NCBI RefSeq assembly: GCF_002954725.1
Contig: NZ_MSCQ01000002.1
Location: 248,106-312,105, forward strand
Origin: Photobacterium phosphoreum
GTDB lineage: Bacteria; Pseudomonadota; Gammaproteobacteria; Enterobacterales; Vibrionaceae
Length of the DNA stretch: 64,000 nt
Reading direction: 5' to 3'
Shown: in pieces, positions 1-64,000 of the stretch
Layout: each line of letters begins with the position of its first letter
How positions within the stretch are numbered: position 1 is the first letter of the stretch
The notes under the pieces: model-generated
Seen by the model: only the letters and a program-made list of their open reading frames with translations
What the model was told of the DNA's origin: nothing
Databases searched by the model: none
Position numbers and translations under genes: made by a program

Positions 1-260
1 CCTTTAGTTTTCTCATTAAGTTTGACTCGTAATGCACGAATCACCTGAAATAATGAGGCTTCGGTAACAATACGATCAGGCCAACCAACTTTGAGTAAGT
101 CATCTTTGGTTACAGGAGTACTATGATTTTCAATAAGATAGCTAAGAATATATTGTTCTGACAAATTTAACTTGAGCGTAGATTCGGGTGTTTTAAGTAC
201 TCCTTGGCTTGCGATAAAGCATACTTTTGTCCGAAATCTTATTTGCTCAATATTTGACAT
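1..260 (-). CDS. ToxR/OmpR-type winged-helix transcriptional regulator, N-terminal part (runs off left edge)
   Basis: Translating the minus strand from the ATG at 258-260 gives an open frame to the window edge starting MSNIEQIRFRTK. It carries a typical Trans_reg_C winged helix: a hydrophobic strand, an LSEQYILSYLIEN helix, a PVTKDDLLKVGWPDRIVTEASLF turn/recognition region and VIRALRVKLNEK. This is the pattern of ToxR, CadC and related one-component regulators whose DNA-binding domain is N-terminal. About 86 codons are visible; the rest, including any membrane helix or sensor domain, lies outside, so ligand and targets are unknown. It has its own upstream AT-rich region and looks monocistronic here. 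Confidence 0.8.
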   Translation of the reverse strand, partial: MSNIEQIRFRTKVCFIASQGVLKTPESTLKLNLSEQYILSYLIENHSTPVTKDDLLKVGWPDRIVTEASLFQVIRALRVKLNEKTK

Positions 261-518
261 TTATAATCCTCGAGTATTATTTATTAGTTTGTCAATTTTA
301 TCATGAAAAAGATATAAAATAACTTATCGGTGTTAGAAATAAGCTCTAATACTATTTACATTATGAATTTTTGACATAAAAGACAATATATTCGGTGATG
401 ATTAACCGATTACAGATAAAACAATATGCTAATAAATGATTTTTCATATTATTAGATATTGTATTTATCAAGAAAGGATGATATTTACATTTATATATGT
501 TAATACGGAACTTATAAA
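261..518. other. AT-rich intergenic region with no gene
   Basis: Very AT-rich spacer between the ToxR-type regulator and the next minus-strand gene. It should hold the regulator's promoter on the minus strand. I see no convincing ORF, RNA gene or repeat. Confidence 0.5.
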
Positions 519-550
519 TAAAAGAAAGAGTGTGAATGCTCTTTCTTTAA
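519..550 (-). terminator. Rho-independent terminator of the 581-1033 gene
   Basis: Perfect 10-bp stem AAAGAAAGAG (521-530) / CTCTTTCTTT (539-548) with an 8-nt loop. On the minus strand the stem is followed by a T-rich stretch. It lies 31 bases past the stop of the minus-strand gene. Confidence 0.6.
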
Positions 551-580
551 ATTTAAATATTATCGTGACAATAAGAGATA

Positions 581-1033
581 TTACTTTTGAAAAATCTCAG
601 TAAACTCACGCTTCATTGGTGGGTTACGACGAGCTTTTTTCAATTGCTTACACATGTCTTTAACACAGTTAACCAGTACTTTATCAAGCATTGATGCTTT
701 ATATTCTGCTTGCTCTTCAGCACCCATGTCTTCTGGGAATTTTGTATCTTGCATCTCACCAAGGAAGTCAACGCCAGAGTAGCTTTGGCTTAATGCAACT
801 AAAGAGTGAAATTGCTCAAAATTATCCAAAACATTTTGTGCGCTAGCAGGTAATGCGTTCCATGCCTCACGTGAAGTTGGCTCTGATACCTTATAAACGT
901 TGACAAGCATATCAATCAACTCTGCTGGCACTTCTTCAAATTTTACGACTTGACGAAGTTCTGGAGAACAGTCATCTAATGTGTACACTGTTTCTTCGAT
1001 GATTTGATCTTCGTTGCTATTAATTTCAGACAT
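581..1033 (-). CDS. Conserved hypothetical cytoplasmic protein, 150 aa
   Basis: I do not recognise the family. The protein begins MSEINSNEDQ, is acidic in its N-terminal half, has no signal peptide or membrane segment, and ends in a basic stretch (LKKARRNPPMKREFTEIFQK). The ATG at 1033 is preferred because TTAGGA lies a few bases upstream; an in-frame GTG at 1048 would place that ribosome site inside the gene. It is divergent from the REC-GGDEF gene at 1248 and closed by the hairpin at 519-550. Codon use resembles that of its neighbours, so it is likely real. Confidence 0.75.
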   Translation of the reverse strand: MSEINSNEDQIIEETVYTLDDCSPELRQVVKFEEVPAELIDMLVNVYKVSEPTSREAWNALPASAQNVLDNFEQFHSLVALSQSYSGVDFLGEMQDTKFPEDMGAEEQAEYKASMLDKVLVNCVKDMCKQLKKARRNPPMKREFTEIFQK

Positions 1034-1247
1034 AGTTTTTCCTAACACATTATGTTTTTAGAAGAGGAATCCTATATTCCTACTGATAAATGTCAATATA
1101 TGATTATAAAAGTCATAATAAAATTTATTTTAGTAAATAGTCATGATGTAATCACGTTGTTAAGGTTTTTTTTTTCAAAGAGGCATGTATGGCACGAACA
1201 ATGCAATGTGTTTTATATTATATGCTTGCTATCATAAAGGATTTAAT

Positions 1248-2222
1248 ATGGGCGTGATGCGGATTTTAATTGCCGATGATGTCGTCAGTGAGCGATTATA
1301 TTTAACGGCGTGTTTAACAAACCTTGGCCATCATGTTAAGTCAGTATCATCAGCGGCTGAACTTTTAAAATGTTACTCAGAATTTCAGCCGGATCTGTTA
1401 TTAGTTGATATTGAAATGCCAGAACAAAATGGAATTGAATTGGTTCATACTATTCGACATCGATACCCAGAGTGGGTACCAATTATCTTTTTAAGTGGTC
1501 TTAATGATCCTCATATTATAGCCAAAGCTATTGATGTTGGCGGCGATGATTATTTAGTTAAGCCGATTAATCCGATTATTTTAGCAGCAAAAATGCAAGC
1601 AATGAGTCGTATTTCAATTATGCGACAACGGTTAGAACACACCACTGCACAATTACAAAAAGTAAATAAGTTGCTATTAGAGCAAGCAAATGAAGACCCA
1701 TTGACCAAACTCGCTAATCGTCGTTATCTTGATCAAAAGTTGAAGGAGTTTATCGCGTTACATGGACGTAATAATTTACCATTAACAATTATCCTCCTTG
1801 ATGTTGATTTCTTTAAATTATTTAATGATTTCAAAGGGCATATTGAAGGGGATAATTGCCTTAAATTATTGTCATCAAATTTGAAAAATATCTTTAATCG
1901 AGCGGGTGAGGTTTGTGGCCGTTATGGCGGTGAGGAGTTTATTGTATTAATTTGTAATTGTGATGAAAAACAAGTAATTAAAGAATGTCAGCGCTTAAAG
2001 GATGCGATCCAACGGTTAGCCATACCGCATGAAAATTCATTAATTAGTGATCAACTAACCGTGAGTCAAGGTGCTATTTCATGGGTACCGACAGGATTGG
2101 AATTGGTTGAAAATTTATATCAGGCGGTTGATACTTTATTATATCAAGCAAAAGAAAATGGCCGCGACCAATTTGTAACAGCAGAATATCCACATTCTTT
2201 AGTAAGCCATAATGAAAACTAA
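1248..2222 (+). CDS. Response regulator with GGDEF output (diguanylate cyclase)
   Basis: A 324-aa two-domain protein. Residues 5-120 form a receiver domain with the acidic pair D10-D11, phospho-acceptor D54 (LLVDIEMPEQNG) and conserved K105 (YLVKPINP). After a short coiled linker, residues about 150-315 form a GGDEF domain with an intact active loop, RYGGEEF (GGEEF at 227-231), and the substrate motif DVDFFKLFND. It should therefore make c-di-GMP from GTP when phosphorylated. The position of the inhibitory RxxD site reads RAGE (218-221), so product inhibition may be altered. The start is ATG 1248, preceded by AAAGGA. No cognate kinase is adjacent. Confidence 0.9.
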   Translation: MGVMRILIADDVVSERLYLTACLTNLGHHVKSVSSAAELLKCYSEFQPDLLLVDIEMPEQNGIELVHTIRHRYPEWVPIIFLSGLNDPHIIAKAIDVGGDDYLVKPINPIILAAKMQAMSRISIMRQRLEHTTAQLQKVNKLLLEQANEDPLTKLANRRYLDQKLKEFIALHGRNNLPLTIILLDVDFFKLFNDFKGHIEGDNCLKLLSSNLKNIFNRAGEVCGRYGGEEFIVLICNCDEKQVIKECQRLKDAIQRLAIPHENSLISDQLTVSQGAISWVPTGLELVENLYQAVDTLLYQAKENGRDQFVTAEYPHSLVSHNEN

Positions 2223-2403
2223 CTTTTACTTGTCCATGGTCATAATTTGCGCATTTGAGCAGCTAACTACTTGCTGGTAAAGATAAACGTGCTAGTCTGG
2301 ATAGAGCATTTTGACACTGTCTTGTATTAATGGTTTTTTGATTGATAAGTGTCGAGATCTTACGTTTACAAGAAAGCCATTGGGTGAGATGAATAGGATG
2401 ATC

Positions 2404-3063
2404 ATGGATATGCAATTAACAGAACAACAGGCTCGAGTAATTGGTTGCTTACTTGAGAAAGAAATTACTACTCCAGATCAATACCCTTTAACGCTTAATC
2501 TATTGACGACAGCATGTAATCAAAAATCAAGTCGTGAACCTGTTATGGCGCTAGATGAAGCAACGGTACTTGATACAATTGAAGAGCTTAAAGAAAAACG
2601 TATGGTGAGCGATGTATCCAGTTTTGGTAGTCGCGTTTCTAAGTTTCAGCATCGTTTTTGTAATACTGAATTTGGCTCATTACAATTTACTAAGCAAGAG
2701 CTTGCTGCAATGATTGTATTGTTATTACGAGGCCCACAAAGTGCAGGTGAAATTCGTACTCGCACTAACCGTCTTTGTGATTTTGCTGATACACAAGAAG
2801 CGGAAGCCGTACTTGAACAATTAGCCTCTGCCGAAAAAGGGCCTTATGTTGTTAAGTTGCCAAAAGAATCAGGAAAACGTGATTGTCGTTATATGCATTT
2901 ACTGAGTGGTGAGATCGATCTTGATAATTATGTTCCCGTTAAGTCTGCTACTACGAGTAGTACAATTAATGAAGAGCGAATCATTGCGTTAGAGCAAGAC
3001 GTTGAGCAATTAAAGTTACAACTGACTGAATTACAAGCAATGCTAGAATCATTGACAGAATAG
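2404..3063 (+). CDS. yceH: YceH family protein (UPF0502/DUF480)
   Basis: Very close in pattern to E. coli YceH: LTEQQARVIGCLLEKEITTPDQYPL, TTACNQKSSREPVM, GSRVSKFQHRFCNTEFG, RGPQSAGEIRTR and SGKRDCRYMHLLSGE. The family folds as two winged-helix domains and its function is poorly defined. The last 40 residues form a coiled coil (ALEQDVEQLKLQLTELQAML). Several in-frame starts exist at 2398-2410; 2404 (MDMQLTEQQ) sits six bases after AGG and matches the family start. The gene appears monocistronic, closed by the hairpin at 3129-3153. Confidence 0.9.
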   Translation: MDMQLTEQQARVIGCLLEKEITTPDQYPLTLNLLTTACNQKSSREPVMALDEATVLDTIEELKEKRMVSDVSSFGSRVSKFQHRFCNTEFGSLQFTKQELAAMIVLLLRGPQSAGEIRTRTNRLCDFADTQEAEAVLEQLASAEKGPYVVKLPKESGKRDCRYMHLLSGEIDLDNYVPVKSATTSSTINEERIIALEQDVEQLKLQLTELQAMLESLTE

Positions 3064-3128
3064 TTTCTATTATTTACGAATACTGGTAGATTACTCAACC
3101 TGTATTCGTACAGCATTATCGTTTATAT

Positions 3129-3162
3129 AGGCTCAGCATTATATGTTGAGCCTGTTTGTTTT
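3129..3162 (+). terminator. Terminator of yceH
   Basis: An 11-bp stem AGGCTCAGCAT (3129-3139) / ATGTTGAGCCT (3143-3153), with one G-T pair and a 3-nt loop, followed by GTTTGTTTT. The stem covers an upstream in-frame ATG at 3143, which argues that the next gene starts at 3176. Confidence 0.75.
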
Positions 3163-3175
3163 ATGGCTTGTTATC

Positions 3176-3463
3176 ATGTCTACCATACCTTGGTTTGTTT
3201 ATCTTATACGTACTCGTCAAGGGACACTCTATTGTGGTGTTACCACAGATGTTGGTCGTCGTTTTGAAGAACATCAACACAGTAAAAAAGGGTCTAAATA
3301 TCTTAAAGGTAAAGGCCCTTTAACGTTAATGTGGTCACAACAGGTAAAATCTAAACGCGATGCAATGCAGTTTGAGTATCGAATTAAAAAACGTTTAACC
3401 AAAGCGCAAAAAGAAGATCTGATTCAGCAGAATACTTCTTTATATATGCTGTTTAGTGATTAA
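3176..3463 (+). CDS. GIY-YIG nuclease superfamily protein (UPF0213/YhbQ-like)
   Basis: A 95-aa protein starting MSTIPWFVYLIRTRQGTLYCGVT. The GIY-YIG core is visible as WFVYLIRT ... LYCGVTTDVGRRFEEH, with the catalytic-type Tyr and Arg, followed by KYLKGKGPLTLMW and the acidic position MQFEYRIKKR. Single-domain GIY-YIG proteins of this size have been linked to DNA repair or nuclease activity, but the specific role is unclear. The ATG at 3176 is chosen because the earlier ATG at 3143 lies in the yceH terminator, although the ribosome site is weak. Confidence 0.85.
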   Translation: MSTIPWFVYLIRTRQGTLYCGVTTDVGRRFEEHQHSKKGSKYLKGKGPLTLMWSQQVKSKRDAMQFEYRIKKRLTKAQKEDLIQQNTSLYMLFSD

Positions 3464-3560
3464 AACGTCAGCAGTATTTTTGTGTTTGTGTGTGCCATAA
3501 ATAATCTATGGCCTGCGAACATTATTATTTAGAAATGATCACATTCATTAAGGTTTTTCC

Positions 3561-4103
3561 ATGGCGATCAGTGCCACTATATATAAAGTAAACATGAACG
3601 TAGCAGACATGGATCGTCATGTTTATCTTGATGGTCAGCATACCGTTGCTTGTCATCCATCAGAAACATTACAGCGCTTTATGCTGCGTGTGCTTGCTTG
3701 GGGATTAAATGCAGACACCGACTTACAATTTACTAAAGGTGTAAGCTCTGCAGAAGAACCTGATTTATGGGCTAAAAATTTAGTTGATGAAATTGAATTA
3801 TGGGTTGAGTTGGGTTTACCTGATGAAAAACGTATCCGTAAAGCATCACATCGCGCTAAGAAAGTGATTGTTTATGCTTATGGCGATCATGCTGCTCCAG
3901 TATGGTGGCAGGCGAATAAAACCAAAATCAGTGCATTAAAGAATGTTTCAGTGGTCTTTATTCGTGATGAAGAATTAAAAAGCCTAGAGCAATTAGTTGA
4001 GCGTTCAATGCAGCTACAGCTAACCATTGAAAGTGAGCAAGCATGGCTAAGTGATCAACATGGAACGAGTATTGCGATTTTACCTGAATGGTGGCAACGT
4101 TAA
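3561..4103 (+). CDS. yaeQ: YaeQ family protein
   Basis: A 180-aa protein with the characteristic YaeQ sequence: MAISATIYKVNMNVADMDRHVY at the start, PSETLQRFMLRVLAWGLNAD, EEPDLWAKN, WVELGLPDEKRIRKASHRAKKV and VYAYG. The family has a PD-(D/E)XK nuclease-like fold and was first noted as a suppressor of RfaH loss; its biochemical role is uncertain. The length equals the usual family length. AAGG lies upstream of the ATG. A hairpin terminator follows at 4138. Confidence 0.92.
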   Translation: MAISATIYKVNMNVADMDRHVYLDGQHTVACHPSETLQRFMLRVLAWGLNADTDLQFTKGVSSAEEPDLWAKNLVDEIELWVELGLPDEKRIRKASHRAKKVIVYAYGDHAAPVWWQANKTKISALKNVSVVFIRDEELKSLEQLVERSMQLQLTIESEQAWLSDQHGTSIAILPEWWQR

Positions 4104-4137
4104 CGAATACTCAATATAGTTTGGGTTATTAAAAATG

Positions 4138-4170
4138 ATGGAATAAGTGCAGGCTTGTTCCATTTTTTTA
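4138..4170 (+). terminator. Terminator of yaeQ
   Basis: Stem ATGGAATAA (4138-4146) / TTGTTCCAT (4155-4163), with one wobble pair and an 8-nt loop, followed by a run of seven T. Confidence 0.7.
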
Positions 4171-4435
4171 TGCTTATTTTAAGCGACTAGGCTTAATGAG
4201 TATTGTTATTATTCATTTATAGTCTGTTGAGTTAGCTCATGGTAGCGTGAGTATGACGCTGGTGATCAGAGAGAGAAGTAAAATACTACTTATTATGGGA
4301 GTTGGACGTTGAATATTAGCAATATACAACTATACGCTTTTGTCAGTAGGTATTTCTGACTATATGTTGGTGCATGATATTGTTAATAAGTGTCACGATT
4401 ATTGAGATAAAATTGATATTACAAAAGGACTGTTT
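4171..4435. other. Intergenic spacer upstream of ydcF
   Basis: Together with the terminator this makes 332 bases without a gene. I see no ORF with a credible ribosome site. The ydcF promoter should lie near its right end, where the DNA is most AT-rich. Confidence 0.4.
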
Positions 4436-5095
4436 ATGCCATCAGGAATTTATCGTTCAGCTAAAATTGTTTGGGATTATCATTTACTGCATCAGCCATT
4501 AGTTAAAAGTGATTGCTTGTTCGTACTGTGTAGCAATGACATTCGTGTCGCAGAACATGCCGCGCAACTTTTTTTACAAGGTTATGCGCCCTATATTGTC
4601 TTCTCTGGTAATGTCGGTGATATCACACAAGGATTATTTCCGTGCTCTGAAGCAGAACATTTTGCCAATATTGCTCGTGGAATGGGTGTGCCTAATGATT
4701 GTATTTATATTGAGCCTTTAGCAACCAATACTGGTGATAATATAATAAAAACTCGATTATTATTGGATGCAAAGCAACTAAATCCACAGCGATTTATTTT
4801 GGTACAAAAAACGTTTATGGAACGTCGTACATTAGCGACATTTGAAAAGCAATGGCCGAATAAGTCGGCGTTGGTTACCTCTCCACCGTTAATGTTTGAT
4901 GAGTTTGCGAATGATGTCATTAGTTATGGAGATCTGGTGAATGTGATGGTAGGGGATTTACAGCGAATTCGTTATTATCCAGCATTAGGTTTTTCAACGG
5001 AGCAAACTATGCCTCAATCAGTGTGGCAAGCATATCAACATTTAGTTGCAGTAGGGTTTGATGATCATTTATCACCAGATCTTCCAAGAGATTAA
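4436..5095 (+). CDS. ydcF: YdcF family protein (DUF218)
   Basis: A 219-aa protein with the DUF218/SanA-like fold signature: SDCLFVLCSNDIRVAEHAAQLF, an APYIVFSGN strand-turn, EAEHFANIARGMGVPNDCIYIEPLATNTGDNI and FILVQKTFMERRTLATFEKQWP. E. coli YdcF binds S-adenosylmethionine in vitro; the physiological role is unknown. There is no signal peptide, consistent with the cytoplasmic YdcF branch. AAAGGA precedes the ATG. It converges on ktrB with a shared hairpin at 5108-5147. Confidence 0.85.
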   Translation: MPSGIYRSAKIVWDYHLLHQPLVKSDCLFVLCSNDIRVAEHAAQLFLQGYAPYIVFSGNVGDITQGLFPCSEAEHFANIARGMGVPNDCIYIEPLATNTGDNIIKTRLLLDAKQLNPQRFILVQKTFMERRTLATFEKQWPNKSALVTSPPLMFDEFANDVISYGDLVNVMVGDLQRIRYYPALGFSTEQTMPQSVWQAYQHLVAVGFDDHLSPDLPRD

Positions 5096-5106
5096 TCGCA
5101 AGTTAA

Positions 5107-5148
5107 TAAAAAGGTGTGCTTCTTCATATTAAGAAACACACCTTTTTT
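5107..5148. terminator. Bidirectional terminator between ydcF and ktrB
   Basis: Stem AAAAAGGTGTG plus TTCTT (from 5108) pairs with AAGAA plus CACACCTTTTT (to 5147). T-runs lie on both strands, so it can serve both convergent genes. Confidence 0.75.
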
Positions 5149-5171
5149 ATACGTTATAATCAGAGTTTATC

Positions 5172-6539
5172 TTAACCTGCAGCAACATTATCTTCTGGGT
5201 AACTTAATAAGGTTGGTTTTGGACGAGCCAACATATAAGCCAATGTTAATGGACCAAGACGACCAATGATCATCACGACAATTAATATGTATTTACCCGG
5301 TTCTGAGAGGGTAGCCGTTAAGCCAGCTGTAACACCCACAGTTGCAAAGGCTGAAATGGTTTCAAACATTACCTCATAGAACGGTGCTTTTTCCGTTAGC
5401 ATTAAAGCAAACATTGCGATCAATAATACAATGCCACTCACCACAATAATCGCTAATGATTTAGTGACGGTTTGATTTGAAATGGTGCGCTTAAAAAGTA
5501 CCACTCGGTCACGTTGTTTTAAGAATGACCATGTTGCTAAAATAGCCACAACAAAGGTCGAGACTTTAATACCACCACCGGTTGAGGTTGAGCCCGCACC
5601 AATCAGCATTAATAACATCAGCACTAATAACCCAGGTTCTGTGAAAGCACCAATGTTGACGCTATTAAAACCAGCAGTACGTACTGTCGCTGATTGGAAA
5701 AATGCAGCAAGCCATTGACCTGACGTATTTAAGCTTCCCAGCGTTTGCATATTATTGTGCTCAAGGAGCCAGATCATCACAGTACCGACAAATAATAATA
5801 TCGGTGTTGCTATGATCATTATTTTTGAATGCAGTGATAAAAAATGAAAACCACGATGTATATTGCGTTGTAAATCGGAAATAACCGTAAAGCCTAAACC
5901 ACCTAAAATAAACAACATCGCAATAGTAATGATCACCAAAGGATCATCTACATATTGGGTTAAATTATTCGAAAACAGCGAAAAACCGGCATTATTAAAG
6001 GCTGATATTGAGTGGAAAACAGCAGTAAAAAGCCCTTTATCCCATCCCATCATGGGTACCCAGCGTAGGGATAAGAAAAAGGTGCCGATGACTTCACATA
6101 CAATCACAAAAATAATAATGTGCTTAACCAGTAAACGGATATTGGTGAATTTTTCTTGCCCGAGTTGCTCTTTTGTTAGCGATTGTTGGCGTAGACTAAC
6201 GCGTAAGCCAAACATATATAACAAAACAGCAGATAAGGTCATTTGTCCAAGACCACCAATCTGCATCAGAATCATTAATAACACTTTACCACTGGTGGAA
6301 AAGTGGGTGCCAGTATCGACAACCCCAAGCCCTGTTACACTAATCGCAGACGTTGCGGTAAAAAGGGCATCAACAAAACTTAAACCTGAGACAGAAAAAA
6401 CGGGAAGTGTTAATAAAATAGCACCAGGGATCAAAATTGCCAAAAAACTAAAAATAATGATTTTTGGTTCAGACCACCGCTTATTACGTTTGTCTGTTTT
6501 TATTGGGACATACATTGCTCGGTTAGGGATAAAACTCAT
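5172..6539 (-). CDS. ktrB: Na+-dependent potassium uptake channel subunit KtrB
   Basis: A 455-aa polytopic membrane protein, the same length as Vibrio alginolyticus KtrB. It has four repeated membrane-pore-membrane modules with selectivity-filter glycines (ATSAISVTGLGVVDTG, FHSISAFNNAGFSLF, SATVRTAGFNSVN, ISAFATVGVTAG) and the GAGSTSTGGGIKVSTF loop typical of TrkH/KtrB proteins. It moves K+ across the inner membrane with help from the KtrA ring. Its ATG overlaps the ktrA stop by four bases (ATGA), so the two are translationally coupled. It ends at the bidirectional terminator at 5108. Confidence 0.95.
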   Translation of the reverse strand: MSFIPNRAMYVPIKTDKRNKRWSEPKIIIFSFLAILIPGAILLTLPVFSVSGLSFVDALFTATSAISVTGLGVVDTGTHFSTSGKVLLMILMQIGGLGQMTLSAVLLYMFGLRVSLRQQSLTKEQLGQEKFTNIRLLVKHIIIFVIVCEVIGTFFLSLRWVPMMGWDKGLFTAVFHSISAFNNAGFSLFSNNLTQYVDDPLVIITIAMLFILGGLGFTVISDLQRNIHRGFHFLSLHSKIMIIATPILLFVGTVMIWLLEHNNMQTLGSLNTSGQWLAAFFQSATVRTAGFNSVNIGAFTEPGLLVLMLLMLIGAGSTSTGGGIKVSTFVVAILATWSFLKQRDRVVLFKRTISNQTVTKSLAIIVVSGIVLLIAMFALMLTEKAPFYEVMFETISAFATVGVTAGLTATLSEPGKYILIVVMIIGRLGPLTLAYMLARPKPTLLSYPEDNVAAG

Positions 6540-7198
6540 AACTTTCTTAATGTTTCTGATAATACGTTTTCAGGGCCAGTAATAATTAAAATATCACCAA
6601 CTTGCATTTCCATATCCATATCAGGCGCTTTACGTACCTCTGGGCCACGTTTAAGTGCTAACACTTGGGTTTCATCATTACTTGCACACGGATGTTGAGA
6701 GATAGGTTTACCCATATTGCGTGCTGATACAACGACTTCAGCTAATGAGATACCACTCCCAAGCTCTGAAAATTCAAATACGCGTTTATCTAACATGTTA
6801 CGAGCAATACGAATACCCATATCACGTTCTGGTCTTATGATTTTATCTGCGCCAATTTTTGAAAGGATTTTACAATGGGGAGTATCTTTGGCCTTGACCC
6901 AGACCGTTTTTACACCAGCATCTTTTAATAATAATGTGGTTAATATATTAGCATTGATATTATCACCGATAGCAACCATAACGAGATCGTAGTCATCCAG
7001 TTTAAGTTCTGCAATAGTAGCCTCGTTTGAACAGTCAGCAACGACAGCCTGAGTGGCGATATTTGCGGCTTGACGGACACACGTTTCATTAACATCAATA
7101 GCCAAGACTTGCGCGCCTTGTTCGCTAAGTTCTTCACACAGAGCCATACCAAAGCGACCGAGACCAATAACAGCAAACTGTTTATCTTCAGGATTCAT
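6536..7198 (-). CDS. ktrA: Potassium uptake regulatory subunit KtrA (RCK domain)
   Basis: A 220-aa cytoplasmic protein beginning MNPEDKQFAVIGLGRFG. Residues 8-135 form a Rossmann RCK_N nucleotide-binding domain (GLGRFG glycine motif, acidic end of strand 2 at AIDVNE, DYDLVMVAIGDN). Residues about 140-220 form the RCK_C domain. KtrA octamers bind ATP/ADP and gate KtrB. The start at 7198 is supported by GGGGA six to seven bases upstream; an in-frame extension to 7261 lacks family similarity. It is the first gene of the ktrAB operon. Confidence 0.95.
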   Translation of the reverse strand: MNPEDKQFAVIGLGRFGMALCEELSEQGAQVLAIDVNETCVRQAANIATQAVVADCSNEATIAELKLDDYDLVMVAIGDNINANILTTLLLKDAGVKTVWVKAKDTPHCKILSKIGADKIIRPERDMGIRIARNMLDKRVFEFSELGSGISLAEVVVSARNMGKPISQHPCASNDETQVLALKRGPEVRKAPDMDMEMQVGDILIITGPENVLSETLRKL

Positions 7199-7740
7199 TC
7201 TTTTTCCCCACATTGCTTTCGTATAGTTTTTGAGTTGTTTTGTTGTCGATTGTAAAAACATGAAATTAACAAATTAGTCATTACTATGTTATCTGCGAAT
7301 TATTGTCGCATTGTCATTGTGTACCATGATGACGATAGACATAGAAAATTCAAATTCCGGTTAGGTATGATTTTCGGATATTGCTCGTATTTTTTATGTA
7401 ATTCAAGTTAATGAATTATAGCTGCTGTGTTTCTCTTTCTATCACAGAATGAGAAAGAAGTTATAACTCATTGATTAAAATTGTTTTTACATTGTTTTAA
7501 TAAATTATTATTAATAATAGCATTGAAAATAGTAATCTTATATTTAGATCTGATTATGTTATTCACTCAATAGTTGCTGAATAATTAGTCGATATTGGCA
7601 GCTTTTACTCTTTTGAGGATCTTAAAAGCAGCATTATTAAGATATACATTTAGGTATAGGTAAAATAAATTCAAACCACCATCTTTTTTGATAAAAATTA
7701 ACGTTATAAGGTATTTAGATGTATCTTTAGGTTCAAAGGA
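7199..7740. other. AT-rich intergenic region between ktrA and the VanZ-like gene
   Basis: About 540 bases with no credible ORF or RNA gene on either strand. It must contain the ktrAB promoter (minus strand, right of 7198) and the 3' end of the VanZ-like transcript. I see no strong hairpin. Confidence 0.5.
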
Positions 7741-8100
7741 CTAAGGTTTTTTTTTGCAAATATAAGCCATTATTCGAGCAATAATAAAACCACTGATTAA
7801 TCCTCCCGTATTTGCTGCAAGATCCAACCATTCACCATAGCGATTAACGTAAGGTTGAATTAATTCAATTGCACCACTCCAGCAAAAGAAAAAAACAGCA
7901 ATCCATAACCATTTTTTAGGTTTAACAAAAGCAACTGCAAATATTAACGTGGCATAAGCAATAAAGTGATGCGTTTTATCTGTTCCGGCGACTACTGGTA
8001 AATCGGCTTGAGGTGTTAAGGATAAGAAGGTGATTAGAACGAGTATTAGTAGGCTGATTATTTTCCAGTAGGCATGAAAAAATTGGCTAAAACGTGACAT
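7741..8100 (-). CDS. VanZ-like family membrane protein
   Basis: A 119-aa protein with four predicted membrane segments (about 12-30, 46-60, 65-82 and 95-113). The VanZ-type motif is visible as DKTHHFIAYATLIFAVAF followed by IELIQPYVNRYGEWLDLAANTGGLISG. VanZ-like proteins are small integral membrane proteins of mostly unknown function; only the enterococcal member is linked to teicoplanin resistance, and nothing here suggests a resistance cluster. It is divergent from the gene at 8328. Confidence 0.8.
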   Translation of the reverse strand: MSRFSQFFHAYWKIISLLILVLITFLSLTPQADLPVVAGTDKTHHFIAYATLIFAVAFVKPKKWLWIAVFFFCWSGAIELIQPYVNRYGEWLDLAANTGGLISGFIIARIMAYICKKKP

Positions 8101-8327
8101 TATCAGTGAGTCTCTTAACTAAAGGTAGCCATAAATTATATCTGTGTCGATCAATGATAACAACAGTAATACAAACAGATAATTGCTTGGTGGAAAATTG
8201 GATAATGATAATGTCAGCCTTATTGATACAGGCGTTAATTATAATTGAATAGAGAGTCGTGAGAATAACATTCTATGATAGGTTATTGTCTTTAATATTA
8301 TTAATTATTAGTAAAACTGGAACAGTA

Positions 8328-8657
8328 ATGGCCAAAGTTCATATATCTCAATTGCACCATACCTTTCAGAGAGCACTGACTGATATGGTTGCAGGTGAGG
8401 CGATAGAAGCAAGAACATATAAAAAAGACCGTGGTATTGTGGTTTTAAAGCAAGATGCTGATCATTTTATCTTTAAGCAGTTTGGCTTTGATAGTAAAAC
8501 ACTTACTTTAGATAATACAAGTGTATTAAAGCAACTAAAAAAGTCTATTCCAAAAGAGTTCCCTCGTAGCAATATGGCGTGGATTGTTCATTTCGAGAGA
8601 ATATCATCAATAGAGGCTTTGAGTGCAGATCATCATTCACAGCCAAGTTTGTTTTAG
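8328..8657 (+). CDS. Conserved hypothetical protein, 109 aa
   Basis: I do not recognise the family. The protein begins MAKVHISQLHHTFQRALTDMVAGEAIEARTYKKDRGIVVLKQD, has no signal peptide or membrane segment, and is mildly basic. The ATG at 8328 is preferred over an upstream in-frame ATG at 8259, whose extension is an unrelated hydrophobic string. A strong hairpin at 8664-8690 follows the stop by six bases, which supports the gene end. Confidence 0.65.
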   Translation: MAKVHISQLHHTFQRALTDMVAGEAIEARTYKKDRGIVVLKQDADHFIFKQFGFDSKTLTLDNTSVLKQLKKSIPKEFPRSNMAWIVHFERISSIEALSADHHSQPSLF

Positions 8658-8663
8658 TTAAAT

Positions 8664-8698
8664 GGCACTTAGTTGCTTGAACTAAGTGCCTTTATTTA
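8664..8698. terminator. Terminator between the 8328 gene and the EEP lipoprotein gene
   Basis: Perfect 10-bp stem GGCACTTAGT (8664-8673) / ACTAAGTGCC (8681-8690), with a 7-nt loop, followed by TTTATTT. It probably serves both convergent genes. Confidence 0.75.
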
Positions 8699-8721
8699 CT
8701 TAGCTGTAAATACAAACGATC

Positions 8722-10104
8722 TTATAAAGTCGCTTTTATCCATACCATACGGTGATCTGATGATACGTCTTTTCCAGCCCCTTTCTTGCCAATGCGGACA
8801 TCATTAACAAGCAATCGACCTTGCTCATCATTTGCTGGCCAATATACGCCAGAAGCGGTGACATTAAGGTTATTTGATGGAATAACATGGTCGACTTGTA
8901 AACCGAAGTTACTGGTTAATCGGTTTGGATAAGGGTTATCTTGACGACATTCGCCATCACTGAAGCAGGTTTCAGCACCTAAACTAATAGGAGTCAGTTC
9001 ACCATCCGTTGCTGTTTGGTTAACACGATGATGGTTTAGCAAACTTTCAATTGTTTGGCGGTAACCGTCACCTGCATAAGGATCTGCATTTAAATCACCC
9101 ACAATCACAAACTTTTCACTTTCTGCAAGGCCACCCGTTGCGCCTTTATCATCGTAAATGAAATCGCCATTGGTAATGTAGTTATTCCAAAATTGAATTT
9201 CATCACGGTTTTGCATCTTATTTTTTTGAGTTACCGTATCAAATACCGGTGGTGTTGGATGCGACATCAAAATATGAATGGTCTGTTCACCATTAGCCGT
9301 TGGAATAATAATGGGAGCATCAACATGATTTTTTGATGATAAACGCAGATTTTCCCATTCGGTTGGGGTATACCAGTCTTCACCACACGCCATACCGTCA
9401 GGAATTGGATTTTTCGTATCATTGCAATTGGTGATTTTGGGCATTTCTGCTGAAGGCAGATCTTTCCACTTAAAGGTTTGGAAGGTACGAGTGTTAGCAG
9501 TGTCAATCTTATATTGTGACATGAGGGAGAAGCCATATTGGCCGTGATACACACCAAATCCCCATGCGTCATTTGGGCCTGAATTTATTTTCCCATCGTT
9601 ATTAAGATCTAATCCACTCATTAAGCCGGTATTAGTAGCATAGCTCTCAAAGAAAGGGTATTTAATCGGCTCTAGCGTATCGCCACCATCAATACTATTT
9701 AGACTTTGACCAATAGAGAGATAATTATTCTGGAAACCTACTAGTGCAGCAGTGTTTTCACCACTACCATCATTATTAAACTCGGCCAATAAAATCACGT
9801 TAGGACGCTTTGTTTGAATAATTGCAGCAACATTACGGATTTGAATAATTTTAAGGGCTTTTTCTTTTTCAGTCGGAGTAAGAGTCTGGTTATTGAAGCC
9901 ATTAATTAATGCTTGTTGCTCAGCGGGAGAAGTTTGCATTTCCTCTACGAGTTGTTCAAAACTGCTGCGATCAAACGAAAGGTTAAATGTAGCGATAGTG
10001 ACATCATTTGTCGTGGGTTTAATGTCATTCGTATTATGACTATTACATCCGCTTAATAGTGCTGAAGTAATGGCAATAGCAGCAAGACTTTTAATTAATT
10101 TCAT
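8722..10104 (-). CDS. Endonuclease/exonuclease/phosphatase-family lipoprotein
   Basis: A 460-aa protein starting MKLIKSLAAIAITSALLSGC, with a lipobox (LLSGC, Cys20), so it should be a lipoprotein. The EEP fold is visible in VTIATFNLSFD near the N-terminus, RPNVILLAEFNND, SHPTPP, VIVGDLNADPYAGDGYR and a C-terminal SDHRMVW carrying the catalytic-type His. These proteins cleave phosphodiester bonds in nucleic acids or lipids; the substrate cannot be told here. An acidic calcium-like stretch (DLNNDGKINSG) lies mid-protein. An in-frame start at 10137 would add 11 residues ahead of the signal peptide and is less likely. Confidence 0.85.
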   Translation of the reverse strand: MKLIKSLAAIAITSALLSGCNSHNTNDIKPTTNDVTIATFNLSFDRSSFEQLVEEMQTSPAEQQALINGFNNQTLTPTEKEKALKIIQIRNVAAIIQTKRPNVILLAEFNNDGSGENTAALVGFQNNYLSIGQSLNSIDGGDTLEPIKYPFFESYATNTGLMSGLDLNNDGKINSGPNDAWGFGVYHGQYGFSLMSQYKIDTANTRTFQTFKWKDLPSAEMPKITNCNDTKNPIPDGMACGEDWYTPTEWENLRLSSKNHVDAPIIIPTANGEQTIHILMSHPTPPVFDTVTQKNKMQNRDEIQFWNNYITNGDFIYDDKGATGGLAESEKFVIVGDLNADPYAGDGYRQTIESLLNHHRVNQTATDGELTPISLGAETCFSDGECRQDNPYPNRLTSNFGLQVDHVIPSNNLNVTASGVYWPANDEQGRLLVNDVRIGKKGAGKDVSSDHRMVWIKATL

Positions 10105-10275
10105 CCGTAATCTCAGTAAATTAGCAACAACGATCATTAGTTGACTCGAATTATACTGATAGATGTATTATTAATGGTGATCTCGGCAGCGTTTCTCTGC
10201 AACTAATACTGCTACTGCATCATGTTATTTGTCATTTTGGAACTAGGATCTATTATTGATTGATGGCTGTTTATT

Positions 10276-10800
10276 CTAGGTTAAGCTATTAACCGTAGCA
10301 ATTAATGCGGTTAATAGTTTCGCATTTGTTACTTTTCCTGTAACAACGTCAAAATTATCATAAAAGCTAGGTATTGAGAGCGAGGCTTTTACATTTCCAG
10401 CAAAGTAAGGGGCAGAGTTAACTGCTGCTGTTAATACCGTATTTGCGCCACCAGGACCTGGTGACGTTGCGAGTAATACCATTGGTTTGTTTTGATAAAC
10501 TTTAGGGTTAATGCGTGATGCCCAATCAAATAGGTTTTTATATGCGGCAGTATATGAACCATTATGTTCTGCAAAAGAGATGATTATTGCATCAGCTTGA
10601 GCGATACGATCTAAAAATTCTTGTGCTAATGATGGAATACCTGATTCGTTTTCACGATCACTACTATAAAGTGGCATCTCAAAATCATTAATATCTAAAA
10701 CGTCAATATCAGCATAAGTTACCAATGATGCGGCATATGTTGCAAGGTGCTTATTAATTGATTGGCTGCTACTGCTTGCTGCAAAAGTAAGTAATTTCAT
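10276..10800 (-). CDS. NAD(P)H-dependent FMN reductase (flavodoxin-like)
   Basis: A 174-aa protein of the NADPH-dependent FMN reductase family. The N-terminal phosphate-binding loop AASSSSQSINK, the flavin-contacting FAEHNGSYTAAYKNLFDW segment and the ATSPGPGGA loop are all visible. It likely reduces FMN or quinones in the cytoplasm. It is divergent from the LysR gene at 10931 across 130 bases, an arrangement typical of a LysR regulator and its target. Confidence 0.87.
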   Translation of the reverse strand: MKLLTFAASSSSQSINKHLATYAASLVTYADIDVLDINDFEMPLYSSDRENESGIPSLAQEFLDRIAQADAIIISFAEHNGSYTAAYKNLFDWASRINPKVYQNKPMVLLATSPGPGGANTVLTAAVNSAPYFAGNVKASLSIPSFYDNFDVVTGKVTNAKLLTALIATVNSLT

Positions 10801-10847
10801 GCTTTATTCCTAATTATAATGAATGTGTCATTATTTCGATGGTTAAT

Positions 10848-10870
10848 AACGATACCTTGTTAATGTCGTT
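10848..10870. promoter_or_regulatory. Inverted repeat in the FMN reductase/LysR divergent promoter
   Basis: AACGA (10848-10852) and TCGTT (10866-10870), 13 bases apart, in the short divergent region. It is a weak candidate LysR operator; the arms are only five bases. Confidence 0.25.
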
Positions 10871-10930
10871 CCAGTGTATATTGATAGTTAAGATTAATTA
10901 ATAGGATGAAAGTGTTTTAACTATTTCCAT

Positions 10931-11830
10931 ATGACTAATAATAAATTATTTGATGGCATCATCATTTTTGTTCAGGTTGTTAAAAGTGGTGCTTTTAGCT
11001 CAGCAGCTGAAGTGCTTGGGCATTCAAATTCACACATCAGTAAAGAAATTAATAAATTAGAAGCACGCTTGGGTGTACGGTTACTCAATCGCACTACGCG
11101 CTCGTTAGCATTAACTCCTGAAGGGGAGGCCTATTACCAAGAATGTACTCAATTAATTATAGATGCAGAACAGGCGTTAGGACTGATTTCACAAGATACT
11201 TTGAACCCCAAAGGAACGCTTAAAATAAGTTGCCCAGTATGGTTAGGTTCTCAATATTTACAGCAAGTCTTTAGTGAATATTTAACGTGTTACCCAGACA
11301 TGCAATTAGATATTGATTTAAGTGATAAAACCGTAGATGTTGTTGCTGATGGGTACGATCTTGTTATTCGAGCTTCCGCAACGTTAGCGGAATCGAGCTT
11401 GATTTGTAAGCGGTTATTTAGCTGTAAAATTCATACTGTAGCTGCGCCTAAGTATTTACAACAGCATGGAACACCACAGCATCCTTCTGACTTACATCAA
11501 CATAATTGTCTTTGTTATAGTAACTTAAAACATGCTAATCGGTGGCAATACACAGATGTTGAAGGTAAAGCATTTAATGTTGAGGTACAGCAAAAGTTAC
11601 GATGTAATAATACACCAATGACAGTCGCTATGGCTGTTAATGGGATGGGGATTTGTCATGTCCCTGCATTTTATATCGAACCACAATTGCAAAGTGGAGA
11701 GTTGACAGTATTGCTATCAGAGTTTGATAGTACGATGGTGAATGTGTACGTTGTATATCCAAGTCGAAAACATTTATCCGCAAAAGTAAGGCGATTCATT
11801 GACTTATTAGAACTCAGAATAAACAAGTAG
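10931..11830 (+). CDS. LysR family transcriptional regulator
   Basis: A 299-aa protein of standard LTTR length. Residues 1-65 form the winged HTH (VVKSGAFSSAAEVLGHSNSHISKEINKLEARLGVRLLNRTTRSLALTPEG); residues 90-295 form the periplasmic-binding-like effector domain (LKISCPVWLGSQYLQ ... IRASATLAESSLICKRL). The sequence resembles the AaeR/DmlR-like group. It probably regulates the divergent FMN reductase; the inducer is unknown. Confidence 0.9.
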   Translation: MTNNKLFDGIIIFVQVVKSGAFSSAAEVLGHSNSHISKEINKLEARLGVRLLNRTTRSLALTPEGEAYYQECTQLIIDAEQALGLISQDTLNPKGTLKISCPVWLGSQYLQQVFSEYLTCYPDMQLDIDLSDKTVDVVADGYDLVIRASATLAESSLICKRLFSCKIHTVAAPKYLQQHGTPQHPSDLHQHNCLCYSNLKHANRWQYTDVEGKAFNVEVQQKLRCNNTPMTVAMAVNGMGICHVPAFYIEPQLQSGELTVLLSEFDSTMVNVYVVYPSRKHLSAKVRRFIDLLELRINK

Positions 11831-11936
11831 ATGTTTTTTAAATCTATTGTCGTAAAGTTTTACATTTTTAGTCTTTTGTTTTTACGTTTTAGTGATATTT
11901 TCTAGAAGAATAATTTTTAGGAAAGGGATAACCACT

Positions 11937-12461
11937 ATGAATAATGAAATTCGTCTTCGTGCTTTAGAGCAAACTGATTTACGTTTTATTCACCAGCTAA
12001 ACAATAACCGCGCTATTATGTCATATTGGTTTGAAGAACCGTATGAGTCATTTTACGAGCTTGAAGAACTATACCGCAAGCATATCCATGACAGCACTGA
12101 GCGACGTTTTATTGCTGAAAATAATGATAAAGAATCAATTGGTCTTGTAGAACTGGTTGAGATAAATAGCATTCACCGGAGTGCTGAGTTCCAGATTATC
12201 ATTGCGCCTGATTTCCAAGGTTGCGGATATGCTCGCGCATTAATTAACCGCGCATTGAATTATGCTTTTACGATATTGAACCTACATAAAGTGTATTTGC
12301 ATGTTGCAACGGCAAACGAAAAAGCGATTCACTTATATGAAGAGTGTGGCTTTATTGAAGAAGGTCATTTAGTGAAGGAAATCTTCATTAATGGTCAATA
12401 CACTGACGTTAAGCGAATGTATATGCTGCAAGACGAGTACCTTACGAGTCGCAGTAAGTAA
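11937..12461 (+). CDS. speG: Spermidine N1-acetyltransferase SpeG
   Basis: A 174-aa GNAT enzyme closely following E. coli Spe[77 protein letters not shown] and [11 protein letters not shown]. It acetylates spermidine and spermine with acetyl-CoA and so controls polyamine levels; the family forms allosteric dodecamers. The start at 11937 has AGGAAAGGG upstream. It sits alone after the LysR gene and converges on the GST gene. Confidence 0.93.
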
Positions 12462-12466
12462 TTTTG

Positions 12467-12499
12467 ATCACCCTGACAGTGCAATACTGTCAGGGTGAT
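12467..12499. terminator. Hairpin between convergent speG and GST genes
   Basis: Perfect 14-bp stem (12467-12480 with 12486-12499) and a 5-nt loop. T-tracts are poor on both sides, so it may act as a 3'-end stabiliser as much as a terminator. Confidence 0.55.
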
Positions 12500-12545
12500 G
12501 ACTGTTAACCAATATTGTATAAAACCACGTTACTTCCACTTATTA

Positions 12546-13205
12546 TTATACGATTTCTTTGTGATGACTCTTAATCAATGATGAAGGTTGCCAAAAAGGT
12601 CTTTTTTCCATGACTTTTGAAAAAATAGGATCTTGATAATGCTGTTCTAGCCAAGCCTGTAATCGAGGGTAGGGAGCATGACGAAACCATTGGCGTTCAA
12701 CATGAGAAAATTGACGAATAAAAGGTAAAATAGCATAGTCAGCGACACTGGGGCTATCACACATAAAAAAGCGGTGTTTGTTAAGACGAGCTTCTAGATC
12801 ATCGAGAAAAGAACGACATAAATTACGATAAATAGCGACGTCAGGGTTGTGGTAACGGGTATTGGCTTTGTAGTGCTCGAGGGCTGCAATATACTTACAG
12901 TCATTACGAGCAATAAGGTTGATCATATCGGTAAATAAATGACAATTATCCGATAAGAGTAGGTTTTGTGGATCATGCTGACTAAGTGCCCAAATCATAA
13001 TGTTGAGGCTTTCATCAATATAATCGCCATTATTTAAAACTAAAAGAGGGACGGTACCTTTTGGAGTAACCGTAAGCATTTCTGCAGGCTTATCTTTTAG
13101 TGAAATATCACGTATTTCTACATCTAACTCTGCCAAACGCAAACCTAAACGTGCTCGAATAGCATAGGGGCACTGACGCAGAGTGTAGAGTATTGGTAGT
13201 GTCAT
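12546..13205 (-). CDS. Glutathione S-transferase family protein
   Basis: A 219-aa protein. Residues 1-78 form a thioredoxin-like GST_N domain starting PILYTLRQCPYAIRARLGL with CPYA at the glutathione site, then the cis-proline motif KGTVPLLVL and the ESLNIMIW helix. Residues 85-205 are the helical GST_C domain with SVADYAILPFIRQF. It may act in glutathione conjugation or thiol reduction. The start carries AGGA upstream on the minus strand. It is divergent from the aldehyde dehydrogenase. Confidence 0.85.
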   Translation of the reverse strand: MTLPILYTLRQCPYAIRARLGLRLAELDVEIRDISLKDKPAEMLTVTPKGTVPLLVLNNGDYIDESLNIMIWALSQHDPQNLLLSDNCHLFTDMINLIARNDCKYIAALEHYKANTRYHNPDVAIYRNLCRSFLDDLEARLNKHRFFMCDSPSVADYAILPFIRQFSHVERQWFRHAPYPRLQAWLEQHYQDPIFSKVMEKRPFWQPSSLIKSHHKEIV

Positions 13206-13393
13206 CTTGTCCCTCCTAAAAATGCTGTCCTTTAATGTAGCTAAGTTTAGTACAGATTCTTAATAATAAGATACCCTCCTCGATATTAACGCTACAGCGA
13301 TCAAAAATAATGAAAAATAATCCTGTTAGAGACAGTAATGCTATGAGTATATTAACCATATAGTTTGATTACATATTATAACGGAATATAACA

Positions 13394-14818
13394 ATGACAA
13401 TAGTTGCTACGTTGGAACACTATCGATTACGTCAATACAATGCTTTCATGCAACAGCCCATGCCTACAGCAGAAGAACGTATTGCGGTTCTAAATCAATT
13501 AAAACAATTAATTACTCAGCATCAGTCACAAATTTGCCAAGCGATTGCCGCTGATTTTGGCTGTCGCTCTGCGAGTGAAACGGCACTATTAGAAATATTT
13601 ACCTCTTTAGAATCTATTCATGATGCCATCAAGCGGTTGAAAGGGTGGATGAAACCTCAGCATCGACATACTTCTTTATGGTTTAAACCCGCTAAAAATA
13701 CGGTAACTCCGCAGCCGTTAGGGGTTGTGGGTATTATTGTGCCGTGGAATTATCCGTTATTTTTAACTATTGCACCTATGGTTGCTGCGCTTGCTGCCGG
13801 TAATAGAGTGATGGTCAAAATGTCAGAAAATTCTCAACATTTATGCCAATTATTACAGTTATTATTTAAAGATGTATTTAGTGACGATCAGATTTGTATT
13901 ATTGCTGAAGAGGGGCAAACGGGGATCGCTTTTTCACAGTTAAGGTTCGATCACCTAATTTTTACTGGCTCGACCACCACAGGTAAAGCGGTAATGGCTG
14001 TGGCTGCAACGAACTTAGTTCCTGTTACGCTAGAATTAGGCGGTAAATCACCCGTTATCTTGGCGGATGATTATGATGTGAATACAGCTTTATCGCGTAT
14101 CTTAGGCGGTAAAATGTATAACAGCGGCCAAACGTGTGTTGCTCCTGATTATCTGTTGATTCCAGAAGCGTTAGAAAGTGAGGTTATTCGCCAAGCTCAA
14201 GCGATTATGGCGCAGCGGTTTACTGATATTGCCCACCCTGATTATACCTCGATTATTGATGACGGTTCTTTTACGCGTTTATGTAACACTGCTCAAGATG
14301 CTGTTCAACTAGGGGCAAAGGTAGTCAATTTGATTCCTAATTCGGTACCAGACCCACAACAACGTAAATTTCCATTACAGCTTATCTGTCAAACTACTGA
14401 TTCAATGGTTGCCATGCAACGTGAAATCTTTGGGCCATTACTGCCAATAGTGACTTATAAAACACTTCAGCAAGCCTTGGATTATATTAATGCTAGAGAG
14501 CGACCACTGGCATTGTATTTATTCAGTAATGATAAAACAGTGCAGCAGCAAGTATTAGACCAAACACGTTCAGGTGGGGTTGCAATCAATGATGTTATGT
14601 TACATGTCGCGCAGGATGATTTACCTTTCGGTGGTATTGGCCACAGTGGTATGGGGCATTATCACGGTCGTGAAGGTTTTGAGCGTTTATCAATAATGCG
14701 TCCGGTGATGCATCAAGCCGCTTTAAGTTCAACTAAGTACCTTTATGCGCCTTATGGAAAAATCGGTAAACGATTAATTAACTTTATTATAAATAGAAAG
14801 CTGTCTCGTTATGAATAA
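13394..14818 (+). CDS. Aldehyde dehydrogenase, coniferyl-aldehyde dehydrogenase-like
   Basis: A 474-aa NAD(P)-dependent aldehyde dehydrogenase. The Rossmann part carries IVPWNYPLFLTIAPM and FTGSTTTGKAVM; the general-base motif is LELGGKSPVIL and the catalytic cysteine lies in MYNSGQTCVAPDYLL. The C-terminal PFGGIGHSGMG and REGFERLS motifs are typical of the CalB/class 3 branch, which oxidises fatty and aromatic aldehydes. A C-terminal basic tail is present. It is translationally coupled to the RDD gene by an 8-base overlap. Confidence 0.9.
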   Translation: MTIVATLEHYRLRQYNAFMQQPMPTAEERIAVLNQLKQLITQHQSQICQAIAADFGCRSASETALLEIFTSLESIHDAIKRLKGWMKPQHRHTSLWFKPAKNTVTPQPLGVVGIIVPWNYPLFLTIAPMVAALAAGNRVMVKMSENSQHLCQLLQLLFKDVFSDDQICIIAEEGQTGIAFSQLRFDHLIFTGSTTTGKAVMAVAATNLVPVTLELGGKSPVILADDYDVNTALSRILGGKMYNSGQTCVAPDYLLIPEALESEVIRQAQAIMAQRFTDIAHPDYTSIIDDGSFTRLCNTAQDAVQLGAKVVNLIPNSVPDPQQRKFPLQLICQTTDSMVAMQREIFGPLLPIVTYKTLQQALDYINARERPLALYLFSNDKTVQQQVLDQTRSGGVAINDVMLHVAQDDLPFGGIGHSGMGHYHGREGFERLSIMRPVMHQAALSSTKYLYAPYGKIGKRLINFIINRKLSRYE

Positions 14819-15251
14819 TGAAATAACAATAGCGTATGTTGGGTTTTGGCAACGAGTATTAGCCAGTTTGGTGGATACTGCACTTGTCGTTTTGATAACA
14901 GTACCACTTATGTATTTCGCTTATGGTGAAATATATCCACAAACTGATACCTTTGTGATGGGGCCGATGGATGTGTTGATTAATTACGCATTGCCCTTTA
15001 TTGGCGTGATTTTATTTTGGGTATATAAGTCAGCGACTCCCGGGAAAATGGTGATTAAGGCGCAGATAGTGGATGCGCAAACAGGGTGTAAGCCTAGTGC
15101 GAAACAATCGGTGATACGTTATTTAGGCTATTTTGTGTCAACTATTCCATTGGGGTTAGGCTTAATGTGGGTTGGGTGGGACAAGAGAAAGCAAGGTTGG
15201 CACGATAAACTGGCTGGAACCGTTGTTATAAAAAAGAATGTTAATGTTTGA
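14811..15251 (+). CDS. RDD family membrane protein
   Basis: A 146-aa protein with the RDD pattern: VGFWQRVLASLVDTALVVL (the Arg and Asp of the family name), a second helix about 55-75, and YKSATPGKMVIKAQIVDAQTG followed by GWHDKLAGTVVI at the end. RDD proteins are three-helix membrane proteins proposed to act in ion or stress transport in some bacteria. Overlap with the aldehyde dehydrogenase suggests one transcript, ended by the hairpin at 15256. Confidence 0.87.
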   Translation: MNNEITIAYVGFWQRVLASLVDTALVVLITVPLMYFAYGEIYPQTDTFVMGPMDVLINYALPFIGVILFWVYKSATPGKMVIKAQIVDAQTGCKPSAKQSVIRYLGYFVSTIPLGLGLMWVGWDKRKQGWHDKLAGTVVIKKNVNV

Positions 15252-15255
15252 ACAA

Positions 15256-15296
15256 GAAAGCCCCTGTTGATGTGATCAACAGGGGCTTTCTTTATT
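15256..15296 (+). terminator. Terminator of the ALDH-RDD operon
   Basis: Perfect 16-bp stem (15256-15271 with 15275-15290) and a 3-nt loop GTG, followed by TTTATT. It lies five bases after the RDD stop and may also end the convergent PhnA-like transcript. Confidence 0.85.
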
Positions 15297-15314
15297 CGGA
15301 TTTACAATAAAAAA

Positions 15315-15887
15315 TTACTTCTTAGTGTAAGCCGAGATAATAACCATTTGCACACCGTCAGCACGGCCTTGGATGTGAAGTGGGTTATCCGTTAAGCTAA
15401 TGTTACGTACAGGCGTACCACGCTTGATGATCATGCTTGAACCTTTAACTGGAAGATCTTTAATGATAGTTACACTATCGCCAGCTTGAAGGATTGCACC
15501 ATTCGCATCACGGGTAGGGATTGAAGCTTGTTCTTCTTCAACAAGACCTTTTTCAGCCCACTCTTTAACATCATCTTCTACGTACATCATGTCAACGAGA
15601 TCCATTGCCCAATCAGTTTTAGTGGAAAGACGTTTAAGTTGACGATACACCATAACTTGAACAGCAGGAACTTGACTCCACATGGTGTCGTTCAGACAAC
15701 GCCAATGGTTTTCGTCAGTTGTTTCTGGATTCTCAAGCTGACCACGGCAAGTATCACAAAGTAGTACGCAACAACCTGCACTCTTGTCTTCAGAAGCAGG
15801 AACAGCGTATACCGCTAGATTATTTTCAGAAGAACATAGCTCACATTTTGATTCACTACGCGTTTTTAATGCTTGTTCGATAGTCAT
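15315..15887 (-). CDS. PhnA/YjdM-like zinc-ribbon protein
   Basis: A 190-aa protein starting MTIEQALKTRSESKCELCSSEN. An N-terminal zinc ribbon is visible (CELC ... CDTC), and the C-terminal third (about 120-190) is the PhnA beta domain with DANGAILQAGDSVTIIKDLPVKGSSMIIKRGTPVRNI. Despite the name, these proteins are not established phosphonoacetate hydrolases; their role is unclear. The protein is longer than E. coli YjdM because of a helical insert between the two parts. The ATG at 15887 is chosen on family similarity over an upstream in-frame start at 15950. Confidence 0.85.
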   Translation of the reverse strand: MTIEQALKTRSESKCELCSSENNLAVYAVPASEDKSAGCCVLLCDTCRGQLENPETTDENHWRCLNDTMWSQVPAVQVMVYRQLKRLSTKTDWAMDLVDMMYVEDDVKEWAEKGLVEEEQASIPTRDANGAILQAGDSVTIIKDLPVKGSSMIIKRGTPVRNISLTDNPLHIQGRADGVQMVIISAYTKK

Positions 15888-16247
15888 GGGAATTGTCCAT
15901 TGATTTATTGTGCCGATATTATGCCGCTCTATTGTACAGAAGAAAAGCAAACATGTCCCTGATCACGAAATTTATAGTACAACAGACTGTTTAATATCCA
16001 GTGGGCTTTATTTCATTAACGCTGCAGTATCAGTTAATCATCACTTTTAACGATTGAGTTACGTATGTTGTGATTATTGAGATGATTTTCGGTGTAATAA
16101 CGGTAATTTAAAACTGCTTATTATGCTGGTGGCGTTTTCATTTACATAAAAAAATGAAGCTTATCGCAGTGTGCTAGTTTCGATCAGCACATAAACAATG
16201 ATAAAGGTAAGCTATAGCGATTATTATTAAGTCAAAGGAAAACAAGG
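15888..16247. other. Divergent intergenic region
   Basis: About 360 bases between the divergent PhnA-like gene and the trypsin gene. It should contain both promoters. I see no strong operator, small ORF or hairpin. Confidence 0.4.
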
Positions 16248-17462
16248 ATGTTTCAATATAAATACAGTGCGTTAATGTTAGCCATTACGGCAAGTGTCAC
16301 TGCGCCCGTCTATGCATCCACCGATGCAGTAATATCGTCAAATATCGTTTCACCGTATGTTATCGGTGGCGATGATGTTGATAGTAATACTCCCGCCACT
16401 GAAAATTTTATGGCGTCACTGCGCAATAATAAGGCGGGTGAAACCCCTTTTTGTGGTGCGACTATCATTAGTGATCAATGGGTATTAACCGCCGCTCACT
16501 GTGTGGTAAAGGGAAGTGATAAAAATGCTGAGGTAATACCACCCTCTGATATTACGATTACCGCAGGATTAATAGATAATAGTGAGCCATTAGAAGATCA
16601 TATTTTTTCTGCAACGCATGTAGTAGTTCATCCTGATTTTAGTCCTGTGGCTGTAGTAAAAAAAGATTCAGTTAGAGCCGAAGTTATAAGTACCGAATTA
16701 GATAATGATGTAGCACTGATTCGTGTTAATCGTAAATTTAAAGATGTTGCTCAAGTTAATTTACCAACACGGGAACAGTCTAGTGATATAGAAACCGAGT
16801 TAAAAAAACAATGGAATGATAGTGATTATCAAGGTTCGACAAGACATGATAAAAATCTCAAAGTACTCGGTTGGGGAGTCACCGATCCGTCTGGAGGTAG
16901 TGACTCAGGCTCTGATAATTTGCAGCAAGCGATGTTGAGTTTATTCCCGATAGATTTATGTTATAAGCGTATTGAATCGAATGATAATCCAGGATTAATT
17001 ATTGATAGCCCTGCTAACACAACTAAATTATGTGCATTACCGTCTGAAATTACAGATCATATAGACGGTACTCCTTATGGTGTAGATGCTTGTTTTGGAG
17101 ATAGCGGTGGTCCTATTTTAGCTCAAGATGATAATGATGAATGGTTACAAGTGGGTATTGTCAGTGGTGGTACTGTTGGAGATCTTGCTTGTGGTTCAAT
17201 GACACGTCCTGGTTTTTACGCTCGTGTCGGTAATTATACTGATTGGATTGTTGAGAACAGCAGTAAAAAACCAATGCATCCAATTACCCCACCTGATTTT
17301 CTTTCGGATAAGTATAACGATCAAGATGGTGATGGCTGCAATGACAGCATTTCAGCGAACAATTGCAATATAGGTAAAGATCGCGACGGTGGCGGTAGTT
17401 TTGGATTTATTGGCTTATTATTACTTTGTAGCGGTGCGTTTTTTAGACGTTTAAAAGTTTAA
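16248..17462 (+). CDS. Secreted trypsin-like serine protease with GlyGly-CTERM anchor
   Basis: A 404-aa S1 peptidase. A signal peptide of about 23 residues ends VYA. The mature part begins near VIGGDDVDSNTP and carries the catalytic triad H84 (LTAAHC), D154 (DNDVALI) and S286 (CFGDSGGPI), with paired cysteines. The tail has a calcium-like NDQDGDGCNDS stretch, then DRDGGGSFGFIGLLLLCSGAFFRRLKV in outline: a Gly-rich motif, hydrophobic helix and basic end. That is a GlyGly-CTERM signal, normally processed by rhombosortase on type II secretion substrates. It is monocistronic, with a terminator at 17531. Confidence 0.92.
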   Translation: MFQYKYSALMLAITASVTAPVYASTDAVISSNIVSPYVIGGDDVDSNTPATENFMASLRNNKAGETPFCGATIISDQWVLTAAHCVVKGSDKNAEVIPPSDITITAGLIDNSEPLEDHIFSATHVVVHPDFSPVAVVKKDSVRAEVISTELDNDVALIRVNRKFKDVAQVNLPTREQSSDIETELKKQWNDSDYQGSTRHDKNLKVLGWGVTDPSGGSDSGSDNLQQAMLSLFPIDLCYKRIESNDNPGLIIDSPANTTKLCALPSEITDHIDGTPYGVDACFGDSGGPILAQDDNDEWLQVGIVSGGTVGDLACGSMTRPGFYARVGNYTDWIVENSSKKPMHPITPPDFLSDKYNDQDGDGCNDSISANNCNIGKDRDGGGSFGFIGLLLLCSGAFFRRLKV

Positions 17463-17530
17463 ATAACATAAAAACAGATACAGAAATACAATTAAATACT
17501 TATTAATGCTTCATATTATGATGATTTAAG

Positions 17531-17568
17531 TGGAAGTTAGCTTTATAAGCAAGCTTCCATTTTTTTTG
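17531..17568 (+). terminator. Terminator of the trypsin gene
   Basis: TGGAAG and GCTT pair with AAGC and CTTCCA (17531-17559), with a small bulge, followed by a run of T. Confidence 0.65.
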
Positions 17569-17798
17569 GCTATTAAACATGAGCTTATTTTAAAAATATT
17601 GTATTTATAATACTTAGTAAATTGATTGTTATATTTTTCAAAAAGATGAGATTTATTACTGATGTGTTTATTCGTTATATAATAATCCAATGTATAAGTA
17701 GCATTTATTTAACAAAGAAAGTGTTTTGAATAGTGAAATAAACTAATAAACGTATTGATTGTTCTCGTGTTTATATTTTTAAAACACAAGGAGTTGGG

Positions 17799-17924
17799 GT
17801 GTTTTTGATATTTATCAATTGGTTATATTTATTTGTTATTGTTAAAAAAATATTATTAATTAATGATATGGTGTTTTATTATTTTACCCACAAAAATAGG
17901 GTTATCCACAGAAGCTGTGCATAA
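17799..17924 (+). CDS. Possible small hydrophobic protein, 41 aa (uncertain)
   Basis: A GTG at 17799 lies five bases after a consensus AAGGAG (17788-17793). The frame runs 41 codons to TAA. The peptide begins VFLIFINWLYLFVIVKKILL and ends with a basic tail (THKNRVIHRSCA), so it would be one membrane helix plus a positive tail, a shape shared by small membrane proteins and type I toxins. Against it: the DNA is very AT-rich, which favours hydrophobic codons by chance, and the frame overlaps an FNR-like site and DnaA-box-like sites. Confidence 0.2.
   Translation: MFLIFINWLYLFVIVKKILLINDMVFYYFTHKNRVIHRSCA
17805..17818. promoter_or_regulatory. FNR-type palindrome in the gap
   Basis: TTGATATTTATCAA is a perfect TTGAT-N4-ATCAA FNR consensus. 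No gene starts within the usual distance except the doubtful small ORF; the chemoreceptor begins about 540 bases downstream. Confidence 0.4.
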
Positions 17925-17936
17925 CTCTGTGGGAAA
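17884..17936. promoter_or_regulatory. Cluster of DnaA-box-like 9-mers
   Basis: Four sites in 53 bases: TTACCCACA (17884-17892, one mismatch), TTATCCACA (17902-17910, perfect), TGTGCATAA (17916-17924, perfect reverse TTATGCACA) and TGTGGGAAA (17928-17936, reverse TTTCCCACA). The two central sites form a 10-bp inverted repeat around AAG. Confidence 0.45.
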
Positions 17937-18357
17937 TGCGTTAAAGCTAGATTTGGTGCTGTCTCTGGCAAAGTCAATAGATAGTTAATTGAAATTTATT
18001 AATAACTATAAATTTATTGATTTAGTTCAATGATTAAACAGAAAGCTTGTTTTATGTTTCTTGTCTTAAAAAAAAGTTTAATATTTAAAATTTGAAATAA
18101 TCATTTAACGGTTATTTATATTTAAATGTTGATATTGTGTTTCTCATTCTATAACACCAACATTTGTTAATGGAATGAATGTTTATTGAGTAAGTAATGA
18201 TATTCCACATTGGAATTTAGAAGTAAAATAATGTGATCTATGTATTGAAATGGCGGATATTTTTTTATTTTGAGTGCTGAAATAATTATATTGAGCAGCT
18301 ATCCATTATTGATGTAGTTATTGGTAATGGTTTTATTTCTTTACAATAGAGCGCGGT

Positions 18358-20337
18358 ATGTCATTCTCAATTGTTCAACGTACTATTGCCGGATTTACGT
18401 TAATGCTGGCGCTTATTCTCATTATTGGTGGAATAAGTTACGGTAATACCAATAGAATCCATAGTCGATTACAACATGTTACTGAAGTATCAACACCGAT
18501 GGTTATCTCTGCAAGCCAGTTATTAGCCAGTTTGCGAGAAAATCAATTAAAGGTGATTGATTATCAAACAACCACTAATCTGCACTTATTAGCCTTAAAA
18601 AAGGTTGATGTTAAAAAAGCAGAACACCGTTTTCGAGTCCTTGAACAACAAGCTCAGATCTATGCTGTTGATGCGAGAGCACAAACTGAATTAGCAACGG
18701 CATTATTAGCAGCCAATACTTTTTTTGCTTCATCAAATACAGCGATGGAACGTTATAACCAATGGCTTACTGTTAAAGCCCAGCATCAACGATTAAACCT
18801 TGAATTTATTCATCTTGAAGATACCTATCAATCAGCCGCTAATTTACTTATTCAAAGTGCCTCGCATAAGCGATCTTTACGCAACCGTGCCGAGTTAATT
18901 ACTAGTGGCATCAGTCGTGATTTAAAAAATGTTCGTCGTGCAACGCCACAAACAGATCTCAAGATATTATCCGCAGTGTTAACCAAAGACATTGAAATGG
19001 CAAAACAAGGAATCGCACGAATTGACGTGGCTAAAGATGTTAAGGCACGTTACAGCAAAAACTTAAACCGTGTTTACGAACTCACGCTAGGGGCAAATAG
19101 TATGCTGGTCGTAATGGAAAAACAGCATCGTTTAGGTTCTCAATTGGTGGCGTTAAATGAAAAATCAAATCAACAAGTAACAGCGACTCAGCAAGCGTTA
19201 ACAGCTTATATGGAATATGCTCAAGCGAATGCTAAAGCAAGTCAACAAGCAGCGGATGAAGCTGCAAATCAAGCAACATTGAGTATTATTCTTGCCGCCA
19301 TTATTTCAGCTGTCATTGCTTTATTTGTTGCAGTGACGACGGCAAAAAGTATTCATACGCCATTAGCACGTATTAATTCAGTGCTCAAGAAAATGACTGC
19401 TGGTGATATGACCGAACGTACTAATTATCGTTCACGGTGTGAGTTTGGAGCGTTATCTGGTTCAATTGATCAGCTTTCAGCAAGCATGGCTGATATTTTA
19501 ACTCAGATAAACGTTGGCTCAGCGCATTTAGTCTCAGAAGCAACAAAAACAGCAACGACCAGCGAAAAAGCCATGAATCGGGTTGAAGATCAAAAATCCC
19601 GAACAGATCAAGTTGCAGCTGCAATCTTCGAATTAGAAGTGAGCGCCAAAGAAATTTCACGTTCGTCAGAACAGACCGTTGAAGAAGTTAATGAGGTTAA
19701 TCAAGCCGCGCAGCAAGGGCGAGAATTGGTATTAACCAGCCGTATGATCACCGAACAACTTGCCGTGGAAATGACAGAAGCCGTCGCCATTACTCAAAAG
19801 TTATCTGAATTTTCTAACAATATAGGCAGTATCTTAGGTGTTATTCGTAGTATTGCAGAACAAACTAATTTATTAGCCCTTAATGCCGCGATTGAAGCGG
19901 CACGTGCAGGCGATCAAGGACGTGGTTTTGCTGTTGTTGCCGATGAAGTGAGAGCGCTTGCTAATCGCACCCAGCAATCAACGGAAGAAATTCAGCAAAT
20001 GATCACTAATTTGCAGCAAAACACCTTACAAGTATCGCAAGTGATGACACGTTCACAAACACAAACCGAACAATGTGTAGAACAAGCCCGTTCTACTGAT
20101 GTTGCTTTACAAACTATCGTTGAACGGATGCATCTTATTTTAGAGATGGCCATTCAAGTTGCTCATGCGACTGAAGAACAAATCTCTGTGAGCCAAGATG
20201 TGTCGGAACACATTAATGGCATCGCTGCCGTGGCCTATAACGCTGAAAATGAAGCCAGAGAGTCCGCACAAAGCAGTGAAGTATTATCGCAACTTGCAGC
20301 TCAACAACGTCATTTAATTAAACGTTTTAAGGTCTAA
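18358..20337 (+). CDS. Methyl-accepting chemotaxis protein
   Basis: A 659-aa chemoreceptor. TM1 is about residues 8-28 and TM2 about 308-327, framing a large helical periplasmic sensor of about 280 residues. A HAMP domain follows (about 328-380) with [20 protein letters not shown]. The cytoplasmic signalling hairpin is clear at 497-535 ([38 protein letters not shown]). It has no C-terminal CheR-binding pentapeptide. The gene ends two bases before the solute-binding protein gene, so the two are cotranscribed and may share a ligand, as Tar does with MalE. Confidence 0.95.
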
Positions 20338-20339
20338 TT

Positions 20340-21854
20340 ATGCAACTTTCATCAATGTCTCAACGTCCTCGTTTTTTGCTTAATACCTTAGCGAAAGTGA
20401 TGTGTAGCGCGTTACTATTCATGCCAACGCTTGCGATCGCAGCGGTATCATCTACATCTACATCTACATCTACATCTACATCTACATCTACATCTACATC
20501 TACATCTACATCTACATCTACATCTACATCTACATCTACATCTACATCTACATCTACATCTACATCTACATCTACATCTACATCTATACGTGGTGAAGTG
20601 GTTATTGATTCATGGCGCAATGATGATGCCATTTGGAATGAAACGATTATTCCTGAGTTTAATAAACATTACCCCAATATTAAGGTGACATACCGATCAC
20701 CTACCGACCCCTCGACATTTAATCAACAGTTAGATAACGATCTTGCTCAAGGTACGGCGGGTGATTTGATTGCGTGTCGTCCCTTTGATGGCTCATTGGC
20801 GTTATTTAAACAAGGTCATTTTAGTGATATCACCGAAATGCAAGGGATGGAAAATTTCCCCAGTTTTGCGTTAGGTCCATGGCAAACGGATTCTGGTGCT
20901 CAGACCTTTTGCTTACCAATGGCATCGGTTATTCATGGCTTTTTTTATAACAAAACCATTTTTTCAGATTTAAACTTATCGGTTCCAACAACAACGACTG
21001 AATTTAATCAGGTACTTAAAAAGATAAAAGCCAGTCAACGTTATGTACCGATAGCATTAGGCACGAAAGACAAGTGGGAAGCTGCAACAATGGGGTTTCA
21101 AAATATCGGCCCTAATTATTGGCAAGGTGAAGATGGGCGGTTAGGGCTAATTCAAGCACAAGATCGTTTTACTGATGTGCCATATCTTAATGTGTATCGT
21201 GCCTTGGCGAGCTGGAGACCTTATTTAGGGGATAATTACCGCCAACGCAGTTACGCTGATGCCATTGAGTTGTTTAAAAAAGGTAAAGCGGCTATTTATC
21301 CTACGGGATCATGGGATATTTCTACCTTTGCAAATAGTGTTGATTTTGGTGTTTTTCCTCCGCCAGTCGTTAATAAAAGTGATGAATGTTACATCAGCGA
21401 TCATACCGATTTAGGCATGGGGTTGAATACTCAATCAGAAAAAAATCCTGCTGCGATAGCATTTTTGCAATGGATGACTACCGCTGAATTTGCAGAGCTA
21501 CTCACCAATGGTATTCCGGGATTTTTCTCATTATCGAATCACTTTTTTGATGTTAACCATCCTATCGCCAATGAAATGATGACGTGGAGAAATAATTGCG
21601 ATTCGACGATTCGTAATTCAGCCCAAATTCTTTCGCGCGGTAAGCCTGATTTTGAAGTTCAGCTATGGGAAACCAGTGTCGAAGTATTAAATGGCACCAT
21701 GACACCAGAAGAAGCGGTTACCGCAGTACAAATGGGATTAAGTAGTTGGTATCAACCGCAGCAAGATGCTAAAACCTTGGCTGAAATGTGCCAAGTGATA
21801 ACTTCTCGATCATCTTCAGATCAACAATCACTAGGTGCTAACAACACTTTATAG
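20340..21854 (+). CDS. Extracellular solute-binding protein (family 1) with Thr-Ser repeat
   Basis: A 504-aa periplasmic binding protein of the carbohydrate type. A signal peptide of about 35 residues ends LAIAA. Residues 39-82 are 22 perfect Thr-Ser dipeptides. The binding-protein fold begins at [18 protein letters not shown], with [45 protein letters not shown] and [10 protein letters not shown] as typical family-1 sites. No ABC permease or ATPase is nearby. The position between a chemoreceptor (2-base gap) and a two-component system suggests a sensing rather than transport role. The Thr-Ser tract would be an extended, possibly modified linker at the mature N-terminus. Confidence 0.88.
20448..20585 (+). 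repeat. Hexanucleotide tandem repeat (ACATCT)22
   Basis: TCATCT at 20448-20453 is followed by 22 perfect ACATCT units (20454-20585, 132 bases). Each unit encodes Thr-Ser. Six-base units keep the frame, so copy changes alter tract length without inactivating the gene. Confidence 0.97.
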
Positions 21855-21995
21855 TTAAGATGCGTTTAATTGTGTCAACAGTCACTTATTCAATCAGGCT
21901 AACAGTGTGAATGATAAGGTAATTGTTAATACATGGTTGATATCTACAGGTTAGGCATATTACCATGCCGATATTTTCTTTTTGGATGATTTATC

Positions 21996-22661
21996 GTGTC
22001 AAAAATATTAGTTGTTGATGATGATGTACAGTTGTGTGAATTACTGACTGAAGTGCTAGAAGATGAAGGCCATGATGTCAGTTGTGTTCATTGTGGTGAA
22101 TCGGCGATTGAGTATCTACAGAATAAAGGTGTCGATTTAGTATTACTTGATGTCATGCTACCGAATTTAGATGGAATGCAAGTTGCGCGGCGTATTTGCC
22201 AACGGTTTGCGACGCCTATTTTAATGTTAACGGCGCTAGGCGATGAAGCAACCATGCTTGATGGCTTGCAAGCTGGCGCTGATCATTTCATTACTAAACC
22301 ATTTAAAGTGCCAGAATTATTGACACGCATTAGTGCTATTTTACGTCGCGTTGGTCTTGAGCGTCAACGACATCAGATCCGTTCGGGTGAGGAAAAGATG
22401 GCCGCTGAAATGTCACGCTTGCCATTAACCAGTACTGAATCTGAACTGTTAGAATATTTAATTAAGCATGATGGGATCGTAGTATCAAAAGCCGAATTAC
22501 AAAAACAAGTGCTTAAAAAAGAACTGAGTCCCTTTGATCGTAATCTGGATATGCATATCAGTAATATACGCCGCAAAATTGTGTTAGCTGGAATGTCTAA
22601 ATTACACATAAAAACCATTCGTGGCAGAGGGTATAGTTATACCGAAACAGTTAATTATTAA
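21996..22661 (+). CDS. OmpR-family response regulator, CpxR-like
   Basis: A 221-aa regulator. The receiver domain (1-115) shows the acidic DDD at 8-10, phospho-acceptor D52 (LLDVMLPNLDG) and K101 (ITKPFK). The C-terminal winged helix (about 130-220) carries LTSTESELLEYLIKHDGIVVSK and SPFDRNLDMHISNIRRK, the last very like CpxR, and ends TIRGRGYSY. The start is GTG at 21996 behind GGATGA. The histidine kinase follows after 20 bases. Confidence 0.92.
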   Translation: MSKILVVDDDVQLCELLTEVLEDEGHDVSCVHCGESAIEYLQNKGVDLVLLDVMLPNLDGMQVARRICQRFATPILMLTALGDEATMLDGLQAGADHFITKPFKVPELLTRISAILRRVGLERQRHQIRSGEEKMAAEMSRLPLTSTESELLEYLIKHDGIVVSKAELQKQVLKKELSPFDRNLDMHISNIRRKIVLAGMSKLHIKTIRGRGYSYTETVNY

Positions 22662-22681
22662 GTTAATAAAAGGATCGTGTT

Positions 22682-24073
22682 GTGGAAAGCCTCTGTCAGC
22701 GTAAAACATGGTATAAACCGCATCAAAAGCATGGTCTGGTTGTACGCCTTTTCTCATATTTTACGGTTAGCTTGTTATTAATATTATTACTGCAAAATTT
22801 AGCTGAAATTGCGTTAGTTAAAACGATGTTGCAGGTGCCAAAGAAAGTCCAACAAAATATGCTCGTTATGGCAGAGCAAGCCCAGCAACTTATTGATACG
22901 GGTAATAAGCAACAGCTAGGGCAGTGGGAACAACAACAGCCTTATTACTTGTTTGTACTTGATAAAGAACAACATGAAATGGGGGATAGAAAAATGCACC
23001 CTCATTTTGCGTTTAAACTTAACTATGCTCGCGGCATTAATACCCTGTTAGATTCACGTGTTAATCAACCTATCTTTGCGATTCCATTAAAAGACGGCAA
23101 TCAACTGATGGTGCAATTGCCCTCTCAATTGCATCCGGCTAAATATTTTTCATTTTATTTTGGGTTGATTCAAGTTGTGATCGCAGTATTAATTTTGCTG
23201 ATGTTTTCATTTCTTATTGCTCGTTATTTACAGCGTCCATTAAATACATTGCGAGAGGCGAGTCGCAGCCTTGCTAATGGTGATTTTTCCGTAAGAGTTG
23301 CTAATGCAGTGAGTGATAGTACGGTAGAGTTTAAATCACTCGCGACCGATTTTGATGAAATGGCGGAACAAATTCAGATGCTGTCTGAACGTCAGCGCCG
23401 CTTAATTCGAGATGTATCACATGAACTGCGGACACCGTTGGCTCGCCACAACTTATCATTACATTTAATGAGAAAACGGGTTGCACCTGAACATCAGCAT
23501 CTTGTTGATCGCTTAGAACGCGAATCAGAGGAAATGAATCAACTGGTGAATGAAATTTTAGAATTTAACCAGTTACAAAATACAACGGAAAATGTCAATT
23601 TAATCCCGCTTGATGTTGAGAGTTTATGTTTAGCCACGGTGCCTGATATTGAAACGTTGCTTGGAAAACAACAAACATTAACGACAGCGATTGATAATAA
23701 TATGCCATTAGTAATGGGTGATAGTCGTTTAATTGTGCGGGCTGTAAACAACTTACTGGGCAACGCGATGAAATATGCAGGTGAGCAGGCTCATATCCAG
23801 TTAATTTCAGCGCTGGTGGTCATTGAAGGGCAAGCATTTGTGCAGTTAAGTGTAGAAGATGATGGACATGGTATTGCTGAGCAACATCTCAAGCGTATTT
23901 TTGATCCATTTACTCGTATTGAAGGCGCACGTGATAAACAATCAGGTGGGTATGGGCTTGGCTTAGCTATTGTTAAAGAAGCAATGGCAGTAATGCATGG
24001 TGCGGTAAATGCCGAAAATCGTCAGCCGCAAGGGTTATCTATTCAGCTCTTGTTACCAGTCATGAATAAATAA
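22682..24073 (+). CDS. Sensor histidine kinase, CpxA/RstB-like
   Basis: A 463-aa membrane kinase. TM1 is about residues 25-45, with a periplasmic loop of about 110 residues, and TM2 about 158-180. HAMP runs 181-235. The dimerisation/phosphotransfer helix has H247 in RDVSHELRTPLARHNL. The ATPase part shows the N box (VNNLLGNAMKYA), G1 (VEDDGHGI), F box (FDPF) and G2 (GGYGLGLAIVKEA). The GTG start at 22682 has AAAGGA eight bases upstream. It pairs with the CpxR-like regulator; the binding protein two genes upstream could deliver its stimulus. Confidence 0.92.
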   Translation: MESLCQRKTWYKPHQKHGLVVRLFSYFTVSLLLILLLQNLAEIALVKTMLQVPKKVQQNMLVMAEQAQQLIDTGNKQQLGQWEQQQPYYLFVLDKEQHEMGDRKMHPHFAFKLNYARGINTLLDSRVNQPIFAIPLKDGNQLMVQLPSQLHPAKYFSFYFGLIQVVIAVLILLMFSFLIARYLQRPLNTLREASRSLANGDFSVRVANAVSDSTVEFKSLATDFDEMAEQIQMLSERQRRLIRDVSHELRTPLARHNLSLHLMRKRVAPEHQHLVDRLERESEEMNQLVNEILEFNQLQNTTENVNLIPLDVESLCLATVPDIETLLGKQQTLTTAIDNNMPLVMGDSRLIVRAVNNLLGNAMKYAGEQAHIQLISALVVIEGQAFVQLSVEDDGHGIAEQHLKRIFDPFTRIEGARDKQSGGYGLGLAIVKEAMAVMHGAVNAENRQPQGLSIQLLLPVMNK

Positions 24074-24129
24074 TAAAAATTATTAAATGATTACTATTTA
24101 TAAAAGCTCACGAATTTATTAATTTTTTA

Positions 24130-24170
24130 GATAAAGTAGATTAAAGATGTCGATATTAATCTACTTTATC
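24130..24170 (+). terminator. Terminator after the two-component genes
   Basis: Perfect 15-bp stem (24130-24144 with 24156-24170) and an 11-nt loop. It lies 57 bases after the kinase stop inside a 312-base gap; the T-tract after it is weak. Confidence 0.6.
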
Positions 24171-24285
24171 GATTTACTGTTTGATTATTATTCGATTTTA
24201 GATGGCTGTATGATTGAAGATTATGAATTTTTTCTTTTTAGGTGTTTTTTACTATAAATAAAGTGTTACATATTTATATATCACA

Positions 24286-24299
24286 TTGATTTAAATCAA
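24286..24299 (+). promoter_or_regulatory. FNR box upstream of the cytochrome c peroxidase gene
   Basis: TTGATTTAAATCAA is a perfect FNR palindrome, 87 bases before the start codon. Anaerobic activation by FNR would fit, since E. coli yhjA (ccp), encoding the related triheme peroxidase, is FNR-dependent. Confidence 0.7.
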
Positions 24300-24385
24300 C
24301 TAATAGTTCGTTTTATGATTTAACTGTTTGGATTATTCCATAAGCGTATATATTTGCGCTCGGAAGTTTTCAAAAGAGTAATATC

Positions 24386-25912
24386 ATGATTAATAAGAAA
24401 TATATAAAAAAAGCAATTGTGAGTGCTATCGCGCTAGGTATCGTTGGTTATGGTGCTATTGTGTACACTGTACATAAAGAAGATGTCACTTTAGCCAATA
24501 AACGCTTAGATGCCTTACCACTGCATAATATTGATGATCTCTCAGCACAAGCGATGCGATTATTAGCTGAAAAGGGCTGTGCAGATTGCCATACGCTCAA
24601 TAGCCCATTGCCATTTTATGCTAAAGTGCCTGGCGTGAAGCAAACAATGCAAGTTGATATCGACAAAGCTAATCAATCCTTTGAGCTTGCACCTGTTGAA
24701 CAAGCTGTTGAGCATCATCATGCGGTGAGTCAAGTTGCTCTTGCCAAATTAGAGTTTGTTCTTAACAACAATTCAATGCCAATTCCTAAATATCTCGCCA
24801 TACACTGGCCATCAGCATACCTCAACAGTGCTGATAGACAGTTACTACTCGATTGGATCAAGCATCAACGCCAGCAATACTATCCAAACCCAACTGCCGC
24901 ACCACAATTTAAGAATTTGGCTGTTCAGCCTATTCATACCGTATTTAAAACAGATCCTGCTAAAGTTGCGTTAGGTTTATCGCTGTACAACAACATTCAC
25001 TTATCAGCCAACAATAAGTATGCCTGTTCGAGTTGTCACTCTATTCATACTGGCGGTACGGATAACTTACCGACCAGTTTAGGCATTAATAATCTTGATG
25101 ATCCAATGAATGCGCCAACGGTGTATGACTCTGCATTTAATATGAGTCAGTTCTGGAATGGTCGTGCTGCTGATTTAGCGGCTCAAGCGGCGGGCCCTAT
25201 TTTTAACCCCGTTGAAATGGGATCAAAAAACTGGGGTAATATCGTTGCTAAACTTAAACAAGATCCTCAATTAGTTAAATTATTTGATGCTTCTTATAAA
25301 GACGGTATGAACGGGGCAAATATCACCAATGCTATTGCTGAATATGAGAAAACATTAATCACCACCAATAGCCGTTTTGACCAATATTTAGAAGGTAATT
25401 TAAGTGCATTAACGCCTGAAGAAATCGAAGGCTTTAAATTGTTCTTAAAAACAGGCTGTCAAACTTGTCATGTCGGTCAAAGTATGGGCGGACAGTCATA
25501 CGAGAAGATGGGTGTTTATAGTAGCTTCTTTGGTAACCTTAAAGGCAAACATATTGAGGGTGATAAAGGTCGTTATTTAGTTACCCACGATAAAAAGCAA
25601 ATGCATTACTTTAAAGTCCCTAACCTGCGTAATATCGCGGTGACAGGGCCTTATTTCTCTGGTGGTCGCGCAGCAACTTTATCTGAAGCGGTCAATGCGA
25701 TGGCGAAATACCAATGTAATACTGATTTTTCACCTAAAGAAACCAAAGCCATGGTCGCTTATTTAAAAACGCTAACAGGTGAATATAAGGGTAAGACATT
25801 AACCAACCCTAATTGCCATGATGTGAATGGTCAGCAAGTGTGTAGCAGTGCTAAAGATCAAGTCTGGAAACAAGTAACAGGGCGTAAATTACCAACTGAA
25901 ACACAAGCTTAA
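24386..25912 (+). CDS. Triheme cytochrome c peroxidase (YhjA/Ccp-like)
   Basis: A 508-aa protein. An N-terminal helix (about 10-28) lacks a clear cleavage site, so it is probably an inner-membrane anchor facing the periplasm. Three CxxCH heme sites are visible: CADCH (65-69), CSSCH (214-218) and CQTCH (358-362). The first domain is the extra N-terminal heme domain of the YhjA type; the other two match the classical di-heme peroxidase, with FWNGRAADL and a final ALSEAV-type segment (TLSEAVNAM). It would reduce H2O2 with quinol-derived electrons, allowing peroxide detoxification or respiration under low oxygen. The perfect FNR box upstream fits this role. Confidence 0.92.
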   Translation: MINKKYIKKAIVSAIALGIVGYGAIVYTVHKEDVTLANKRLDALPLHNIDDLSAQAMRLLAEKGCADCHTLNSPLPFYAKVPGVKQTMQVDIDKANQSFELAPVEQAVEHHHAVSQVALAKLEFVLNNNSMPIPKYLAIHWPSAYLNSADRQLLLDWIKHQRQQYYPNPTAAPQFKNLAVQPIHTVFKTDPAKVALGLSLYNNIHLSANNKYACSSCHSIHTGGTDNLPTSLGINNLDDPMNAPTVYDSAFNMSQFWNGRAADLAAQAAGPIFNPVEMGSKNWGNIVAKLKQDPQLVKLFDASYKDGMNGANITNAIAEYEKTLITTNSRFDQYLEGNLSALTPEEIEGFKLFLKTGCQTCHVGQSMGGQSYEKMGVYSSFFGNLKGKHIEGDKGRYLVTHDKKQMHYFKVPNLRNIAVTGPYFSGGRAATLSEAVNAMAKYQCNTDFSPKETKAMVAYLKTLTGEYKGKTLTNPNCHDVNGQQVCSSAKDQVWKQVTGRKLPTETQA

Positions 25913-25939
25913 TTAAACCTCGCCTTTAGAGATCACAAT

Positions 25940-25964
25940 AGCCGTCATTATTGGCGGCTTTTTT
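25940..25964 (+). terminator. Terminator of the peroxidase gene
   Basis: Stem AGCCGTCA (25940-25947) / TGGCGGCT (25952-25959), with one wobble pair and a TTAT loop, followed by six T. Confidence 0.85.
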
Positions 25965-26114
25965 ATGTTTGTAGGCCAGTTATCTAAAAAGGCAAAGGAC
26001 AGCCATATCCTTGAACATTAACCATAAGTAATTACACTAAAGCATCGAGTTGTTTATAGTGAGGCGAATAGCAGTCTCAAGACAAAAACAGATATGGAAA
26101 AGGAACTCCTAGCG

Positions 26115-26330
26115 ATGAAGATTTTTTGGTGTAAATTGAATAACGAAGAGAAAGCGCGGAGGTCATTTATTATGATTCCATTTATGTTTCTTATATTATT
26201 ATTCCCTGATTCAACGACATTTTTTATGTTGAGTAAGTGGGAATTTACTGTATTAAGTGTAGTTGGAATGATTATTCAAGGTGGTTATTACAAATATAAA
26301 GTGCGAAAAGAGAATAAATCAAAGAAATAA
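26115..26330 (+). CDS. Small hypothetical membrane protein, 71 aa
   Basis: I do not recognise it. The protein MKIFWCKLNNEEKARRSF has two predicted membrane helices (about 20-35 and 42-60) and a basic tail (YYKYKVRKENKSKK). The ATG at 26115 has AAGGA 11 bases upstream; an alternative in-frame ATG at 26094 lacks a ribosome site. It is bounded by hairpins on both sides. Confidence 0.55.
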   Translation: MKIFWCKLNNEEKARRSFIMIPFMFLILLFPDSTTFFMLSKWEFTVLSVVGMIIQGGYYKYKVRKENKSKK

Positions 26331-26366
26331 AAAAAACAACAGGATGGCTATAAGATGGTACATCTA

Positions 26367-26404
26367 AAATTAGCAGCCTATAGGCGATTATAGTCTGCTA
26401 ATTT
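26367..26404. terminator. Bidirectional terminator hairpin
   Basis: AAATTAGCAG (26367-26376) pairs with CTGCTAATTT (26395-26404), continued inward by CTATA/TATAG after one mismatch. It lies between two convergent small genes. Confidence 0.65.
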
Positions 26405-26408
26405 GTGA

Positions 26409-26648
26409 TTATTTCTCAGGTGTTTCAAGTGCTTTAACTGCGATGCTTAAAGTGTTGTGAATATCTGCATTGTTCTCAAGCATTCCTGAGCTTGCAGGTC
26501 CAAGCGCATTTGAATATAAGTCTCTTTGCTTTGTTAATGGTAGATCTAATTGGTCATATAAGGCTTGGCGAATTTTTGCATGCTGTTCTGGTGCATTATT
26601 CGATAGATCTACGAGGGTGTCATAAATGAGATGTTCGATTTGATTCAT
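26409..26648 (-). CDS. Conserved hypothetical protein, 79 aa
   Basis: Unrecognised small soluble protein (MNQIEHLIYDTLVDLSNNAPEQ in outline), predicted mostly helical, with no signal or membrane segment. GGAA lies at a good distance upstream of the ATG, and a hairpin follows the stop immediately, so the gene is likely real. Confidence 0.65.
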   Translation of the reverse strand: MNQIEHLIYDTLVDLSNNAPEQHAKIRQALYDQLDLPLTKQRDLYSNALGPASSGMLENNADIHNTLSIAVKALETPEK

Positions 26649-27089
26649 AGTAATTCCTTCATTACATAATGGCTAGTATATGCGTTATATCTCTTAAATG
26701 GCTAAACGTCCGAGATATTAATCACATAACGAATAAGGAGCTGTGCAGTTAATGCTTTCAGGCTATTTCTATATTGTTTAATGTGTTTCTATTCTTATAA
26801 TTTGTCGTTTATTATCAGAATAACGATATTTGTTACTTCATTATATTAGTTCATTATTTGAAATTTTCGAATGTAACTTGTTAAAGTGTTTAATGATTAT
26901 TAGTAAAAAAGCAGGTGCATGATCGGGACATGAAGAAAGTGAATGTTATTTTTGACGTAGCTCATTGTCATCGAGGTGGGAAGAGCAAATGCTAGTTATT
27001 TAACGAAAGACGTTGTCGTAAATAGGTAGCTTCTTCGTTATCGGTATACAATAGCCAATCAAAGGCACTTTGCCTCAAAGGGATTGACT
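26649..27089. other. Intergenic region without a recognised gene
   Basis: About 440 bases between two divergent small genes. The only ORFs are very short and lack conserved features. No tRNA-like or strong hairpin structure is apparent. Confidence 0.4.
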
Positions 27090-27329
27090 ATGTTGTGGTT
27101 TTTAATGGTAACGTTGCCGCTAGTGTTAGCAGGCATTCATAAATTGTTGTTGATGATTGGTATCTATCCTAAAAATAACAGCGTATTTATTATTCCCGCT
27201 ATTATCATTTGTTACTGTATTTTCGCGGTCAGTTCAGCGTTTGATCGTGATGCTTTACCCGCAGTTTTAATCGCAATCTATTATATAGCGTTAACGGTAA
27301 TTACAGTAAGAGCGACTATCCGTCGTTAA
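27090..27329 (+). CDS. Small hypothetical membrane protein, 79 aa
   Basis: A three-helix membrane protein (about 3-22, 32-50 and 58-74) beginning MLWFLMVTLPLVLAGIHKLLL and ending with a basic tail (RATIRR). The start at 27090 has AAAGGG seven bases upstream. Family not recognised. The RecX-like gene follows after about 60 bases, so they may be cotranscribed. Confidence 0.65.
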   Translation: MLWFLMVTLPLVLAGIHKLLLMIGIYPKNNSVFIIPAIIICYCIFAVSSAFDRDALPAVLIAIYYIALTVITVRATIRR

Positions 27330-27387
27330 TGTGATGATCGAATAAAATTCGCGTTTGTTTTATAACTCAATAGTAAAGGCAATTAAA

Positions 27388-28188
27388 ATGAAGAAGCCAT
27401 ATCCTGCAAAAACCATTCAAAATGTTATTAACAGCGCTATTTATCACTTAAATTTACGTGATCATACTGAATATGAATTGCGTAAAAAATTAGAAGCGAA
27501 AACAGAACAGCAGGACTGGATTGAGACTGTATTACAACAAATGAAAGACTTCGGTTATGTAAAAGAAGATCTTCAGTTCGCGTTGCATTTTTGTGAGACA
27601 GCGTTTTCTAATGAACATGGGCAGCAATATATTAAGCAGAAACTAAAAACCAAAGGTATTCCTGCAACAATCATTGAAGAAGCATTAGTTGATATTATGG
27701 AGAAAAAACAAGTGTCTGAACTTGATATGATCAAAAGTCGTTTAGATAGTTATGATGATTTTAGTCAAACCACCAAAGAGAAAATAACCAACGATCTCAC
27801 TAAGCGAGGATACAGTTTTCAAGATATTTCAAGAGCGATTGCGGAACATGATGCTGCCGATACGCTATTAACCAAAGCAAAAATCAAAGGCATGAATGCT
27901 GATCTTGAAACAGAAGTATTGAAGTTAGTCCGTAAGCTCAAAGGCAAAACAGTGATTAAGCAAGAGCTTAAAATGAAGCATGTTGATATTACTAACCTTG
28001 AGCAAGTCTTCTATGATTTAGAGGAAGCGGGTGAGGTCGATTTTTATGAAAATTGCCAATTAGTGTTAGCGAAAAAGCGGTTTGACCTGTCGAATTTTAA
28101 AGATAAAAGTAAAGCCTATGCTTATCTTTCATCAAAAGGTTATGGTTCAGATGAAATAAAAGAAGCCATGGCTGCTGCCAGTAATTAA
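27388..28188 (+). CDS. RecX-like protein, extended form
   Basis: A 266-aa helical protein built from RecX-type three-helix repeats: AIYHLNLRDHTEYELRKKLEAK, VLQQMKDFGYVKEDLQFALHF, QYIKQKLKTKGIPATIIEEAL, several degenerate copies, and a final FKDKSKAYAYLSSKGYGSDEI. RecX proteins inhibit RecA filament growth. Usual length is about 150-160 aa, so this one carries extra repeats. No recA is adjacent, unlike the common recA-recX pair, so this may be a second, diverged RecX. The start at 27388 has AAAGG upstream. Confidence 0.75.
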   Translation: MKKPYPAKTIQNVINSAIYHLNLRDHTEYELRKKLEAKTEQQDWIETVLQQMKDFGYVKEDLQFALHFCETAFSNEHGQQYIKQKLKTKGIPATIIEEALVDIMEKKQVSELDMIKSRLDSYDDFSQTTKEKITNDLTKRGYSFQDISRAIAEHDAADTLLTKAKIKGMNADLETEVLKLVRKLKGKTVIKQELKMKHVDITNLEQVFYDLEEAGEVDFYENCQLVLAKKRFDLSNFKDKSKAYAYLSSKGYGSDEIKEAMAAASN

Positions 28189-28426
28189 ACCTGCCGCACA
28201 GGCAGCTTAGAAATAACTAAAGTACACCGCGAACGTATTCTGCTTATTCACTGCCATATAGGTAGACATATGCGTTAGCCGCATGTTTATTCAATCTGAC
28301 AAACACAAAACATTTCGCTAATAAACCATATTATTAATATTGTTAATAACTGTTTTCTAAATCGTTGTAGGTTGGGGCAGCGATGTTTACTATGTGCTAC
28401 AAAGGATTTGTTGTTCGGTAAAATAA

Positions 28427-28636
28427 ATGAAGAAAGATAAATACAATAATATTGCGGATCATATTTTTAAAGTAGATGCAGTAAAAATAGCGGTTTATGA
28501 GGTTATTACGCATAAGATGACAGCGTACAGAGCTGAGATTGTGTATGGCGTCACACCGAATACGTTGAATCGTTACGTTAAAAAATTCAATGCCGAGTTA
28601 ACTTATTTACAAGCTTTAGGTTTAAAAGAAAAATAA
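28427..28636 (+). CDS. Small protein with possible helix-turn-helix, 69 aa
   Basis: Unrecognised basic protein. The segment MTAYRAEIVYGVTPNTLNRYVKKFN looks like a helix-turn-helix of the type in small DNA-binding or transposon-like regulators. The ribosome site is weak. A perfect hairpin follows at 28641, supporting a real transcript end. Confidence 0.55.
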   Translation: MKKDKYNNIADHIFKVDAVKIAVYEVITHKMTAYRAEIVYGVTPNTLNRYVKKFNAELTYLQALGLKEK

Positions 28637-28640
28637 ATTA

Positions 28641-28670
28641 TGTAAAGTCCAGTACCTACTGGACTTTACA
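28641..28670. terminator. Hairpin between convergent small genes
   Basis: Perfect 14-bp stem (28641-28654 with 28657-28670) and a two-base loop. Its right arm abuts the stop codon of the minus-strand gene. Confidence 0.6.
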
Positions 28671-28865
28671 TCAGTGTGATAATGCTGCTTCATTATTCTC
28701 TCGTTCAAATGCAATCCAAGCTTCTTCTAAAGCGATTAGAGCTGCATTAATTTCTACTTGTTCTTTTTTTTGAATAATTAATTGTCTAACTTGTTTTTGC
28801 AGTGACAAAATATGCTGGCGTTTATCATTCATAAAGTAACTTCTTAATCCTTTTGCTTGATCCAT
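28671..28865 (-). CDS. Small hypothetical coiled-coil protein, 64 aa
   Basis: A short, charged, mostly helical protein with a coiled-coil core (ILSLQKQVRQLIIQKKEQVEINAAL). Family unknown. An internal ATG at 28832 (MNDKRQ) is a possible alternative start; neither start has a strong ribosome site. Confidence 0.5.
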   Translation of the reverse strand: MDQAKGLRSYFMNDKRQHILSLQKQVRQLIIQKKEQVEINAALIALEEAWIAFERENNEAALSH

Positions 28866-29077
28866 ACGCTAAACATCCGATCAAAATGTGATGGATAAAA
28901 TAGTACATTTATTGTGGTTATTCTCAAGCGCTAGAAAGGGGGGATTAGCCGTGGTTATCAGTCAAATGATATGAAATGCATCAATTATGGTACAGGTTTG
29001 TTAATTATATAAATAACAATAGAACCAATAAATTATTGTCAGTTTTATTAATAAAAAAGAATGGTGTAAGGAAGAAG

Positions 29078-29109
29078 TACCCGTTATTAGTTAATGCTAA
29101 TAACGGGTA
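29078..29109 (-). terminator. Terminator of the 29119-29550 gene
   Basis: Perfect 13-bp stem (29078-29090 with 29097-29109) and a 6-nt loop, 10 bases past the stop. On the minus strand a pyrimidine-rich stretch follows. Confidence 0.65.
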
Positions 29110-29118
29110 GGGGGATCT

Positions 29119-29550
29119 TTATCGCATCACGTTTTTGAAGTGCTTCTTGCGTGTATATAAGAAGTCTACATCTGGTGGAAAGTCTTTATTATTTTTAGCA
29201 TGCGTCATCATGTCAAAGACTTTAAATTCTGCTAATACAGCAAATGGGTAAGATTTAAATTCACCTTCACCATTGGCTTGTAAAGTAGGATCGTAATATT
29301 TACCATCTTTAAAAATAATCGCTTGGTCAATGATAGTTGCTTCATTGCAGCGATAACCTAAAACATAGCGATCACCTCGGCAATAAATCACATTCATATA
29401 GCTGTTATAGAATGTTTCATTTTCCGTTGTGGTACAGGCTGCTAATACCTCAGGATCCATTGCCTCTACCGTTACAATACGGACTTTCTCGGCAATAAAA
29501 TTGCGTTCTTCTAGTTGTTGATGAATAGCTTCAAGACTTAATTGAGTCAC
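29119..29550 (-). CDS. Conserved hypothetical protein, about 143 aa
   Basis: Unrecognised soluble protein. From a GTG at 29550 it reads MTQLSLEAIHQQLEERNFIAEK, then VEAMDPEVLAACTTTENETFYNSYMNVIYCRGDRYVLGYRC and a basic tail. The open frame continues to another GTG at 29646, but that extension crosses a good minus-strand TATAAT near 29587-29592 and looks non-coding, so the shorter form is preferred. It is divergent from the siderophore receptor gene. Confidence 0.6.
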   Translation of the reverse strand: MTQLSLEAIHQQLEERNFIAEKVRIVTVEAMDPEVLAACTTTENETFYNSYMNVIYCRGDRYVLGYRCNEATIIDQAIIFKDGKYYDPTLQANGEGEFKSYPFAVLAEFKVFDMMTHAKNNKDFPPDVDFLYTRKKHFKNVMR

Positions 29551-29763
29551 TTTTAATACCGCAGAAATCAATAAAAACGGCCGAATTATACGCCCGTTTG
29601 TTGTGAATGTCTTTGAAAAAACAGTATTGAGTACGGAATAATCCACTATTGCGGTTACGTTAATCGCTTATTTTTATTGATTCATTAGTATAAAAATATT
29701 GAATTGATTATCAATTGTATTTGTTGACAAAAAATTTACGAATGCAAAGAATGTAAATTTAAT

Positions 29764-29782
29764 GCAAATGGTAATGGTTATC
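29764..29782 (+). promoter_or_regulatory. Fur-box-like site
   Basis: Matches 14 of 19 positions of the Fur consensus (two and a half NATAAT hexamers) and lies 35 bases after a TTGACA at 29724-29729. A weaker palindromic core (TTGATTATCAA) lies at 29704-29714. Iron repression of the receptor gene is expected. Confidence 0.5.
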
Positions 29783-29873
29783 ACTTATATTCTTATTCTG
29801 AGTTTGGCGGCATCATTTGATGGTGACAAACAATCAAGACTACTTGAACAGCGAGTCGGTGCTGATATTGAGT

Positions 29874-29909
29874 ATCTTTAAAAGCCTACAGAGGTTCGTT
29901 TTTAAAGAT
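29874..29909 (+). repeat. Inverted repeat in the receptor leader
   Basis: ATCTTTAAAA (29874-29883) and TTTTAAAGAT (29900-29909) pair perfectly around a 16-nt loop, about 70 bases before the receptor start. Confidence 0.5.
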
Positions 29910-29979
29910 GCGGTATTAAGTCACAACGTCATTCAGTTGGTTTTATTCTCAAAGATACGGTAAGTGGAGATAACGGAAT

Positions 29980-32067
29980 ATGTTTTCTAAAAGTCAGCTA
30001 ACACTATTGATTGGTGCAGTATTATCAGCACCGATTGCTCATGCAGAAATTACAAATACAGATGAGCATATGGTGGTCACTGGACGTGATTATGGCTATA
30101 AGGCTGACACGAATTCGACAGCAATGCGTATGGAGATGACTCAATTAGAAACGCCAGGACAAGTTGCTGTTATTGATGAGAAGCTAATTGATGAACAGCG
30201 TGCAAGTACATTAGGTGAAGTGTTACAAAACGATGCCAGCATTTCTGCGGGCGGCACCAGTCGTAACCGTGAACGTTTTTCTCTACGTGGTTTTGAATTA
30301 GGCAGTAGTAGTGGTTTCTTACGCGATGGTCACCAGCATTGGTCGCATTACCGTCAGCCTGTTGAATTATTAGAGCGTGTAGAAGTGATGAAAGGCCCTG
30401 CAGGTTTGCTTTATGGGCAATCAGCGCCGGGCGGCTTGGTTAACATGGTATCTAAAAAGCCAACTTACGACACTCAAATGAATTTTAGCCAAGATATTGG
30501 TTCAAATAACCATACTCGTAGTGTGCTTGATGTAAGTGGTTCGCTAAATGCAGATCAAACATTACGTGGACGCGTGGTATTAGCGAAAGAAGATTACGAT
30601 TCATGGCGTAAATTCAGTGATGGCTCAACACCGTCAACCGATCGCTTTGTTGGTGGGATGTTCCTTGATTATGATGTCAATGATAACGTGACGGTGTCAC
30701 TACATTATGATCGTACTCAAGATAACGGCAGCGTTGATTCAGGTGCTTACATTGTAGATGGCAAGCCAGTGATGGGTCGTGATCATGTGTGGGATGCACA
30801 GTGGTCTAAAATTGATAATGATGTTCAGAATATGGGCTTTGATGTTAAAGCACAATTAACTGATACATGGGCATTAAATACTGGTTTTAACTACCAAGAT
30901 TTCGTACGTAACGATAAAGAAAGTTACCCAGATTTTAGTAACTTTGATCAAAATGGCACTATTAAACAAGGTGGTAGTGATCGCCATGATGAGTGGGCAT
31001 TTAAAACCGCGTATACAGATTTTGTTGGTGAGTTCGATACATTAGGCGTGCAGCATCAGTTATTAATTGGCGCAAACTGGTTAGGGTATAGTTACGATCG
31101 TTTCCAGCGTTCATTTAATTCAGTGGATGTAAAACCCGGTGATACAGCTCCAACACCAACGTTTTCTAACGGTAAGCCAAAACAATCACATTCATCATAC
31201 GATGCTTGGGGTTTCTATGCACAAGATATGATCACTGTGAATGATTATTGGCAAGTGTTAGCAGGGGTGCGTTTTGATCGCCAAGTGAAAGATGGATTAG
31301 CGGAAGAAGCAGTATCGCCTAAGTTGGCGGCAATTTTCCACCCAGCCGAAAATGGTTCTATTTACTTAGCATATTCTGAAAGCTTTGAGCCTCAAGGTGC
31401 GGTGTCGTCTAGTTCTAAAAACTATATCAATGATGGTTCTCAGTTAGATCCGTTACGTGGTAAACAATATGAATTAGGTACTAAGTGGGAATTATTTGAT
31501 AATCGTTTATTCGCATCTGCTGCAGTGTTTAATATTACTCAAGAAAATACCGCTATTGATGTTGAAGTGGGTAATGGCTGGTATGAAAAAACGCAAGCTG
31601 GTGAGCGTGTTCATAATGGTGTAGAGGTTGCTCTGCAAGGTAAGATCACCGATAAATTAAGTATGAACGCATCAGCGATGTACCTTGATGCTAAATACAC
31701 TAAAGATCAAAACTACCAAGGTAATCGTCCGGCAGATGTGCCAGAGTTTGCTGCAAGCGTATGGTCAACATATAACGTAACTGAGGCAACTGATGTTAAC
31801 CTTGGTGTGATTTATGAAGGTTCTCGCTTCGGTGATGCAGCGAATACCTTTAAGAAAGACGGTTACACACGTGTTGATGTTGGTGTCGCGCACACTTACA
31901 AGTATGACGATAAACTGGATATCGTTGGTCGTGTAAATGTAGAGAACCTATTTGATACAGATTACATGGCCGGTGGCGGCTCAACTAGCAAAGACTATGT
32001 AGGTGCTACTGGTGTAACACTAGGCGAAGGCCGTAACTTCATGGCAACCATTGAGTTTAAATACTAA
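29980..32067 (+). CDS. TonB-dependent siderophore receptor
   Basis: A 695-aa outer-membrane receptor. A signal peptide ends AHA (about residue 22). A TonB-box-like segment (HMVVTGR) precedes the plug domain (about 50-165) with TPGQVAVIDEKLIDEQRA, RERFSLRGFEL and VEVMKGPAGLLYGQSAPGGLVNMVSKKP, diagnostic of the FhuA/FoxA-type siderophore receptor family. The remainder is the 22-strand barrel, ending NFMATIEFKY. It probably imports a ferric hydroxamate siderophore; the exact ligand cannot be read. Energy likely comes from the TonB system encoded next. The Fur-like box upstream fits iron control. Confidence 0.93.
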   Translation: MFSKSQLTLLIGAVLSAPIAHAEITNTDEHMVVTGRDYGYKADTNSTAMRMEMTQLETPGQVAVIDEKLIDEQRASTLGEVLQNDASISAGGTSRNRERFSLRGFELGSSSGFLRDGHQHWSHYRQPVELLERVEVMKGPAGLLYGQSAPGGLVNMVSKKPTYDTQMNFSQDIGSNNHTRSVLDVSGSLNADQTLRGRVVLAKEDYDSWRKFSDGSTPSTDRFVGGMFLDYDVNDNVTVSLHYDRTQDNGSVDSGAYIVDGKPVMGRDHVWDAQWSKIDNDVQNMGFDVKAQLTDTWALNTGFNYQDFVRNDKESYPDFSNFDQNGTIKQGGSDRHDEWAFKTAYTDFVGEFDTLGVQHQLLIGANWLGYSYDRFQRSFNSVDVKPGDTAPTPTFSNGKPKQSHSSYDAWGFYAQDMITVNDYWQVLAGVRFDRQVKDGLAEEAVSPKLAAIFHPAENGSIYLAYSESFEPQGAVSSSSKNYINDGSQLDPLRGKQYELGTKWELFDNRLFASAAVFNITQENTAIDVEVGNGWYEKTQAGERVHNGVEVALQGKITDKLSMNASAMYLDAKYTKDQNYQGNRPADVPEFAASVWSTYNVTEATDVNLGVIYEGSRFGDAANTFKKDGYTRVDVGVAHTYKYDDKLDIVGRVNVENLFDTDYMAGGGSTSKDYVGATGVTLGEGRNFMATIEFKY

Positions 32068-32082
32068 GGTTTACGCCAAATA

Positions 32083-32112
32083 AACAAGGGGAAGTATTAA
32101 CTTCCCCTTGTT
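32083..32112 (+). terminator. Hairpin after the receptor gene
   Basis: Perfect 13-bp stem (32083-32095 with 32100-32112) and a 4-nt loop. No clear T-run follows, so it may only partly block readthrough into the TonB operon. Confidence 0.6.
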
Positions 32113-32251
32113 GTGATCTGAATGTAGCGGCTTATAAACTGTTAATCACAATTGTTATTGTTTATAGTTCGCGACCTTTGCAGTACTTTTTATTTTTAAC
32201 ATTCCCTTTTTTGTTTTTTTGGTTATTACAGATAACGATTGATTAAATATT

Positions 32252-33025
32252 ATGAATTTTATTAAAACTAGCCTTGCTATTGTTATTCTCAGCGTCACCA
32301 CTGGCGCTCATGCTTCTAATCTCGATAACGCACGTTCGATTGAGAACAAGACCAATACAGCATCTGCTGTGAGTCAGGATCACATTGATAAAAGTGCTGA
32401 TTCTGTGTTGTCAATGAAAGCCAACATCGAGCAGTTACAAGAAGAAGTAAAAAACTTAACTATCTATCATGATCATTTAGCGCGATTGGTTCAAAATCAG
32501 GCGCAAGAAGTGGCTTCTATCGATCAACAAATTGCAGATATTAAACAGACTCGTCAGGGCGTAGTACCACTGATGTACCAAATGATTGATGGTTTAAAGA
32601 CGATTGTTGAAAACGACAAACCGATTAAACATCAAGCCCGTTTAGCGCGAGTGAATAAACTTGAAACCATGATGTCACAAGCTGATATTAGTGATGCCGA
32701 GAAATTCCGTCGTATTTTAGAAGCCTACCAAATTGAAATGGATTACGGCACTAAACTCGCCGCTTACCAAGCGAAAATCACTCTTGCTGATAATAAAACG
32801 ATTGAAGTGAATGTACTCCATTTAGGGCGTATTGCTTTGGTTGCGCGCAGTTTAAATGGTAGCCATTACTGGAGCTGGAATACAGCGGCTAAACAGTGGC
32901 AAGTGATTGATGCGAGCGAAGGTGCAAATATCGATAAGGCGTTTGCGATTGCTGATAACCAAGTTGCCCCAAGTTTGATTACTTTACCTGTTTCAGGTTT
33001 TACAACTAACGTAGAGAGTAAATAA
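32252..33025 (+). CDS. DUF3450 family periplasmic protein (TonB-system associated)
   Basis: A 257-aa protein. A signal peptide ends AHA (about residue 22). A coiled-coil region follows (ADSVLSMKANIEQLQEEVKNL ... QEVASIDQQIADI), then the DUF3450 core with PLMYQMIDGLKTIVENDKPI, RLARVNKLETMMSQADIS and LARSLNGSHYWSW-like residues. DUF3450 proteins commonly precede the extended ExbB-like gene in TonB2-type clusters of Vibrio and relatives and are thought to work in the periplasm with TtpC. It is the first gene of a tight six-gene operon; the next ATG is one base after its stop. Confidence 0.88.
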   Translation: MNFIKTSLAIVILSVTTGAHASNLDNARSIENKTNTASAVSQDHIDKSADSVLSMKANIEQLQEEVKNLTIYHDHLARLVQNQAQEVASIDQQIADIKQTRQGVVPLMYQMIDGLKTIVENDKPIKHQARLARVNKLETMMSQADISDAEKFRRILEAYQIEMDYGTKLAAYQAKITLADNKTIEVNVLHLGRIALVARSLNGSHYWSWNTAAKQWQVIDASEGANIDKAFAIADNQVAPSLITLPVSGFTTNVESK

Positions 33026-33026
33026 C

Positions 33027-34394
33027 ATGAAACTAAAAGCGTTAGTTGCCGCCTTATGTGTCGCAAATATGCCATTTGCGGTTAATGCCGAATCGGTAGT
33101 GAAACAAGCACAACAAGAGCAAAGCCAACAAACTCAGCATAATATTCAACGTGAAGTGGGCTTTAACCACACTCAGCAAGATGTGAAAACACAATACAAT
33201 GCGTTACTTGCTGAGCGTAATAAATTAAAAGCCGCTACAGAAGTATTAAGCACAACCTTTAGTGCCAATGAACAACACTTATCGACCTTAGAGCAACAAT
33301 TACGTTTAGAAAGTGGCAGTTTAGGTGAGCTATTTGGGGTAGTGCGTCAAACGGCAAAAGACGTTCAAGCTGAACAACAACATGCAGTAACCGCTATTGA
33401 TAACAGCCAAGATAACGCAGTTGTTAACGAGATAGTCGCCGCAAAAGTTTTACCGTCAATGGCTCAACTACACGGCTTATGGCAAGCAATGACTGATCAG
33501 ATTGTTGCTAGCGGACAAATTGCTAAAGTGACCGTACCGTATATTAATGGTGATGGTGAGCAAAGTGATATTCAGGCATTGCGTTTAGGCAGTATTGGCT
33601 TAGTCGGCGACAACGGTTATTTACGTTGGGATGGCAGCCAACATGTAGCAATGGCGTATTTACAGCAACCTGAACATGCACCGACATTGGCTGATTACAA
33701 TCAACTAATATCAACAGGCAATGACATGCTGGTGGTTGATCCTTCACGTGGGGTGATGCTAGAGCAATTAGCCCAAGCACCGACATTAATGGATCGTCTG
33801 CAAGCAGGTGGCGCGGTTGGTAAAATTATTTTATTGCTACTTGCTATTGGTGCCGGTATTGCGATTTTCCGCGGCACAAAATTGGCGATGATTCGTCAAC
33901 AAATTAAAGCACAACTTAAACAACCGTCTAAGCCGGGTAATAATCCATTAGGTCATATTTTAGCGGTATACAACAAAGAACAAAGCCGCAGTGTTGAAGC
34001 ATTAGAATTACGTTTATTAGAAGCGATTGTTGATGAACAGCAAGGATTAGAGAAAGGCTTATCAATGCTGAAACTGTTTGCTGCTTTAGCACCGATGTTA
34101 GGTTTGCTAGGTACAGTAACAGGTATGATTGAAACCTTCCAAGTGATCACCCAGTTTGGTAATGGCGATCCAAAAGTAATGGCGGGGGGTATTTCAATGG
34201 CACTGGTGACCACTGTTCTTGGCTTGGTTGCGGCAATGCCGTTGTTACTGGCACATAATGTTTTAAGCTCGCAAGCTGAGAACATTCGTATGATTTTAGA
34301 AAAGCAGGGTATTAGCCTTGTGGCGGAACAAGCCGAGAAAAACGATCAAAATGGTATTAAAAATTCTGGCATGACAACTGAACAGGCCGCCTAA
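33027..34394 (+). CDS. TtpC-like MotA/TolQ/ExbB proton channel family protein
   Basis: A 455-aa protein, much longer than ExbB. A signal-like N-terminus (ends VNA, about residue 22) is followed by about 230 residues of periplasmic coiled-coil and beta sequence, then a membrane helix about 268-287 (VGKIILLLLAIGAGIAIF) and the MotA/TolQ/ExbB domain (about 320-440) with LAPMLGLLGTVTGMIETFQVI and GGISMALVTTVLGLVAAMP. This is the layout of TtpC, the fourth component required by Vibrio TonB2 systems. It overlaps exbB by one base (TAATG). Confidence 0.9.
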   Translation: MKLKALVAALCVANMPFAVNAESVVKQAQQEQSQQTQHNIQREVGFNHTQQDVKTQYNALLAERNKLKAATEVLSTTFSANEQHLSTLEQQLRLESGSLGELFGVVRQTAKDVQAEQQHAVTAIDNSQDNAVVNEIVAAKVLPSMAQLHGLWQAMTDQIVASGQIAKVTVPYINGDGEQSDIQALRLGSIGLVGDNGYLRWDGSQHVAMAYLQQPEHAPTLADYNQLISTGNDMLVVDPSRGVMLEQLAQAPTLMDRLQAGGAVGKIILLLLAIGAGIAIFRGTKLAMIRQQIKAQLKQPSKPGNNPLGHILAVYNKEQSRSVEALELRLLEAIVDEQQGLEKGLSMLKLFAALAPMLGLLGTVTGMIETFQVITQFGNGDPKVMAGGISMALVTTVLGLVAAMPLLLAHNVLSSQAENIRMILEKQGISLVAEQAEKNDQNGIKNSGMTTEQAA

Positions 34395-34927
34395 TGGATA
34401 GCAGCGTATTACAAAGCTGGTGGTTATCGCTGTCGCACTTTATGGCGCAAGGCGGTGTGATTCTATGGTGGTTAGCCGCTGTGGTTGCGGTGTTGTGGTT
34501 ATTAGTGTTTGAACGGGTTATTTACCTTGTGTTTTACTTTCCACAACAACGACAGCAATGGATAGCATTATGGGCAGCACGTGCTGATCATCAATCTTGG
34601 TATGCACATGCAATTCGAGATGGTTGGTTGGCGGATGCTAAAATAGCGTTAAATAAAAACCTTAATTTTATTAAAGTGTTAGTCGCTATTTGTCCCATGC
34701 TTGGTTTGCTTGGTACTGTGACTGGGATGATTTCAGTGTTTGATGTAATGGCTACTCAAGGCAGTAGCCAACCTCGATTGATGGCATCAGGGATCTCACT
34801 GGCTACACTGCCAACAATGGCGGGCATGGTGGCAGCATTAGCGGGAATGTTTATTCATGCCCGCTTGGCAAAAGCATGCCAAATGCGTGAATTGAAATTA
34901 GAAAAATCATTAAGGAGTCAACAATGA
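34394..34927 (+). CDS. exbB: ExbB-type biopolymer transport protein (TonB2 system)
   Basis: A 177-aa short ExbB with three membrane helices. N-terminal helix about 22-45; the conserved pair of helices carries VAICPMLGLLGTVTGMISVFDVMATQG and GISLATLPTMAGMVAALAGMFIH. ExbB pentamers with ExbD form the inner-membrane proton channel that powers TonB. It overlaps exbD by four bases (ATGA), indicating coupled translation. Confidence 0.92.
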   Translation: MDSSVLQSWWLSLSHFMAQGGVILWWLAAVVAVLWLLVFERVIYLVFYFPQQRQQWIALWAARADHQSWYAHAIRDGWLADAKIALNKNLNFIKVLVAICPMLGLLGTVTGMISVFDVMATQGSSQPRLMASGISLATLPTMAGMVAALAGMFIHARLAKACQMRELKLEKSLRSQQ

Positions 34928-35328
34928 GACTCAGTCGTCGCTCGTCAGTGCGTGAAGATGCACAAATAGATTTAACCTCGATGTTAGATATCGTTTTCAT
35001 CATGTTGATTTTCTTTATTGTTACCAGTTCTTTTGTACGTGAATCTGGGGTTGAAGTGAATCGACCTCAAGCAAGCCATGTTGTTAGCCAAAAAGATGCG
35101 GGTATTTTTGTTGCTATTACCGCAGCCAATGATATTTACATAGATAAGCGCGTCGTTGATCCTGAACGAGTTCAAGCAACATTAGAACATATGTTAACTG
35201 AACAGCCAGATGCTGCATTAGTGATCCAAGCGGATGAACATGCTTATAACGGTACGGTCGTTAAGGTAATGGATGCTGCGAAAGGCGCAGGGGTGAAGAA
35301 TATTGCTTTGGCGGCGGAGAAAAACTAA
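34924..35328 (+). CDS. exbD: ExbD-type biopolymer transport protein (TonB2 system)
   Basis: A 134-aa protein with one N-terminal membrane helix (about 17-37) preceded by the key acidic residue in IDLTSMLDIVFIMLIFFIVTSSF, where Asp of MLD is the proton-path aspartate. A periplasmic ExbD domain follows (VQADEHAYNGTVVKVMDAAKGAGVKNI in outline). Standard family length. It overlaps tonB by one base. Confidence 0.93.
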   Translation: MRLSRRSSVREDAQIDLTSMLDIVFIMLIFFIVTSSFVRESGVEVNRPQASHVVSQKDAGIFVAITAANDIYIDKRVVDPERVQATLEHMLTEQPDAALVIQADEHAYNGTVVKVMDAAKGAGVKNIALAAEKN

Positions 35329-35978
35329 TGATGCGCATATTGATGGCACTGCCATTGGCGCTGGCGATGGCTTTAGGTTTGTTTACACTAATGGCATGGA
35401 TGGTGGATAACGGTAACCATCAACGTCAAGATAATTCACCGCCTTTAGCGTTTAACATGGTGATGGTAGAACACGAGCAAGCGGCACAACGTCGTCAGCG
35501 TGTTGCACCGCCGCCACCAGAGACACCTACGCCACCACCAGAAGCCCAACCATCGCAGTCACAAGCAGCAACATCAACGGCTATGCCGATGGCGTCGATT
35601 CCTAGCTTAGGCTTAGATACCTCGATTCATGGCTTAGCGGTGAATGCGCCTAAATTTACTGATTTCAGTAGTGCAGCAGCGATGGGTGATGGGTTAGGTA
35701 AATCGCAACAGGCGATGCCGCTTTATAGAGCAGAGCCGCGTTATCCTGCACGAGCTTTACGCCAAGGAAAAGAAGGCTATGTGGTGCTTAAATTTACCAT
35801 TGATACCCAAGGTCGACCGATAGATATCGCTATTATGGATGCCAAGCCCCGTCGTTTATTTGATAAAGAAGCGATCCGCGCATTACGTAAGTGGAAATAC
35901 CAACCACAAGTCGTTAATGGTACTGCCATGGCACAACAAGGGCAGACAGTACGTCTTGAATTTAGGTTAAACCAATAA
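35328..35978 (+). CDS. tonB: TonB family energy transducer (TonB2-like)
   Basis: A 216-aa TonB. The membrane anchor is about residues 4-25, followed by a short proline-rich linker (APPPPETPTPPPEAQPSQSQ) and a C-terminal TonB domain about 130-214 (EPRYPARALRQGKEGYVVLKFTIDTQGRP, FDKEAIRALRKWKYQP). The short linker is typical of TonB2-type proteins. It should link the ExbB/ExbD motor to receptors such as the siderophore receptor upstream. ATG at 35328 overlaps the exbD stop; 35331 is an alternative. Confidence 0.92.
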   Translation: MMRILMALPLALAMALGLFTLMAWMVDNGNHQRQDNSPPLAFNMVMVEHEQAAQRRQRVAPPPPETPTPPPEAQPSQSQAATSTAMPMASIPSLGLDTSIHGLAVNAPKFTDFSSAAAMGDGLGKSQQAMPLYRAEPRYPARALRQGKEGYVVLKFTIDTQGRPIDIAIMDAKPRRLFDKEAIRALRKWKYQPQVVNGTAMAQQGQTVRLEFRLNQ

Positions 35979-37165
35979 TGAAAAAATTAGCTTTTATTAT
36001 CGCATTAACCTTATCGGCCTCATTGCCATTATCAAATGCTTATGCAAGTGGCGGTCAATTGTCACAAGCAACAGCTAACAAAGTGCAGCGCGCCAATAAT
36101 TTACAGTTAGATGATAAGCTTGATCAAGCGGTTGCTATTCTTGCTGAAATGAATCCCAGTAGCGCTTACGATAAAGCTTATGTACAGAGGATGTTAGGGG
36201 TATTTTATTGGCAACAAGGTAAAACATCACAAGCAGTGAAATTACTGACAAAAGCGGTAAACAGTGGTCTATTGCAAGATGATCAGGCATGGACGACTGA
36301 ACGTATGTTGGCGGATATTTTGCTGTCTGATGAGAAATACAGCCAAGCTTTGCCGCATTATTATAAGTTAACTAAAAATATTCCTGCGAAACAAAAAGGT
36401 GATGAGCTCTGGCTACGTATTGCACAAGCACATTATCAGCAATCACAGTGGCAGCAAGTTTTAACCGCAATGAAGCATTATGATGGTTATCGGATTAAAG
36501 ATAGCATGTCACCTTTGTCGATTAAGCTTGGCGCACAGTTACAACTTCAACAGTGGCAAGGTGCATCAGCAACCCTGAATCGTTTGATTGTGCTGGAACC
36601 GAATAAGTTAATTTGGTGGCAACAACTGGCTAGCATTCAAATGCGAACAGGTAAAAATGCTGATGCATTAGCAACGTTAAAATTAGCTAAATACCAAGGG
36701 GTAGCACTGAGTCAGCAAGATCTTAAAGTGTTGGCACAGTTATATGCCCAACGTGGAATTCCAGAGCGAGCAGCCGAGCAAATAGCGGCCTTGAAGGATG
36801 CCAATAGTGATAAAACATTATTGATTGAACAAGCAAACTATTGGCAAATGGCACGCGAGTGGAAAAAAGCGATCAAACTCTGGACTAAGGTAGCAGCGAA
36901 AGATAATCACTATCGTTGGCAATTAGCGCAATTATTAGTTCAAGAAGGTGATTATAACCAGGCTTTGGTTGAATTAGATAAAGTGAAGCGTAAAGATAAA
37001 CGTGCAGAGGTCGAATTAGCTAAAGTACGGGTCTATTACAAAATGAACAATCTCGATCAAGCGATTATACATGCTAAGCAAGCGGATAATATTCAACCGT
37101 CTTCTGCCGCTAAAAGTTGGGTTAAATATTTAGCGCAAATGCGTAAGATGGATATAACTACTTAA
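35978..37165 (+). CDS. TPR-repeat protein of the TonB2 cluster
   Basis: A 395-aa protein with a signal peptide (ends AYA, about residue 23) and tetratricopeptide repeats across the rest, e.g. AYVQRMLGVFYWQQGKTSQAVKLLTKAV, RIAQAHYQQSQWQQVLTAM and LASIQMRTGKNADALATLKLA. Such TPR proteins close TonB2 clusters in Vibrio and probably act as periplasmic scaffolds; the exact function is not established. It overlaps tonB by one base, and a terminator follows at 37205. Confidence 0.88.
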   Translation: MKKLAFIIALTLSASLPLSNAYASGGQLSQATANKVQRANNLQLDDKLDQAVAILAEMNPSSAYDKAYVQRMLGVFYWQQGKTSQAVKLLTKAVNSGLLQDDQAWTTERMLADILLSDEKYSQALPHYYKLTKNIPAKQKGDELWLRIAQAHYQQSQWQQVLTAMKHYDGYRIKDSMSPLSIKLGAQLQLQQWQGASATLNRLIVLEPNKLIWWQQLASIQMRTGKNADALATLKLAKYQGVALSQQDLKVLAQLYAQRGIPERAAEQIAALKDANSDKTLLIEQANYWQMAREWKKAIKLWTKVAAKDNHYRWQLAQLLVQEGDYNQALVELDKVKRKDKRAEVELAKVRVYYKMNNLDQAIIHAKQADNIQPSSAAKSWVKYLAQMRKMDITT

Positions 37166-37204
37166 CTAGATTAGCTATTATAAATTTATTATTAGATGTG
37201 TATT

Positions 37205-37233
37205 AAGGCGAGCCATTGAGCTCGCCTTTCTTA
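37205..37233 (+). terminator. Terminator of the TonB2 operon
   Basis: Perfect 9-bp stem AAGGCGAGC (37205-37213) / GCTCGCCTT (37220-37228) with a CATTGA loop, followed by a T-rich stretch. Confidence 0.8.
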
Positions 37234-37365
37234 TTTATAAGAACAGTAAAAAAAATAAAATAAAGATGTGACTTTTTTAATGTTTATCCAGTTTGAATTA
37301 TGGAGCCACTAACAATAAGTGGTGAGTTGACATAAATAAAACAATAAACAATTAGGAGTAACATC

Positions 37366-38541
37366 ATGAAACCAATAATTACAGTGGTATCCGCCGCTGT
37401 TGGCTTGCTCTTATCTTCAGTCACACATGCTGAAGAAATTACAATGTTTGACTATGAAGAGGCAACATCTGCTTATCAAGACGCTTATTTAAATGCTCAA
37501 TTTGACTTGCAAAGCGGCAACCAAGATCAAACCAGTTATAGTACTGATGTCAGTGCTAATTACGATCAAGTCTTTTCATCGCCTGATAGAAATACCCGTG
37601 TAAACTTTATCGGTGATACCTCGATGAGCCGTGGTAGTAGCGATGGTGATAGTACAAAGAAGAACTATCAAGCGTTAGCATCATTAACCAATGATATGTA
37701 TTTTAACCCGACTCAGAACAATGCTTTTTGGTACAGCAAAGCTGAGATTGGTGCACAAACAGATATGAAAGATCCATTTACTAAATTAACCGTCGGTTTA
37801 GGCTATGGGCGGGTAGTGAATGCGACGCCAATGGCAAAAACAATTCGTGTTATTGAAGAATTACAAGAACGCGGGTTATTAAAAGGTTCAGTTTCTCGCG
37901 CCACTTATCAAAATGTCGCTCAAATTATAGCGAAAGAGCCTGAGTACCGTAGTCGTTATGGTTCTGCCGATTATGCCGAATATTGGGTGGAAGCCATTGG
38001 TAAAGCATTAGGGACTAATTTAGGGCCTCGTGGTGCAATTAAATCGTATGATGTTTTAGTTAATGAGCGTATTTCAACCCGTAAATACGGTTGGTTAGTA
38101 CGTGCCGGTGTCGGTGCGGTGTTAACCAATTATGATGGATCTGACACTAAGCCAGCATTAGAAGTCGGGGCAGAGTACCATTATCCTATAAATAACCAAT
38201 TGCAGTTTTCCAATGAAGCAATATTAACCGCGATACTTGATGATGGTGATAATGGCTTTAATGCGTCAAATGCAATGTCATTAACCTATGAACTACGTGA
38301 CAATATCGATTGGGAAAATACTTGGCTATTAAATTATTCTGAGAGCGATGGTTCAGAAGATTTAATGACTAATAGCCTAAAATCAACATTCCGCTACTAT
38401 GTTTCTAATGTCATAAGTTTAACATTAACGGCTGGATTATTGAAAACAGATGATAATATTGATTATGTCCCCGGTGTAACTGATCGTAATGATGATGTGG
38501 ATAAAACCCTTCAAATGGGTCTGACTTATCGTTTGAAATAA
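37366..38541 (+). CDS. Putative outer-membrane beta-barrel protein
   Basis: A 391-aa protein with a signal peptide (ends THA, about residue 22). Most of the mature part shows alternating amphipathic strands with aromatic edges (YGWLVRAGVGAVLTNYDGSDTKPALEVGAEYHYP; STFRYYVSNVISLTLTAGLL), and it ends LQMGLTYRLK, all suggesting a barrel. A helical insert (about 150-215: IRVIEELQERGLLKGSVSRATYQ) interrupts it. Specific family not recognised; it may be a porin-like or assembly-linked protein. It has its own ribosome site (TTAGGAG) and terminators on both sides, so it is separate from the TonB operon. Confidence 0.65.
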   Translation: MKPIITVVSAAVGLLLSSVTHAEEITMFDYEEATSAYQDAYLNAQFDLQSGNQDQTSYSTDVSANYDQVFSSPDRNTRVNFIGDTSMSRGSSDGDSTKKNYQALASLTNDMYFNPTQNNAFWYSKAEIGAQTDMKDPFTKLTVGLGYGRVVNATPMAKTIRVIEELQERGLLKGSVSRATYQNVAQIIAKEPEYRSRYGSADYAEYWVEAIGKALGTNLGPRGAIKSYDVLVNERISTRKYGWLVRAGVGAVLTNYDGSDTKPALEVGAEYHYPINNQLQFSNEAILTAILDDGDNGFNASNAMSLTYELRDNIDWENTWLLNYSESDGSEDLMTNSLKSTFRYYVSNVISLTLTAGLLKTDDNIDYVPGVTDRNDDVDKTLQMGLTYRLK

Positions 38542-38557
38542 GCACTTATTTTTATAT

Positions 38558-38601
38558 AAACACTGACTTCTTTTTTATAAGACAAGTTAGTGTTTTTTTT
38601 T
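38558..38601 (+). terminator. Terminator of the barrel gene
   Basis: AAACACTGACTT (38558-38569) pairs with AAGTTAGTGTTT (38584-38595) with one wobble pair, followed by a long T-run. Confidence 0.8.
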
Positions 38602-38677
38602 GTTTATAGTAAATAGAACATCAAAATATGCATTTTTTTGTTATCAAATGGAATGTTATTTAGAATGGAATCTATTA

Positions 38678-39226
38678 ATGAATGTACATAATAACGATCA
38701 GGGTAAAGAGTATCATTTGATTTCAATGTTTCAGTCTGATGAAACGGCGAGAAATGAACGGTTTCAGATGTTAATGCAGCCTTATTTACTATTATTACAT
38801 AATCGATGTGTCTATAAAATTAGAGATAAAACGTCAGCAGACGATCTTGTTCAAGAAGTGTTAATTAGAGTATATAAAGCATTACCTGCGTATCGCCCTG
38901 AGGCTTTGTTTAAGACTTGGCTTATTAAAATCACAGATAATGTGTGTTATTCCTTTTTAAGCAGCGATTCTAGGTATAAGAAAAATATTGTCACAATGAC
39001 TATCTTGGATAATTTTATTTCAACAAATAATAATAATATTGATTTGGAAATAGATTTTAATAAAATGATACCAAGTTTATCTATAAATGAACAAGAAATA
39101 ATTAAATTACGTTTTTATAAAGATTTATCATTAGATGAAATAAGTCATATACTAAGAATTACAATGAGTGCTTGTAAAATGAGATTATACAGAGCACTAC
39201 AAAGCTTAAGTTTACTTATTATATGA
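38678..39226 (+). CDS. ECF-type RNA polymerase sigma factor
   Basis: A 182-aa sigma-70 family protein. Region 2 is seen in DDLVQEVLIRVYKALPAYRPEALFKTWLIKITDNVCYSFL, and region 4 in LSINEQEIIKLRFYKDLSLDEISHILRITMSACKMRLYRALQSL. The start at 38678 (MNVHNNDQG) follows GGA at a sensible distance; earlier in-frame starts lie in or near the upstream terminator. No anti-sigma gene is adjacent. The eptA-like gene follows after about 90 bases, so it is a likely target. Confidence 0.88.
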   Translation: MNVHNNDQGKEYHLISMFQSDETARNERFQMLMQPYLLLLHNRCVYKIRDKTSADDLVQEVLIRVYKALPAYRPEALFKTWLIKITDNVCYSFLSSDSRYKKNIVTMTILDNFISTNNNNIDLEIDFNKMIPSLSINEQEIIKLRFYKDLSLDEISHILRITMSACKMRLYRALQSLSLLII

Positions 39227-39317
39227 AATGTAATAATACAAACACTGAGCACTCAAGTATGATTACGTAGATTTCATTCTGTTAATAATTTTAATATCAT
39301 AGTGTTAGGTCTAGTGA

Positions 39318-40967
39318 ATGAAGTGCCTTTTATCTATTTGTCATAAAAAAATAAGTTATAATCTGTTTATTCTTGCTATTGCAGTATATTTTGGAACGGT
39401 ATTAAATGTTCCGTTATGGCTAGCTTTTTATGAAATACTGTCTAAATTAGAAAGAGTGAATATCGGTTTTGTTATTTCACTTCCTATTTTTATTATCGCA
39501 GCACTTAATATTATCTTTCAGGCTTTCGCATGGCCTTATATCAGTCGTGTTTTTTTTGGTATTTTAACATTAATTTCTGCCATTACTGCTTATGCATCCT
39601 ATCAATACGGTGTTATTTTTGATTATGGCATGATAGAAAATACATTTGAAACGAATAGCAGTGAAGCGTTATCTTATTTGAGTTTTTCTGGATTTATAGC
39701 TTTTTTTGTTTTAGGTATTATCCCTTGTTGTGTTATTTTTTTTGTGAAAATAAAAAAACAATCATTTTTTAGAAAATTTATAATGTATAAGATAATCTCG
39801 GTTATTGTATCTATTATGGTTATTTTATTAATAGCCTCTTTTTTTTATAAAGATTATGTATCAGTTGGGCGTAATAATAAATATATTAACCGGGTTATTA
39901 ATCCATCATATGTCTATACAGGTATTAAGTATATTGATGAAACTTACTTTACTGAGCCTATTGCTTATCAAAAAATTGGTCTTGATGCTAAATTAGTAAC
40001 GACCGCTACCTCAAATGGTAAACCGACGTTATTTGTGTTTGTTTTAGGGGAAACTGCCCGATCTCAAAATTATCAAGCTAACGGTTATCCTCGTCCTACC
40101 AATCAATATACCCAATCAGATAACATGATTTCGTTTAAAAACGTGACATCATGCGGTACGGCGACAGCGGTATCTGTACCTTGTATGTATTCAGCGATGG
40201 ATCGTAATAATTATAATAAGCAAGTTGCCTATAACCAAGATAACTTTATTGATATTTTACATCGAGCGGGTATCTCGATGTTATGGAAAGAAAATGATGG
40301 TGGTGATAAAGGCGTCGGCGCACGTATTCGTAAAACCACATTAAAACGTGACGTACATAATCCATTATGCGATGGTGAATCATGCTTTGATATGGCATTG
40401 CTGAATAACTTTGATCAAGAAGTGGCACAGATGAAAGGCAGTAAGTTTATTACGCTGCATATTATGGGCAGTCATGGACCCACATATTATAAACGTTATC
40501 CTAAAGACCATACATTCTTCACTCCAGATTGCCAACGGGCTGATATTGAAAACTGTACCAAAGAACAAATAGTCAACAGTTATGATAATACTATTTTGTA
40601 CACCGATTATGTGATTAGCCAATTGATTCAAAAGTTAAAAGGTTACAGTGATAAATACAATACAGCCCTGTTTTATATTTCAGACCACGGTGAATCTTTA
40701 GGAGAAGGTGGCCTATATTTACATGGTACGCCTTATAGCCTTGCGCCCAAATATCAAACAACAGTGCCAATGATGATATGGTTTTCAAAAAGCTTTACGC
40801 AAGATCGCGGTTTAAATCTAACGTGTCTTGAGCATATAGCTAACAATGCTAAAGGAGGGGATTACTCACAGGATAATGTGTTTAGCTCTATGCTAGGCAT
40901 TATGAATGTAAAAACCTCAGTGTATAAACCCCAGCAAGATATCTTCCGCCAATGCCGTACTAATTAG
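39318..40967 (+). CDS. eptA: EptA-type phosphoethanolamine transferase
   Basis: A 549-aa inner-membrane enzyme. Five N-terminal membrane helices (to about residue 175) are followed by a periplasmic sulfatase-fold catalytic domain. Key sites are visible: nucleophile T246 in LGETARSQNYQANGY, VTSCGTATAVSVPCM, HIMGSHGPTYYKRYP, and metal-binding DHGESLGEGGLYLHG. It transfers phosphoethanolamine from phosphatidylethanolamine to lipid A, lowering negative charge and often raising resistance to cationic peptides. The preceding ECF sigma gene may control it. Confidence 0.93.
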   Translation: MKCLLSICHKKISYNLFILAIAVYFGTVLNVPLWLAFYEILSKLERVNIGFVISLPIFIIAALNIIFQAFAWPYISRVFFGILTLISAITAYASYQYGVIFDYGMIENTFETNSSEALSYLSFSGFIAFFVLGIIPCCVIFFVKIKKQSFFRKFIMYKIISVIVSIMVILLIASFFYKDYVSVGRNNKYINRVINPSYVYTGIKYIDETYFTEPIAYQKIGLDAKLVTTATSNGKPTLFVFVLGETARSQNYQANGYPRPTNQYTQSDNMISFKNVTSCGTATAVSVPCMYSAMDRNNYNKQVAYNQDNFIDILHRAGISMLWKENDGGDKGVGARIRKTTLKRDVHNPLCDGESCFDMALLNNFDQEVAQMKGSKFITLHIMGSHGPTYYKRYPKDHTFFTPDCQRADIENCTKEQIVNSYDNTILYTDYVISQLIQKLKGYSDKYNTALFYISDHGESLGEGGLYLHGTPYSLAPKYQTTVPMMIWFSKSFTQDRGLNLTCLEHIANNAKGGDYSQDNVFSSMLGIMNVKTSVYKPQQDIFRQCRTN

Positions 40968-41004
40968 GCTATTTATATAGATTCAGTGCGAAATTTTACA
41001 AATT

Positions 41005-41030
41005 ATCCCCTAATGATTTTTATTAGGGAT
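41005..41030 (+). terminator. Possible terminator of eptA
   Basis: ATCCCCTAAT (41005-41014) pairs with ATTAGGGAT (41022-41030), with one bulged C. The following sequence is AT-rich but has no clean T-run. Confidence 0.45.
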
Positions 41031-41122
41031 GATTATTATAGCCATCATTATTCTCGCACCTCCTTCCTTTGTTCCATTTTTCTAACCAACGTAAACAATG
41101 TAAATTGAATGCCAATAAGAAC

Positions 41123-41147
41123 GATTATCAATTAAATTATCATTATT
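41123..41147 (+). promoter_or_regulatory. Fur-box-like site upstream of the PepSY-DUF2271-DUF4198 operon
   Basis: GATTATCAATTAAATTATC (41123-41141) matches 12 of 19 Fur consensus positions, and an overlapping partial match continues to 41147. It lies just before the first gene. A Zur-type palindrome was not seen. Confidence 0.4.
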
Positions 41148-41162
41148 CCAGTTCCTTTATAC

Positions 41163-41804
41163 ATGATGTTAGTGATGGTGTTAAAAAATAAGGCAGTGCA
41201 ATTATGGGCACGCCGATTACATATTTATATTTCAATGGCATTGCTACTGGTGGTGCTATTTTTTGCCATTACTGGGATCACTCTCAATCGACCACATCTT
41301 TTTGTCAGTCAATCACCGAATGTTGTTGAGCAACAGCTTGATATTCCAAATGAATTATTGCGTTCAGAGAAAGGACCGTTTTCACCTAACCGTTCTGCAT
41401 TAATAGCATATCTAGCTAAACATGGTGATGTCAGTGGTACACCTTCTGCGATTGATATTTTTACTGATGTTGATGGCGGTGAATTATTGGAAGGTGAAAT
41501 ATCACTGGATTATAAAGGCCCGGGTTATAGCGCCACGGTTTTTATTGATATGACGACAGCACAAGCAACCATTGAAAGTACGAATTATGGTGTTATTGCG
41601 GTACTTAATGATCTGCATAAAGGGCGCAATAGCGGTGAAGTTTGGCGCTGGTTCATTGATATTAGCGCGTTGTTGATGGTGTTATTTGTATTAACAGGCG
41701 TGTGTTTGCTCATACCGAAAAAGAAAACATTCCAAACTGGAATGAAGTGGATGGGGCTGGGCTCTGTTATTACTTTACTGATTTATATTCTGGCTGTGCC
41801 ATAG
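41163..41804 (+). CDS. PepSY-associated transmembrane protein
   Basis: A 213-aa membrane protein. Helix 1 about 18-38 with the motif ARRLHIYISMALLLVVLFFAITGITLN, a periplasmic PepSY-like region, helix 2 about 158-178 (LNDLHKGRNSGEVWRWFIDISALLMVLFVLTGVCL) and a last helix at the C-terminus. The pattern (RxxH in helix 1, LHKGR before helix 2) is that of PepSY-TM proteins, often found beside iron, heme or zinc genes and sometimes binding heme. It starts an operon with DUF2271 and DUF4198 genes. Confidence 0.85.
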   Translation: MMLVMVLKNKAVQLWARRLHIYISMALLLVVLFFAITGITLNRPHLFVSQSPNVVEQQLDIPNELLRSEKGPFSPNRSALIAYLAKHGDVSGTPSAIDIFTDVDGGELLEGEISLDYKGPGYSATVFIDMTTAQATIESTNYGVIAVLNDLHKGRNSGEVWRWFIDISALLMVLFVLTGVCLLIPKKKTFQTGMKWMGLGSVITLLIYILAVP

Positions 41805-41840
41805 CCAATATTTGATTGTCGATTTTATTAAAGGTTCGTT

Positions 41841-42365
41841 ATGACCGTGTATCACATGATTAAAAAGCCATTATTGGTAGCGTTATTATTGGCACCATTA
41901 GCAAGTGTGATTGCTAAGCCTATCCCTGAAAACGCACAGCTTGAAGTAGGTTTTCAGTTACCTGTTATTGAAACAACCATGTATGCCCGCCCTTATGTTG
42001 CGGTTTGGATAGAAGATGCAGATCGTAAACCCGTGCGTACAGTGCAACTGTGGGTAGGTAAAGATGAATGGTTGAAAGATCTACGTAGTTGGTGGCGAAA
42101 AGTCGGGCGTTATGATCGTGAGTTAATTGATGCGGTTACGTCAGCGACACGTCCTGCGGGTGAGTACAAATTTGTATGGGATGGCTTGAATGATAAAGGT
42201 CAACGTGTAGAACAAGGCAGTTACACCTTTTATGTAGAAGTGGTACGTGAACACGGTGGTCGTAATTATCTACGCCAAAAAATAGCGCTAGGCGAAAACG
42301 CGTTTAGCCATGTTATTGCACCGACGGAAGAAACCGGTGCTATTCAACTTAATTATAAACTTTGA
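41841..42365 (+). CDS. DUF2271 family secreted protein
   Basis: A 174-aa exported protein, with signal peptide ending VIA (about residue 25). The mature part has the DUF2271 pattern: PYVAVWIEDADRKPVRTVQLWVGKDEWLKDLRSWWR, DAVTSATRPAGEYKFVWDGLNDKGQRVEQGSYTFYVE. It resembles a FlgD-like beta fold. DUF2271 genes recur with PepSY-TM and DUF4198 genes; the function is unknown but metal or redox related. AAAGG precedes the ATG. Confidence 0.85.
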   Translation: MTVYHMIKKPLLVALLLAPLASVIAKPIPENAQLEVGFQLPVIETTMYARPYVAVWIEDADRKPVRTVQLWVGKDEWLKDLRSWWRKVGRYDRELIDAVTSATRPAGEYKFVWDGLNDKGQRVEQGSYTFYVEVVREHGGRNYLRQKIALGENAFSHVIAPTEETGAIQLNYKL

Positions 42366-42379
42366 GTAATAGTAACATT

Positions 42380-43213
42380 ATGAAAAATAACAAAATGAAA
42401 GCGTTTTCTCTAGCATGTGCAGTTATTGCAGGATTAGCAGTATCAGCCTCGGCGAATGCCCACCCGCGTTGGGTATTACCATCGCATTTTACAGTATCAA
42501 AAGAGGGCGGTGATTGGTTATCTTTTGATGTTACCGCGTCACACGGTACATTTATTTATGATAAACCAGCGAGTACTGAAACTGCAGAAGTGATCATGCC
42601 TGATGGTCGTGCTGAGCGTCCTAATTTTACCATTCGTGGCAAACGTCGTGCGATTTTTGATTTCTATTTTGAAGAAGAAGGCACGCATAAAATTCAAATA
42701 AACCAAACACCAGAGTACTTCACACAATATAAAGCAGGGCGTCGTGACACAGTGAAATGGATTGCTGCGAATAAAGTTGAGCGCGATGCTGTATTACCCG
42801 CCAAATCACGTGACGTTGTCACTCAGGTCGGTTATACCCGCGCAGAGACTTATGTCACTGTGGGTAAGCCAAGTACTAAGGCAATGGAAATCACAGGTAA
42901 ATACTTAGAGTTATTACCGATCACACATCCAGCCGATATTGTTGAAGGCGAACCTGTTACTTTTCAATTCTATTTTAATGGCAAACCTCAAGCCGGTGTT
43001 GTGGCTGAAGTAACACGTGAAGGCACGTTATACCGTAATCACCAAGAACAAATTGATGTGGTCAGTGATGCTGAAGGCAAGGTGAGTTTTACGCCAGCAA
43101 CGGCGGGACGCTATATCATGAAAGCGAACTATCGCGGTGAAATTGCTAATAATCCAATGGTAGATACCGCGAACGTTAACGTTCATATTACCTTTGAAGC
43201 ATCACTACAGTAA
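42380..43213 (+). CDS. DUF4198 family periplasmic protein
   Basis: A 277-aa exported protein. The signal peptide ends SANA, so the mature chain should begin HPRWVLPSHFTVSKEG, the usual DUF4198 start with a histidine close to or at the N-terminus. Two Ig-like beta domains follow (EGDWLSFDVTASHGTFI-like part; then ADIVEGEPVTFQFYFNGKPQAGVVAEVT). Some DUF4198 proteins (NikK type) bind Ni or other metals through N-terminal His residues; here the metal is unknown. The ATG at 42380 is used; a TTG at 42362 would overlap the DUF2271 stop. Terminator at 43225. Confidence 0.85.
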   Translation: MKNNKMKAFSLACAVIAGLAVSASANAHPRWVLPSHFTVSKEGGDWLSFDVTASHGTFIYDKPASTETAEVIMPDGRAERPNFTIRGKRRAIFDFYFEEEGTHKIQINQTPEYFTQYKAGRRDTVKWIAANKVERDAVLPAKSRDVVTQVGYTRAETYVTVGKPSTKAMEITGKYLELLPITHPADIVEGEPVTFQFYFNGKPQAGVVAEVTREGTLYRNHQEQIDVVSDAEGKVSFTPATAGRYIMKANYRGEIANNPMVDTANVNVHITFEASLQ

Positions 43214-43224
43214 TGACTTTTATG

Positions 43225-43256
43225 GTGCTGTTTCTGTTATGGAACAGCACTTTTTA
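43225..43256 (+). terminator. Terminator of the PepSY-DUF2271-DUF4198 operon
   Basis: GTGCTGTTTC (43225-43234) pairs with GGAACAGCAC (43241-43250), with one wobble pair and a 6-nt loop, followed by TTTTT. It separates the first metal-related operon from the second. Confidence 0.8.
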
Positions 43257-43285
43257 TTACCGCTACTCACAATTAGTTAGCAACA

Positions 43286-43324
43286 ATTAATTACTGTTAC
43301 CCACTATTAATTACTGTCACCCAC
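43286..43324 (+). repeat. Two 19-bp direct repeats, 20-bp period
   Basis: Copies at 43286-43304 and 43306-43324 (ATTAATTACTGT core plus CCCAC) differ by one base. They lie immediately upstream of the second operon and could be a regulator site or a small duplication. Confidence 0.6.
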
Positions 43325-43347
43325 AAAATGGGCAGATCGAGGTTGTT

Positions 43348-43671
43348 ATGAAAAAGCATCTACCAATTATTAAGTTATCGCTATTAACATTAGGCTTATT
43401 TTCTGGCACTGCTCAGGCACATTTTCCATTAATGAGTTGTTGGTTTGAAAGCGATAAAGTGGCATGTGAAACCGGCTACAGCGATGGCAGTACAGCAGTT
43501 GATTACAACGTTAACATGTACGATTACGACGATAATCTTATTGCAAAAGTTAACACGGATAAACGTTCGATAGCAGAGTTCTCTAAGCCTGAAGCAGATT
43601 TTTATTTAGTGTTTGATTCTGGGCATGAAAGCCCTGTAGAAGTCGATGTTGTTGAGATCAAAGATAAATGA
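43348..43671 (+). CDS. Small secreted protein with predicted mature N-terminal His
   Basis: A 107-aa protein with a signal peptide ending AQA (about residue 24). The mature chain would start HFPLMSCWFESDKVACETGYSDG, with two cysteines nine residues apart and an acidic beta-rich body. Family not recognised. GAGG precedes the ATG. It overlaps the next gene by four bases (ATGA), so it belongs to the ABC transporter operon and may chaperone its metal. Confidence 0.75.
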   Translation: MKKHLPIIKLSLLTLGLFSGTAQAHFPLMSCWFESDKVACETGYSDGSTAVDYNVNMYDYDDNLIAKVNTDKRSIAEFSKPEADFYLVFDSGHESPVEVDVVEIKDK

Positions 43672-44252
43672 TCCGTCAAACTGTTCCTTCAGATAATGGC
43701 GGTAAGGAAGGGAAATGGATCGGCGGCATTATCATTTCTATCCTGTTACTCGCCACGGTGTTATTGCCATATCATCAATATAAAACAACAGTCAAACAAT
43801 TAGATGTTCATCAAGTTGCGATCACCGAGTTAAGTCCTGATGAACTTGCGATGGTGGCTGAATTGCGTCTTGCTCATGAAGAAATCCGTAATTTAAATCA
43901 AGATAGTCGCGAATTTGATAATCAGAACCATTGGCCGAATATGGCTGAGTTGTCTGAATTATGGTTAGCACCGTTTATTGAAGATAAAAGTTGGGAGCGC
44001 AAAGGCCGTCATCAATGGCAGCACCTTAATGGCGCACTTTATCAGGGTATTCGCAGTGAAAATCAAGGCGCATCATCAGTGGTTCTGAACAGTAATAGCC
44101 CTGAGCCTGATATTTGGTTAGCACTTTCTCGAGATACAACCCCTTTGGTTATTAACGACAATACTGTTTTTGAACCACAACAATTGATTGATAGTGGTTG
44201 GACGCAAATTGTCTTTAATAGCGACAGTGATAAGCAAGCGTCGGCTCATTAA
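43668..44252 (+). CDS. Membrane-anchored protein of the metal cassette (DUF6162-like)
   Basis: A 194-aa protein with one N-terminal helix (about 17-35: WIGGIIISILLLATVLLPY) and a periplasmic part containing a short coiled coil and a WPNMAELSELWLAPFIEDKSWERKGRHQWQ region, ending in a flexible tail. I think it corresponds to the DUF6162 family seen beside metal ABC transporters, but I am not certain. Function unknown. It is coupled to the preceding small protein gene. Confidence 0.7.
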   Translation: MIRQTVPSDNGGKEGKWIGGIIISILLLATVLLPYHQYKTTVKQLDVHQVAITELSPDELAMVAELRLAHEEIRNLNQDSREFDNQNHWPNMAELSELWLAPFIEDKSWERKGRHQWQHLNGALYQGIRSENQGASSVVLNSNSPEPDIWLALSRDTTPLVINDNTVFEPQQLIDSGWTQIVFNSDSDKQASAH

Positions 44253-44265
44253 TCTCTTTGGTATT

Positions 44266-44307
44266 AGCTTGTAGTTTATAGCTTGTAATGTATAGCCTGC
44301 GGTGTAT
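44266..44307 (+). repeat. Three imperfect 14-bp tandem repeats
   Basis: AGCTTGTAGTTTAT, AGCTTGTAATGTAT and AGCCTGCGGTGTAT follow each other directly, in the 84-base gap before the binding-protein gene. Confidence 0.7.
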
Positions 44308-44336
44308 TCCTTTCTTAACGTTGAAGTAAAAATATT

Positions 44337-45245
44337 ATGAAAATAGTCATTCAAACGGCATTGACTGCTGTTGCTTTATTTGTGAGTTTTTCTAGTGTTG
44401 CCGCTGAAAAATTAACCATCGGCATTACATTGCAGCCTTACTACAGCTATGTAAAAGCCGTGGTTGGTGATAAGGCCGATATTTTACCGCTCGTTGATGC
44501 TGGTTTTAATCCGCATAACTACTTACCACAGCCCAATGACTTACGCCGTTTAAAACAAATGGATGTGATAGTTGTGAATGGTGTAGGGCATGATGATTTT
44601 GCACTTAAAGTGATCGATGCTGCTAATCGTGATGATTTGGTGGTTATTAAAGCCAATAATGACGTGCCGCTATTACCTGCAATGGGACAATCTGTTGGTG
44701 ATGGTGCGGTAAATCCGCATACGTTTGTTGGTTTATCAACCACGATTCAAAAAGTTTACACCCTTGCGAATAAATTGGCTGAACTTGATCCTAACAATGC
44801 CCGTGAATACCGTAAGAATGCCCGTGATTATGCAAAAAAGTTTCGATTGATGAAGCGTAAGGCAATGCTAACACTGGGTGATTTAGATACATCAGGTATG
44901 AAAGTTGCGACAACGCACAATGCTTACGGTTATTTATTACAGGAATTTGGTGTTGATGTTGCGGCAGTAATTGAACCTGCACACGGTGTTGAACCTAGTG
45001 CGAGTCAGTTACAAGATACAATAGAAAAAATAAAGCAATCTGGCATTGATGTGTTGTTTTATGAATTAAATATGCCAAACCGTTATGTCGATACCATAGA
45101 AAAAGCGACTGGGGTGAAGCTATACCGTTTTTCACATATGACGCATGGTCAATATGAAGCGGATAAAGTAGAAATTGAAATGCAGCAGAACTTAGTCACT
45201 TTAGTTGAAGCAATGCAATTTGCAGCAAGTAAGGATCAAGCATGA
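44337..45245 (+). CDS. Metal ABC transporter substrate-binding protein (TroA/ZnuA family)
   Basis: A 302-aa periplasmic protein with a signal peptide (ends VAA, about residue 23). The cluster A-I fold is clear: LTIGITLQPYYSYVKAVVGD, H60 in FNPHNYLPQPNDLRRLKQMD, H128 in VNPHTFVG, H194 in VATTHNAYGYLLQEFG, then a long helix and a second lobe. Three histidines plus an acidic residue would bind Zn2+ or Mn2+. The His-rich loop of classical ZnuA is absent, so the metal is open. It overlaps the ATPase gene by four bases. Confidence 0.92.
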   Translation: MKIVIQTALTAVALFVSFSSVAAEKLTIGITLQPYYSYVKAVVGDKADILPLVDAGFNPHNYLPQPNDLRRLKQMDVIVVNGVGHDDFALKVIDAANRDDLVVIKANNDVPLLPAMGQSVGDGAVNPHTFVGLSTTIQKVYTLANKLAELDPNNAREYRKNARDYAKKFRLMKRKAMLTLGDLDTSGMKVATTHNAYGYLLQEFGVDVAAVIEPAHGVEPSASQLQDTIEKIKQSGIDVLFYELNMPNRYVDTIEKATGVKLYRFSHMTHGQYEADKVEIEMQQNLVTLVEAMQFAASKDQA

Positions 45246-45997
45246 GTTTTGGGCCAAGTATTGAGATTGCAAACCTTGAGTTGCAATACGGTGAAAACCA
45301 GATTTTATCTAACATCAACCATACCTTTGAAGCAGGTCAATGCCATGTGGTGATGGGACCTAACGGCGGTGGAAAAACATCGTTATTACGTTCAATTTTA
45401 GGCTTAACACCGTTTAAAGGTCAGATTGATATTTTATGGGATGATGCCGCCAATAACGGTAAACCGGGTTCTGTCGGTTATGTGCCTCAAAAAGCGATGT
45501 TTGAACAAAGTTTACCGCTAACAGTGATGGATTTTATTTTATTAAATTTAACTCGTTCACCGCTATTTTGGCGTAAACGTCAGCAAGATAAGCTATTTGC
45601 ATTGAGTCAACTTGAACGCGTCGGGATGGCGAATCGTGCTGATCGTCGCATGGGGCAGTTATCAGGTGGTGAGCAACAACGGGTTTTGTTTGCTCAAGCG
45701 TTATTGGATGATCCTGATTTATTAGTCCTTGATGAGCCAACAACTGGCATGGATGAACAGGGTGTACGTTATTTAGAATCATTAATCCATGAGTTTGTTG
45801 CACAAGGTAAAACAGTATTAGCGGTGCACCATGATGTAACCGCTGTGCGTCGTTTGAATGCCCAAGTGCATGTGGTTAACCGTATTCTTGTTGATTCTGG
45901 TCATCACTCTGACGTATTGATCCCTGAAAAAATCGAACGGCTATTTAATCATTATAGCCATACGCCCATTGCGGTAAATAAACACGAGGTCGCGTAA
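45242..45997 (+). CDS. Metal ABC transporter ATP-binding protein
   Basis: A 251-aa ABC ATPase with Walker A GPNGGGKTSLLRS, Q-loop GYVPQKAMFEQSLPLTVMDFI, signature LSGGEQQRVLFAQALL, Walker B LLVLDEPTTGMD and H-loop VLAVHHDVTAV. It matches the Zn/Mn (ZnuC-like) group. It is translationally coupled on both sides (ATGA upstream, TAATG downstream). Confidence 0.94.
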   Translation: MSFGPSIEIANLELQYGENQILSNINHTFEAGQCHVVMGPNGGGKTSLLRSILGLTPFKGQIDILWDDAANNGKPGSVGYVPQKAMFEQSLPLTVMDFILLNLTRSPLFWRKRQQDKLFALSQLERVGMANRADRRMGQLSGGEQQRVLFAQALLDDPDLLVLDEPTTGMDEQGVRYLESLIHEFVAQGKTVLAVHHDVTAVRRLNAQVHVVNRILVDSGHHSDVLIPEKIERLFNHYSHTPIAVNKHEVA

Positions 45998-46872
45998 TGG
46001 AATTATTACGTCATTGGGCACAATTAGGTGTTGATGCGGGTTTTCTAAGTGACAGCTTTTCATATGCGTTTATGGTGAATGCTATTGTCGCAGCCTTACT
46101 ATTAGGTCCGTTATTAGGTGGATTAGGGACATTAGTGATCGCCAAGCGGTTGGCTTTTTTCTCTGAAGCGGTCGGGCATGCGGCATTAACGGGGATCGCA
46201 TTAGGAGTGTTGTTAGGCGAACCACCTGAAAATCCATTTATTGGTTTATTCAGTTTTTGTATGATTTTTGCGTTACTACTGCATTTTGTTCGTAATAGAA
46301 CCAACGTGCCTTACGATACCTTAGTTGGGGTATTTTTGGCATTAGCGTTAGCAGTTGGTGCAGCATTATTGATGTATGTTGCACGTAAAATTAATATTCA
46401 TATGTTAGAAAACGTATTGTTTGGTTCGATTCTTACTGTGACTGATCAAGATTTATGGGTGTTAGCGATAAGCTGTAGTTTGATTATTGTGCTACTGATA
46501 CCCACCTTTAATCGAATATTATTAACCTGTATTAGCCCTGATATTGCGCGTGTTCGTGGTTATAAAACTAATTTTTATGATTATCTGTTTGTGATGATGA
46601 TAACCCTAGTCACGATTGCATCCGTTAAGATCGTTGGTGCGGTATTAGTGGGGGCATTGTTGCTGATTCCTGGTGCAACAGCACGTTTGTTAACCAAAAA
46701 TATGGGTAGTTTTGTGTTGTTATCGGCGTTACTTGCCACTATCAGTTGTGTGGTGGGTACGATATTGCCAATGGAACTTAAATTGCCAGTTCCTTCGGGC
46801 GCCGCGATTATTATCGTTTCTGCTATTTTCTTTTTAACTGCCACCTGTTACCGCATTGTTCGTAAAGGGTAG
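45997..46872 (+). CDS. Metal ABC transporter permease (ZnuB-like)
   Basis: A 291-aa integral membrane protein of the ABC-3 family with about eight helices. The EAA-type region SEAVGHAALTGIALGVLLG and the segment VGAVLVGALLLIPGATARLL are typical. With the preceding genes it completes a binding protein-ATPase-permease importer. The last gene of the operon follows after 25 bases. Confidence 0.93.
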   Translation: MELLRHWAQLGVDAGFLSDSFSYAFMVNAIVAALLLGPLLGGLGTLVIAKRLAFFSEAVGHAALTGIALGVLLGEPPENPFIGLFSFCMIFALLLHFVRNRTNVPYDTLVGVFLALALAVGAALLMYVARKINIHMLENVLFGSILTVTDQDLWVLAISCSLIIVLLIPTFNRILLTCISPDIARVRGYKTNFYDYLFVMMITLVTIASVKIVGAVLVGALLLIPGATARLLTKNMGSFVLLSALLATISCVVGTILPMELKLPVPSGAAIIIVSAIFFLTATCYRIVRKG

Positions 46873-46897
46873 TCGCTGTATTTTTTAAGGAATTAAC

Positions 46898-47806
46898 ATG
46901 AGTCATGTTCAGCTACACCCGATGCGTTTGTTCATCAAATCAGTTTGTGCTGTCGCTATTATGGTTACAGGTGCAGGTTATACACAGTCAGTTAATGCGG
47001 ATGATATTTTAACGGCTACCCCTGTGACTTATATGTTGGCATCAGAGCTCACCCATGAAACAGGCATAACCACAACATTTCTACCGCCAAAACGTTATGG
47101 GATTGAACGCTTACCGAACTGGTTTGCTTCACAAGGTGACACGGTAACTAAAGACGCAAGTAAAAAAGCCCAAGCGGTGGTGACATTAGGCGCTATATGG
47201 CCGCAAGATCCACTCTATGTTTATGCGCGTCAAGGTAATATTAAGGTGGTTGAAATTGATGCTTCACAAGCGATATCACCTCGAGCACAAGGGGTTGCAG
47301 CGCTACGTTTGGATGATGGTTCAACCTCTCTTTATTCATGGTTAAATCCGACTAACCTCAGTCGTATGGCAGCGATTGTTAGTGAAGATTTACAACGATT
47401 ATGGCCTGAAAAAGCCCAACAGATAGAGAAGAACCAGCAACAATTAATGCGTGATGTGCGCAATCTTATTAATAGCCAACAGCAAGTATTAATGGAAGCG
47501 GGTGTTGATTCTGTGGTGTTATTATCAAGTGAACTGGAAGATTTTGCTTCAGGTAATCAGTTATTTGTTGTAGATAGGCTAACGACGCCAGAGTTGGAAT
47601 GGACGGTTGAAGATAAACAAAAACTAACGGCATTATTAACCGAAGATGAAACATTATGGTTATTGAGCACCAAGAAGCTAACGCCATCTCAACAAGCATT
47701 ATTACCTGAGAATGTTCAGGTGTTGGTCGTTGACAGCGTTGATCGTTGGGGACGCACTGGTATCAATCATAATGCGCCACTTAAACGTTGGCAGATTTCT
47801 CTATAG
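46898..47806 (+). CDS. TroA-like secreted protein lacking metal-binding histidines
   Basis: A 302-aa protein with a signal peptide (ends VNA, about residue 34). The sequence aligns in outline with TroA/ZnuA proteins: ATPVTYMLASELTHETGI, a PKRYGIERLP loop where a ligand His normally sits, SWLNPTNLSRMAAIVSEDLQRLWPEKA, and a second lobe from VLLSSELEDFAS. The usual His ligands at the first three positions are replaced (K/R, N), so it probably does not bind metal the same way. It could be a regulator or a ligand-poor partner. AAGGA precedes the ATG; the operon terminator lies at 47842. Confidence 0.7.
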   Translation: MSHVQLHPMRLFIKSVCAVAIMVTGAGYTQSVNADDILTATPVTYMLASELTHETGITTTFLPPKRYGIERLPNWFASQGDTVTKDASKKAQAVVTLGAIWPQDPLYVYARQGNIKVVEIDASQAISPRAQGVAALRLDDGSTSLYSWLNPTNLSRMAAIVSEDLQRLWPEKAQQIEKNQQQLMRDVRNLINSQQQVLMEAGVDSVVLLSSELEDFASGNQLFVVDRLTTPELEWTVEDKQKLTALLTEDETLWLLSTKKLTPSQQALLPENVQVLVVDSVDRWGRTGINHNAPLKRWQISL

Positions 47807-47841
47807 TTCTTATTAAGAATTAAGCGTCTGTATTTTATATT

Positions 47842-47866
47842 GCCCAGTATATTACTGGGCTTTTTA
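47842..47866 (+). terminator. Terminator of the metal ABC operon
   Basis: Perfect 8-bp stem GCCCAGTA (47842-47849) / TACTGGGC (47853-47860), TAT loop, then TTTTT. Confidence 0.85.
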
Positions 47867-47895
47867 TTGGATTTAACGTCAGAATGAAACGTAGG

Positions 47896-48453
47896 CTAAA
47901 AATTAAACATTAACGATAAAATACCTAAAAGAATCAGCAGACTACCTGAAATTAAATCATTGTATTTTCCAACAATATTACCAATAACGCTATGACCAAT
48001 ATGGTTGCCAGCATAAGTAAGGAACATGCCAGTAACAAAAGTAAGCGTTACGACCAGTGTAATATTTAATTTGGTGATACTACCTAAAATACCCACGCCA
48101 ATATTGTTGATAGACAATAATAATCCTAACATTACCGCGCCTTTGAAGTTGAGCACAGTGTGTTTTTTTTGCTGTTGTTGTTGCTGTTTTTTTATAAGAT
48201 CACTACCAATGAACCAACAGCCCATTAAAATAAAGATCACTGAACCGAGTTCATTTGATACATGATTGGGAATAAGTTGAGTTATTAACTTACCACCTAA
48301 CATTGAAATATAAGTAATGAATGCAGTGATAAAAGCAATAATGGCATTAGCTTTTAACGGAATTCGTTCGTTTTTTACGCCATAAGTAAGCCCTATAACG
48401 AAATTATCGAGATTCGATGAAAGGGAGAATATCAAAGCGAGTAAGAAAGACAC
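47896..48453 (-). CDS. MntP/YtaF-like membrane protein
   Basis: A 185-aa protein with six predicted helices in two similar halves: SLSSNLDNFVIGLTYG near the N-terminus and LGLLLSINNIGVGILG in the second half, the paired D-N/N-N sites of the MntP (Mn2+ efflux) and YtaF families. A hydrophilic loop holds six consecutive Gln followed by basic residues. Manganese or other cation export is plausible, and it lies beside the metal importer, but the substrate is not shown. Start is GTG at 48453. Confidence 0.75.
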   Translation of the reverse strand: MSFLLALIFSLSSNLDNFVIGLTYGVKNERIPLKANAIIAFITAFITYISMLGGKLITQLIPNHVSNELGSVIFILMGCWFIGSDLIKKQQQQQQKKHTVLNFKGAVMLGLLLSINNIGVGILGSITKLNITLVVTLTFVTGMFLTYAGNHIGHSVIGNIVGKYNDLISGSLLILLGILSLMFNF

Positions 48454-48603
48454 GATAGTTCATCTCGTAAAAATGCTTTTATAAACTGAAATGAAGATTA
48501 ACGCGATATATTTGTATGAATAGTAATTTTTCAGATATGGGTAAAGTTAAACATATTGCGATATTTATTATCTAATATCGCACTATATTAGTCGTGATGC
48601 AGT

Positions 48604-49122
48604 TTAAATGAAGCCAAGCAATCGGGCTTTTAGAAAGGCAGCTAAGGTTTTGTTGTCTTGGATTTCATTATTTACGATCTTTTTTTCGACCTCACTAACG
48701 GAGAGAGTGACGACATTAATGATTTCGTCATCGTCCAGTACACCTTGGGTTGCTGATAAACCTTGAGCAACATACAAATACTGTATTTCATCACAAAAAC
48801 TAGGTACTGGGAGTAAGTGCCCTAAAGGTTGCCATTGGCTAGCGGCTAAGTTGGTTTCTTCTGCTAACTCTCGTTGTGCACAAACGAAAATATCTTCTTC
48901 AGCTTCAAGAGTACCTGCTGGAAACTCAAATAACCATTGGTTCACCGCTGGGCGATATTGATGAACAAGGACGAGATCACCATTACTATCAATGGGGATA
49001 ATAATAACGGCCCCTGGATGTTTTATCGATGTGTAAGATATTTCTCTACCATCAGGCAACAAGTGGGGTTGTTCTTCAATACTGAAACATTTCCATTGAT
49101 AGTGTTTTATTATGCTCATCAT
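48604..49122 (-). CDS. NUDIX hydrolase (ADP-ribose pyrophosphatase-like)
   Basis: A 172-aa protein. The Nudix box is complete: GTLEAEEDIFVCAQRELAEETNL. Upstream VLVHQYRPAVNQWLFEFPAG is typical of ADP-sugar pyrophosphatases. It likely cleaves ADP-ribose or a related nucleotide sugar. It lies six bases after the stop of the minus-strand GGDEF-like gene, so the two form one transcript. Confidence 0.9.
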   Translation of the reverse strand: MMSIIKHYQWKCFSIEEQPHLLPDGREISYTSIKHPGAVIIIPIDSNGDLVLVHQYRPAVNQWLFEFPAGTLEAEEDIFVCAQRELAEETNLAASQWQPLGHLLPVPSFCDEIQYLYVAQGLSATQGVLDDDEIINVVTLSVSEVEKKIVNNEIQDNKTLAAFLKARLLGFI

Positions 49123-49128
49123 CGTTCT

Positions 49129-50181
49129 CTACTCATTGGTTGCTATTTGGTTATAGCCCCAACGTTTTGCGCGCATTAAGGCACTTTCTGCTTTGATATA
49201 ATCATAGCTAAAATCTTGATATTCAATATTTGTAATACCAATACTAACCGTGATATTGATTTGATGTCCGGAGGTTAACTCTAATGTCCATTGACCTATT
49301 TCATCACGAATCTTAATCGCAAATTGCTCTGCTGCTTGAATGTTAGCATCTGGAATAATGATACAAAATTCTTGACTGCTTAAACGTGCAATATGCATAT
49401 TGTCATTACAGACTTCACGAAGACATTTTGCTGCCATCATCAAGGTTTTATCTCCCGCATCAAGTCCAAAACGGTCGTTAACGTCTCTGAATTTATCAAT
49501 GTTTATTAACAGCATTGAAATATCTCGACGGTAGCGCTTACAGCGAGACGATTCATTTTGATAAAGAGGAATTAAACCTTCACGATTGAGTAACCCGGTT
49601 AGGAAATCATTGGTGGTGGTTCTTTTAACTTGCAAAATAGCATCATAGCGGTGACGAGATAATAAAAAGGCCATTACGAAGATAATAGAATATGCACAGA
49701 TATTTTGGAGCGCAGATGAAATCTGCATTTGTTTAGTGGTTATTTCAGACACACTCAGTACGATATACAGTAAACCAAAAATACTGCTGTACCACGTTGC
49801 GGTTCTGATTTTTAAGGCAAAAAAGCTCAGTAATGGAATGGTTAAGCCAATGGTATTACTGATATGGCGTGCGCCCGTAAAGTAAAATCCCGTTGAACAA
49901 ATAAAGGTAGTTGCGATTAAAAAGATCCAAAAAAGAATAGTTGCTGAAAAGAGGGTTCGATTTAATGCTGTGAGGGTGTAACACAATGTCATGCCGAGTA
50001 TACCAGCAACAGTAAAATAATGGGCTTGTTGTGATACCAAATAAGTGAAGGAAATAATGCCGCAAATAGCACCAGCGAAAGGAAATAATAATGAAAGTTG
50101 TTTTTTTAATGTTTTCTCACTAAGTTCAATATAAGCAAAGTTTGTTGCCTGAAGTTGAGTGCTTTTAATCAGTGTAGCCAT
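49129..50181 (-). CDS. Membrane protein with degenerate GGDEF domain
   Basis: A 350-aa protein with six membrane helices (about 30-175) and a C-terminal GGDEF-fold domain (about 190-348). NDFLTGLLNREGLIPL, INIDKFRDVNDRFGLDAGDKTLMMAA and a final SIGITNIE are well kept. The signature loop reads ARLSSQEFCIII, i.e. SSQEF instead of GGDEF, so it is unlikely to be an active diguanylate cyclase. It may sense c-di-GMP or GTP or serve as a scaffold. Co-transcribed with the NUDIX gene. Confidence 0.87.
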   Translation of the reverse strand: MATLIKSTQLQATNFAYIELSEKTLKKQLSLLFPFAGAICGIISFTYLVSQQAHYFTVAGILGMTLCYTLTALNRTLFSATILFWIFLIATTFICSTGFYFTGARHISNTIGLTIPLLSFFALKIRTATWYSSIFGLLYIVLSVSEITTKQMQISSALQNICAYSIIFVMAFLLSRHRYDAILQVKRTTTNDFLTGLLNREGLIPLYQNESSRCKRYRRDISMLLINIDKFRDVNDRFGLDAGDKTLMMAAKCLREVCNDNMHIARLSSQEFCIIIPDANIQAAEQFAIKIRDEIGQWTLELTSGHQINITVSIGITNIEYQDFSYDYIKAESALMRAKRWGYNQIATNE

Positions 50182-50521
50182 GATATAGAACGAACCCTTA
50201 TAACATTACAAAAATATATGCAATACATAATGAATTATTCTGGGAAGCATATCAGTATTGTTATTGATGTCTAATTATTTTTTTAATTTAATGTAAGTTA
50301 ATATATTAAGAAGGGATCTTCTTGTTACTATTGCTGGTTATTGATAATACGTCTTATTTGTAATTGTTTAGGTTTAAAGTATAAAAATCAATAACATATG
50401 TTTTTTTGATATCATTTAACTGTTTTTTATCTTAAATAATTAGAAATGAGATCTGTAGCCATGAATATTTATTCTATTTTGGTATAAATGAAAGTGTATC
50501 TAATAATGAGTAGGAGCGACA
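50182..50521. other. Intergenic region between the GGDEF-like gene and ydcH
   Basis: 340 bases, AT-rich, carrying the two divergent promoters. A short palindrome AGAAG-GGAT-CTTCT lies near 50311-50324. No ORF or RNA gene seen. Confidence 0.4.
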
Positions 50522-50734
50522 ATGTTTCCAGAATATAGAAACTTGATTTCATCACTAAAAGGTCATGATGTGCATTTTGATCGTCTATTTAATAAGCATA
50601 ATGATTTAGATGATAAGATTAAGGTGATGACATCAGCGAATGGTTTTGATGAGACTCTTATAGAGCAACTGAAAAAAGAAAAGCTGTTATTAAAAGATGA
50701 AATATTGGTTTATTTACAACAAAAAGCACAATAA
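50522..50734 (+). CDS. YdcH family protein (DUF465)
   Basis: A 70-aa helical hairpin protein: MFPEYRNLISSLKGHDVHFDRLFNKHNDLDDKI then LKKEKLLLKDEILVYLQQ, the standard DUF465 pattern and length. Function unknown; the fold is a small coiled coil. GTAGGAG-like sequence precedes the ATG. It converges on the hydrolase gene, with a shared hairpin. Confidence 0.87.
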   Translation: MFPEYRNLISSLKGHDVHFDRLFNKHNDLDDKIKVMTSANGFDETLIEQLKKEKLLLKDEILVYLQQKAQ

Positions 50735-50742
50735 CAATAATA

Positions 50743-50772
50743 AAAAAAGAGAAGCTTAGGCTTCTCTTTTTT
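50743..50772. terminator. Bidirectional terminator after ydcH
   Basis: AAAAAAGAGAAGC (50743-50755) pairs perfectly with GCTTCTCTTTTTT (50760-50772), TTAG loop, T-runs on both strands. Confidence 0.85.
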
Positions 50773-50790
50773 GTTGTGACTATATGATTG

Positions 50791-51717
50791 TTACTGAAGA
50801 GATAAAAAATTATCGATCAAATCTGCGGTTATTGTTGGTTTTTCATTGGTGATACCATGTGCTGTTTTAGGTAACACAATAATAGGAGCTTGAATGTATT
50901 GGCTCAGTTTTATACCACTCTTCAACGGAAAAATTTGGTCATTCTCTCCCCAGATTAACAATGTTTGAGGTAATTTCTTCGGATCATATTGGTGAATGCG
51001 ATCTCTGTCATTAGGCAATGTTTTAATTAATTGAGTGCGTTGTAATTTCCACTGTGAAAAATAATCGTGGTAGATTTGATTGGCAATAAAATCAGGGATT
51101 ATTTTTTTATCAATAAAGACGTTATCGTAAAGACGTTTAACACCGTCGCCATTGTTAGGCACAAATAATTCTTCAGGGGATTGTATGCCAGCGCGTTGTA
51201 CTAAATCACTCAAATCTTGATCATTAAATAATGGCCCAGGGCTAGCAATGATCACGGCTTTATTGATTCGCTCTGGTGTTAACATCATGTCATAAGTGAT
51301 AAAACCGCCATAAGAAATACCTGCGACATCAATTTTTTTTAGTTTTAATTTATCGACTAATTGCCAAATAGCATTGGTTTGGGTCGCTAATTGAGCTGAA
51401 TTATCGCTATAAGATTCACCAAACCAGAGTAAATCTGGAGCAATAACGCGGTATTTTTTACTCAGTTGTATCATTTCAGCTTTCCACGTTGCAGCAGCAG
51501 TTCCACCAAATCCATGTAATAGAAGGAGTGGCTGACCTTGTCCTCCTTCCCAATAGGTTAAATTACCACCCTCACGGAGGGGTATTTGTTGCTTACTGAA
51601 CCCTTCTTTTTTTAGCGATGATTGATCGTGCTCTGTTTTCCAGCGTACAACTTCACAGCCGGTTGTTACGGACAGTAAGATCGACAGTAGAATAAAATAA
51701 TGCAGAAATCGTTTCAT
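50791..51717 (-). CDS. Alpha/beta hydrolase lipoprotein
   Basis: A 308-aa protein starting MKRFLHYFILLSILLSVTTGC, a lipoprotein signal with Cys about residue 21. The alpha/beta hydrolase fold shows the oxyanion loop LLLHGFGGTAAATW, nucleophile motif GISYGG (Ser), acid WGENDQIFP (Asp) and final His in PKTAHGI. Substrate unknown; similar proteins are esterases or C-C hydrolases. The in-frame start at 51744 adds nine residues before the signal and is less likely. Confidence 0.87.
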   Translation of the reverse strand: MKRFLHYFILLSILLSVTTGCEVVRWKTEHDQSSLKKEGFSKQQIPLREGGNLTYWEGGQGQPLLLLHGFGGTAAATWKAEMIQLSKKYRVIAPDLLWFGESYSDNSAQLATQTNAIWQLVDKLKLKKIDVAGISYGGFITYDMMLTPERINKAVIIASPGPLFNDQDLSDLVQRAGIQSPEELFVPNNGDGVKRLYDNVFIDKKIIPDFIANQIYHDYFSQWKLQRTQLIKTLPNDRDRIHQYDPKKLPQTLLIWGENDQIFPLKSGIKLSQYIQAPIIVLPKTAHGITNEKPTITADLIDNFLSLQ

Positions 51718-52000
51718 TGATGACTCAAAACGTAGGAATTTCAATAATTATACAATGTTTTATTGTTTGGAGATAATCTTTATTTATCACAATAAAAATA
51801 AAATTTGTGAGATACATCTTTGTTTTTTGAGTTAGCGTTATGTCAAAATTAAAAATTATGTGAATCAGCATATTGCTAAAGAAAGCAATCGATAGCATAA
51901 TATTTTACTATAATAAATTTTTATACAATATCGTGTTATTACCATACGGATATGTATTAATATTTAGATTGAAACTATGTATTAACGACTAGGAGACACC

Positions 52001-53020
52001 ATGCGTGTATTAGTTACTGGCGGCATGGGCTACATTGGTAGTCATACTTGTGTACAAATGATTGAAGCGGGTATGACCCCGATTATTGTTGACAATTTGT
52101 ATAACAGTAAAGAAACAGTATTAGAGCGCATTCAAAACTTGACGGGTGTAACACCTGCTTTCTACAAAGGTGATATTCGTGATCGTGAATTCTTAGACGG
52201 TGTGTTTGCTGAAAATGACATCGATGCTGTGATTCACTTTGCTGGTCTTAAAGCTGTTGGTGAGTCAGTAGAGAAGCCACTAGAATATTACGATAATAAC
52301 GTAAGTGGTACATTAGTACTTGTTGAAGCAATGCGTACTGCTGGCGTGAATGCGATTATCTTTAGTTCATCTGCTACCGTTTATGGCGATCCTGCATCAG
52401 TGCCTATTACTGAGGATTTCCCAACTAGCGCAACTAACCCATATGGCCGTAGTAAGCTAATGGTAGAAGAGTGTCTTGCTGATATTCAACATGCATATCC
52501 TGAAATGAGCGTGACATTACTGCGTTACTTTAACCCAGTAGGTTCACATAAATCAGGCACTATGGGTGAAGATCCACAAGGTATTCCTAATAATCTAATG
52601 CCATTTATCTCTCAAGTTGCAGTTGGCCGTCGTGAGTTCTTATCTGTTTTCGGTGACGACTACCCAACAATTGATGGTACTGGTGTACGTGATTATATTC
52701 ATGTGGTTGATCTTGCAGATGGCCACCTTGCAGCATTAACGCACAAAGGCCGTGAAGCCGGTTTGCATATTTACAACCTAGGTACTGGTAACGGTAACAG
52801 TGTGTTGCAAATGGCAAAAGCGTTTGAAAAGGCTTCTGGTGTAGAAGTACCTTATAAAATTGCACCACGCCGTGCGGGTGATATTGCTGAATGTTGGGCA
52901 GATCCTGCGAAAGCAAAAGCTGAACTGAACTGGGAAGCAAAACTAACACTTGATGATATGACGCAAGATACATGGCGTTGGCAGTCAACCAATCCAAATG
53001 GTTACCCTGACGCAGAGTAA
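52001..53020 (+). CDS. galE: UDP-glucose 4-epimerase GalE
   Basis: A 339-aa short-chain dehydrogenase family epimerase. NAD-binding VLVTGGMGYIGSH, catalytic SSSATVYGD and YxxxK (NPYGRSK), and the GalE motifs LRYFNPVGSH, GVRDYIHVVDLADGH and YNLGTGNGNSVL are all present. It interconverts UDP-glucose and UDP-galactose for surface polysaccharide and galactose metabolism. AGGAGA lies at an ideal distance. Not beside other gal genes. Terminator at 53057. Confidence 0.96.
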   Translation: MRVLVTGGMGYIGSHTCVQMIEAGMTPIIVDNLYNSKETVLERIQNLTGVTPAFYKGDIRDREFLDGVFAENDIDAVIHFAGLKAVGESVEKPLEYYDNNVSGTLVLVEAMRTAGVNAIIFSSSATVYGDPASVPITEDFPTSATNPYGRSKLMVEECLADIQHAYPEMSVTLLRYFNPVGSHKSGTMGEDPQGIPNNLMPFISQVAVGRREFLSVFGDDYPTIDGTGVRDYIHVVDLADGHLAALTHKGREAGLHIYNLGTGNGNSVLQMAKAFEKASGVEVPYKIAPRRAGDIAECWADPAKAKAELNWEAKLTLDDMTQDTWRWQSTNPNGYPDAE

Positions 53021-53056
53021 GATCTTACCGTTAGCAATATAAATATTATATTATTA

Positions 53057-53088
53057 AAACCCAACAGATATTGTTGGGTTTATTTTTA
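53057..53088 (+). terminator. Terminator of galE
   Basis: AAACCCAACA (53057-53066) pairs with TGTTGGGTTT (53072-53081), 5-nt loop, then ATTTTT. Confidence 0.85.
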
Positions 53089-53302
53089 ATAGCATTAATG
53101 AAAAATAACAACATTAATTCCCACCTTAAATAACAGTCTTATTTTTTAGATTAACGATAAATAAGTAAATTAATTTAAACCTATTATTATTAAAACTTCC
53201 TCTATTATTATAAATTAAGCTTGCTATTTAACGCTTCGTAATAGCGTGTGATATTTTTAGATAGCAAATCAATGAAAACTGCCGATTTAGGTGGGGAATA
53301 TA

Positions 53303-56300
53303 ATGAAAGTCATTAATTTATTAGGCGACATTAAGATTGAAAGCATTAATGGGAAAAGTTTTATTATTAATGGAAATAATAGATTATCTGTCTTGGAAAA
53401 TGGAATAGTATTACAAGTGGGAACAATCGTATTCTTAAATAATAATACTGTTGTTACTATTGAAAGTGTTAGTGGTTCATCGATTAACTTATTAAATAGT
53501 GATCAGGTTGAATTTATTGATATTAATACTTTACTCGATTCTAATCGTATTCAATTGCCAATTTATAATGAATTAATTAATAATTTATCACTTCCATTAT
53601 CCAATAACGAAACATTAAATTTAGAGCAAGAAAAGAGCGATAAAGATATAAGTTCATCAATAACTAATGATAGTGTTATTGATTATGATAATGATCAAAT
53701 GCTTGCAGTTGCTGGTTTTGAAACATCCTATTATCCGATAAAAAAGACAGATGAAAAAGATGATAGTTATGAACATATTAATCATATTGAAGACCCGTTT
53801 ACTGTTGGCGCTATCATTACTGCCTCAATCACCATCGATAATATTACTGCAGACGACATTATCAACATCGCAGAATCCAAAACGGACATTATCGTACATG
53901 GTAGCGTTGGTAATGATGTGAAGGTTGGTGATACTGTTACCGTGTTGGTCGGCACTCAAAGTTACATCACCACAGTGCAAGCAGATAATACATGGACGGT
54001 GAACGTTCCCGGTCAAGTATTAGTTGATAACGGCACTGATAATGTTAAAGCCACAGTAACCACCACTGATATTGCAGGTAATAGTGCTACTGCCAATGCT
54101 GACCATTCTTATACTGTTGATACCACCATTGCTGCTGCGATTGTGATTGATAGTATCTCACACGATGACGTTGTTACCGCGGCTGAATCTTCTTCTTTGC
54201 AAGTTATTACAGGTACTGTAGGGGATGATGTTAAAGCAGGAGATATAGTGACGGTGTCACTGGATGGTGATGTTGTCGGCACTACTACTGCTATTGAACA
54301 AAATGGTCAATTGGTATGGTCATTAAGTGTTGATGGGAAAACGTTATTACAAGCAGATGTTGATCGTATCAGTGCTAGTGTAACTACCGATGATATTGCT
54401 GGTAATACTGCTACCGCAAATACCAGCCACAATTACAGCATTGATGTCAAAGCTAGCATCACTATTAATCCTATTACTGGGGATGATAAGATCACCGAAG
54501 CGGAAGCACATCAACCAACGTTACCGATCTCCGGAACAGTAGGACAAGATGTACAAGTGGGTGATCAGGTGATTGTTAGTGTCAATGGTCATGATTATAC
54601 CACCAGCGTTCAAGCGGGAAAGATATGGTCAGTTGATGTGTTGGGACGTGATATTTTACATGCTGATACAGCCACTGCGACAGTAACTACCGATTATGGT
54701 TTGCCTCATGAAGTGACCGCGACGACGACGGAAGACTACACCATTGAAATTACAGCAGGTATTATTATTAGCTCGATAGCTGGTGATAATATTGTTAATA
54801 ATCAAGAGACTGAATCGAAAGTTCCAATAACAGGGTTAGTCGGAGGAGATGTTAACACTGGAGATATAGTTACTGTTACGATCAATGGTATAACCTATAC
54901 CACGAAGGTTAGCGCTGATAAAACATGGGTTGTTGATGTAGATGGAAGTGCTTTAGTTAATAACAAAAGTGATGATGTTCATGCATCTGTGATCACCAAT
55001 GATGGCGCAGGGCATCAAGCAACAGCCACTACAGAAAAACCTTACACCGTTAATACCACTATTGCGGCTTCAATCACCATTGATAACATTACTGCCGATA
55101 ACATTATTAATATTGCAGAATCTAAAACGGATATTGCCGTACATGGCACCGTTGGTGATGATGTTAAAGTCGGTGATACCGTCGTTATAACAGCTGGCAC
55201 CCAAGTTTACAGTACCACCGTACAAGCAGGTAATACATGGACGGTGAATATACCCGGTAAGGTATTGGTTGATAATGGCACTGATAATATTAAAGCCACA
55301 GTAACAACCACCGATAGTGTCGGTAATATCGCCACTGCTAATACTGACCATCTTTATACTGTTGATACCACCATTGCGGCTTCAATTTCGATTGATAATA
55401 TTACTGCTGATGACATCATCAATATTGCAGAATCTAAAACGGATATTGCTGTACATGGTACGGTAGGTGATGATGTTAAAGTCGGTGATACCGTTACTGT
55501 GATAGTGGGTAGTGAAACTTATACCACCACAGTGAAAACAGGAGATAAATGGACAGTTAATGTTCCCGGTCAGGTGCTGGTGGATAACGGCACTGATGAT
55601 GTTAAAGCTACAGTAATAACTACCGATATCGCAGGTAATACCACCACGGCCAATGCTGAACATCCTTACAGCGTTGATACCACCATTGCCGCTTCGATTG
55701 TGATTGATACTATTTCACACGATGATGTTGTTACCGCTATCGAATCTTCTTCTTTGCAAGTTATTACTGGCACCGTAGGCGATGATGTAAAAGCGGGGGA
55801 TACCGTGACGGTGGCATTGGATAATAATGTGTTAGGCACCGCCACAGTCATTGAGCAAGATGGTCAGTTAGTGTGGTCATTAGAGGTTGATGGTGAAACC
55901 TTATTACAAGCAAATGTTGATCGTATCAGCGCTAGTGTGACTATTGATGATGTTGCTGGTAATACTGCTACCGCAAATACCAGCCACGGTTACACTATTG
56001 ATATCAAAGCCAGCATCACTATTAATCCTATTACTGGGGATGATAAGATCACCGAAGCAGAGGCACATCAATCAACATTACCTATTACTGGAACCGTAGG
56101 TCAAGATGTACAAGTAGGTGATCAGGTGGTTGTGAGTGTTAATGGTCATGATTACACTACTACTGTTCAGGCTGGAAATACTTGGTCAGTTGATGTGTTG
56201 GGGCGTGATATTCTGCATGCTGACGAAGCAACTGCGACAGTAACGACTAATTATGGATTGCCTCATGAAGTAACTGCGACAGCGACTGAAGATTACACCA

Positions 56301-59300
56301 TTGAAATTACGGCAGGTATTATTATTAGCTCGATAGCAGATGATAATATTGTTAATAAGCAGGAGTCTGAAGGAACAGTGCCTATAACAGGCTTAGTCGG
56401 AGGTGATGTTAACGCTGGAGATACTGTTACCGTCACGATCAATGACATAAGTTATACCACGACAGTCAGTGCTGATAAAACATGGGTTGTTGATGTCGAT
56501 GGCAGTGTTTTAGTCAATAACAGCAGTGATGAAGTGCATGCTTCTGTAACCACCAATGATGGCGCTGGACACCAAGCGACCGCTACCACAGAAAAGCCTT
56601 ATACTGTTGATGTCATTATTGCTGCTTCAATCTCTATTGATAACATTACTGCCGATGACATTATTAATATCGCAGAGTCTAAAGTAGATATTGCTGTGCA
56701 TGGTACGGTAGGTGATGATGTTAAAGTTGGGGATACAGTCACAATTACTGTCGGTGCTCAAACTTACACCACTACAGTGCAAACGGGTAATACATGGACC
56801 GTTAATGTTCCCGGTCAGGTGCTTGTTGATAACGGTACTGATAATGTCAAAGCCACAGTAACGACTACCGATATCGCAGGTAATACAGCCACCGCCAATG
56901 CTGACCATCCTTACACGGTTGATACCACTATTGCAGCTTCAATCACGATTGATAATATCACCGCTGATGACATTATTAATATCGCCGAATCTAAGACGGA
57001 TATTGCCGTACATGGTAGCGTTGGTGATGATGTTAAAGTCGGCGATACCGTCATAATCACTGTCGGTACTAGAACCTATACCACTACTGTGCAAGCGGGT
57101 GGTACGTGGACGGTGAATGTTCCCGGTCATGTGCTGGTGGATAATGGCAGCGATAATGTTAAAGCGACAGTAACAACCACTGATATTGCAGGTAATAGTG
57201 CTACTGCCAACGCTGATCATCCTTATTCGGTTGATACCACTATTGCGGCTTCAATCACTATCGATAATATCACCGCTGATGACATTATTAATATTGCCGA
57301 GTCCAAAACCGATATCGCTGTGCATGGCAGCGTAGGTGATGATGTTAAAGTCGGTGATATCGTTACCGTGACAGTAGATGCTGAAACTTATACTACTGCC
57401 GTGCAAGCTGGTAATACATGGACGGTGAATGTTCCCGGTCATGTGCTGGTGGATAATGGCACTGATAATGTTAAAGCAACAGTAACCACCACTGATATTG
57501 CAGGTAATGTTGCCACTGCTAATGCTAACCATCCGTACACTGTTGATACTACTATTGCAGCTTCAATTGTGATAGATAGTATCTCACATGATGATGTTGT
57601 TACCGCGGCTGAATCTTCCTCTTCGCAACTGATTATAGGTAGTGTTGGCGATGATGTTAAAGTTGGGGATATAGTGACAGTGTCACTAGATGGTGCGGTT
57701 GTCGGTACTACTATGGTTATCGATCAAAATGGTCATTTAATATGGTCATTAGATATAGATGGCGAAACGTTATTACAAGCAAATGTTGATCGTATTAGCG
57801 CTAGTGTAACCGCGCATGATGTTGCAGGTAATGTTGCTTCCGCAGATACCAGCCACAATTATACCATTGACGTCAAAGCTAGCATCACCATCAACCCAAT
57901 AACTGGGGATGATAAAATCACTGAAGCTGAGGCACATCAATCAACATTACCTATTACTGGAACTGTAGGTCAAGATGTGCAAGTGGGCGATCAGGTTGTG
58001 GTGAGCGTTAATGGTCATGATTATTCCACCACTGTTCAAGCTGGAAATATTTGGTCAGTTGATGTCTTGGGGCGTGATATTCTGCATGCTGACGAAGCAA
58101 CTGCGACAGTAACGACTAATTATGGATTGCCTCATGAAGTAACTGCGACAACAACTGAAGATTACACCATTGTAATTACAGCAGATATTATTATTAGCTC
58201 AATAGCGGGTGATGATATTGTCAACAAGCAAGAATCCGAAACGACTGTACCTATAACGGGGTTGGTAGGAGGAGATGTTAATGTTGGAGATACTGTTACT
58301 GTCACTATTAATGGCACAGATTATATCACCGCAGTGAATGCTGATAAAACATGGATTGTTGATGTCGATGGCAGTGCTTTAGTCAATAACAGTAGTGATG
58401 ATGTTCATGCCTCTGTAACCACCAATGATGGTGCAGGTCATCAAGCAACCGCCACCACAGAAAGACCTTACACGGTTGATACCATTATTGCCGCTTCAAT
58501 CATCATTGATAATATCACCGCCGATGATATTATCAATATCGCAGAATCTAAAGCAAATATTGCCGTTCATGGAACGGTAGGTGATGATGTTAAAGTTGGG
58601 GATACAGTCACAATTACTGTCGGTACTCAAACTTACACCACCACAGTACAAACGGGTAATACATGGACCGTTAATGTTCCCGGTCAGGTGCTGGTGGATA
58701 ACGGTACTGATAACGTCAAAGCCACAGTAACGACTACCGATATCGCAGGTAATATAGCCACCGCCAATGCTGACCATCTTTACACGGTTGATACCACTAT
58801 TGCAGCTTCAATCACGATTGATAATATTACCGCCGATGACATCATTAATATTGCAGAATCTAAGACGGATATCGCGGTGCATGGTAGCGTTGGCGATGAT
58901 GTTAAAGTCGGTGATACGGTAACAATTGTTGTTGGTACACAAACTTACACCACTACAGTAGAAACAGGTAATACATGGGCGGTGAATGTTCCCGGTCCGG
59001 TGTTGGTGGATAACGGTACTGATAATGTCAAAGCCACAGTAACCATCACAGATCTTGCAGGTAATACTGCTACCGCTAATGCTGAACATGCTTACAGTGT
59101 TGATACTAGTATTACCGCTTCAATCACCATTGATAATATTACCGCCGATGACATTATTAATATGGCAGAATCTAAAACGGATATTGCCGTACATGGCAGC
59201 GTTGGCGATGATGTTAAAGTCGGTGATACAGTCACAATTACTGTTGGCACTCAAACCTATACCACCACAGTAGAAACAGGAAATATCTGGACGGTGAATG

Positions 59301-62300
59301 TTCCCGGTCAGGTGCTGGTGGATAACGGCACCGATAACGTCAAAGCCACAGTGACGACGACAGATATCGCAGGTAATGTTGCCACCGCCAATGCTAACCA
59401 TCCGTACACTGTTGATATTACTATTGCAGCTTCAATTGTGATCGACACTATTTCAGGTGATGATATTGTGACTGCGGCTGAATCTTCTTCTTCGCAAGTT
59501 ATTACCGGTACTGTGGGAGATGATGTTAAAGCTGGAGATATAGTAACAGTGTCACTCGATGGTGCGGAGCTGGGTACGACGACCGTTTTAGAACAAAATG
59601 GCCAACTGGTATGGTCGTTAGATGTGGATGGTAAGACGTTATTACAAGCTGGCGTTGATCGTATCAGTGCCAGCGTGACTGCACATGATGTTGCTGGTAA
59701 TACGGCCACTGCAAATACTAGCCACAGTTACACCATTGATATTAAAGCGAGCATTACTATTAACCCAATTACTGGGGATAATAAGATCACCGAAGCGGAA
59801 GCGCATCAGTCAACGTTACCGATTACAGGTACAGTGGGGAAAGATGTACAAGTCGGCGATCAGGTGGTTGTGAGCGTCAACGGGCATAATTATACCACCA
59901 CCGTTCAAACAGGAAATACTTGGTCAGTTGAAGTGTTAGGGCGTGATATTTTGCATGCCGATGAAGCTACTGCCACAGTAACGACTAATTATGGATTGCC
60001 TCATGAAGTCACCGCGACAACGACCGAAGATTACACCATTGTAATTACAGCAGACATCATTATTAGTTCGATAGCAGGCGATAATATTGTCAACAAGCAA
60101 GAGTCTGAAGGTATTGTTGCTATAACAGGTTTGGTGGGAGGAGATGTTAATCCCGATGATATTGTTACTGTCACGATTAATGGTACAAGTTATACCACTA
60201 AAGTCAGCGCTGATAAAACATGGGTCGTTAATGTGGATGGTAGTGTTTTAGTTAATAATAGCAGTGATGATGTTATTGCATCTGTGACCACTAATGATGG
60301 CGCAGGGCATCAAGCGAGTGCCACCACAGAAAAACCTTATACTATTGATACCATCATTGCTGCTTCAATTATTATTGATAACATTACCGCCGATAATATT
60401 ATTAATATTGCAGAATCTAAAACGGATATTGCCGTACATGGCACCGTTGGTGATGATGTTAAAGTCGGTGATACAGTCACAATTACTGTCGGTACTCAAA
60501 CTTACACCACCACAGTGCAAACTGGGGATACATGGACGGTGAACGTTCCGGGTCAAGTATTAGTGGATAACGGTACTGATAATGTTAAAGCCTCTGTAAC
60601 AACCACCGATATCGCAGATAATGTTGCTACCGCCAATGCAGATCATCCTTACACCGTTGATACCAGTATTGCAGCTTCAATTATTATTGATAACATTACC
60701 GCCGATAATATTATTAATATGGCAGAATCTAAAACGGACATTGCCGTACATGGTAGCGTTGGTGATGATGTTAAAGTTGGCGATACAGTCACAATTATTA
60801 TCGGTACTAAAACTTATACCACCACAGTGCAAATGGGTAATACATGGACGGTGAATGTTCTGGGTCAAGTATTAGTGGATAACGGCACCGATGATGTTAA
60901 AGCCACTGTAACAACCACTGATATCGCAGGTAATGTTGCTACCGCCAATGCTGAACATTCTTACACAATAAAAACGTTAGATGCATCAATAACAATTAAT
61001 AATGTCACAGCAGACAACGTGATTAATGAATCTGAAGCAACTCAAGACCTCACAATTAATGGGGATGTTGGCGGCGGGGTGAAATTAGGTGATCAAGTGA
61101 CGGTAACCGTTATTGACCATACTTATTTTACTCATGTTATCTCAGTGAATGGTCAATTGGTCTGGCAAGTTGATATTCCTGGTAGCATATTAGCAACGGC
61201 ATCTGTCGATGATATTAATGCCGCCGTTACTGCGACAGATATGGCAGGAAATAGAGTTACAGCAACAGCAAGTCATCAATATCAAGTGGCAGATTTAGAT
61301 GTCACAATAACGATAGATATGATTAATGATGGCAAACCAATAACAGGTACTGAGTATGATACCAATACTCCTATAACAGTAATGGGAACAGTAGGAGGAG
61401 ATGCGAAAGTTGGTGATACCGTTACACTGCAATTAGGCGATAAAAAAGTTGAAACAGTAGTGATAACTCTATCGAATGGCAACCTAGGTTATACAACATC
61501 TGTTGCCGGACAATATTTTGATCCTAGTAGTGATAATGGTTTTGTGGGTGATGTACATGCTTCTATTACAATAAATGACTCTTACCAAAATATAGCATCA
61601 GCACAGGCAGATAAAACATATGGTGCAGAGGGCGATGTTATTATTGGCACTTCAGCATCAGAGGTTATCAATGGTAGTGGTTATAATGATGTCATTATTG
61701 GTGATTCATTAATATCGCAACCGAATATTAATGTCAGTTTAGTACTTGATACATCAGGATCGATGGCACAAGTTATCATCGATCCTAATAATGTAAGTTT
61801 AAATAATGGTTATACATCGGGTGAAATCATTATTACTAATGAGTTTGGTGAGACAGAAGTTTTCCGTAAATTTGACACCATAAAAGAATTAACTGATTTT
61901 TATAATAGTGCTTATTCAGAAGCTTTTCTGCATACGCTACTTGAATATTATGGAACCATCAGATTACCGAATGGCAGTATTCAAACACTTACTTATAATG
62001 ATTTAGATGTTAATACTCGTATAGGACAAGCAATTGATGCTATTCATGAAATTTCTGAGCACTACAGTAATATTTTAAACCAAGAACAACTTGATAACAT
62101 GGAATTCTCATTAATTACATTTGCCGTCACAATTGAAAAAAATGATCGGTTTTTTTGGGATATTGTCGATAAAGAATTTATTACTGCAAATGGAGAAACG
62201 CTTAATGATGTATTAAACGGTGTGGTTGCCTATGGGGCAACAAATGATTTTAATATGGCATTAGCAGCTGGAATAGACAGTTTTACTAATAGCGATGATG

Positions 62301-63322
62301 TTAATGTTATTTATTTTATCTCAGATGGCCTTGATGGCAGTACAGATTTAGATCTTATTCGAATATTAGCAGGGGACAATTTAGATTATTATCATCCGAT
62401 TATTATTCCAACACTGATAGGTTCTGATGTTACTGATACTATTCCTGAAGAAGTGAGACAAATTGCATCATTAGGTAATGACTATCTACCCAATAATGAA
62501 GGTGATAGTAAAGTTATTTTAGTGAAAGATATTACTCAACTTGGTGATTCGCTTAATAATGCATTTGACCATATTCTTACTGGATTAGATGTTATTCATG
62601 GTGGCGCTGGTAATGATATTATTGTTGGCGATACATTAAATAATGAATGGTTAATGCTGCAGTATGGTTCTGATATCTCGCATCTTCAAGATTTAATTGA
62701 TAATGGCACCTCAGTAAAAGACATTTTATTTACTGTAGTTGCTAATGAAAATAATATTACTGTAAATGATGTAACCACCCAAGATGTATATAAATATGTG
62801 GATGATAATCAGACTAATTTGTTTGAGACTTCATCAAACACAGACAGTGGAGCTGATACACTTTTCGGTGATGCTGGCGATGATATTGTCGCCGGTTCAG
62901 GTGGTAATGATGTTATCAATGGCGGTACGGGCAATGATCTTCTCATGGGGCAAAATGGGAATGATACACTGATATCAATTGGCGGTAATGATATATTATC
63001 TGGTGGTGATGGTGATGATATTTTTCAACTAGATGTACTTGATTCATCTCAAGCATCAGCAACGACTATTAAAGCCATTGATAGCGGTGACAAAATTGAT
63101 ATGTCATCAGTTTTAGATGAGGATCTTTCTATTACAAGTTTACTTGATAATATAACTTCAGCAACTGTAACGAGTAGTGATATTACATTAACGGTTGATC
63201 ATAATTCTGTAACTCATACAGTGAAATTAGAAGCTGTTACTGATGTATATAGTGATCTTGGCTCATCTACAACTGAAATAGTTACCAATTTATTTAATTA
63301 TGATGTGTTTACTATTAAATAA
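53303..63322 (+). CDS. Giant LapA/BapA-type RTX adhesin with Ig-like repeats and VWA domain
   Basis: About 3,339 aa. Residues 1-170 have no cleavable signal and resemble the N-terminal retention module of LapA-type adhesins; AVAG at 135-138 (LAVAGFET) is a candidate for LapG-type cleavage. From about residue 174, some 25 Ig-like domains of about 100-107 residues follow (subtypes A, B, C, D plus two unique ones). A VWA domain begins near residue 2810 with MIDAS DTSGSM (Asp2816). RTX nonapeptides follow (GGAGNDIIVG; GSGGNDVINGGTGNDLLMG; GGDGDDIFQL), then a C-terminal type I secretion signal region. It should be exported in one step and mediate attachment and biofilm formation. ATG 53303 follows GGTGGGGA. 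No lapBCE, lapD or lapG is in the window. Confidence 0.92.
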   Translation: MKVINLLGDIKIESINGKSFIINGNNRLSVLENGIVLQVGTIVFLNNNTVVTIESVSGSSINLLNSDQVEFIDINTLLDSNRIQLPIYNELINNLSLPLSNNETLNLEQEKSDKDISSSITNDSVIDYDNDQMLAVAGFETSYYPIKKTDEKDDSYEHINHIEDPFTVGAIITASITIDNITADDIINIAESKTDIIVHGSVGNDVKVGDTVTVLVGTQSYITTVQADNTWTVNVPGQVLVDNGTDNVKATVTTTDIAGNSATANADHSYTVDTTIAAAIVIDSISHDDVVTAAESSSLQVITGTVGDDVKAGDIVTVSLDGDVVGTTTAIEQNGQLVWSLSVDGKTLLQADVDRISASVTTDDIAGNTATANTSHNYSIDVKASITINPITGDDKITEAEAHQPTLPISGTVGQDVQVGDQVIVSVNGHDYTTSVQAGKIWSVDVLGRDILHADTATATVTTDYGLPHEVTATTTEDYTIEITAGIIISSIAGDNIVNNQETESKVPITGLVGGDVNTGDIVTVTINGITYTTKVSADKTWVVDVDGSALVNNKSDDVHASVITNDGAGHQATATTEKPYTVNTTIAASITIDNITADNIINIAESKTDIAVHGTVGDDVKVGDTVVITAGTQVYSTTVQAGNTWTVNIPGKVLVDNGTDNIKATVTTTDSVGNIATANTDHLYTVDTTIAASISIDNITADDIINIAESKTDIAVHGTVGDDVKVGDTVTVIVGSETYTTTVKTGDKWTVNVPGQVLVDNGTDDVKATVITTDIAGNTTTANAEHPYSVDTTIAASIVIDTISHDDVVTAIESSSLQVITGTVGDDVKAGDTVTVALDNNVLGTATVIEQDGQLVWSLEVDGETLLQANVDRISASVTIDDVAGNTATANTSHGYTIDIKASITINPITGDDKITEAEAHQSTLPITGTVGQDVQVGDQVVVSVNGHDYTTTVQAGNTWSVDVLGRDILHADEATATVTTNYGLPHEVTATATEDYTIEITAGIIISSIADDNIVNKQESEGTVPITGLVGGDVNAGDTVTVTINDISYTTTVSADKTWVVDVDGSVLVNNSSDEVHASVTTNDGAGHQATATTEKPYTVDVIIAASISIDNITADDIINIAESKVDIAVHGTVGDDVKVGDTVTITVGAQTYTTTVQTGNTWTVNVPGQVLVDNGTDNVKATVTTTDIAGNTATANADHPYTVDTTIAASITIDNITADDIINIAESKTDIAVHGSVGDDVKVGDTVIITVGTRTYTTTVQAGGTWTVNVPGHVLVDNGSDNVKATVTTTDIAGNSATANADHPYSVDTTIAASITIDNITADDIINIAESKTDIAVHGSVGDDVKVGDIVTVTVDAETYTTAVQAGNTWTVNVPGHVLVDNGTDNVKATVTTTDIAGNVATANANHPYTVDTTIAASIVIDSISHDDVVTAAESSSSQLIIGSVGDDVKVGDIVTVSLDGAVVGTTMVIDQNGHLIWSLDIDGETLLQANVDRISASVTAHDVAGNVASADTSHNYTIDVKASITINPITGDDKITEAEAHQSTLPITGTVGQDVQVGDQVVVSVNGHDYSTTVQAGNIWSVDVLGRDILHADEATATVTTNYGLPHEVTATTTEDYTIVITADIIISSIAGDDIVNKQESETTVPITGLVGGDVNVGDTVTVTINGTDYITAVNADKTWIVDVDGSALVNNSSDDVHASVTTNDGAGHQATATTERPYTVDTIIAASIIIDNITADDIINIAESKANIAVHGTVGDDVKVGDTVTITVGTQTYTTTVQTGNTWTVNVPGQVLVDNGTDNVKATVTTTDIAGNIATANADHLYTVDTTIAASITIDNITADDIINIAESKTDIAVHGSVGDDVKVGDTVTIVVGTQTYTTTVETGNTWAVNVPGPVLVDNGTDNVKATVTITDLAGNTATANAEHAYSVDTSITASITIDNITADDIINMAESKTDIAVHGSVGDDVKVGDTVTITVGTQTYTTTVETGNIWTVNVPGQVLVDNGTDNVKATVTTTDIAGNVATANANHPYTVDITIAASIVIDTISGDDIVTAAESSSSQVITGTVGDDVKAGDIVTVSLDGAELGTTTVLEQNGQLVWSLDVDGKTLLQAGVDRISASVTAHDVAGNTATANTSHSYTIDIKASITINPITGDNKITEAEAHQSTLPITGTVGKDVQVGDQVVVSVNGHNYTTTVQTGNTWSVEVLGRDILHADEATATVTTNYGLPHEVTATTTEDYTIVITADIIISSIAGDNIVNKQESEGIVAITGLVGGDVNPDDIVTVTINGTSYTTKVSADKTWVVNVDGSVLVNNSSDDVIASVTTNDGAGHQASATTEKPYTIDTIIAASIIIDNITADNIINIAESKTDIAVHGTVGDDVKVGDTVTITVGTQTYTTTVQTGDTWTVNVPGQVLVDNGTDNVKASVTTTDIADNVATANADHPYTVDTSIAASIIIDNITADNIINMAESKTDIAVHGSVGDDVKVGDTVTIIIGTKTYTTTVQMGNTWTVNVLGQVLVDNGTDDVKATVTTTDIAGNVATANAEHSYTIKTLDASITINNVTADNVINESEATQDLTINGDVGGGVKLGDQVTVTVIDHTYFTHVISVNGQLVWQVDIPGSILATASVDDINAAVTATDMAGNRVTATASHQYQVADLDVTITIDMINDGKPITGTEYDTNTPITVMGTVGGDAKVGDTVTLQLGDKKVETVVITLSNGNLGYTTSVAGQYFDPSSDNGFVGDVHASITINDSYQNIASAQADKTYGAEGDVIIGTSASEVINGSGYNDVIIGDSLISQPNINVSLVLDTSGSMAQVIIDPNNVSLNNGYTSGEIIITNEFGETEVFRKFDTIKELTDFYNSAYSEAFLHTLLEYYGTIRLPNGSIQTLTYNDLDVNTRIGQAIDAIHEISEHYSNILNQEQLDNMEFSLITFAVTIEKNDRFFWDIVDKEFITANGETLNDVLNGVVAYGATNDFNMALAAGIDSFTNSDDVNVIYFISDGLDGSTDLDLIRILAGDNLDYYHPIIIPTLIGSDVTDTIPEEVRQIASLGNDYLPNNEGDSKVILVKDITQLGDSLNNAFDHILTGLDVIHGGAGNDIIVGDTLNNEWLMLQYGSDISHLQDLIDNGTSVKDILFTVVANENNITVNDVTTQDVYKYVDDNQTNLFETSSNTDSGADTLFGDAGDDIVAGSGGNDVINGGTGNDLLMGQNGNDTLISIGGNDILSGGDGDDIFQLDVLDSSQASATTIKAIDSGDKIDMSSVLDEDLSITSLLDNITSATVTSSDITLTVDHNSVTHTVKLEAVTDVYSDLGSSTTEIVTNLFNYDVFTIK
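53822..60982 (+). repeat. Ig-like domain repeat array of the adhesin
   Basis: Twenty-three units in the order A B C D, A A B C D, A A A B C D, A A A B C D, A A. A units are 312 bp when adjacent (e.g. 55067 to 55379). The six-unit blocks starting at 56624 and 58493 are each exactly 1,869 bp, and a further A unit starts at 60362. A units start with AASITIDNITADDIINIAES, B with SIVIDSISHDDVVTAAESSS, C with ASITINPITGDDKITEAEAH and D with IIISSIAGDNIVNKQES. Two divergent Ig-like units (from about 60983 and 61301) follow. Confidence 0.93.
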
Positions 63323-63337
63323 TAAAAACGAAAGGTT

Positions 63338-63382
63338 GATAGATAGATAGATAGAAAGGAATAGCGAAGTAATGCTATTCCT
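63338..63382 (+). repeat. GATA tetranucleotide repeat and adjacent hairpin
   Basis: Four GATA units plus G (63338-63354) lie just after the adhesin stop. They are followed by AGGAATAGC (63357-63365) / GCTATTCCT (63374-63382), a 9-bp stem without a T-run that may help end the transcript. Confidence 0.6.
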
Positions 63383-63409
63383 CTCACTTCATTAGATATC
63401 ATTAAAGTG

Positions 63410-64000
63410 TTATTTTTGGTTATGATATGTTTTAGCTATAAAGAAAATAGTTAAACTGAATATGGCACCTAACGTATCTGCTAACATGTCTTTTTGGGCA
63501 TCCCAAATATCACCTTGAGAGCCTAGAAACTCAATACCAGCTTCACCGCCTGCACTTGCTGCATACCACCACTCCACGATTTCATAAGCTGCGGCTGTCG
63601 CCATAATGGCAAATAAGCCAAAGAGGGCGGCAATAATTGGTTTGCAATGTCCTTTACGCACTAAAAACTCAGCGACAGGGAAGGCATAGAACCCAATCGA
63701 AAAATGTGCAAAGCGATCAAAATGGTTACGGTTAGAATCGAGAAGATGGTTAACCCAATCAAAAGGTACATTAGCAAAGGTATAATGGGCACCAATATTG
63801 TGTAATACCAACCATACCGCCATTAAGGTGTAGGCGAGATTACTAAATACAAAATAGCGGTAACTGAAAACTAAAAATAAGAACACAATAATCAGAGGAA
63901 TGGCTTCTGCTATCCATACTGCACGGAAAGCAGGATTAAGCCCTAGTGCAATAAAGAAGATAATATAGCAAAATGCTAACCATTTAGGGTATTTGTTTTC
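63410..64000 (-). CDS. DUF2238/YjdF-like membrane protein (runs off right edge)
   Basis: At least 197 codons are visible. The frame stays open through the right edge: upstream of the GTG at 63886 it continues with NKYPKWLAFCYIIFFIALG and NPAFRAVWIAEAIPLIIV, matching the N-terminal helices expected of the family, so the gene begins outside the window. Five or more membrane helices are seen, with the family motifs HNIGAHYTFANVPFDW, RNHFDRFAHFSIGFYAFPVAEF, YEIVEWWYAASAGGEAG and FLGSQGDIWDAQKDMLADTLGA. Function is unknown for DUF2238 proteins. Confidence 0.88.
   Translation of the reverse strand, partial: ENKYPKWLAFCYIIFFIALGLNPAFRAVWIAEAIPLIIVFLFLVFSYRYFVFSNLAYTLMAVWLVLHNIGAHYTFANVPFDWVNHLLDSNRNHFDRFAHFSIGFYAFPVAEFLVRKGHCKPIIAALFGLFAIMATAAAYEIVEWWYAASAGGEAGIEFLGSQGDIWDAQKDMLADTLGAIFSLTIFFIAKTYHNQK

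What the first reader, a model, noticed from the sequence alone, without database searches (positions are those of the whole stretch)
18358..24073. Chemoreceptor - binding protein - CpxRA-like two-component module without a transporter
The chemoreceptor and binding-protein genes are two bases apart, and a two-component pair follows on the same strand. The binding protein is of the sugar-importer type, but no permease or ATPase is present. The simplest reading is a sensing-only system in which one periplasmic protein reports a ligand both to a chemoreceptor (behaviour) and to a histidine kinase (transcription). I know of chemoreceptor/binding-protein pairs, but not of this four-part arrangement as a described system.
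Basis: inference. Interest (0 to 1): 0.7.

Follow-up and report, generated by a model that had tools for sequence, protein, structure and literature searches.

The report
Sugar-sensing chemoreceptor pair beside siderophore regulators
Two neighbouring genes in a marine bacterium look like a sensor pair in which a floating sugar-binding protein reports to a swimming-control receptor, while the two regulator genes after them most likely belong to a separate, iron-related system.

Summary
Unit 1 is chemoreceptor + binding protein (MCP-SBP). The MCP lies directly upstream of the SBP in 59 of 59 distinct loci, in Vibrionaceae and Motilimonas; an Aeromonas record has the pair too. All 51 of 296 genomes with the MCP ligand domain also have the SBP. 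The window genome has no match to the permease of the SBP's importer relatives, so "sensing-only" is supported for this pair. Those relatives (47-52% identical) sit in sugar import operons, 6 of 10 examined with amino-sugar genes, so I infer an amino-sugar ligand. Unit 2, regulator and kinase, is not CpxRA; by synteny and similarity it is PeuRS-like, the siderophore/alkaline-pH regulator of Vibrio. It mostly occurs without the SBP, and outside Photobacterium the two are apart in 9 of 9 genomes that have both. Five related genomes lack MCP and SBP but keep the kinase, sensor domain equally conserved. A binding-protein-to-kinase link is therefore very unlikely. SBP-dependent chemoreceptors are a known kind; this family is a new member with a testable ligand prediction.

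The parts
18358..20337 (+). Chemoreceptor (methyl-accepting chemotaxis protein), 659 aa; all-helical periplasmic domain about residues 30-300, HAMP, MCP signalling domain
20340..21854 (+). Sugar-type solute-binding protein (SBP_bac_1), 504 aa; proposed soluble ligand sensor for the chemoreceptor
20449..20586 (+). Perfect 23-copy hexamer array (CATCTA) encoding a (Thr-Ser)n stretch between signal peptide and binding domain; not seen in the SBPs of the relatives printed
21855..21995 (+). 141-base SBP to regulator spacer; its last 50-80 bases are conserved in genomes with and without MCP-SBP, i.e. it goes with the regulator gene (own promoter inferred)
21996..22661 (+). OmpR-type response regulator, PeuR-like; separate unit
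22682..24073 (+). CpxA-like histidine kinase with PF16750 sensor domain, PeuS-like; separate unit
29980..32067 (+). TonB-dependent outer-membrane receptor in the PeuA position; conserved neighbour of the regulator-kinase pair in other Vibrionaceae
32252..37165 (+). DUF3450, TtpC-like MotA/ExbB, ExbB, ExbD, TonB, TPR protein: TonB system operon that follows the receptor, like VPA0151-0156
16248..17462 (+). Trypsin-like protease gene upstream (context; left neighbour of the MCP-SBP gap in relatives)
24386..25912 (+). MauG/di-haem peroxidase-like gene between the kinase and the receptor operon (context)

Best explanation
The stretch is two independent units that lie next to each other. Unit 1 is MCP + SBP. 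The SBP is exported, binds a small carbohydrate (inferred: an amino sugar such as GlcNAc, a chitin oligosaccharide or MurNAc) and, when closed around it, docks on the membrane-distal part of the chemoreceptor's helical periplasmic domain, changing CheA activity and so swimming direction. It has no permease partner here; its family also serves ABC importers in other bacteria. Unit 2 is a PeuRS-type two-component system that controls a downstream TonB-dependent siderophore receptor operon and takes no input from the SBP. Supported by computation: the gene pairing, its joint absence, the missing permease, the fold classes and the independence of unit 2. Inferred: the ligand, the docking, the behavioural output and the target of unit 2. 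Confidence is for the two-unit reading with MCP-SBP as a working pair; the amino-sugar ligand alone I put at about 0.55.
Against: No binding or behaviour was tested. In Photobacterium all 17 SBP genomes also have the kinase (Fisher p 0.002, not corrected for descent), and the regulator follows the SBP in 12 of 17, in several clades, so some benefit of linkage there cannot be excluded. McpS, which binds its ligand directly, fits the MCP domain as well as TorS does. The ligand inference rests on gene neighbours of relatives at 47-52% identity; 4 of 10 of those operons lack nagA, murQ and GlcNAc kinase. dN/dS of the kinase's sensor region is slightly higher among genomes without MCP-SBP (0.049 against 0.039; domain alone 0.059 against 0.037), though it rises likewise in the kinase core (0.090 against 0.058) and dS is near saturation. 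A Fur-like site was not found in front of the regulator gene here (best 11 of 19, p 0.8), unlike what is reported for peuR.
Confidence: 0.8

Rival explanations
1. One reading: one binding protein reports its ligand both to the chemoreceptor and to the histidine kinase, giving a four-part behaviour-plus-transcription system.
For: Regulator directly after the SBP in 12 of 17 SBP-bearing Photobacterium genomes, all four genes in a row in 6; all 17 have the kinase; 10 of 11 characterised SBP-activated kinases are encoded beside their SBP (PMC11113362).
Against: Kinase present without SBP in 21 Photobacterium and 96 other genomes; both present but apart in 9 of 9 other genomes. Without MCP and SBP the kinase's sensor region is unchanged: 88.7% identity among losers, 89.7% among keepers. 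Regulator and kinase are themselves apart in nine Photobacterium genomes mapped. The same paper shows adjacent SBP and kinase genes that do not act together.
Confidence: 0.04
2. The regulator-kinase pair controls transcription of the MCP-SBP genes, or is transcribed by read-through from them, without the SBP being its signal source.
For: 141-base spacer without a clear terminator; terminator-like sites in the region are no more than chance (6 found, 5.1 expected, sd 2.7).
Against: The last 50-80 bases before the regulator are conserved in genomes without MCP-SBP and at the separate locus of P. aquimaris, so the regulator has its own upstream region; MCP-SBP occur elsewhere without this pair next door.
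Confidence: 0.08
3. The SBP serves an ABC importer encoded elsewhere and the chemoreceptor only borrows it, as MBP and Tar do.
For: 10 of 10 examined distant relatives are importer components; 49 of 56 SBP genomes have some match to such a permease.
Against: No such match in this genome or in 6 other SBP genomes; the matches listed for the others are only 24-32% identical. No such permease in 66 of 68 SBP flank stretches (7 of them repeats of the same locus, lengths uneven); the two exceptions carry a distant SBP of 28% identity.
Confidence: 0.07
4. The chemoreceptor binds its ligand directly and the neighbouring SBP is an unrelated passenger.
For: McpS, a direct-binding receptor, has the same fold at equal Z.
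Against: Pairing in 59 of 59 loci and joint absence with deletion traces.
Confidence: 0.05

Closest known systems
BasB-BasT and CosB-CosT of Halobacterium (binding-protein-dependent transducers)
   Same: Transducer plus putative substrate-binding protein (one co-purification passage seen, PMC3579733); gene adjacency and absence of a transporter are recalled
   Different: Archaeal; amino acids and osmoprotectants (recalled); sequences not compared here
CtpL-PstS (phosphate taxis, Pseudomonas aeruginosa)
   Same: The loaded SBP binds the chemoreceptor's large periplasmic domain (PMC4926252, passages)
   Different: PstS also works in the Pst importer and is encoded with it, not with ctpL; here no importer and strict gene adjacency
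TorT-TorS
   Same: Sensor domain fold to which a periplasmic binding protein docks (3o1i)
   Different: TorS is a histidine kinase for TMAO; here the output is a chemoreceptor
Sugar/amino-sugar ABC importers of Alphaproteobacteria and Deinococcus (SBP beside two permeases, often NagA and MurQ)
   Same: SBP 47-52% identical; of 116 positions conserved in the MCP-linked SBPs, 82 have the same residue in at least 9 of 10 importer SBPs
   Different: There permeases follow the SBP; here a chemoreceptor gene precedes it and no permease is near
PeuRS-PeuA-TonB2 of Vibrio parahaemolyticus
   Same: Regulator-kinase-receptor followed by the TtpC2-TonB2 gene block (PMC4141801); in V. campbellii the regulator is 69.5% and the kinase 48.7% identical to the window's
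   Different: In the window about 6 kb with a MauG-like gene separate kinase and receptor; ligand here unknown; the V. parahaemolyticus proteins themselves were not compared

Membership tests
SBP-dependent chemoreceptor couple | Chemoreceptor with periplasmic ligand domain and MCP signalling domain | tested here: met
SBP-dependent chemoreceptor couple | Exported binding protein of SBP fold | tested here: met
   Fold and family. Signal peptide judged by eye from the sequence, not predicted
SBP-dependent chemoreceptor couple | Conserved genetic pairing (not required of the family, 3 of 11 known couples) | tested here: met
   59 of 59 loci; in L063, L087 and L098 the MCP reading frame is shorter than 450 aa
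SBP-dependent chemoreceptor couple | Loaded SBP binds the receptor and triggers taxis | not testable with these tools
   needs protein binding and taxis assays
Sensing-only (importer-free) SBP | No cognate permease in the genome | tested here: met
   0 matches at E 1e-5 in G000; against 30 of the genome's own permeases the best are 24% to PotC, E 1e-11 in that small set, and 25-30% to a sulfate/phosphonate-type permease; 20 of 33 permease matches typed, none as sugar permease
SBP-activated histidine kinase (LuxPQ/TorST type), for the kinase here | Kinase conserved together with its SBP | tested here: not met
CpxRA | Kinase over the CpxA model cut-off | tested here: not met
   182 bits, cut-off 486; CpxA proper at C1:2576747 with 626 bits
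PeuRS | CpxA-like kinase and regulator upstream of TonB-dependent receptor and TonB2 operon | tested here: met
PeuRS | Fur-regulated promoter of the regulator gene | tested here: inconclusive
   best match to a recalled consensus 11 of 19, p 0.8 in the window; of 27 regulator upstreams one (L127) has a clear site, 16 of 19
PeuRS | Response to siderophore and alkaline pH | not testable with these tools
   needs expression assays

The most novel reading that the evidence does not exclude
A dedicated, importer-free amino-sugar chemotaxis module: an SBP of the GlcNAc/MurNAc-type ABC importer family is paired with a TorS-like chemoreceptor instead of permeases, has spread as a two-gene cassette through Vibrionaceae, Motilimonas and Aeromonas, and was lost as a unit more than once. 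It would let marine bacteria swim to chitin or cell-wall breakdown products that they do not take up by this route.
Probability: 0.45. Interest if true: 0.55.

Novelty: new member of a known kind. Interest (0 to 1): 0.38.

Why it matters
SBP-mediated chemotaxis is well known, but in only 3 of 11 studied couples are receptor and SBP genes adjacent (PMC11113362). A widespread, strictly paired, importer-free couple with a predicted amino-sugar ligand would be a clean experimental model for how a binding protein signals to a receptor without competition from a transporter. It also gives a candidate receptor for taxis to chitin or peptidoglycan fragments in marine Vibrionaceae. For annotation, it warns that gene adjacency alone does not make a four-part system, and it puts a likely name on the neighbouring regulator pair.

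Tried and rejected
Four-part sensing system: rejected on distribution, joint absence and kinase constraint. Kinase as CpxA: rejected. Solved structure of the kinase's sensor domain: no match up to E 1 by sequence; in the 60 of 72 rows shown, the profile search matched only from about residue 166 (just before HAMP) onwards. Fur site before the regulator: not supported in the window and in 26 of 27 upstreams; before the TonB-dependent receptor all five Photobacterium genomes tested have a 14-of-19 site, p 0.01-0.05 each (consensus recalled). Terminator or promoter between SBP and regulator: nothing above chance. PF13407 search: wrong SBP family, no use. Permease typing covered 20 of 33 matches, six of them again at a laxer cut-off; 13 were not typed, so direct searches with the importer relatives' permeases carry the claim (the first print of own-genome matches was cut, repeats it at E 1e-4). 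Loss traces: L110 holds MCP fragments, which shows loss there; in L107-L109 and L111 loss is inferred from the retained borders. dS is near saturation. The SBP-versus-importer tree has an unreliable root (very long outgroup branch); the SBP and MCP trees agree on the main groups but not on the deep and long branches. Literature: the ten searches showed no paper on this MCP-SBP pair in their listings; listings were capped (e.g. 15 of 24, 12 of 156, 8 of 184) and cover open-licence PMC papers only.
Full report
WHAT IS THERE. The four genes lie at the stated coordinates on the + strand with the domains of a chemoreceptor, a sugar-type binding protein, an OmpR-type regulator and a CpxA-like kinase. 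MCP and SBP are 2 bases apart. The genome has 4.55 Mb in 5 contigs; the nearest named SBPs are those of Photobacterium kishitanii, piscicola, aquimaris and malacitanum at 87-89%.

UNIT 1: MCP-SBP IS A REAL PAIR. A search of 296 Vibrionaceae genomes found the SBP in 58 (E 1e-20) and the MCP ligand domain in 51 (E 1e-20); all 51 are among the 58. Of the 7 others, two (G275, G294) hold only a distant SBP of 28% identity without this MCP, and five (G045, G073, G116, G165, G179) have the MCP next door but too divergent or too fragmentary for the cut-off. In a map of 59 distinct SBP loci the MCP was immediately upstream on the same strand in 59 of 59; L102 and L103, the two distant cases, and repeats of the same locus were dropped before the count. 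In three of the 59 (L063, L087, L098) the MCP reading frame is under 450 aa, and in two (L068, L105) the SBP frame is short. Genera named in the records are Photobacterium, Vibrio, Enterovibrio, Grimontia, Veronia and Motilimonas. An Aeromonas caviae record has the pair too, 8 bases apart, with SBP 54.6% and MCP ligand domain 37.4% identical. Other genes around the pair differ between genera. In trees of the SBP and of the MCP ligand domain two Photobacterium genomes (G125, G099) fall in the Enterovibrio/Grimontia/Veronia clade in both, though not at the same spot within it, so the two genes probably moved together.

NO IMPORTER. The genome has 33 ABC permease (PF00528) matches. Twenty were scanned with NCBIfam at E 1e-50; 14 matched models of glycine betaine/choline, amino-acid, phosphate, molybdate, polyamine, thiamine and Sap/peptide permeases. 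The other six, re-scanned at E 1e-12, resemble amino-acid, sulfonate/taurine and sulfate/molybdate/phosphonate permeases. Thirteen of the 33 were not typed. A direct search with one permease of the SBP's importer relatives, in 56 of the 58 SBP genomes (the two distant ones left out), found nothing at E 1e-5 in 7, this genome included; in the rows listed for the other 49 the identity is 24-32%. Eight such permeases have no match in the window and none in 66 of 68 SBP flank stretches, of uneven length and with 7 repeats of the same locus; the two exceptions are L102 and L103. Some flanks hold other permeases that resemble those of this genome. The only ABC ATPase match in the window belongs to a zinc-type importer at 44337-46872.

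LIKELY LIGAND. In 41 plasmid records the SBP has relatives, from 55% identity (Aeromonas) through 46-52% (Alphaproteobacteria, Deinococcus) down to 24%. I examined 10 annotated records outside Aeromonas, at 47-52%. In 10 of 10 the SBP is followed by two sugar permease genes. In 5 of 10 both nagA and the N-acetylmuramic acid 6-phosphate etherase gene are close by; one more has a GlcNAc kinase gene; two have a PIG-L deacetylase gene; the two Deinococcus records have none of these. Of 116 positions at least 95% conserved in the MCP-linked SBPs, 82 have the same residue in at least 9 of 10 importer SBPs. I therefore infer an amino sugar, with chitin or peptidoglycan breakdown products as first candidates.

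UNIT 2: A SEPARATE SYSTEM. In 52 Photobacterium genomes the regulator is in 40, the kinase in 38, the SBP in 17. All 17 SBP genomes have the kinase (Fisher p 0.002, not corrected for descent); outside Photobacterium the association is reversed: of 244 genomes 41 have the SBP, 105 the kinase and only 9 both (p 0.003), and in none of the 9 are they neighbours (positions). Of the 17, the regulator follows the SBP in 12, is apart in 4 (31 kb, 57 kb or other contigs), and one is cut by contig ends. All four genes stand in a row in only 6 of the 17; in 5 a divergent gene sits between regulator and kinase and in one the kinase is displaced and broken.

NATURAL DELETIONS. Five close relatives have regulator-kinase without MCP-SBP (L107-L111). 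Compared with P. piscicola, L110 retains the first bases and an internal piece of the MCP gene; L107 and L108 resume in the last bases of the SBP gene; L109 and L111 resume in the SBP-regulator spacer. I read this as joint loss of MCP and SBP with at least two different footprints, while the last 50-80 bases before the regulator stayed. In P. aquimaris the regulator-kinase pair lies 31 kb from MCP-SBP with that same upstream stretch. The kinase's N-terminal and sensor region (30-160) is about equally conserved: 89.7% amino-acid identity among keepers (6 pairs), 88.7% among losers (10 pairs), 88.8% between them (20 pairs); dN 0.059, 0.061, 0.061. dN/dS is a little higher among losers (0.049 against 0.039), as it is in the kinase core (0.090 against 0.058); dS is near saturation. 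A kinase that had lost its signal source should have drifted more in its sensor than in its core; it did not clearly do so.

IDENTITY OF UNIT 2. In 8 of 10 stretches fetched from other Vibrionaceae genera the pair is followed, directly or after one or two genes, by a TonB-dependent receptor of one family; a ninth (L192) has the same order with a more distant kinase; L191 lacks it. Receptor-DUF3450-TtpC-like-ExbB-ExbD-TonB-TPR is in the window at 29980-37165. This corresponds to peuR-peuS-peuA-VPA0151-0156 of Vibrio parahaemolyticus, where PeuRS raises expression of the ferric enterobactin receptor PeuA under iron limitation, alkaline pH and enterobactin (PMC4141801: abstract, passages and two sections seen). 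That paper lists V. campbellii among the species with peuRS; a V. campbellii record here has the block, regulator 69.5% and kinase 48.7% identical to the window's. The paper finds peuRS only in the V. harveyi group among the species it checked, whereas the kinase match here is wider (143 of 296 genomes), so some of these may be relatives rather than orthologues. The V. parahaemolyticus proteins were not compared, and a Fur-like site before the window's regulator was not found. CpxRA is excluded: CpxA proper is elsewhere in the genome.

IN PRINT. SBP-stimulated receptors are an established mechanism (PMC9602780, passages). Of 11 characterised SBP-activated kinases, 10 are next to the SBP gene, but only 3 of 11 chemoreceptor couples are; the same paper found adjacent SBP and kinase genes that do not act together (PMC11113362, passages and discussion section). 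My searches (under Tried and rejected) showed nothing on this pair.

VERDICT. Observation confirmed; the four-part system not supported; the importer-free MCP-SBP couple well supported as a unit, and as far as my searches go an undescribed family with a testable ligand. No biochemical step is shown.

Noticed in passing
window 20449-20586: Perfect 23-copy CATCTA array giving a Thr-Ser repeat right after the SBP signal peptide; the relatives' SBPs printed have none, and of 52 Photobacterium genomes five have a run of four or more exact copies, the other four elsewhere in the genome. Length changes would stay in frame.
   Followed up: partly
L173:8462-12023 (G000:C2, about 1324461-1328022): Another SBP_bac_1 gene directly after a regulator-kinase pair in the same genome: a better candidate for an SBP-to-kinase system than the one reported.
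   Followed up: partly
L172:1825-5201 (G000:C1, about 1533824-1537200): SBP gene overlapping a 711-aa GGDEF protein gene: a possible SBP-controlled diguanylate cyclase.
   Followed up: partly
L120-L125 and L127-L138 (nine Photobacterium genomes): Regulator and kinase orthologues are far apart: regulator beside the protease region, kinase near the TonB receptor operon in most, with a divergent gene of about 210 aa next to it. A split two-component pair.
   Followed up: partly
L082:13752-15032 (G127): Kinase gene displaced and interrupted by stops.
   Followed up: no
window 55025-60966: Arrays of a 312-base tandem repeat (2 to 9 copies), suggesting a large repetitive protein gene.
   Followed up: no
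window 24386-25912: MauG/di-haem peroxidase-like gene between the kinase and the TonB receptor operon, found in only 6 of the stretches mapped.
   Followed up: no
window 44337-47806: Zinc-type ABC importer: ZnuA-family protein, ATPase, ABC-3 permease, and a second, weak ZnuA-family match.
   Followed up: partly
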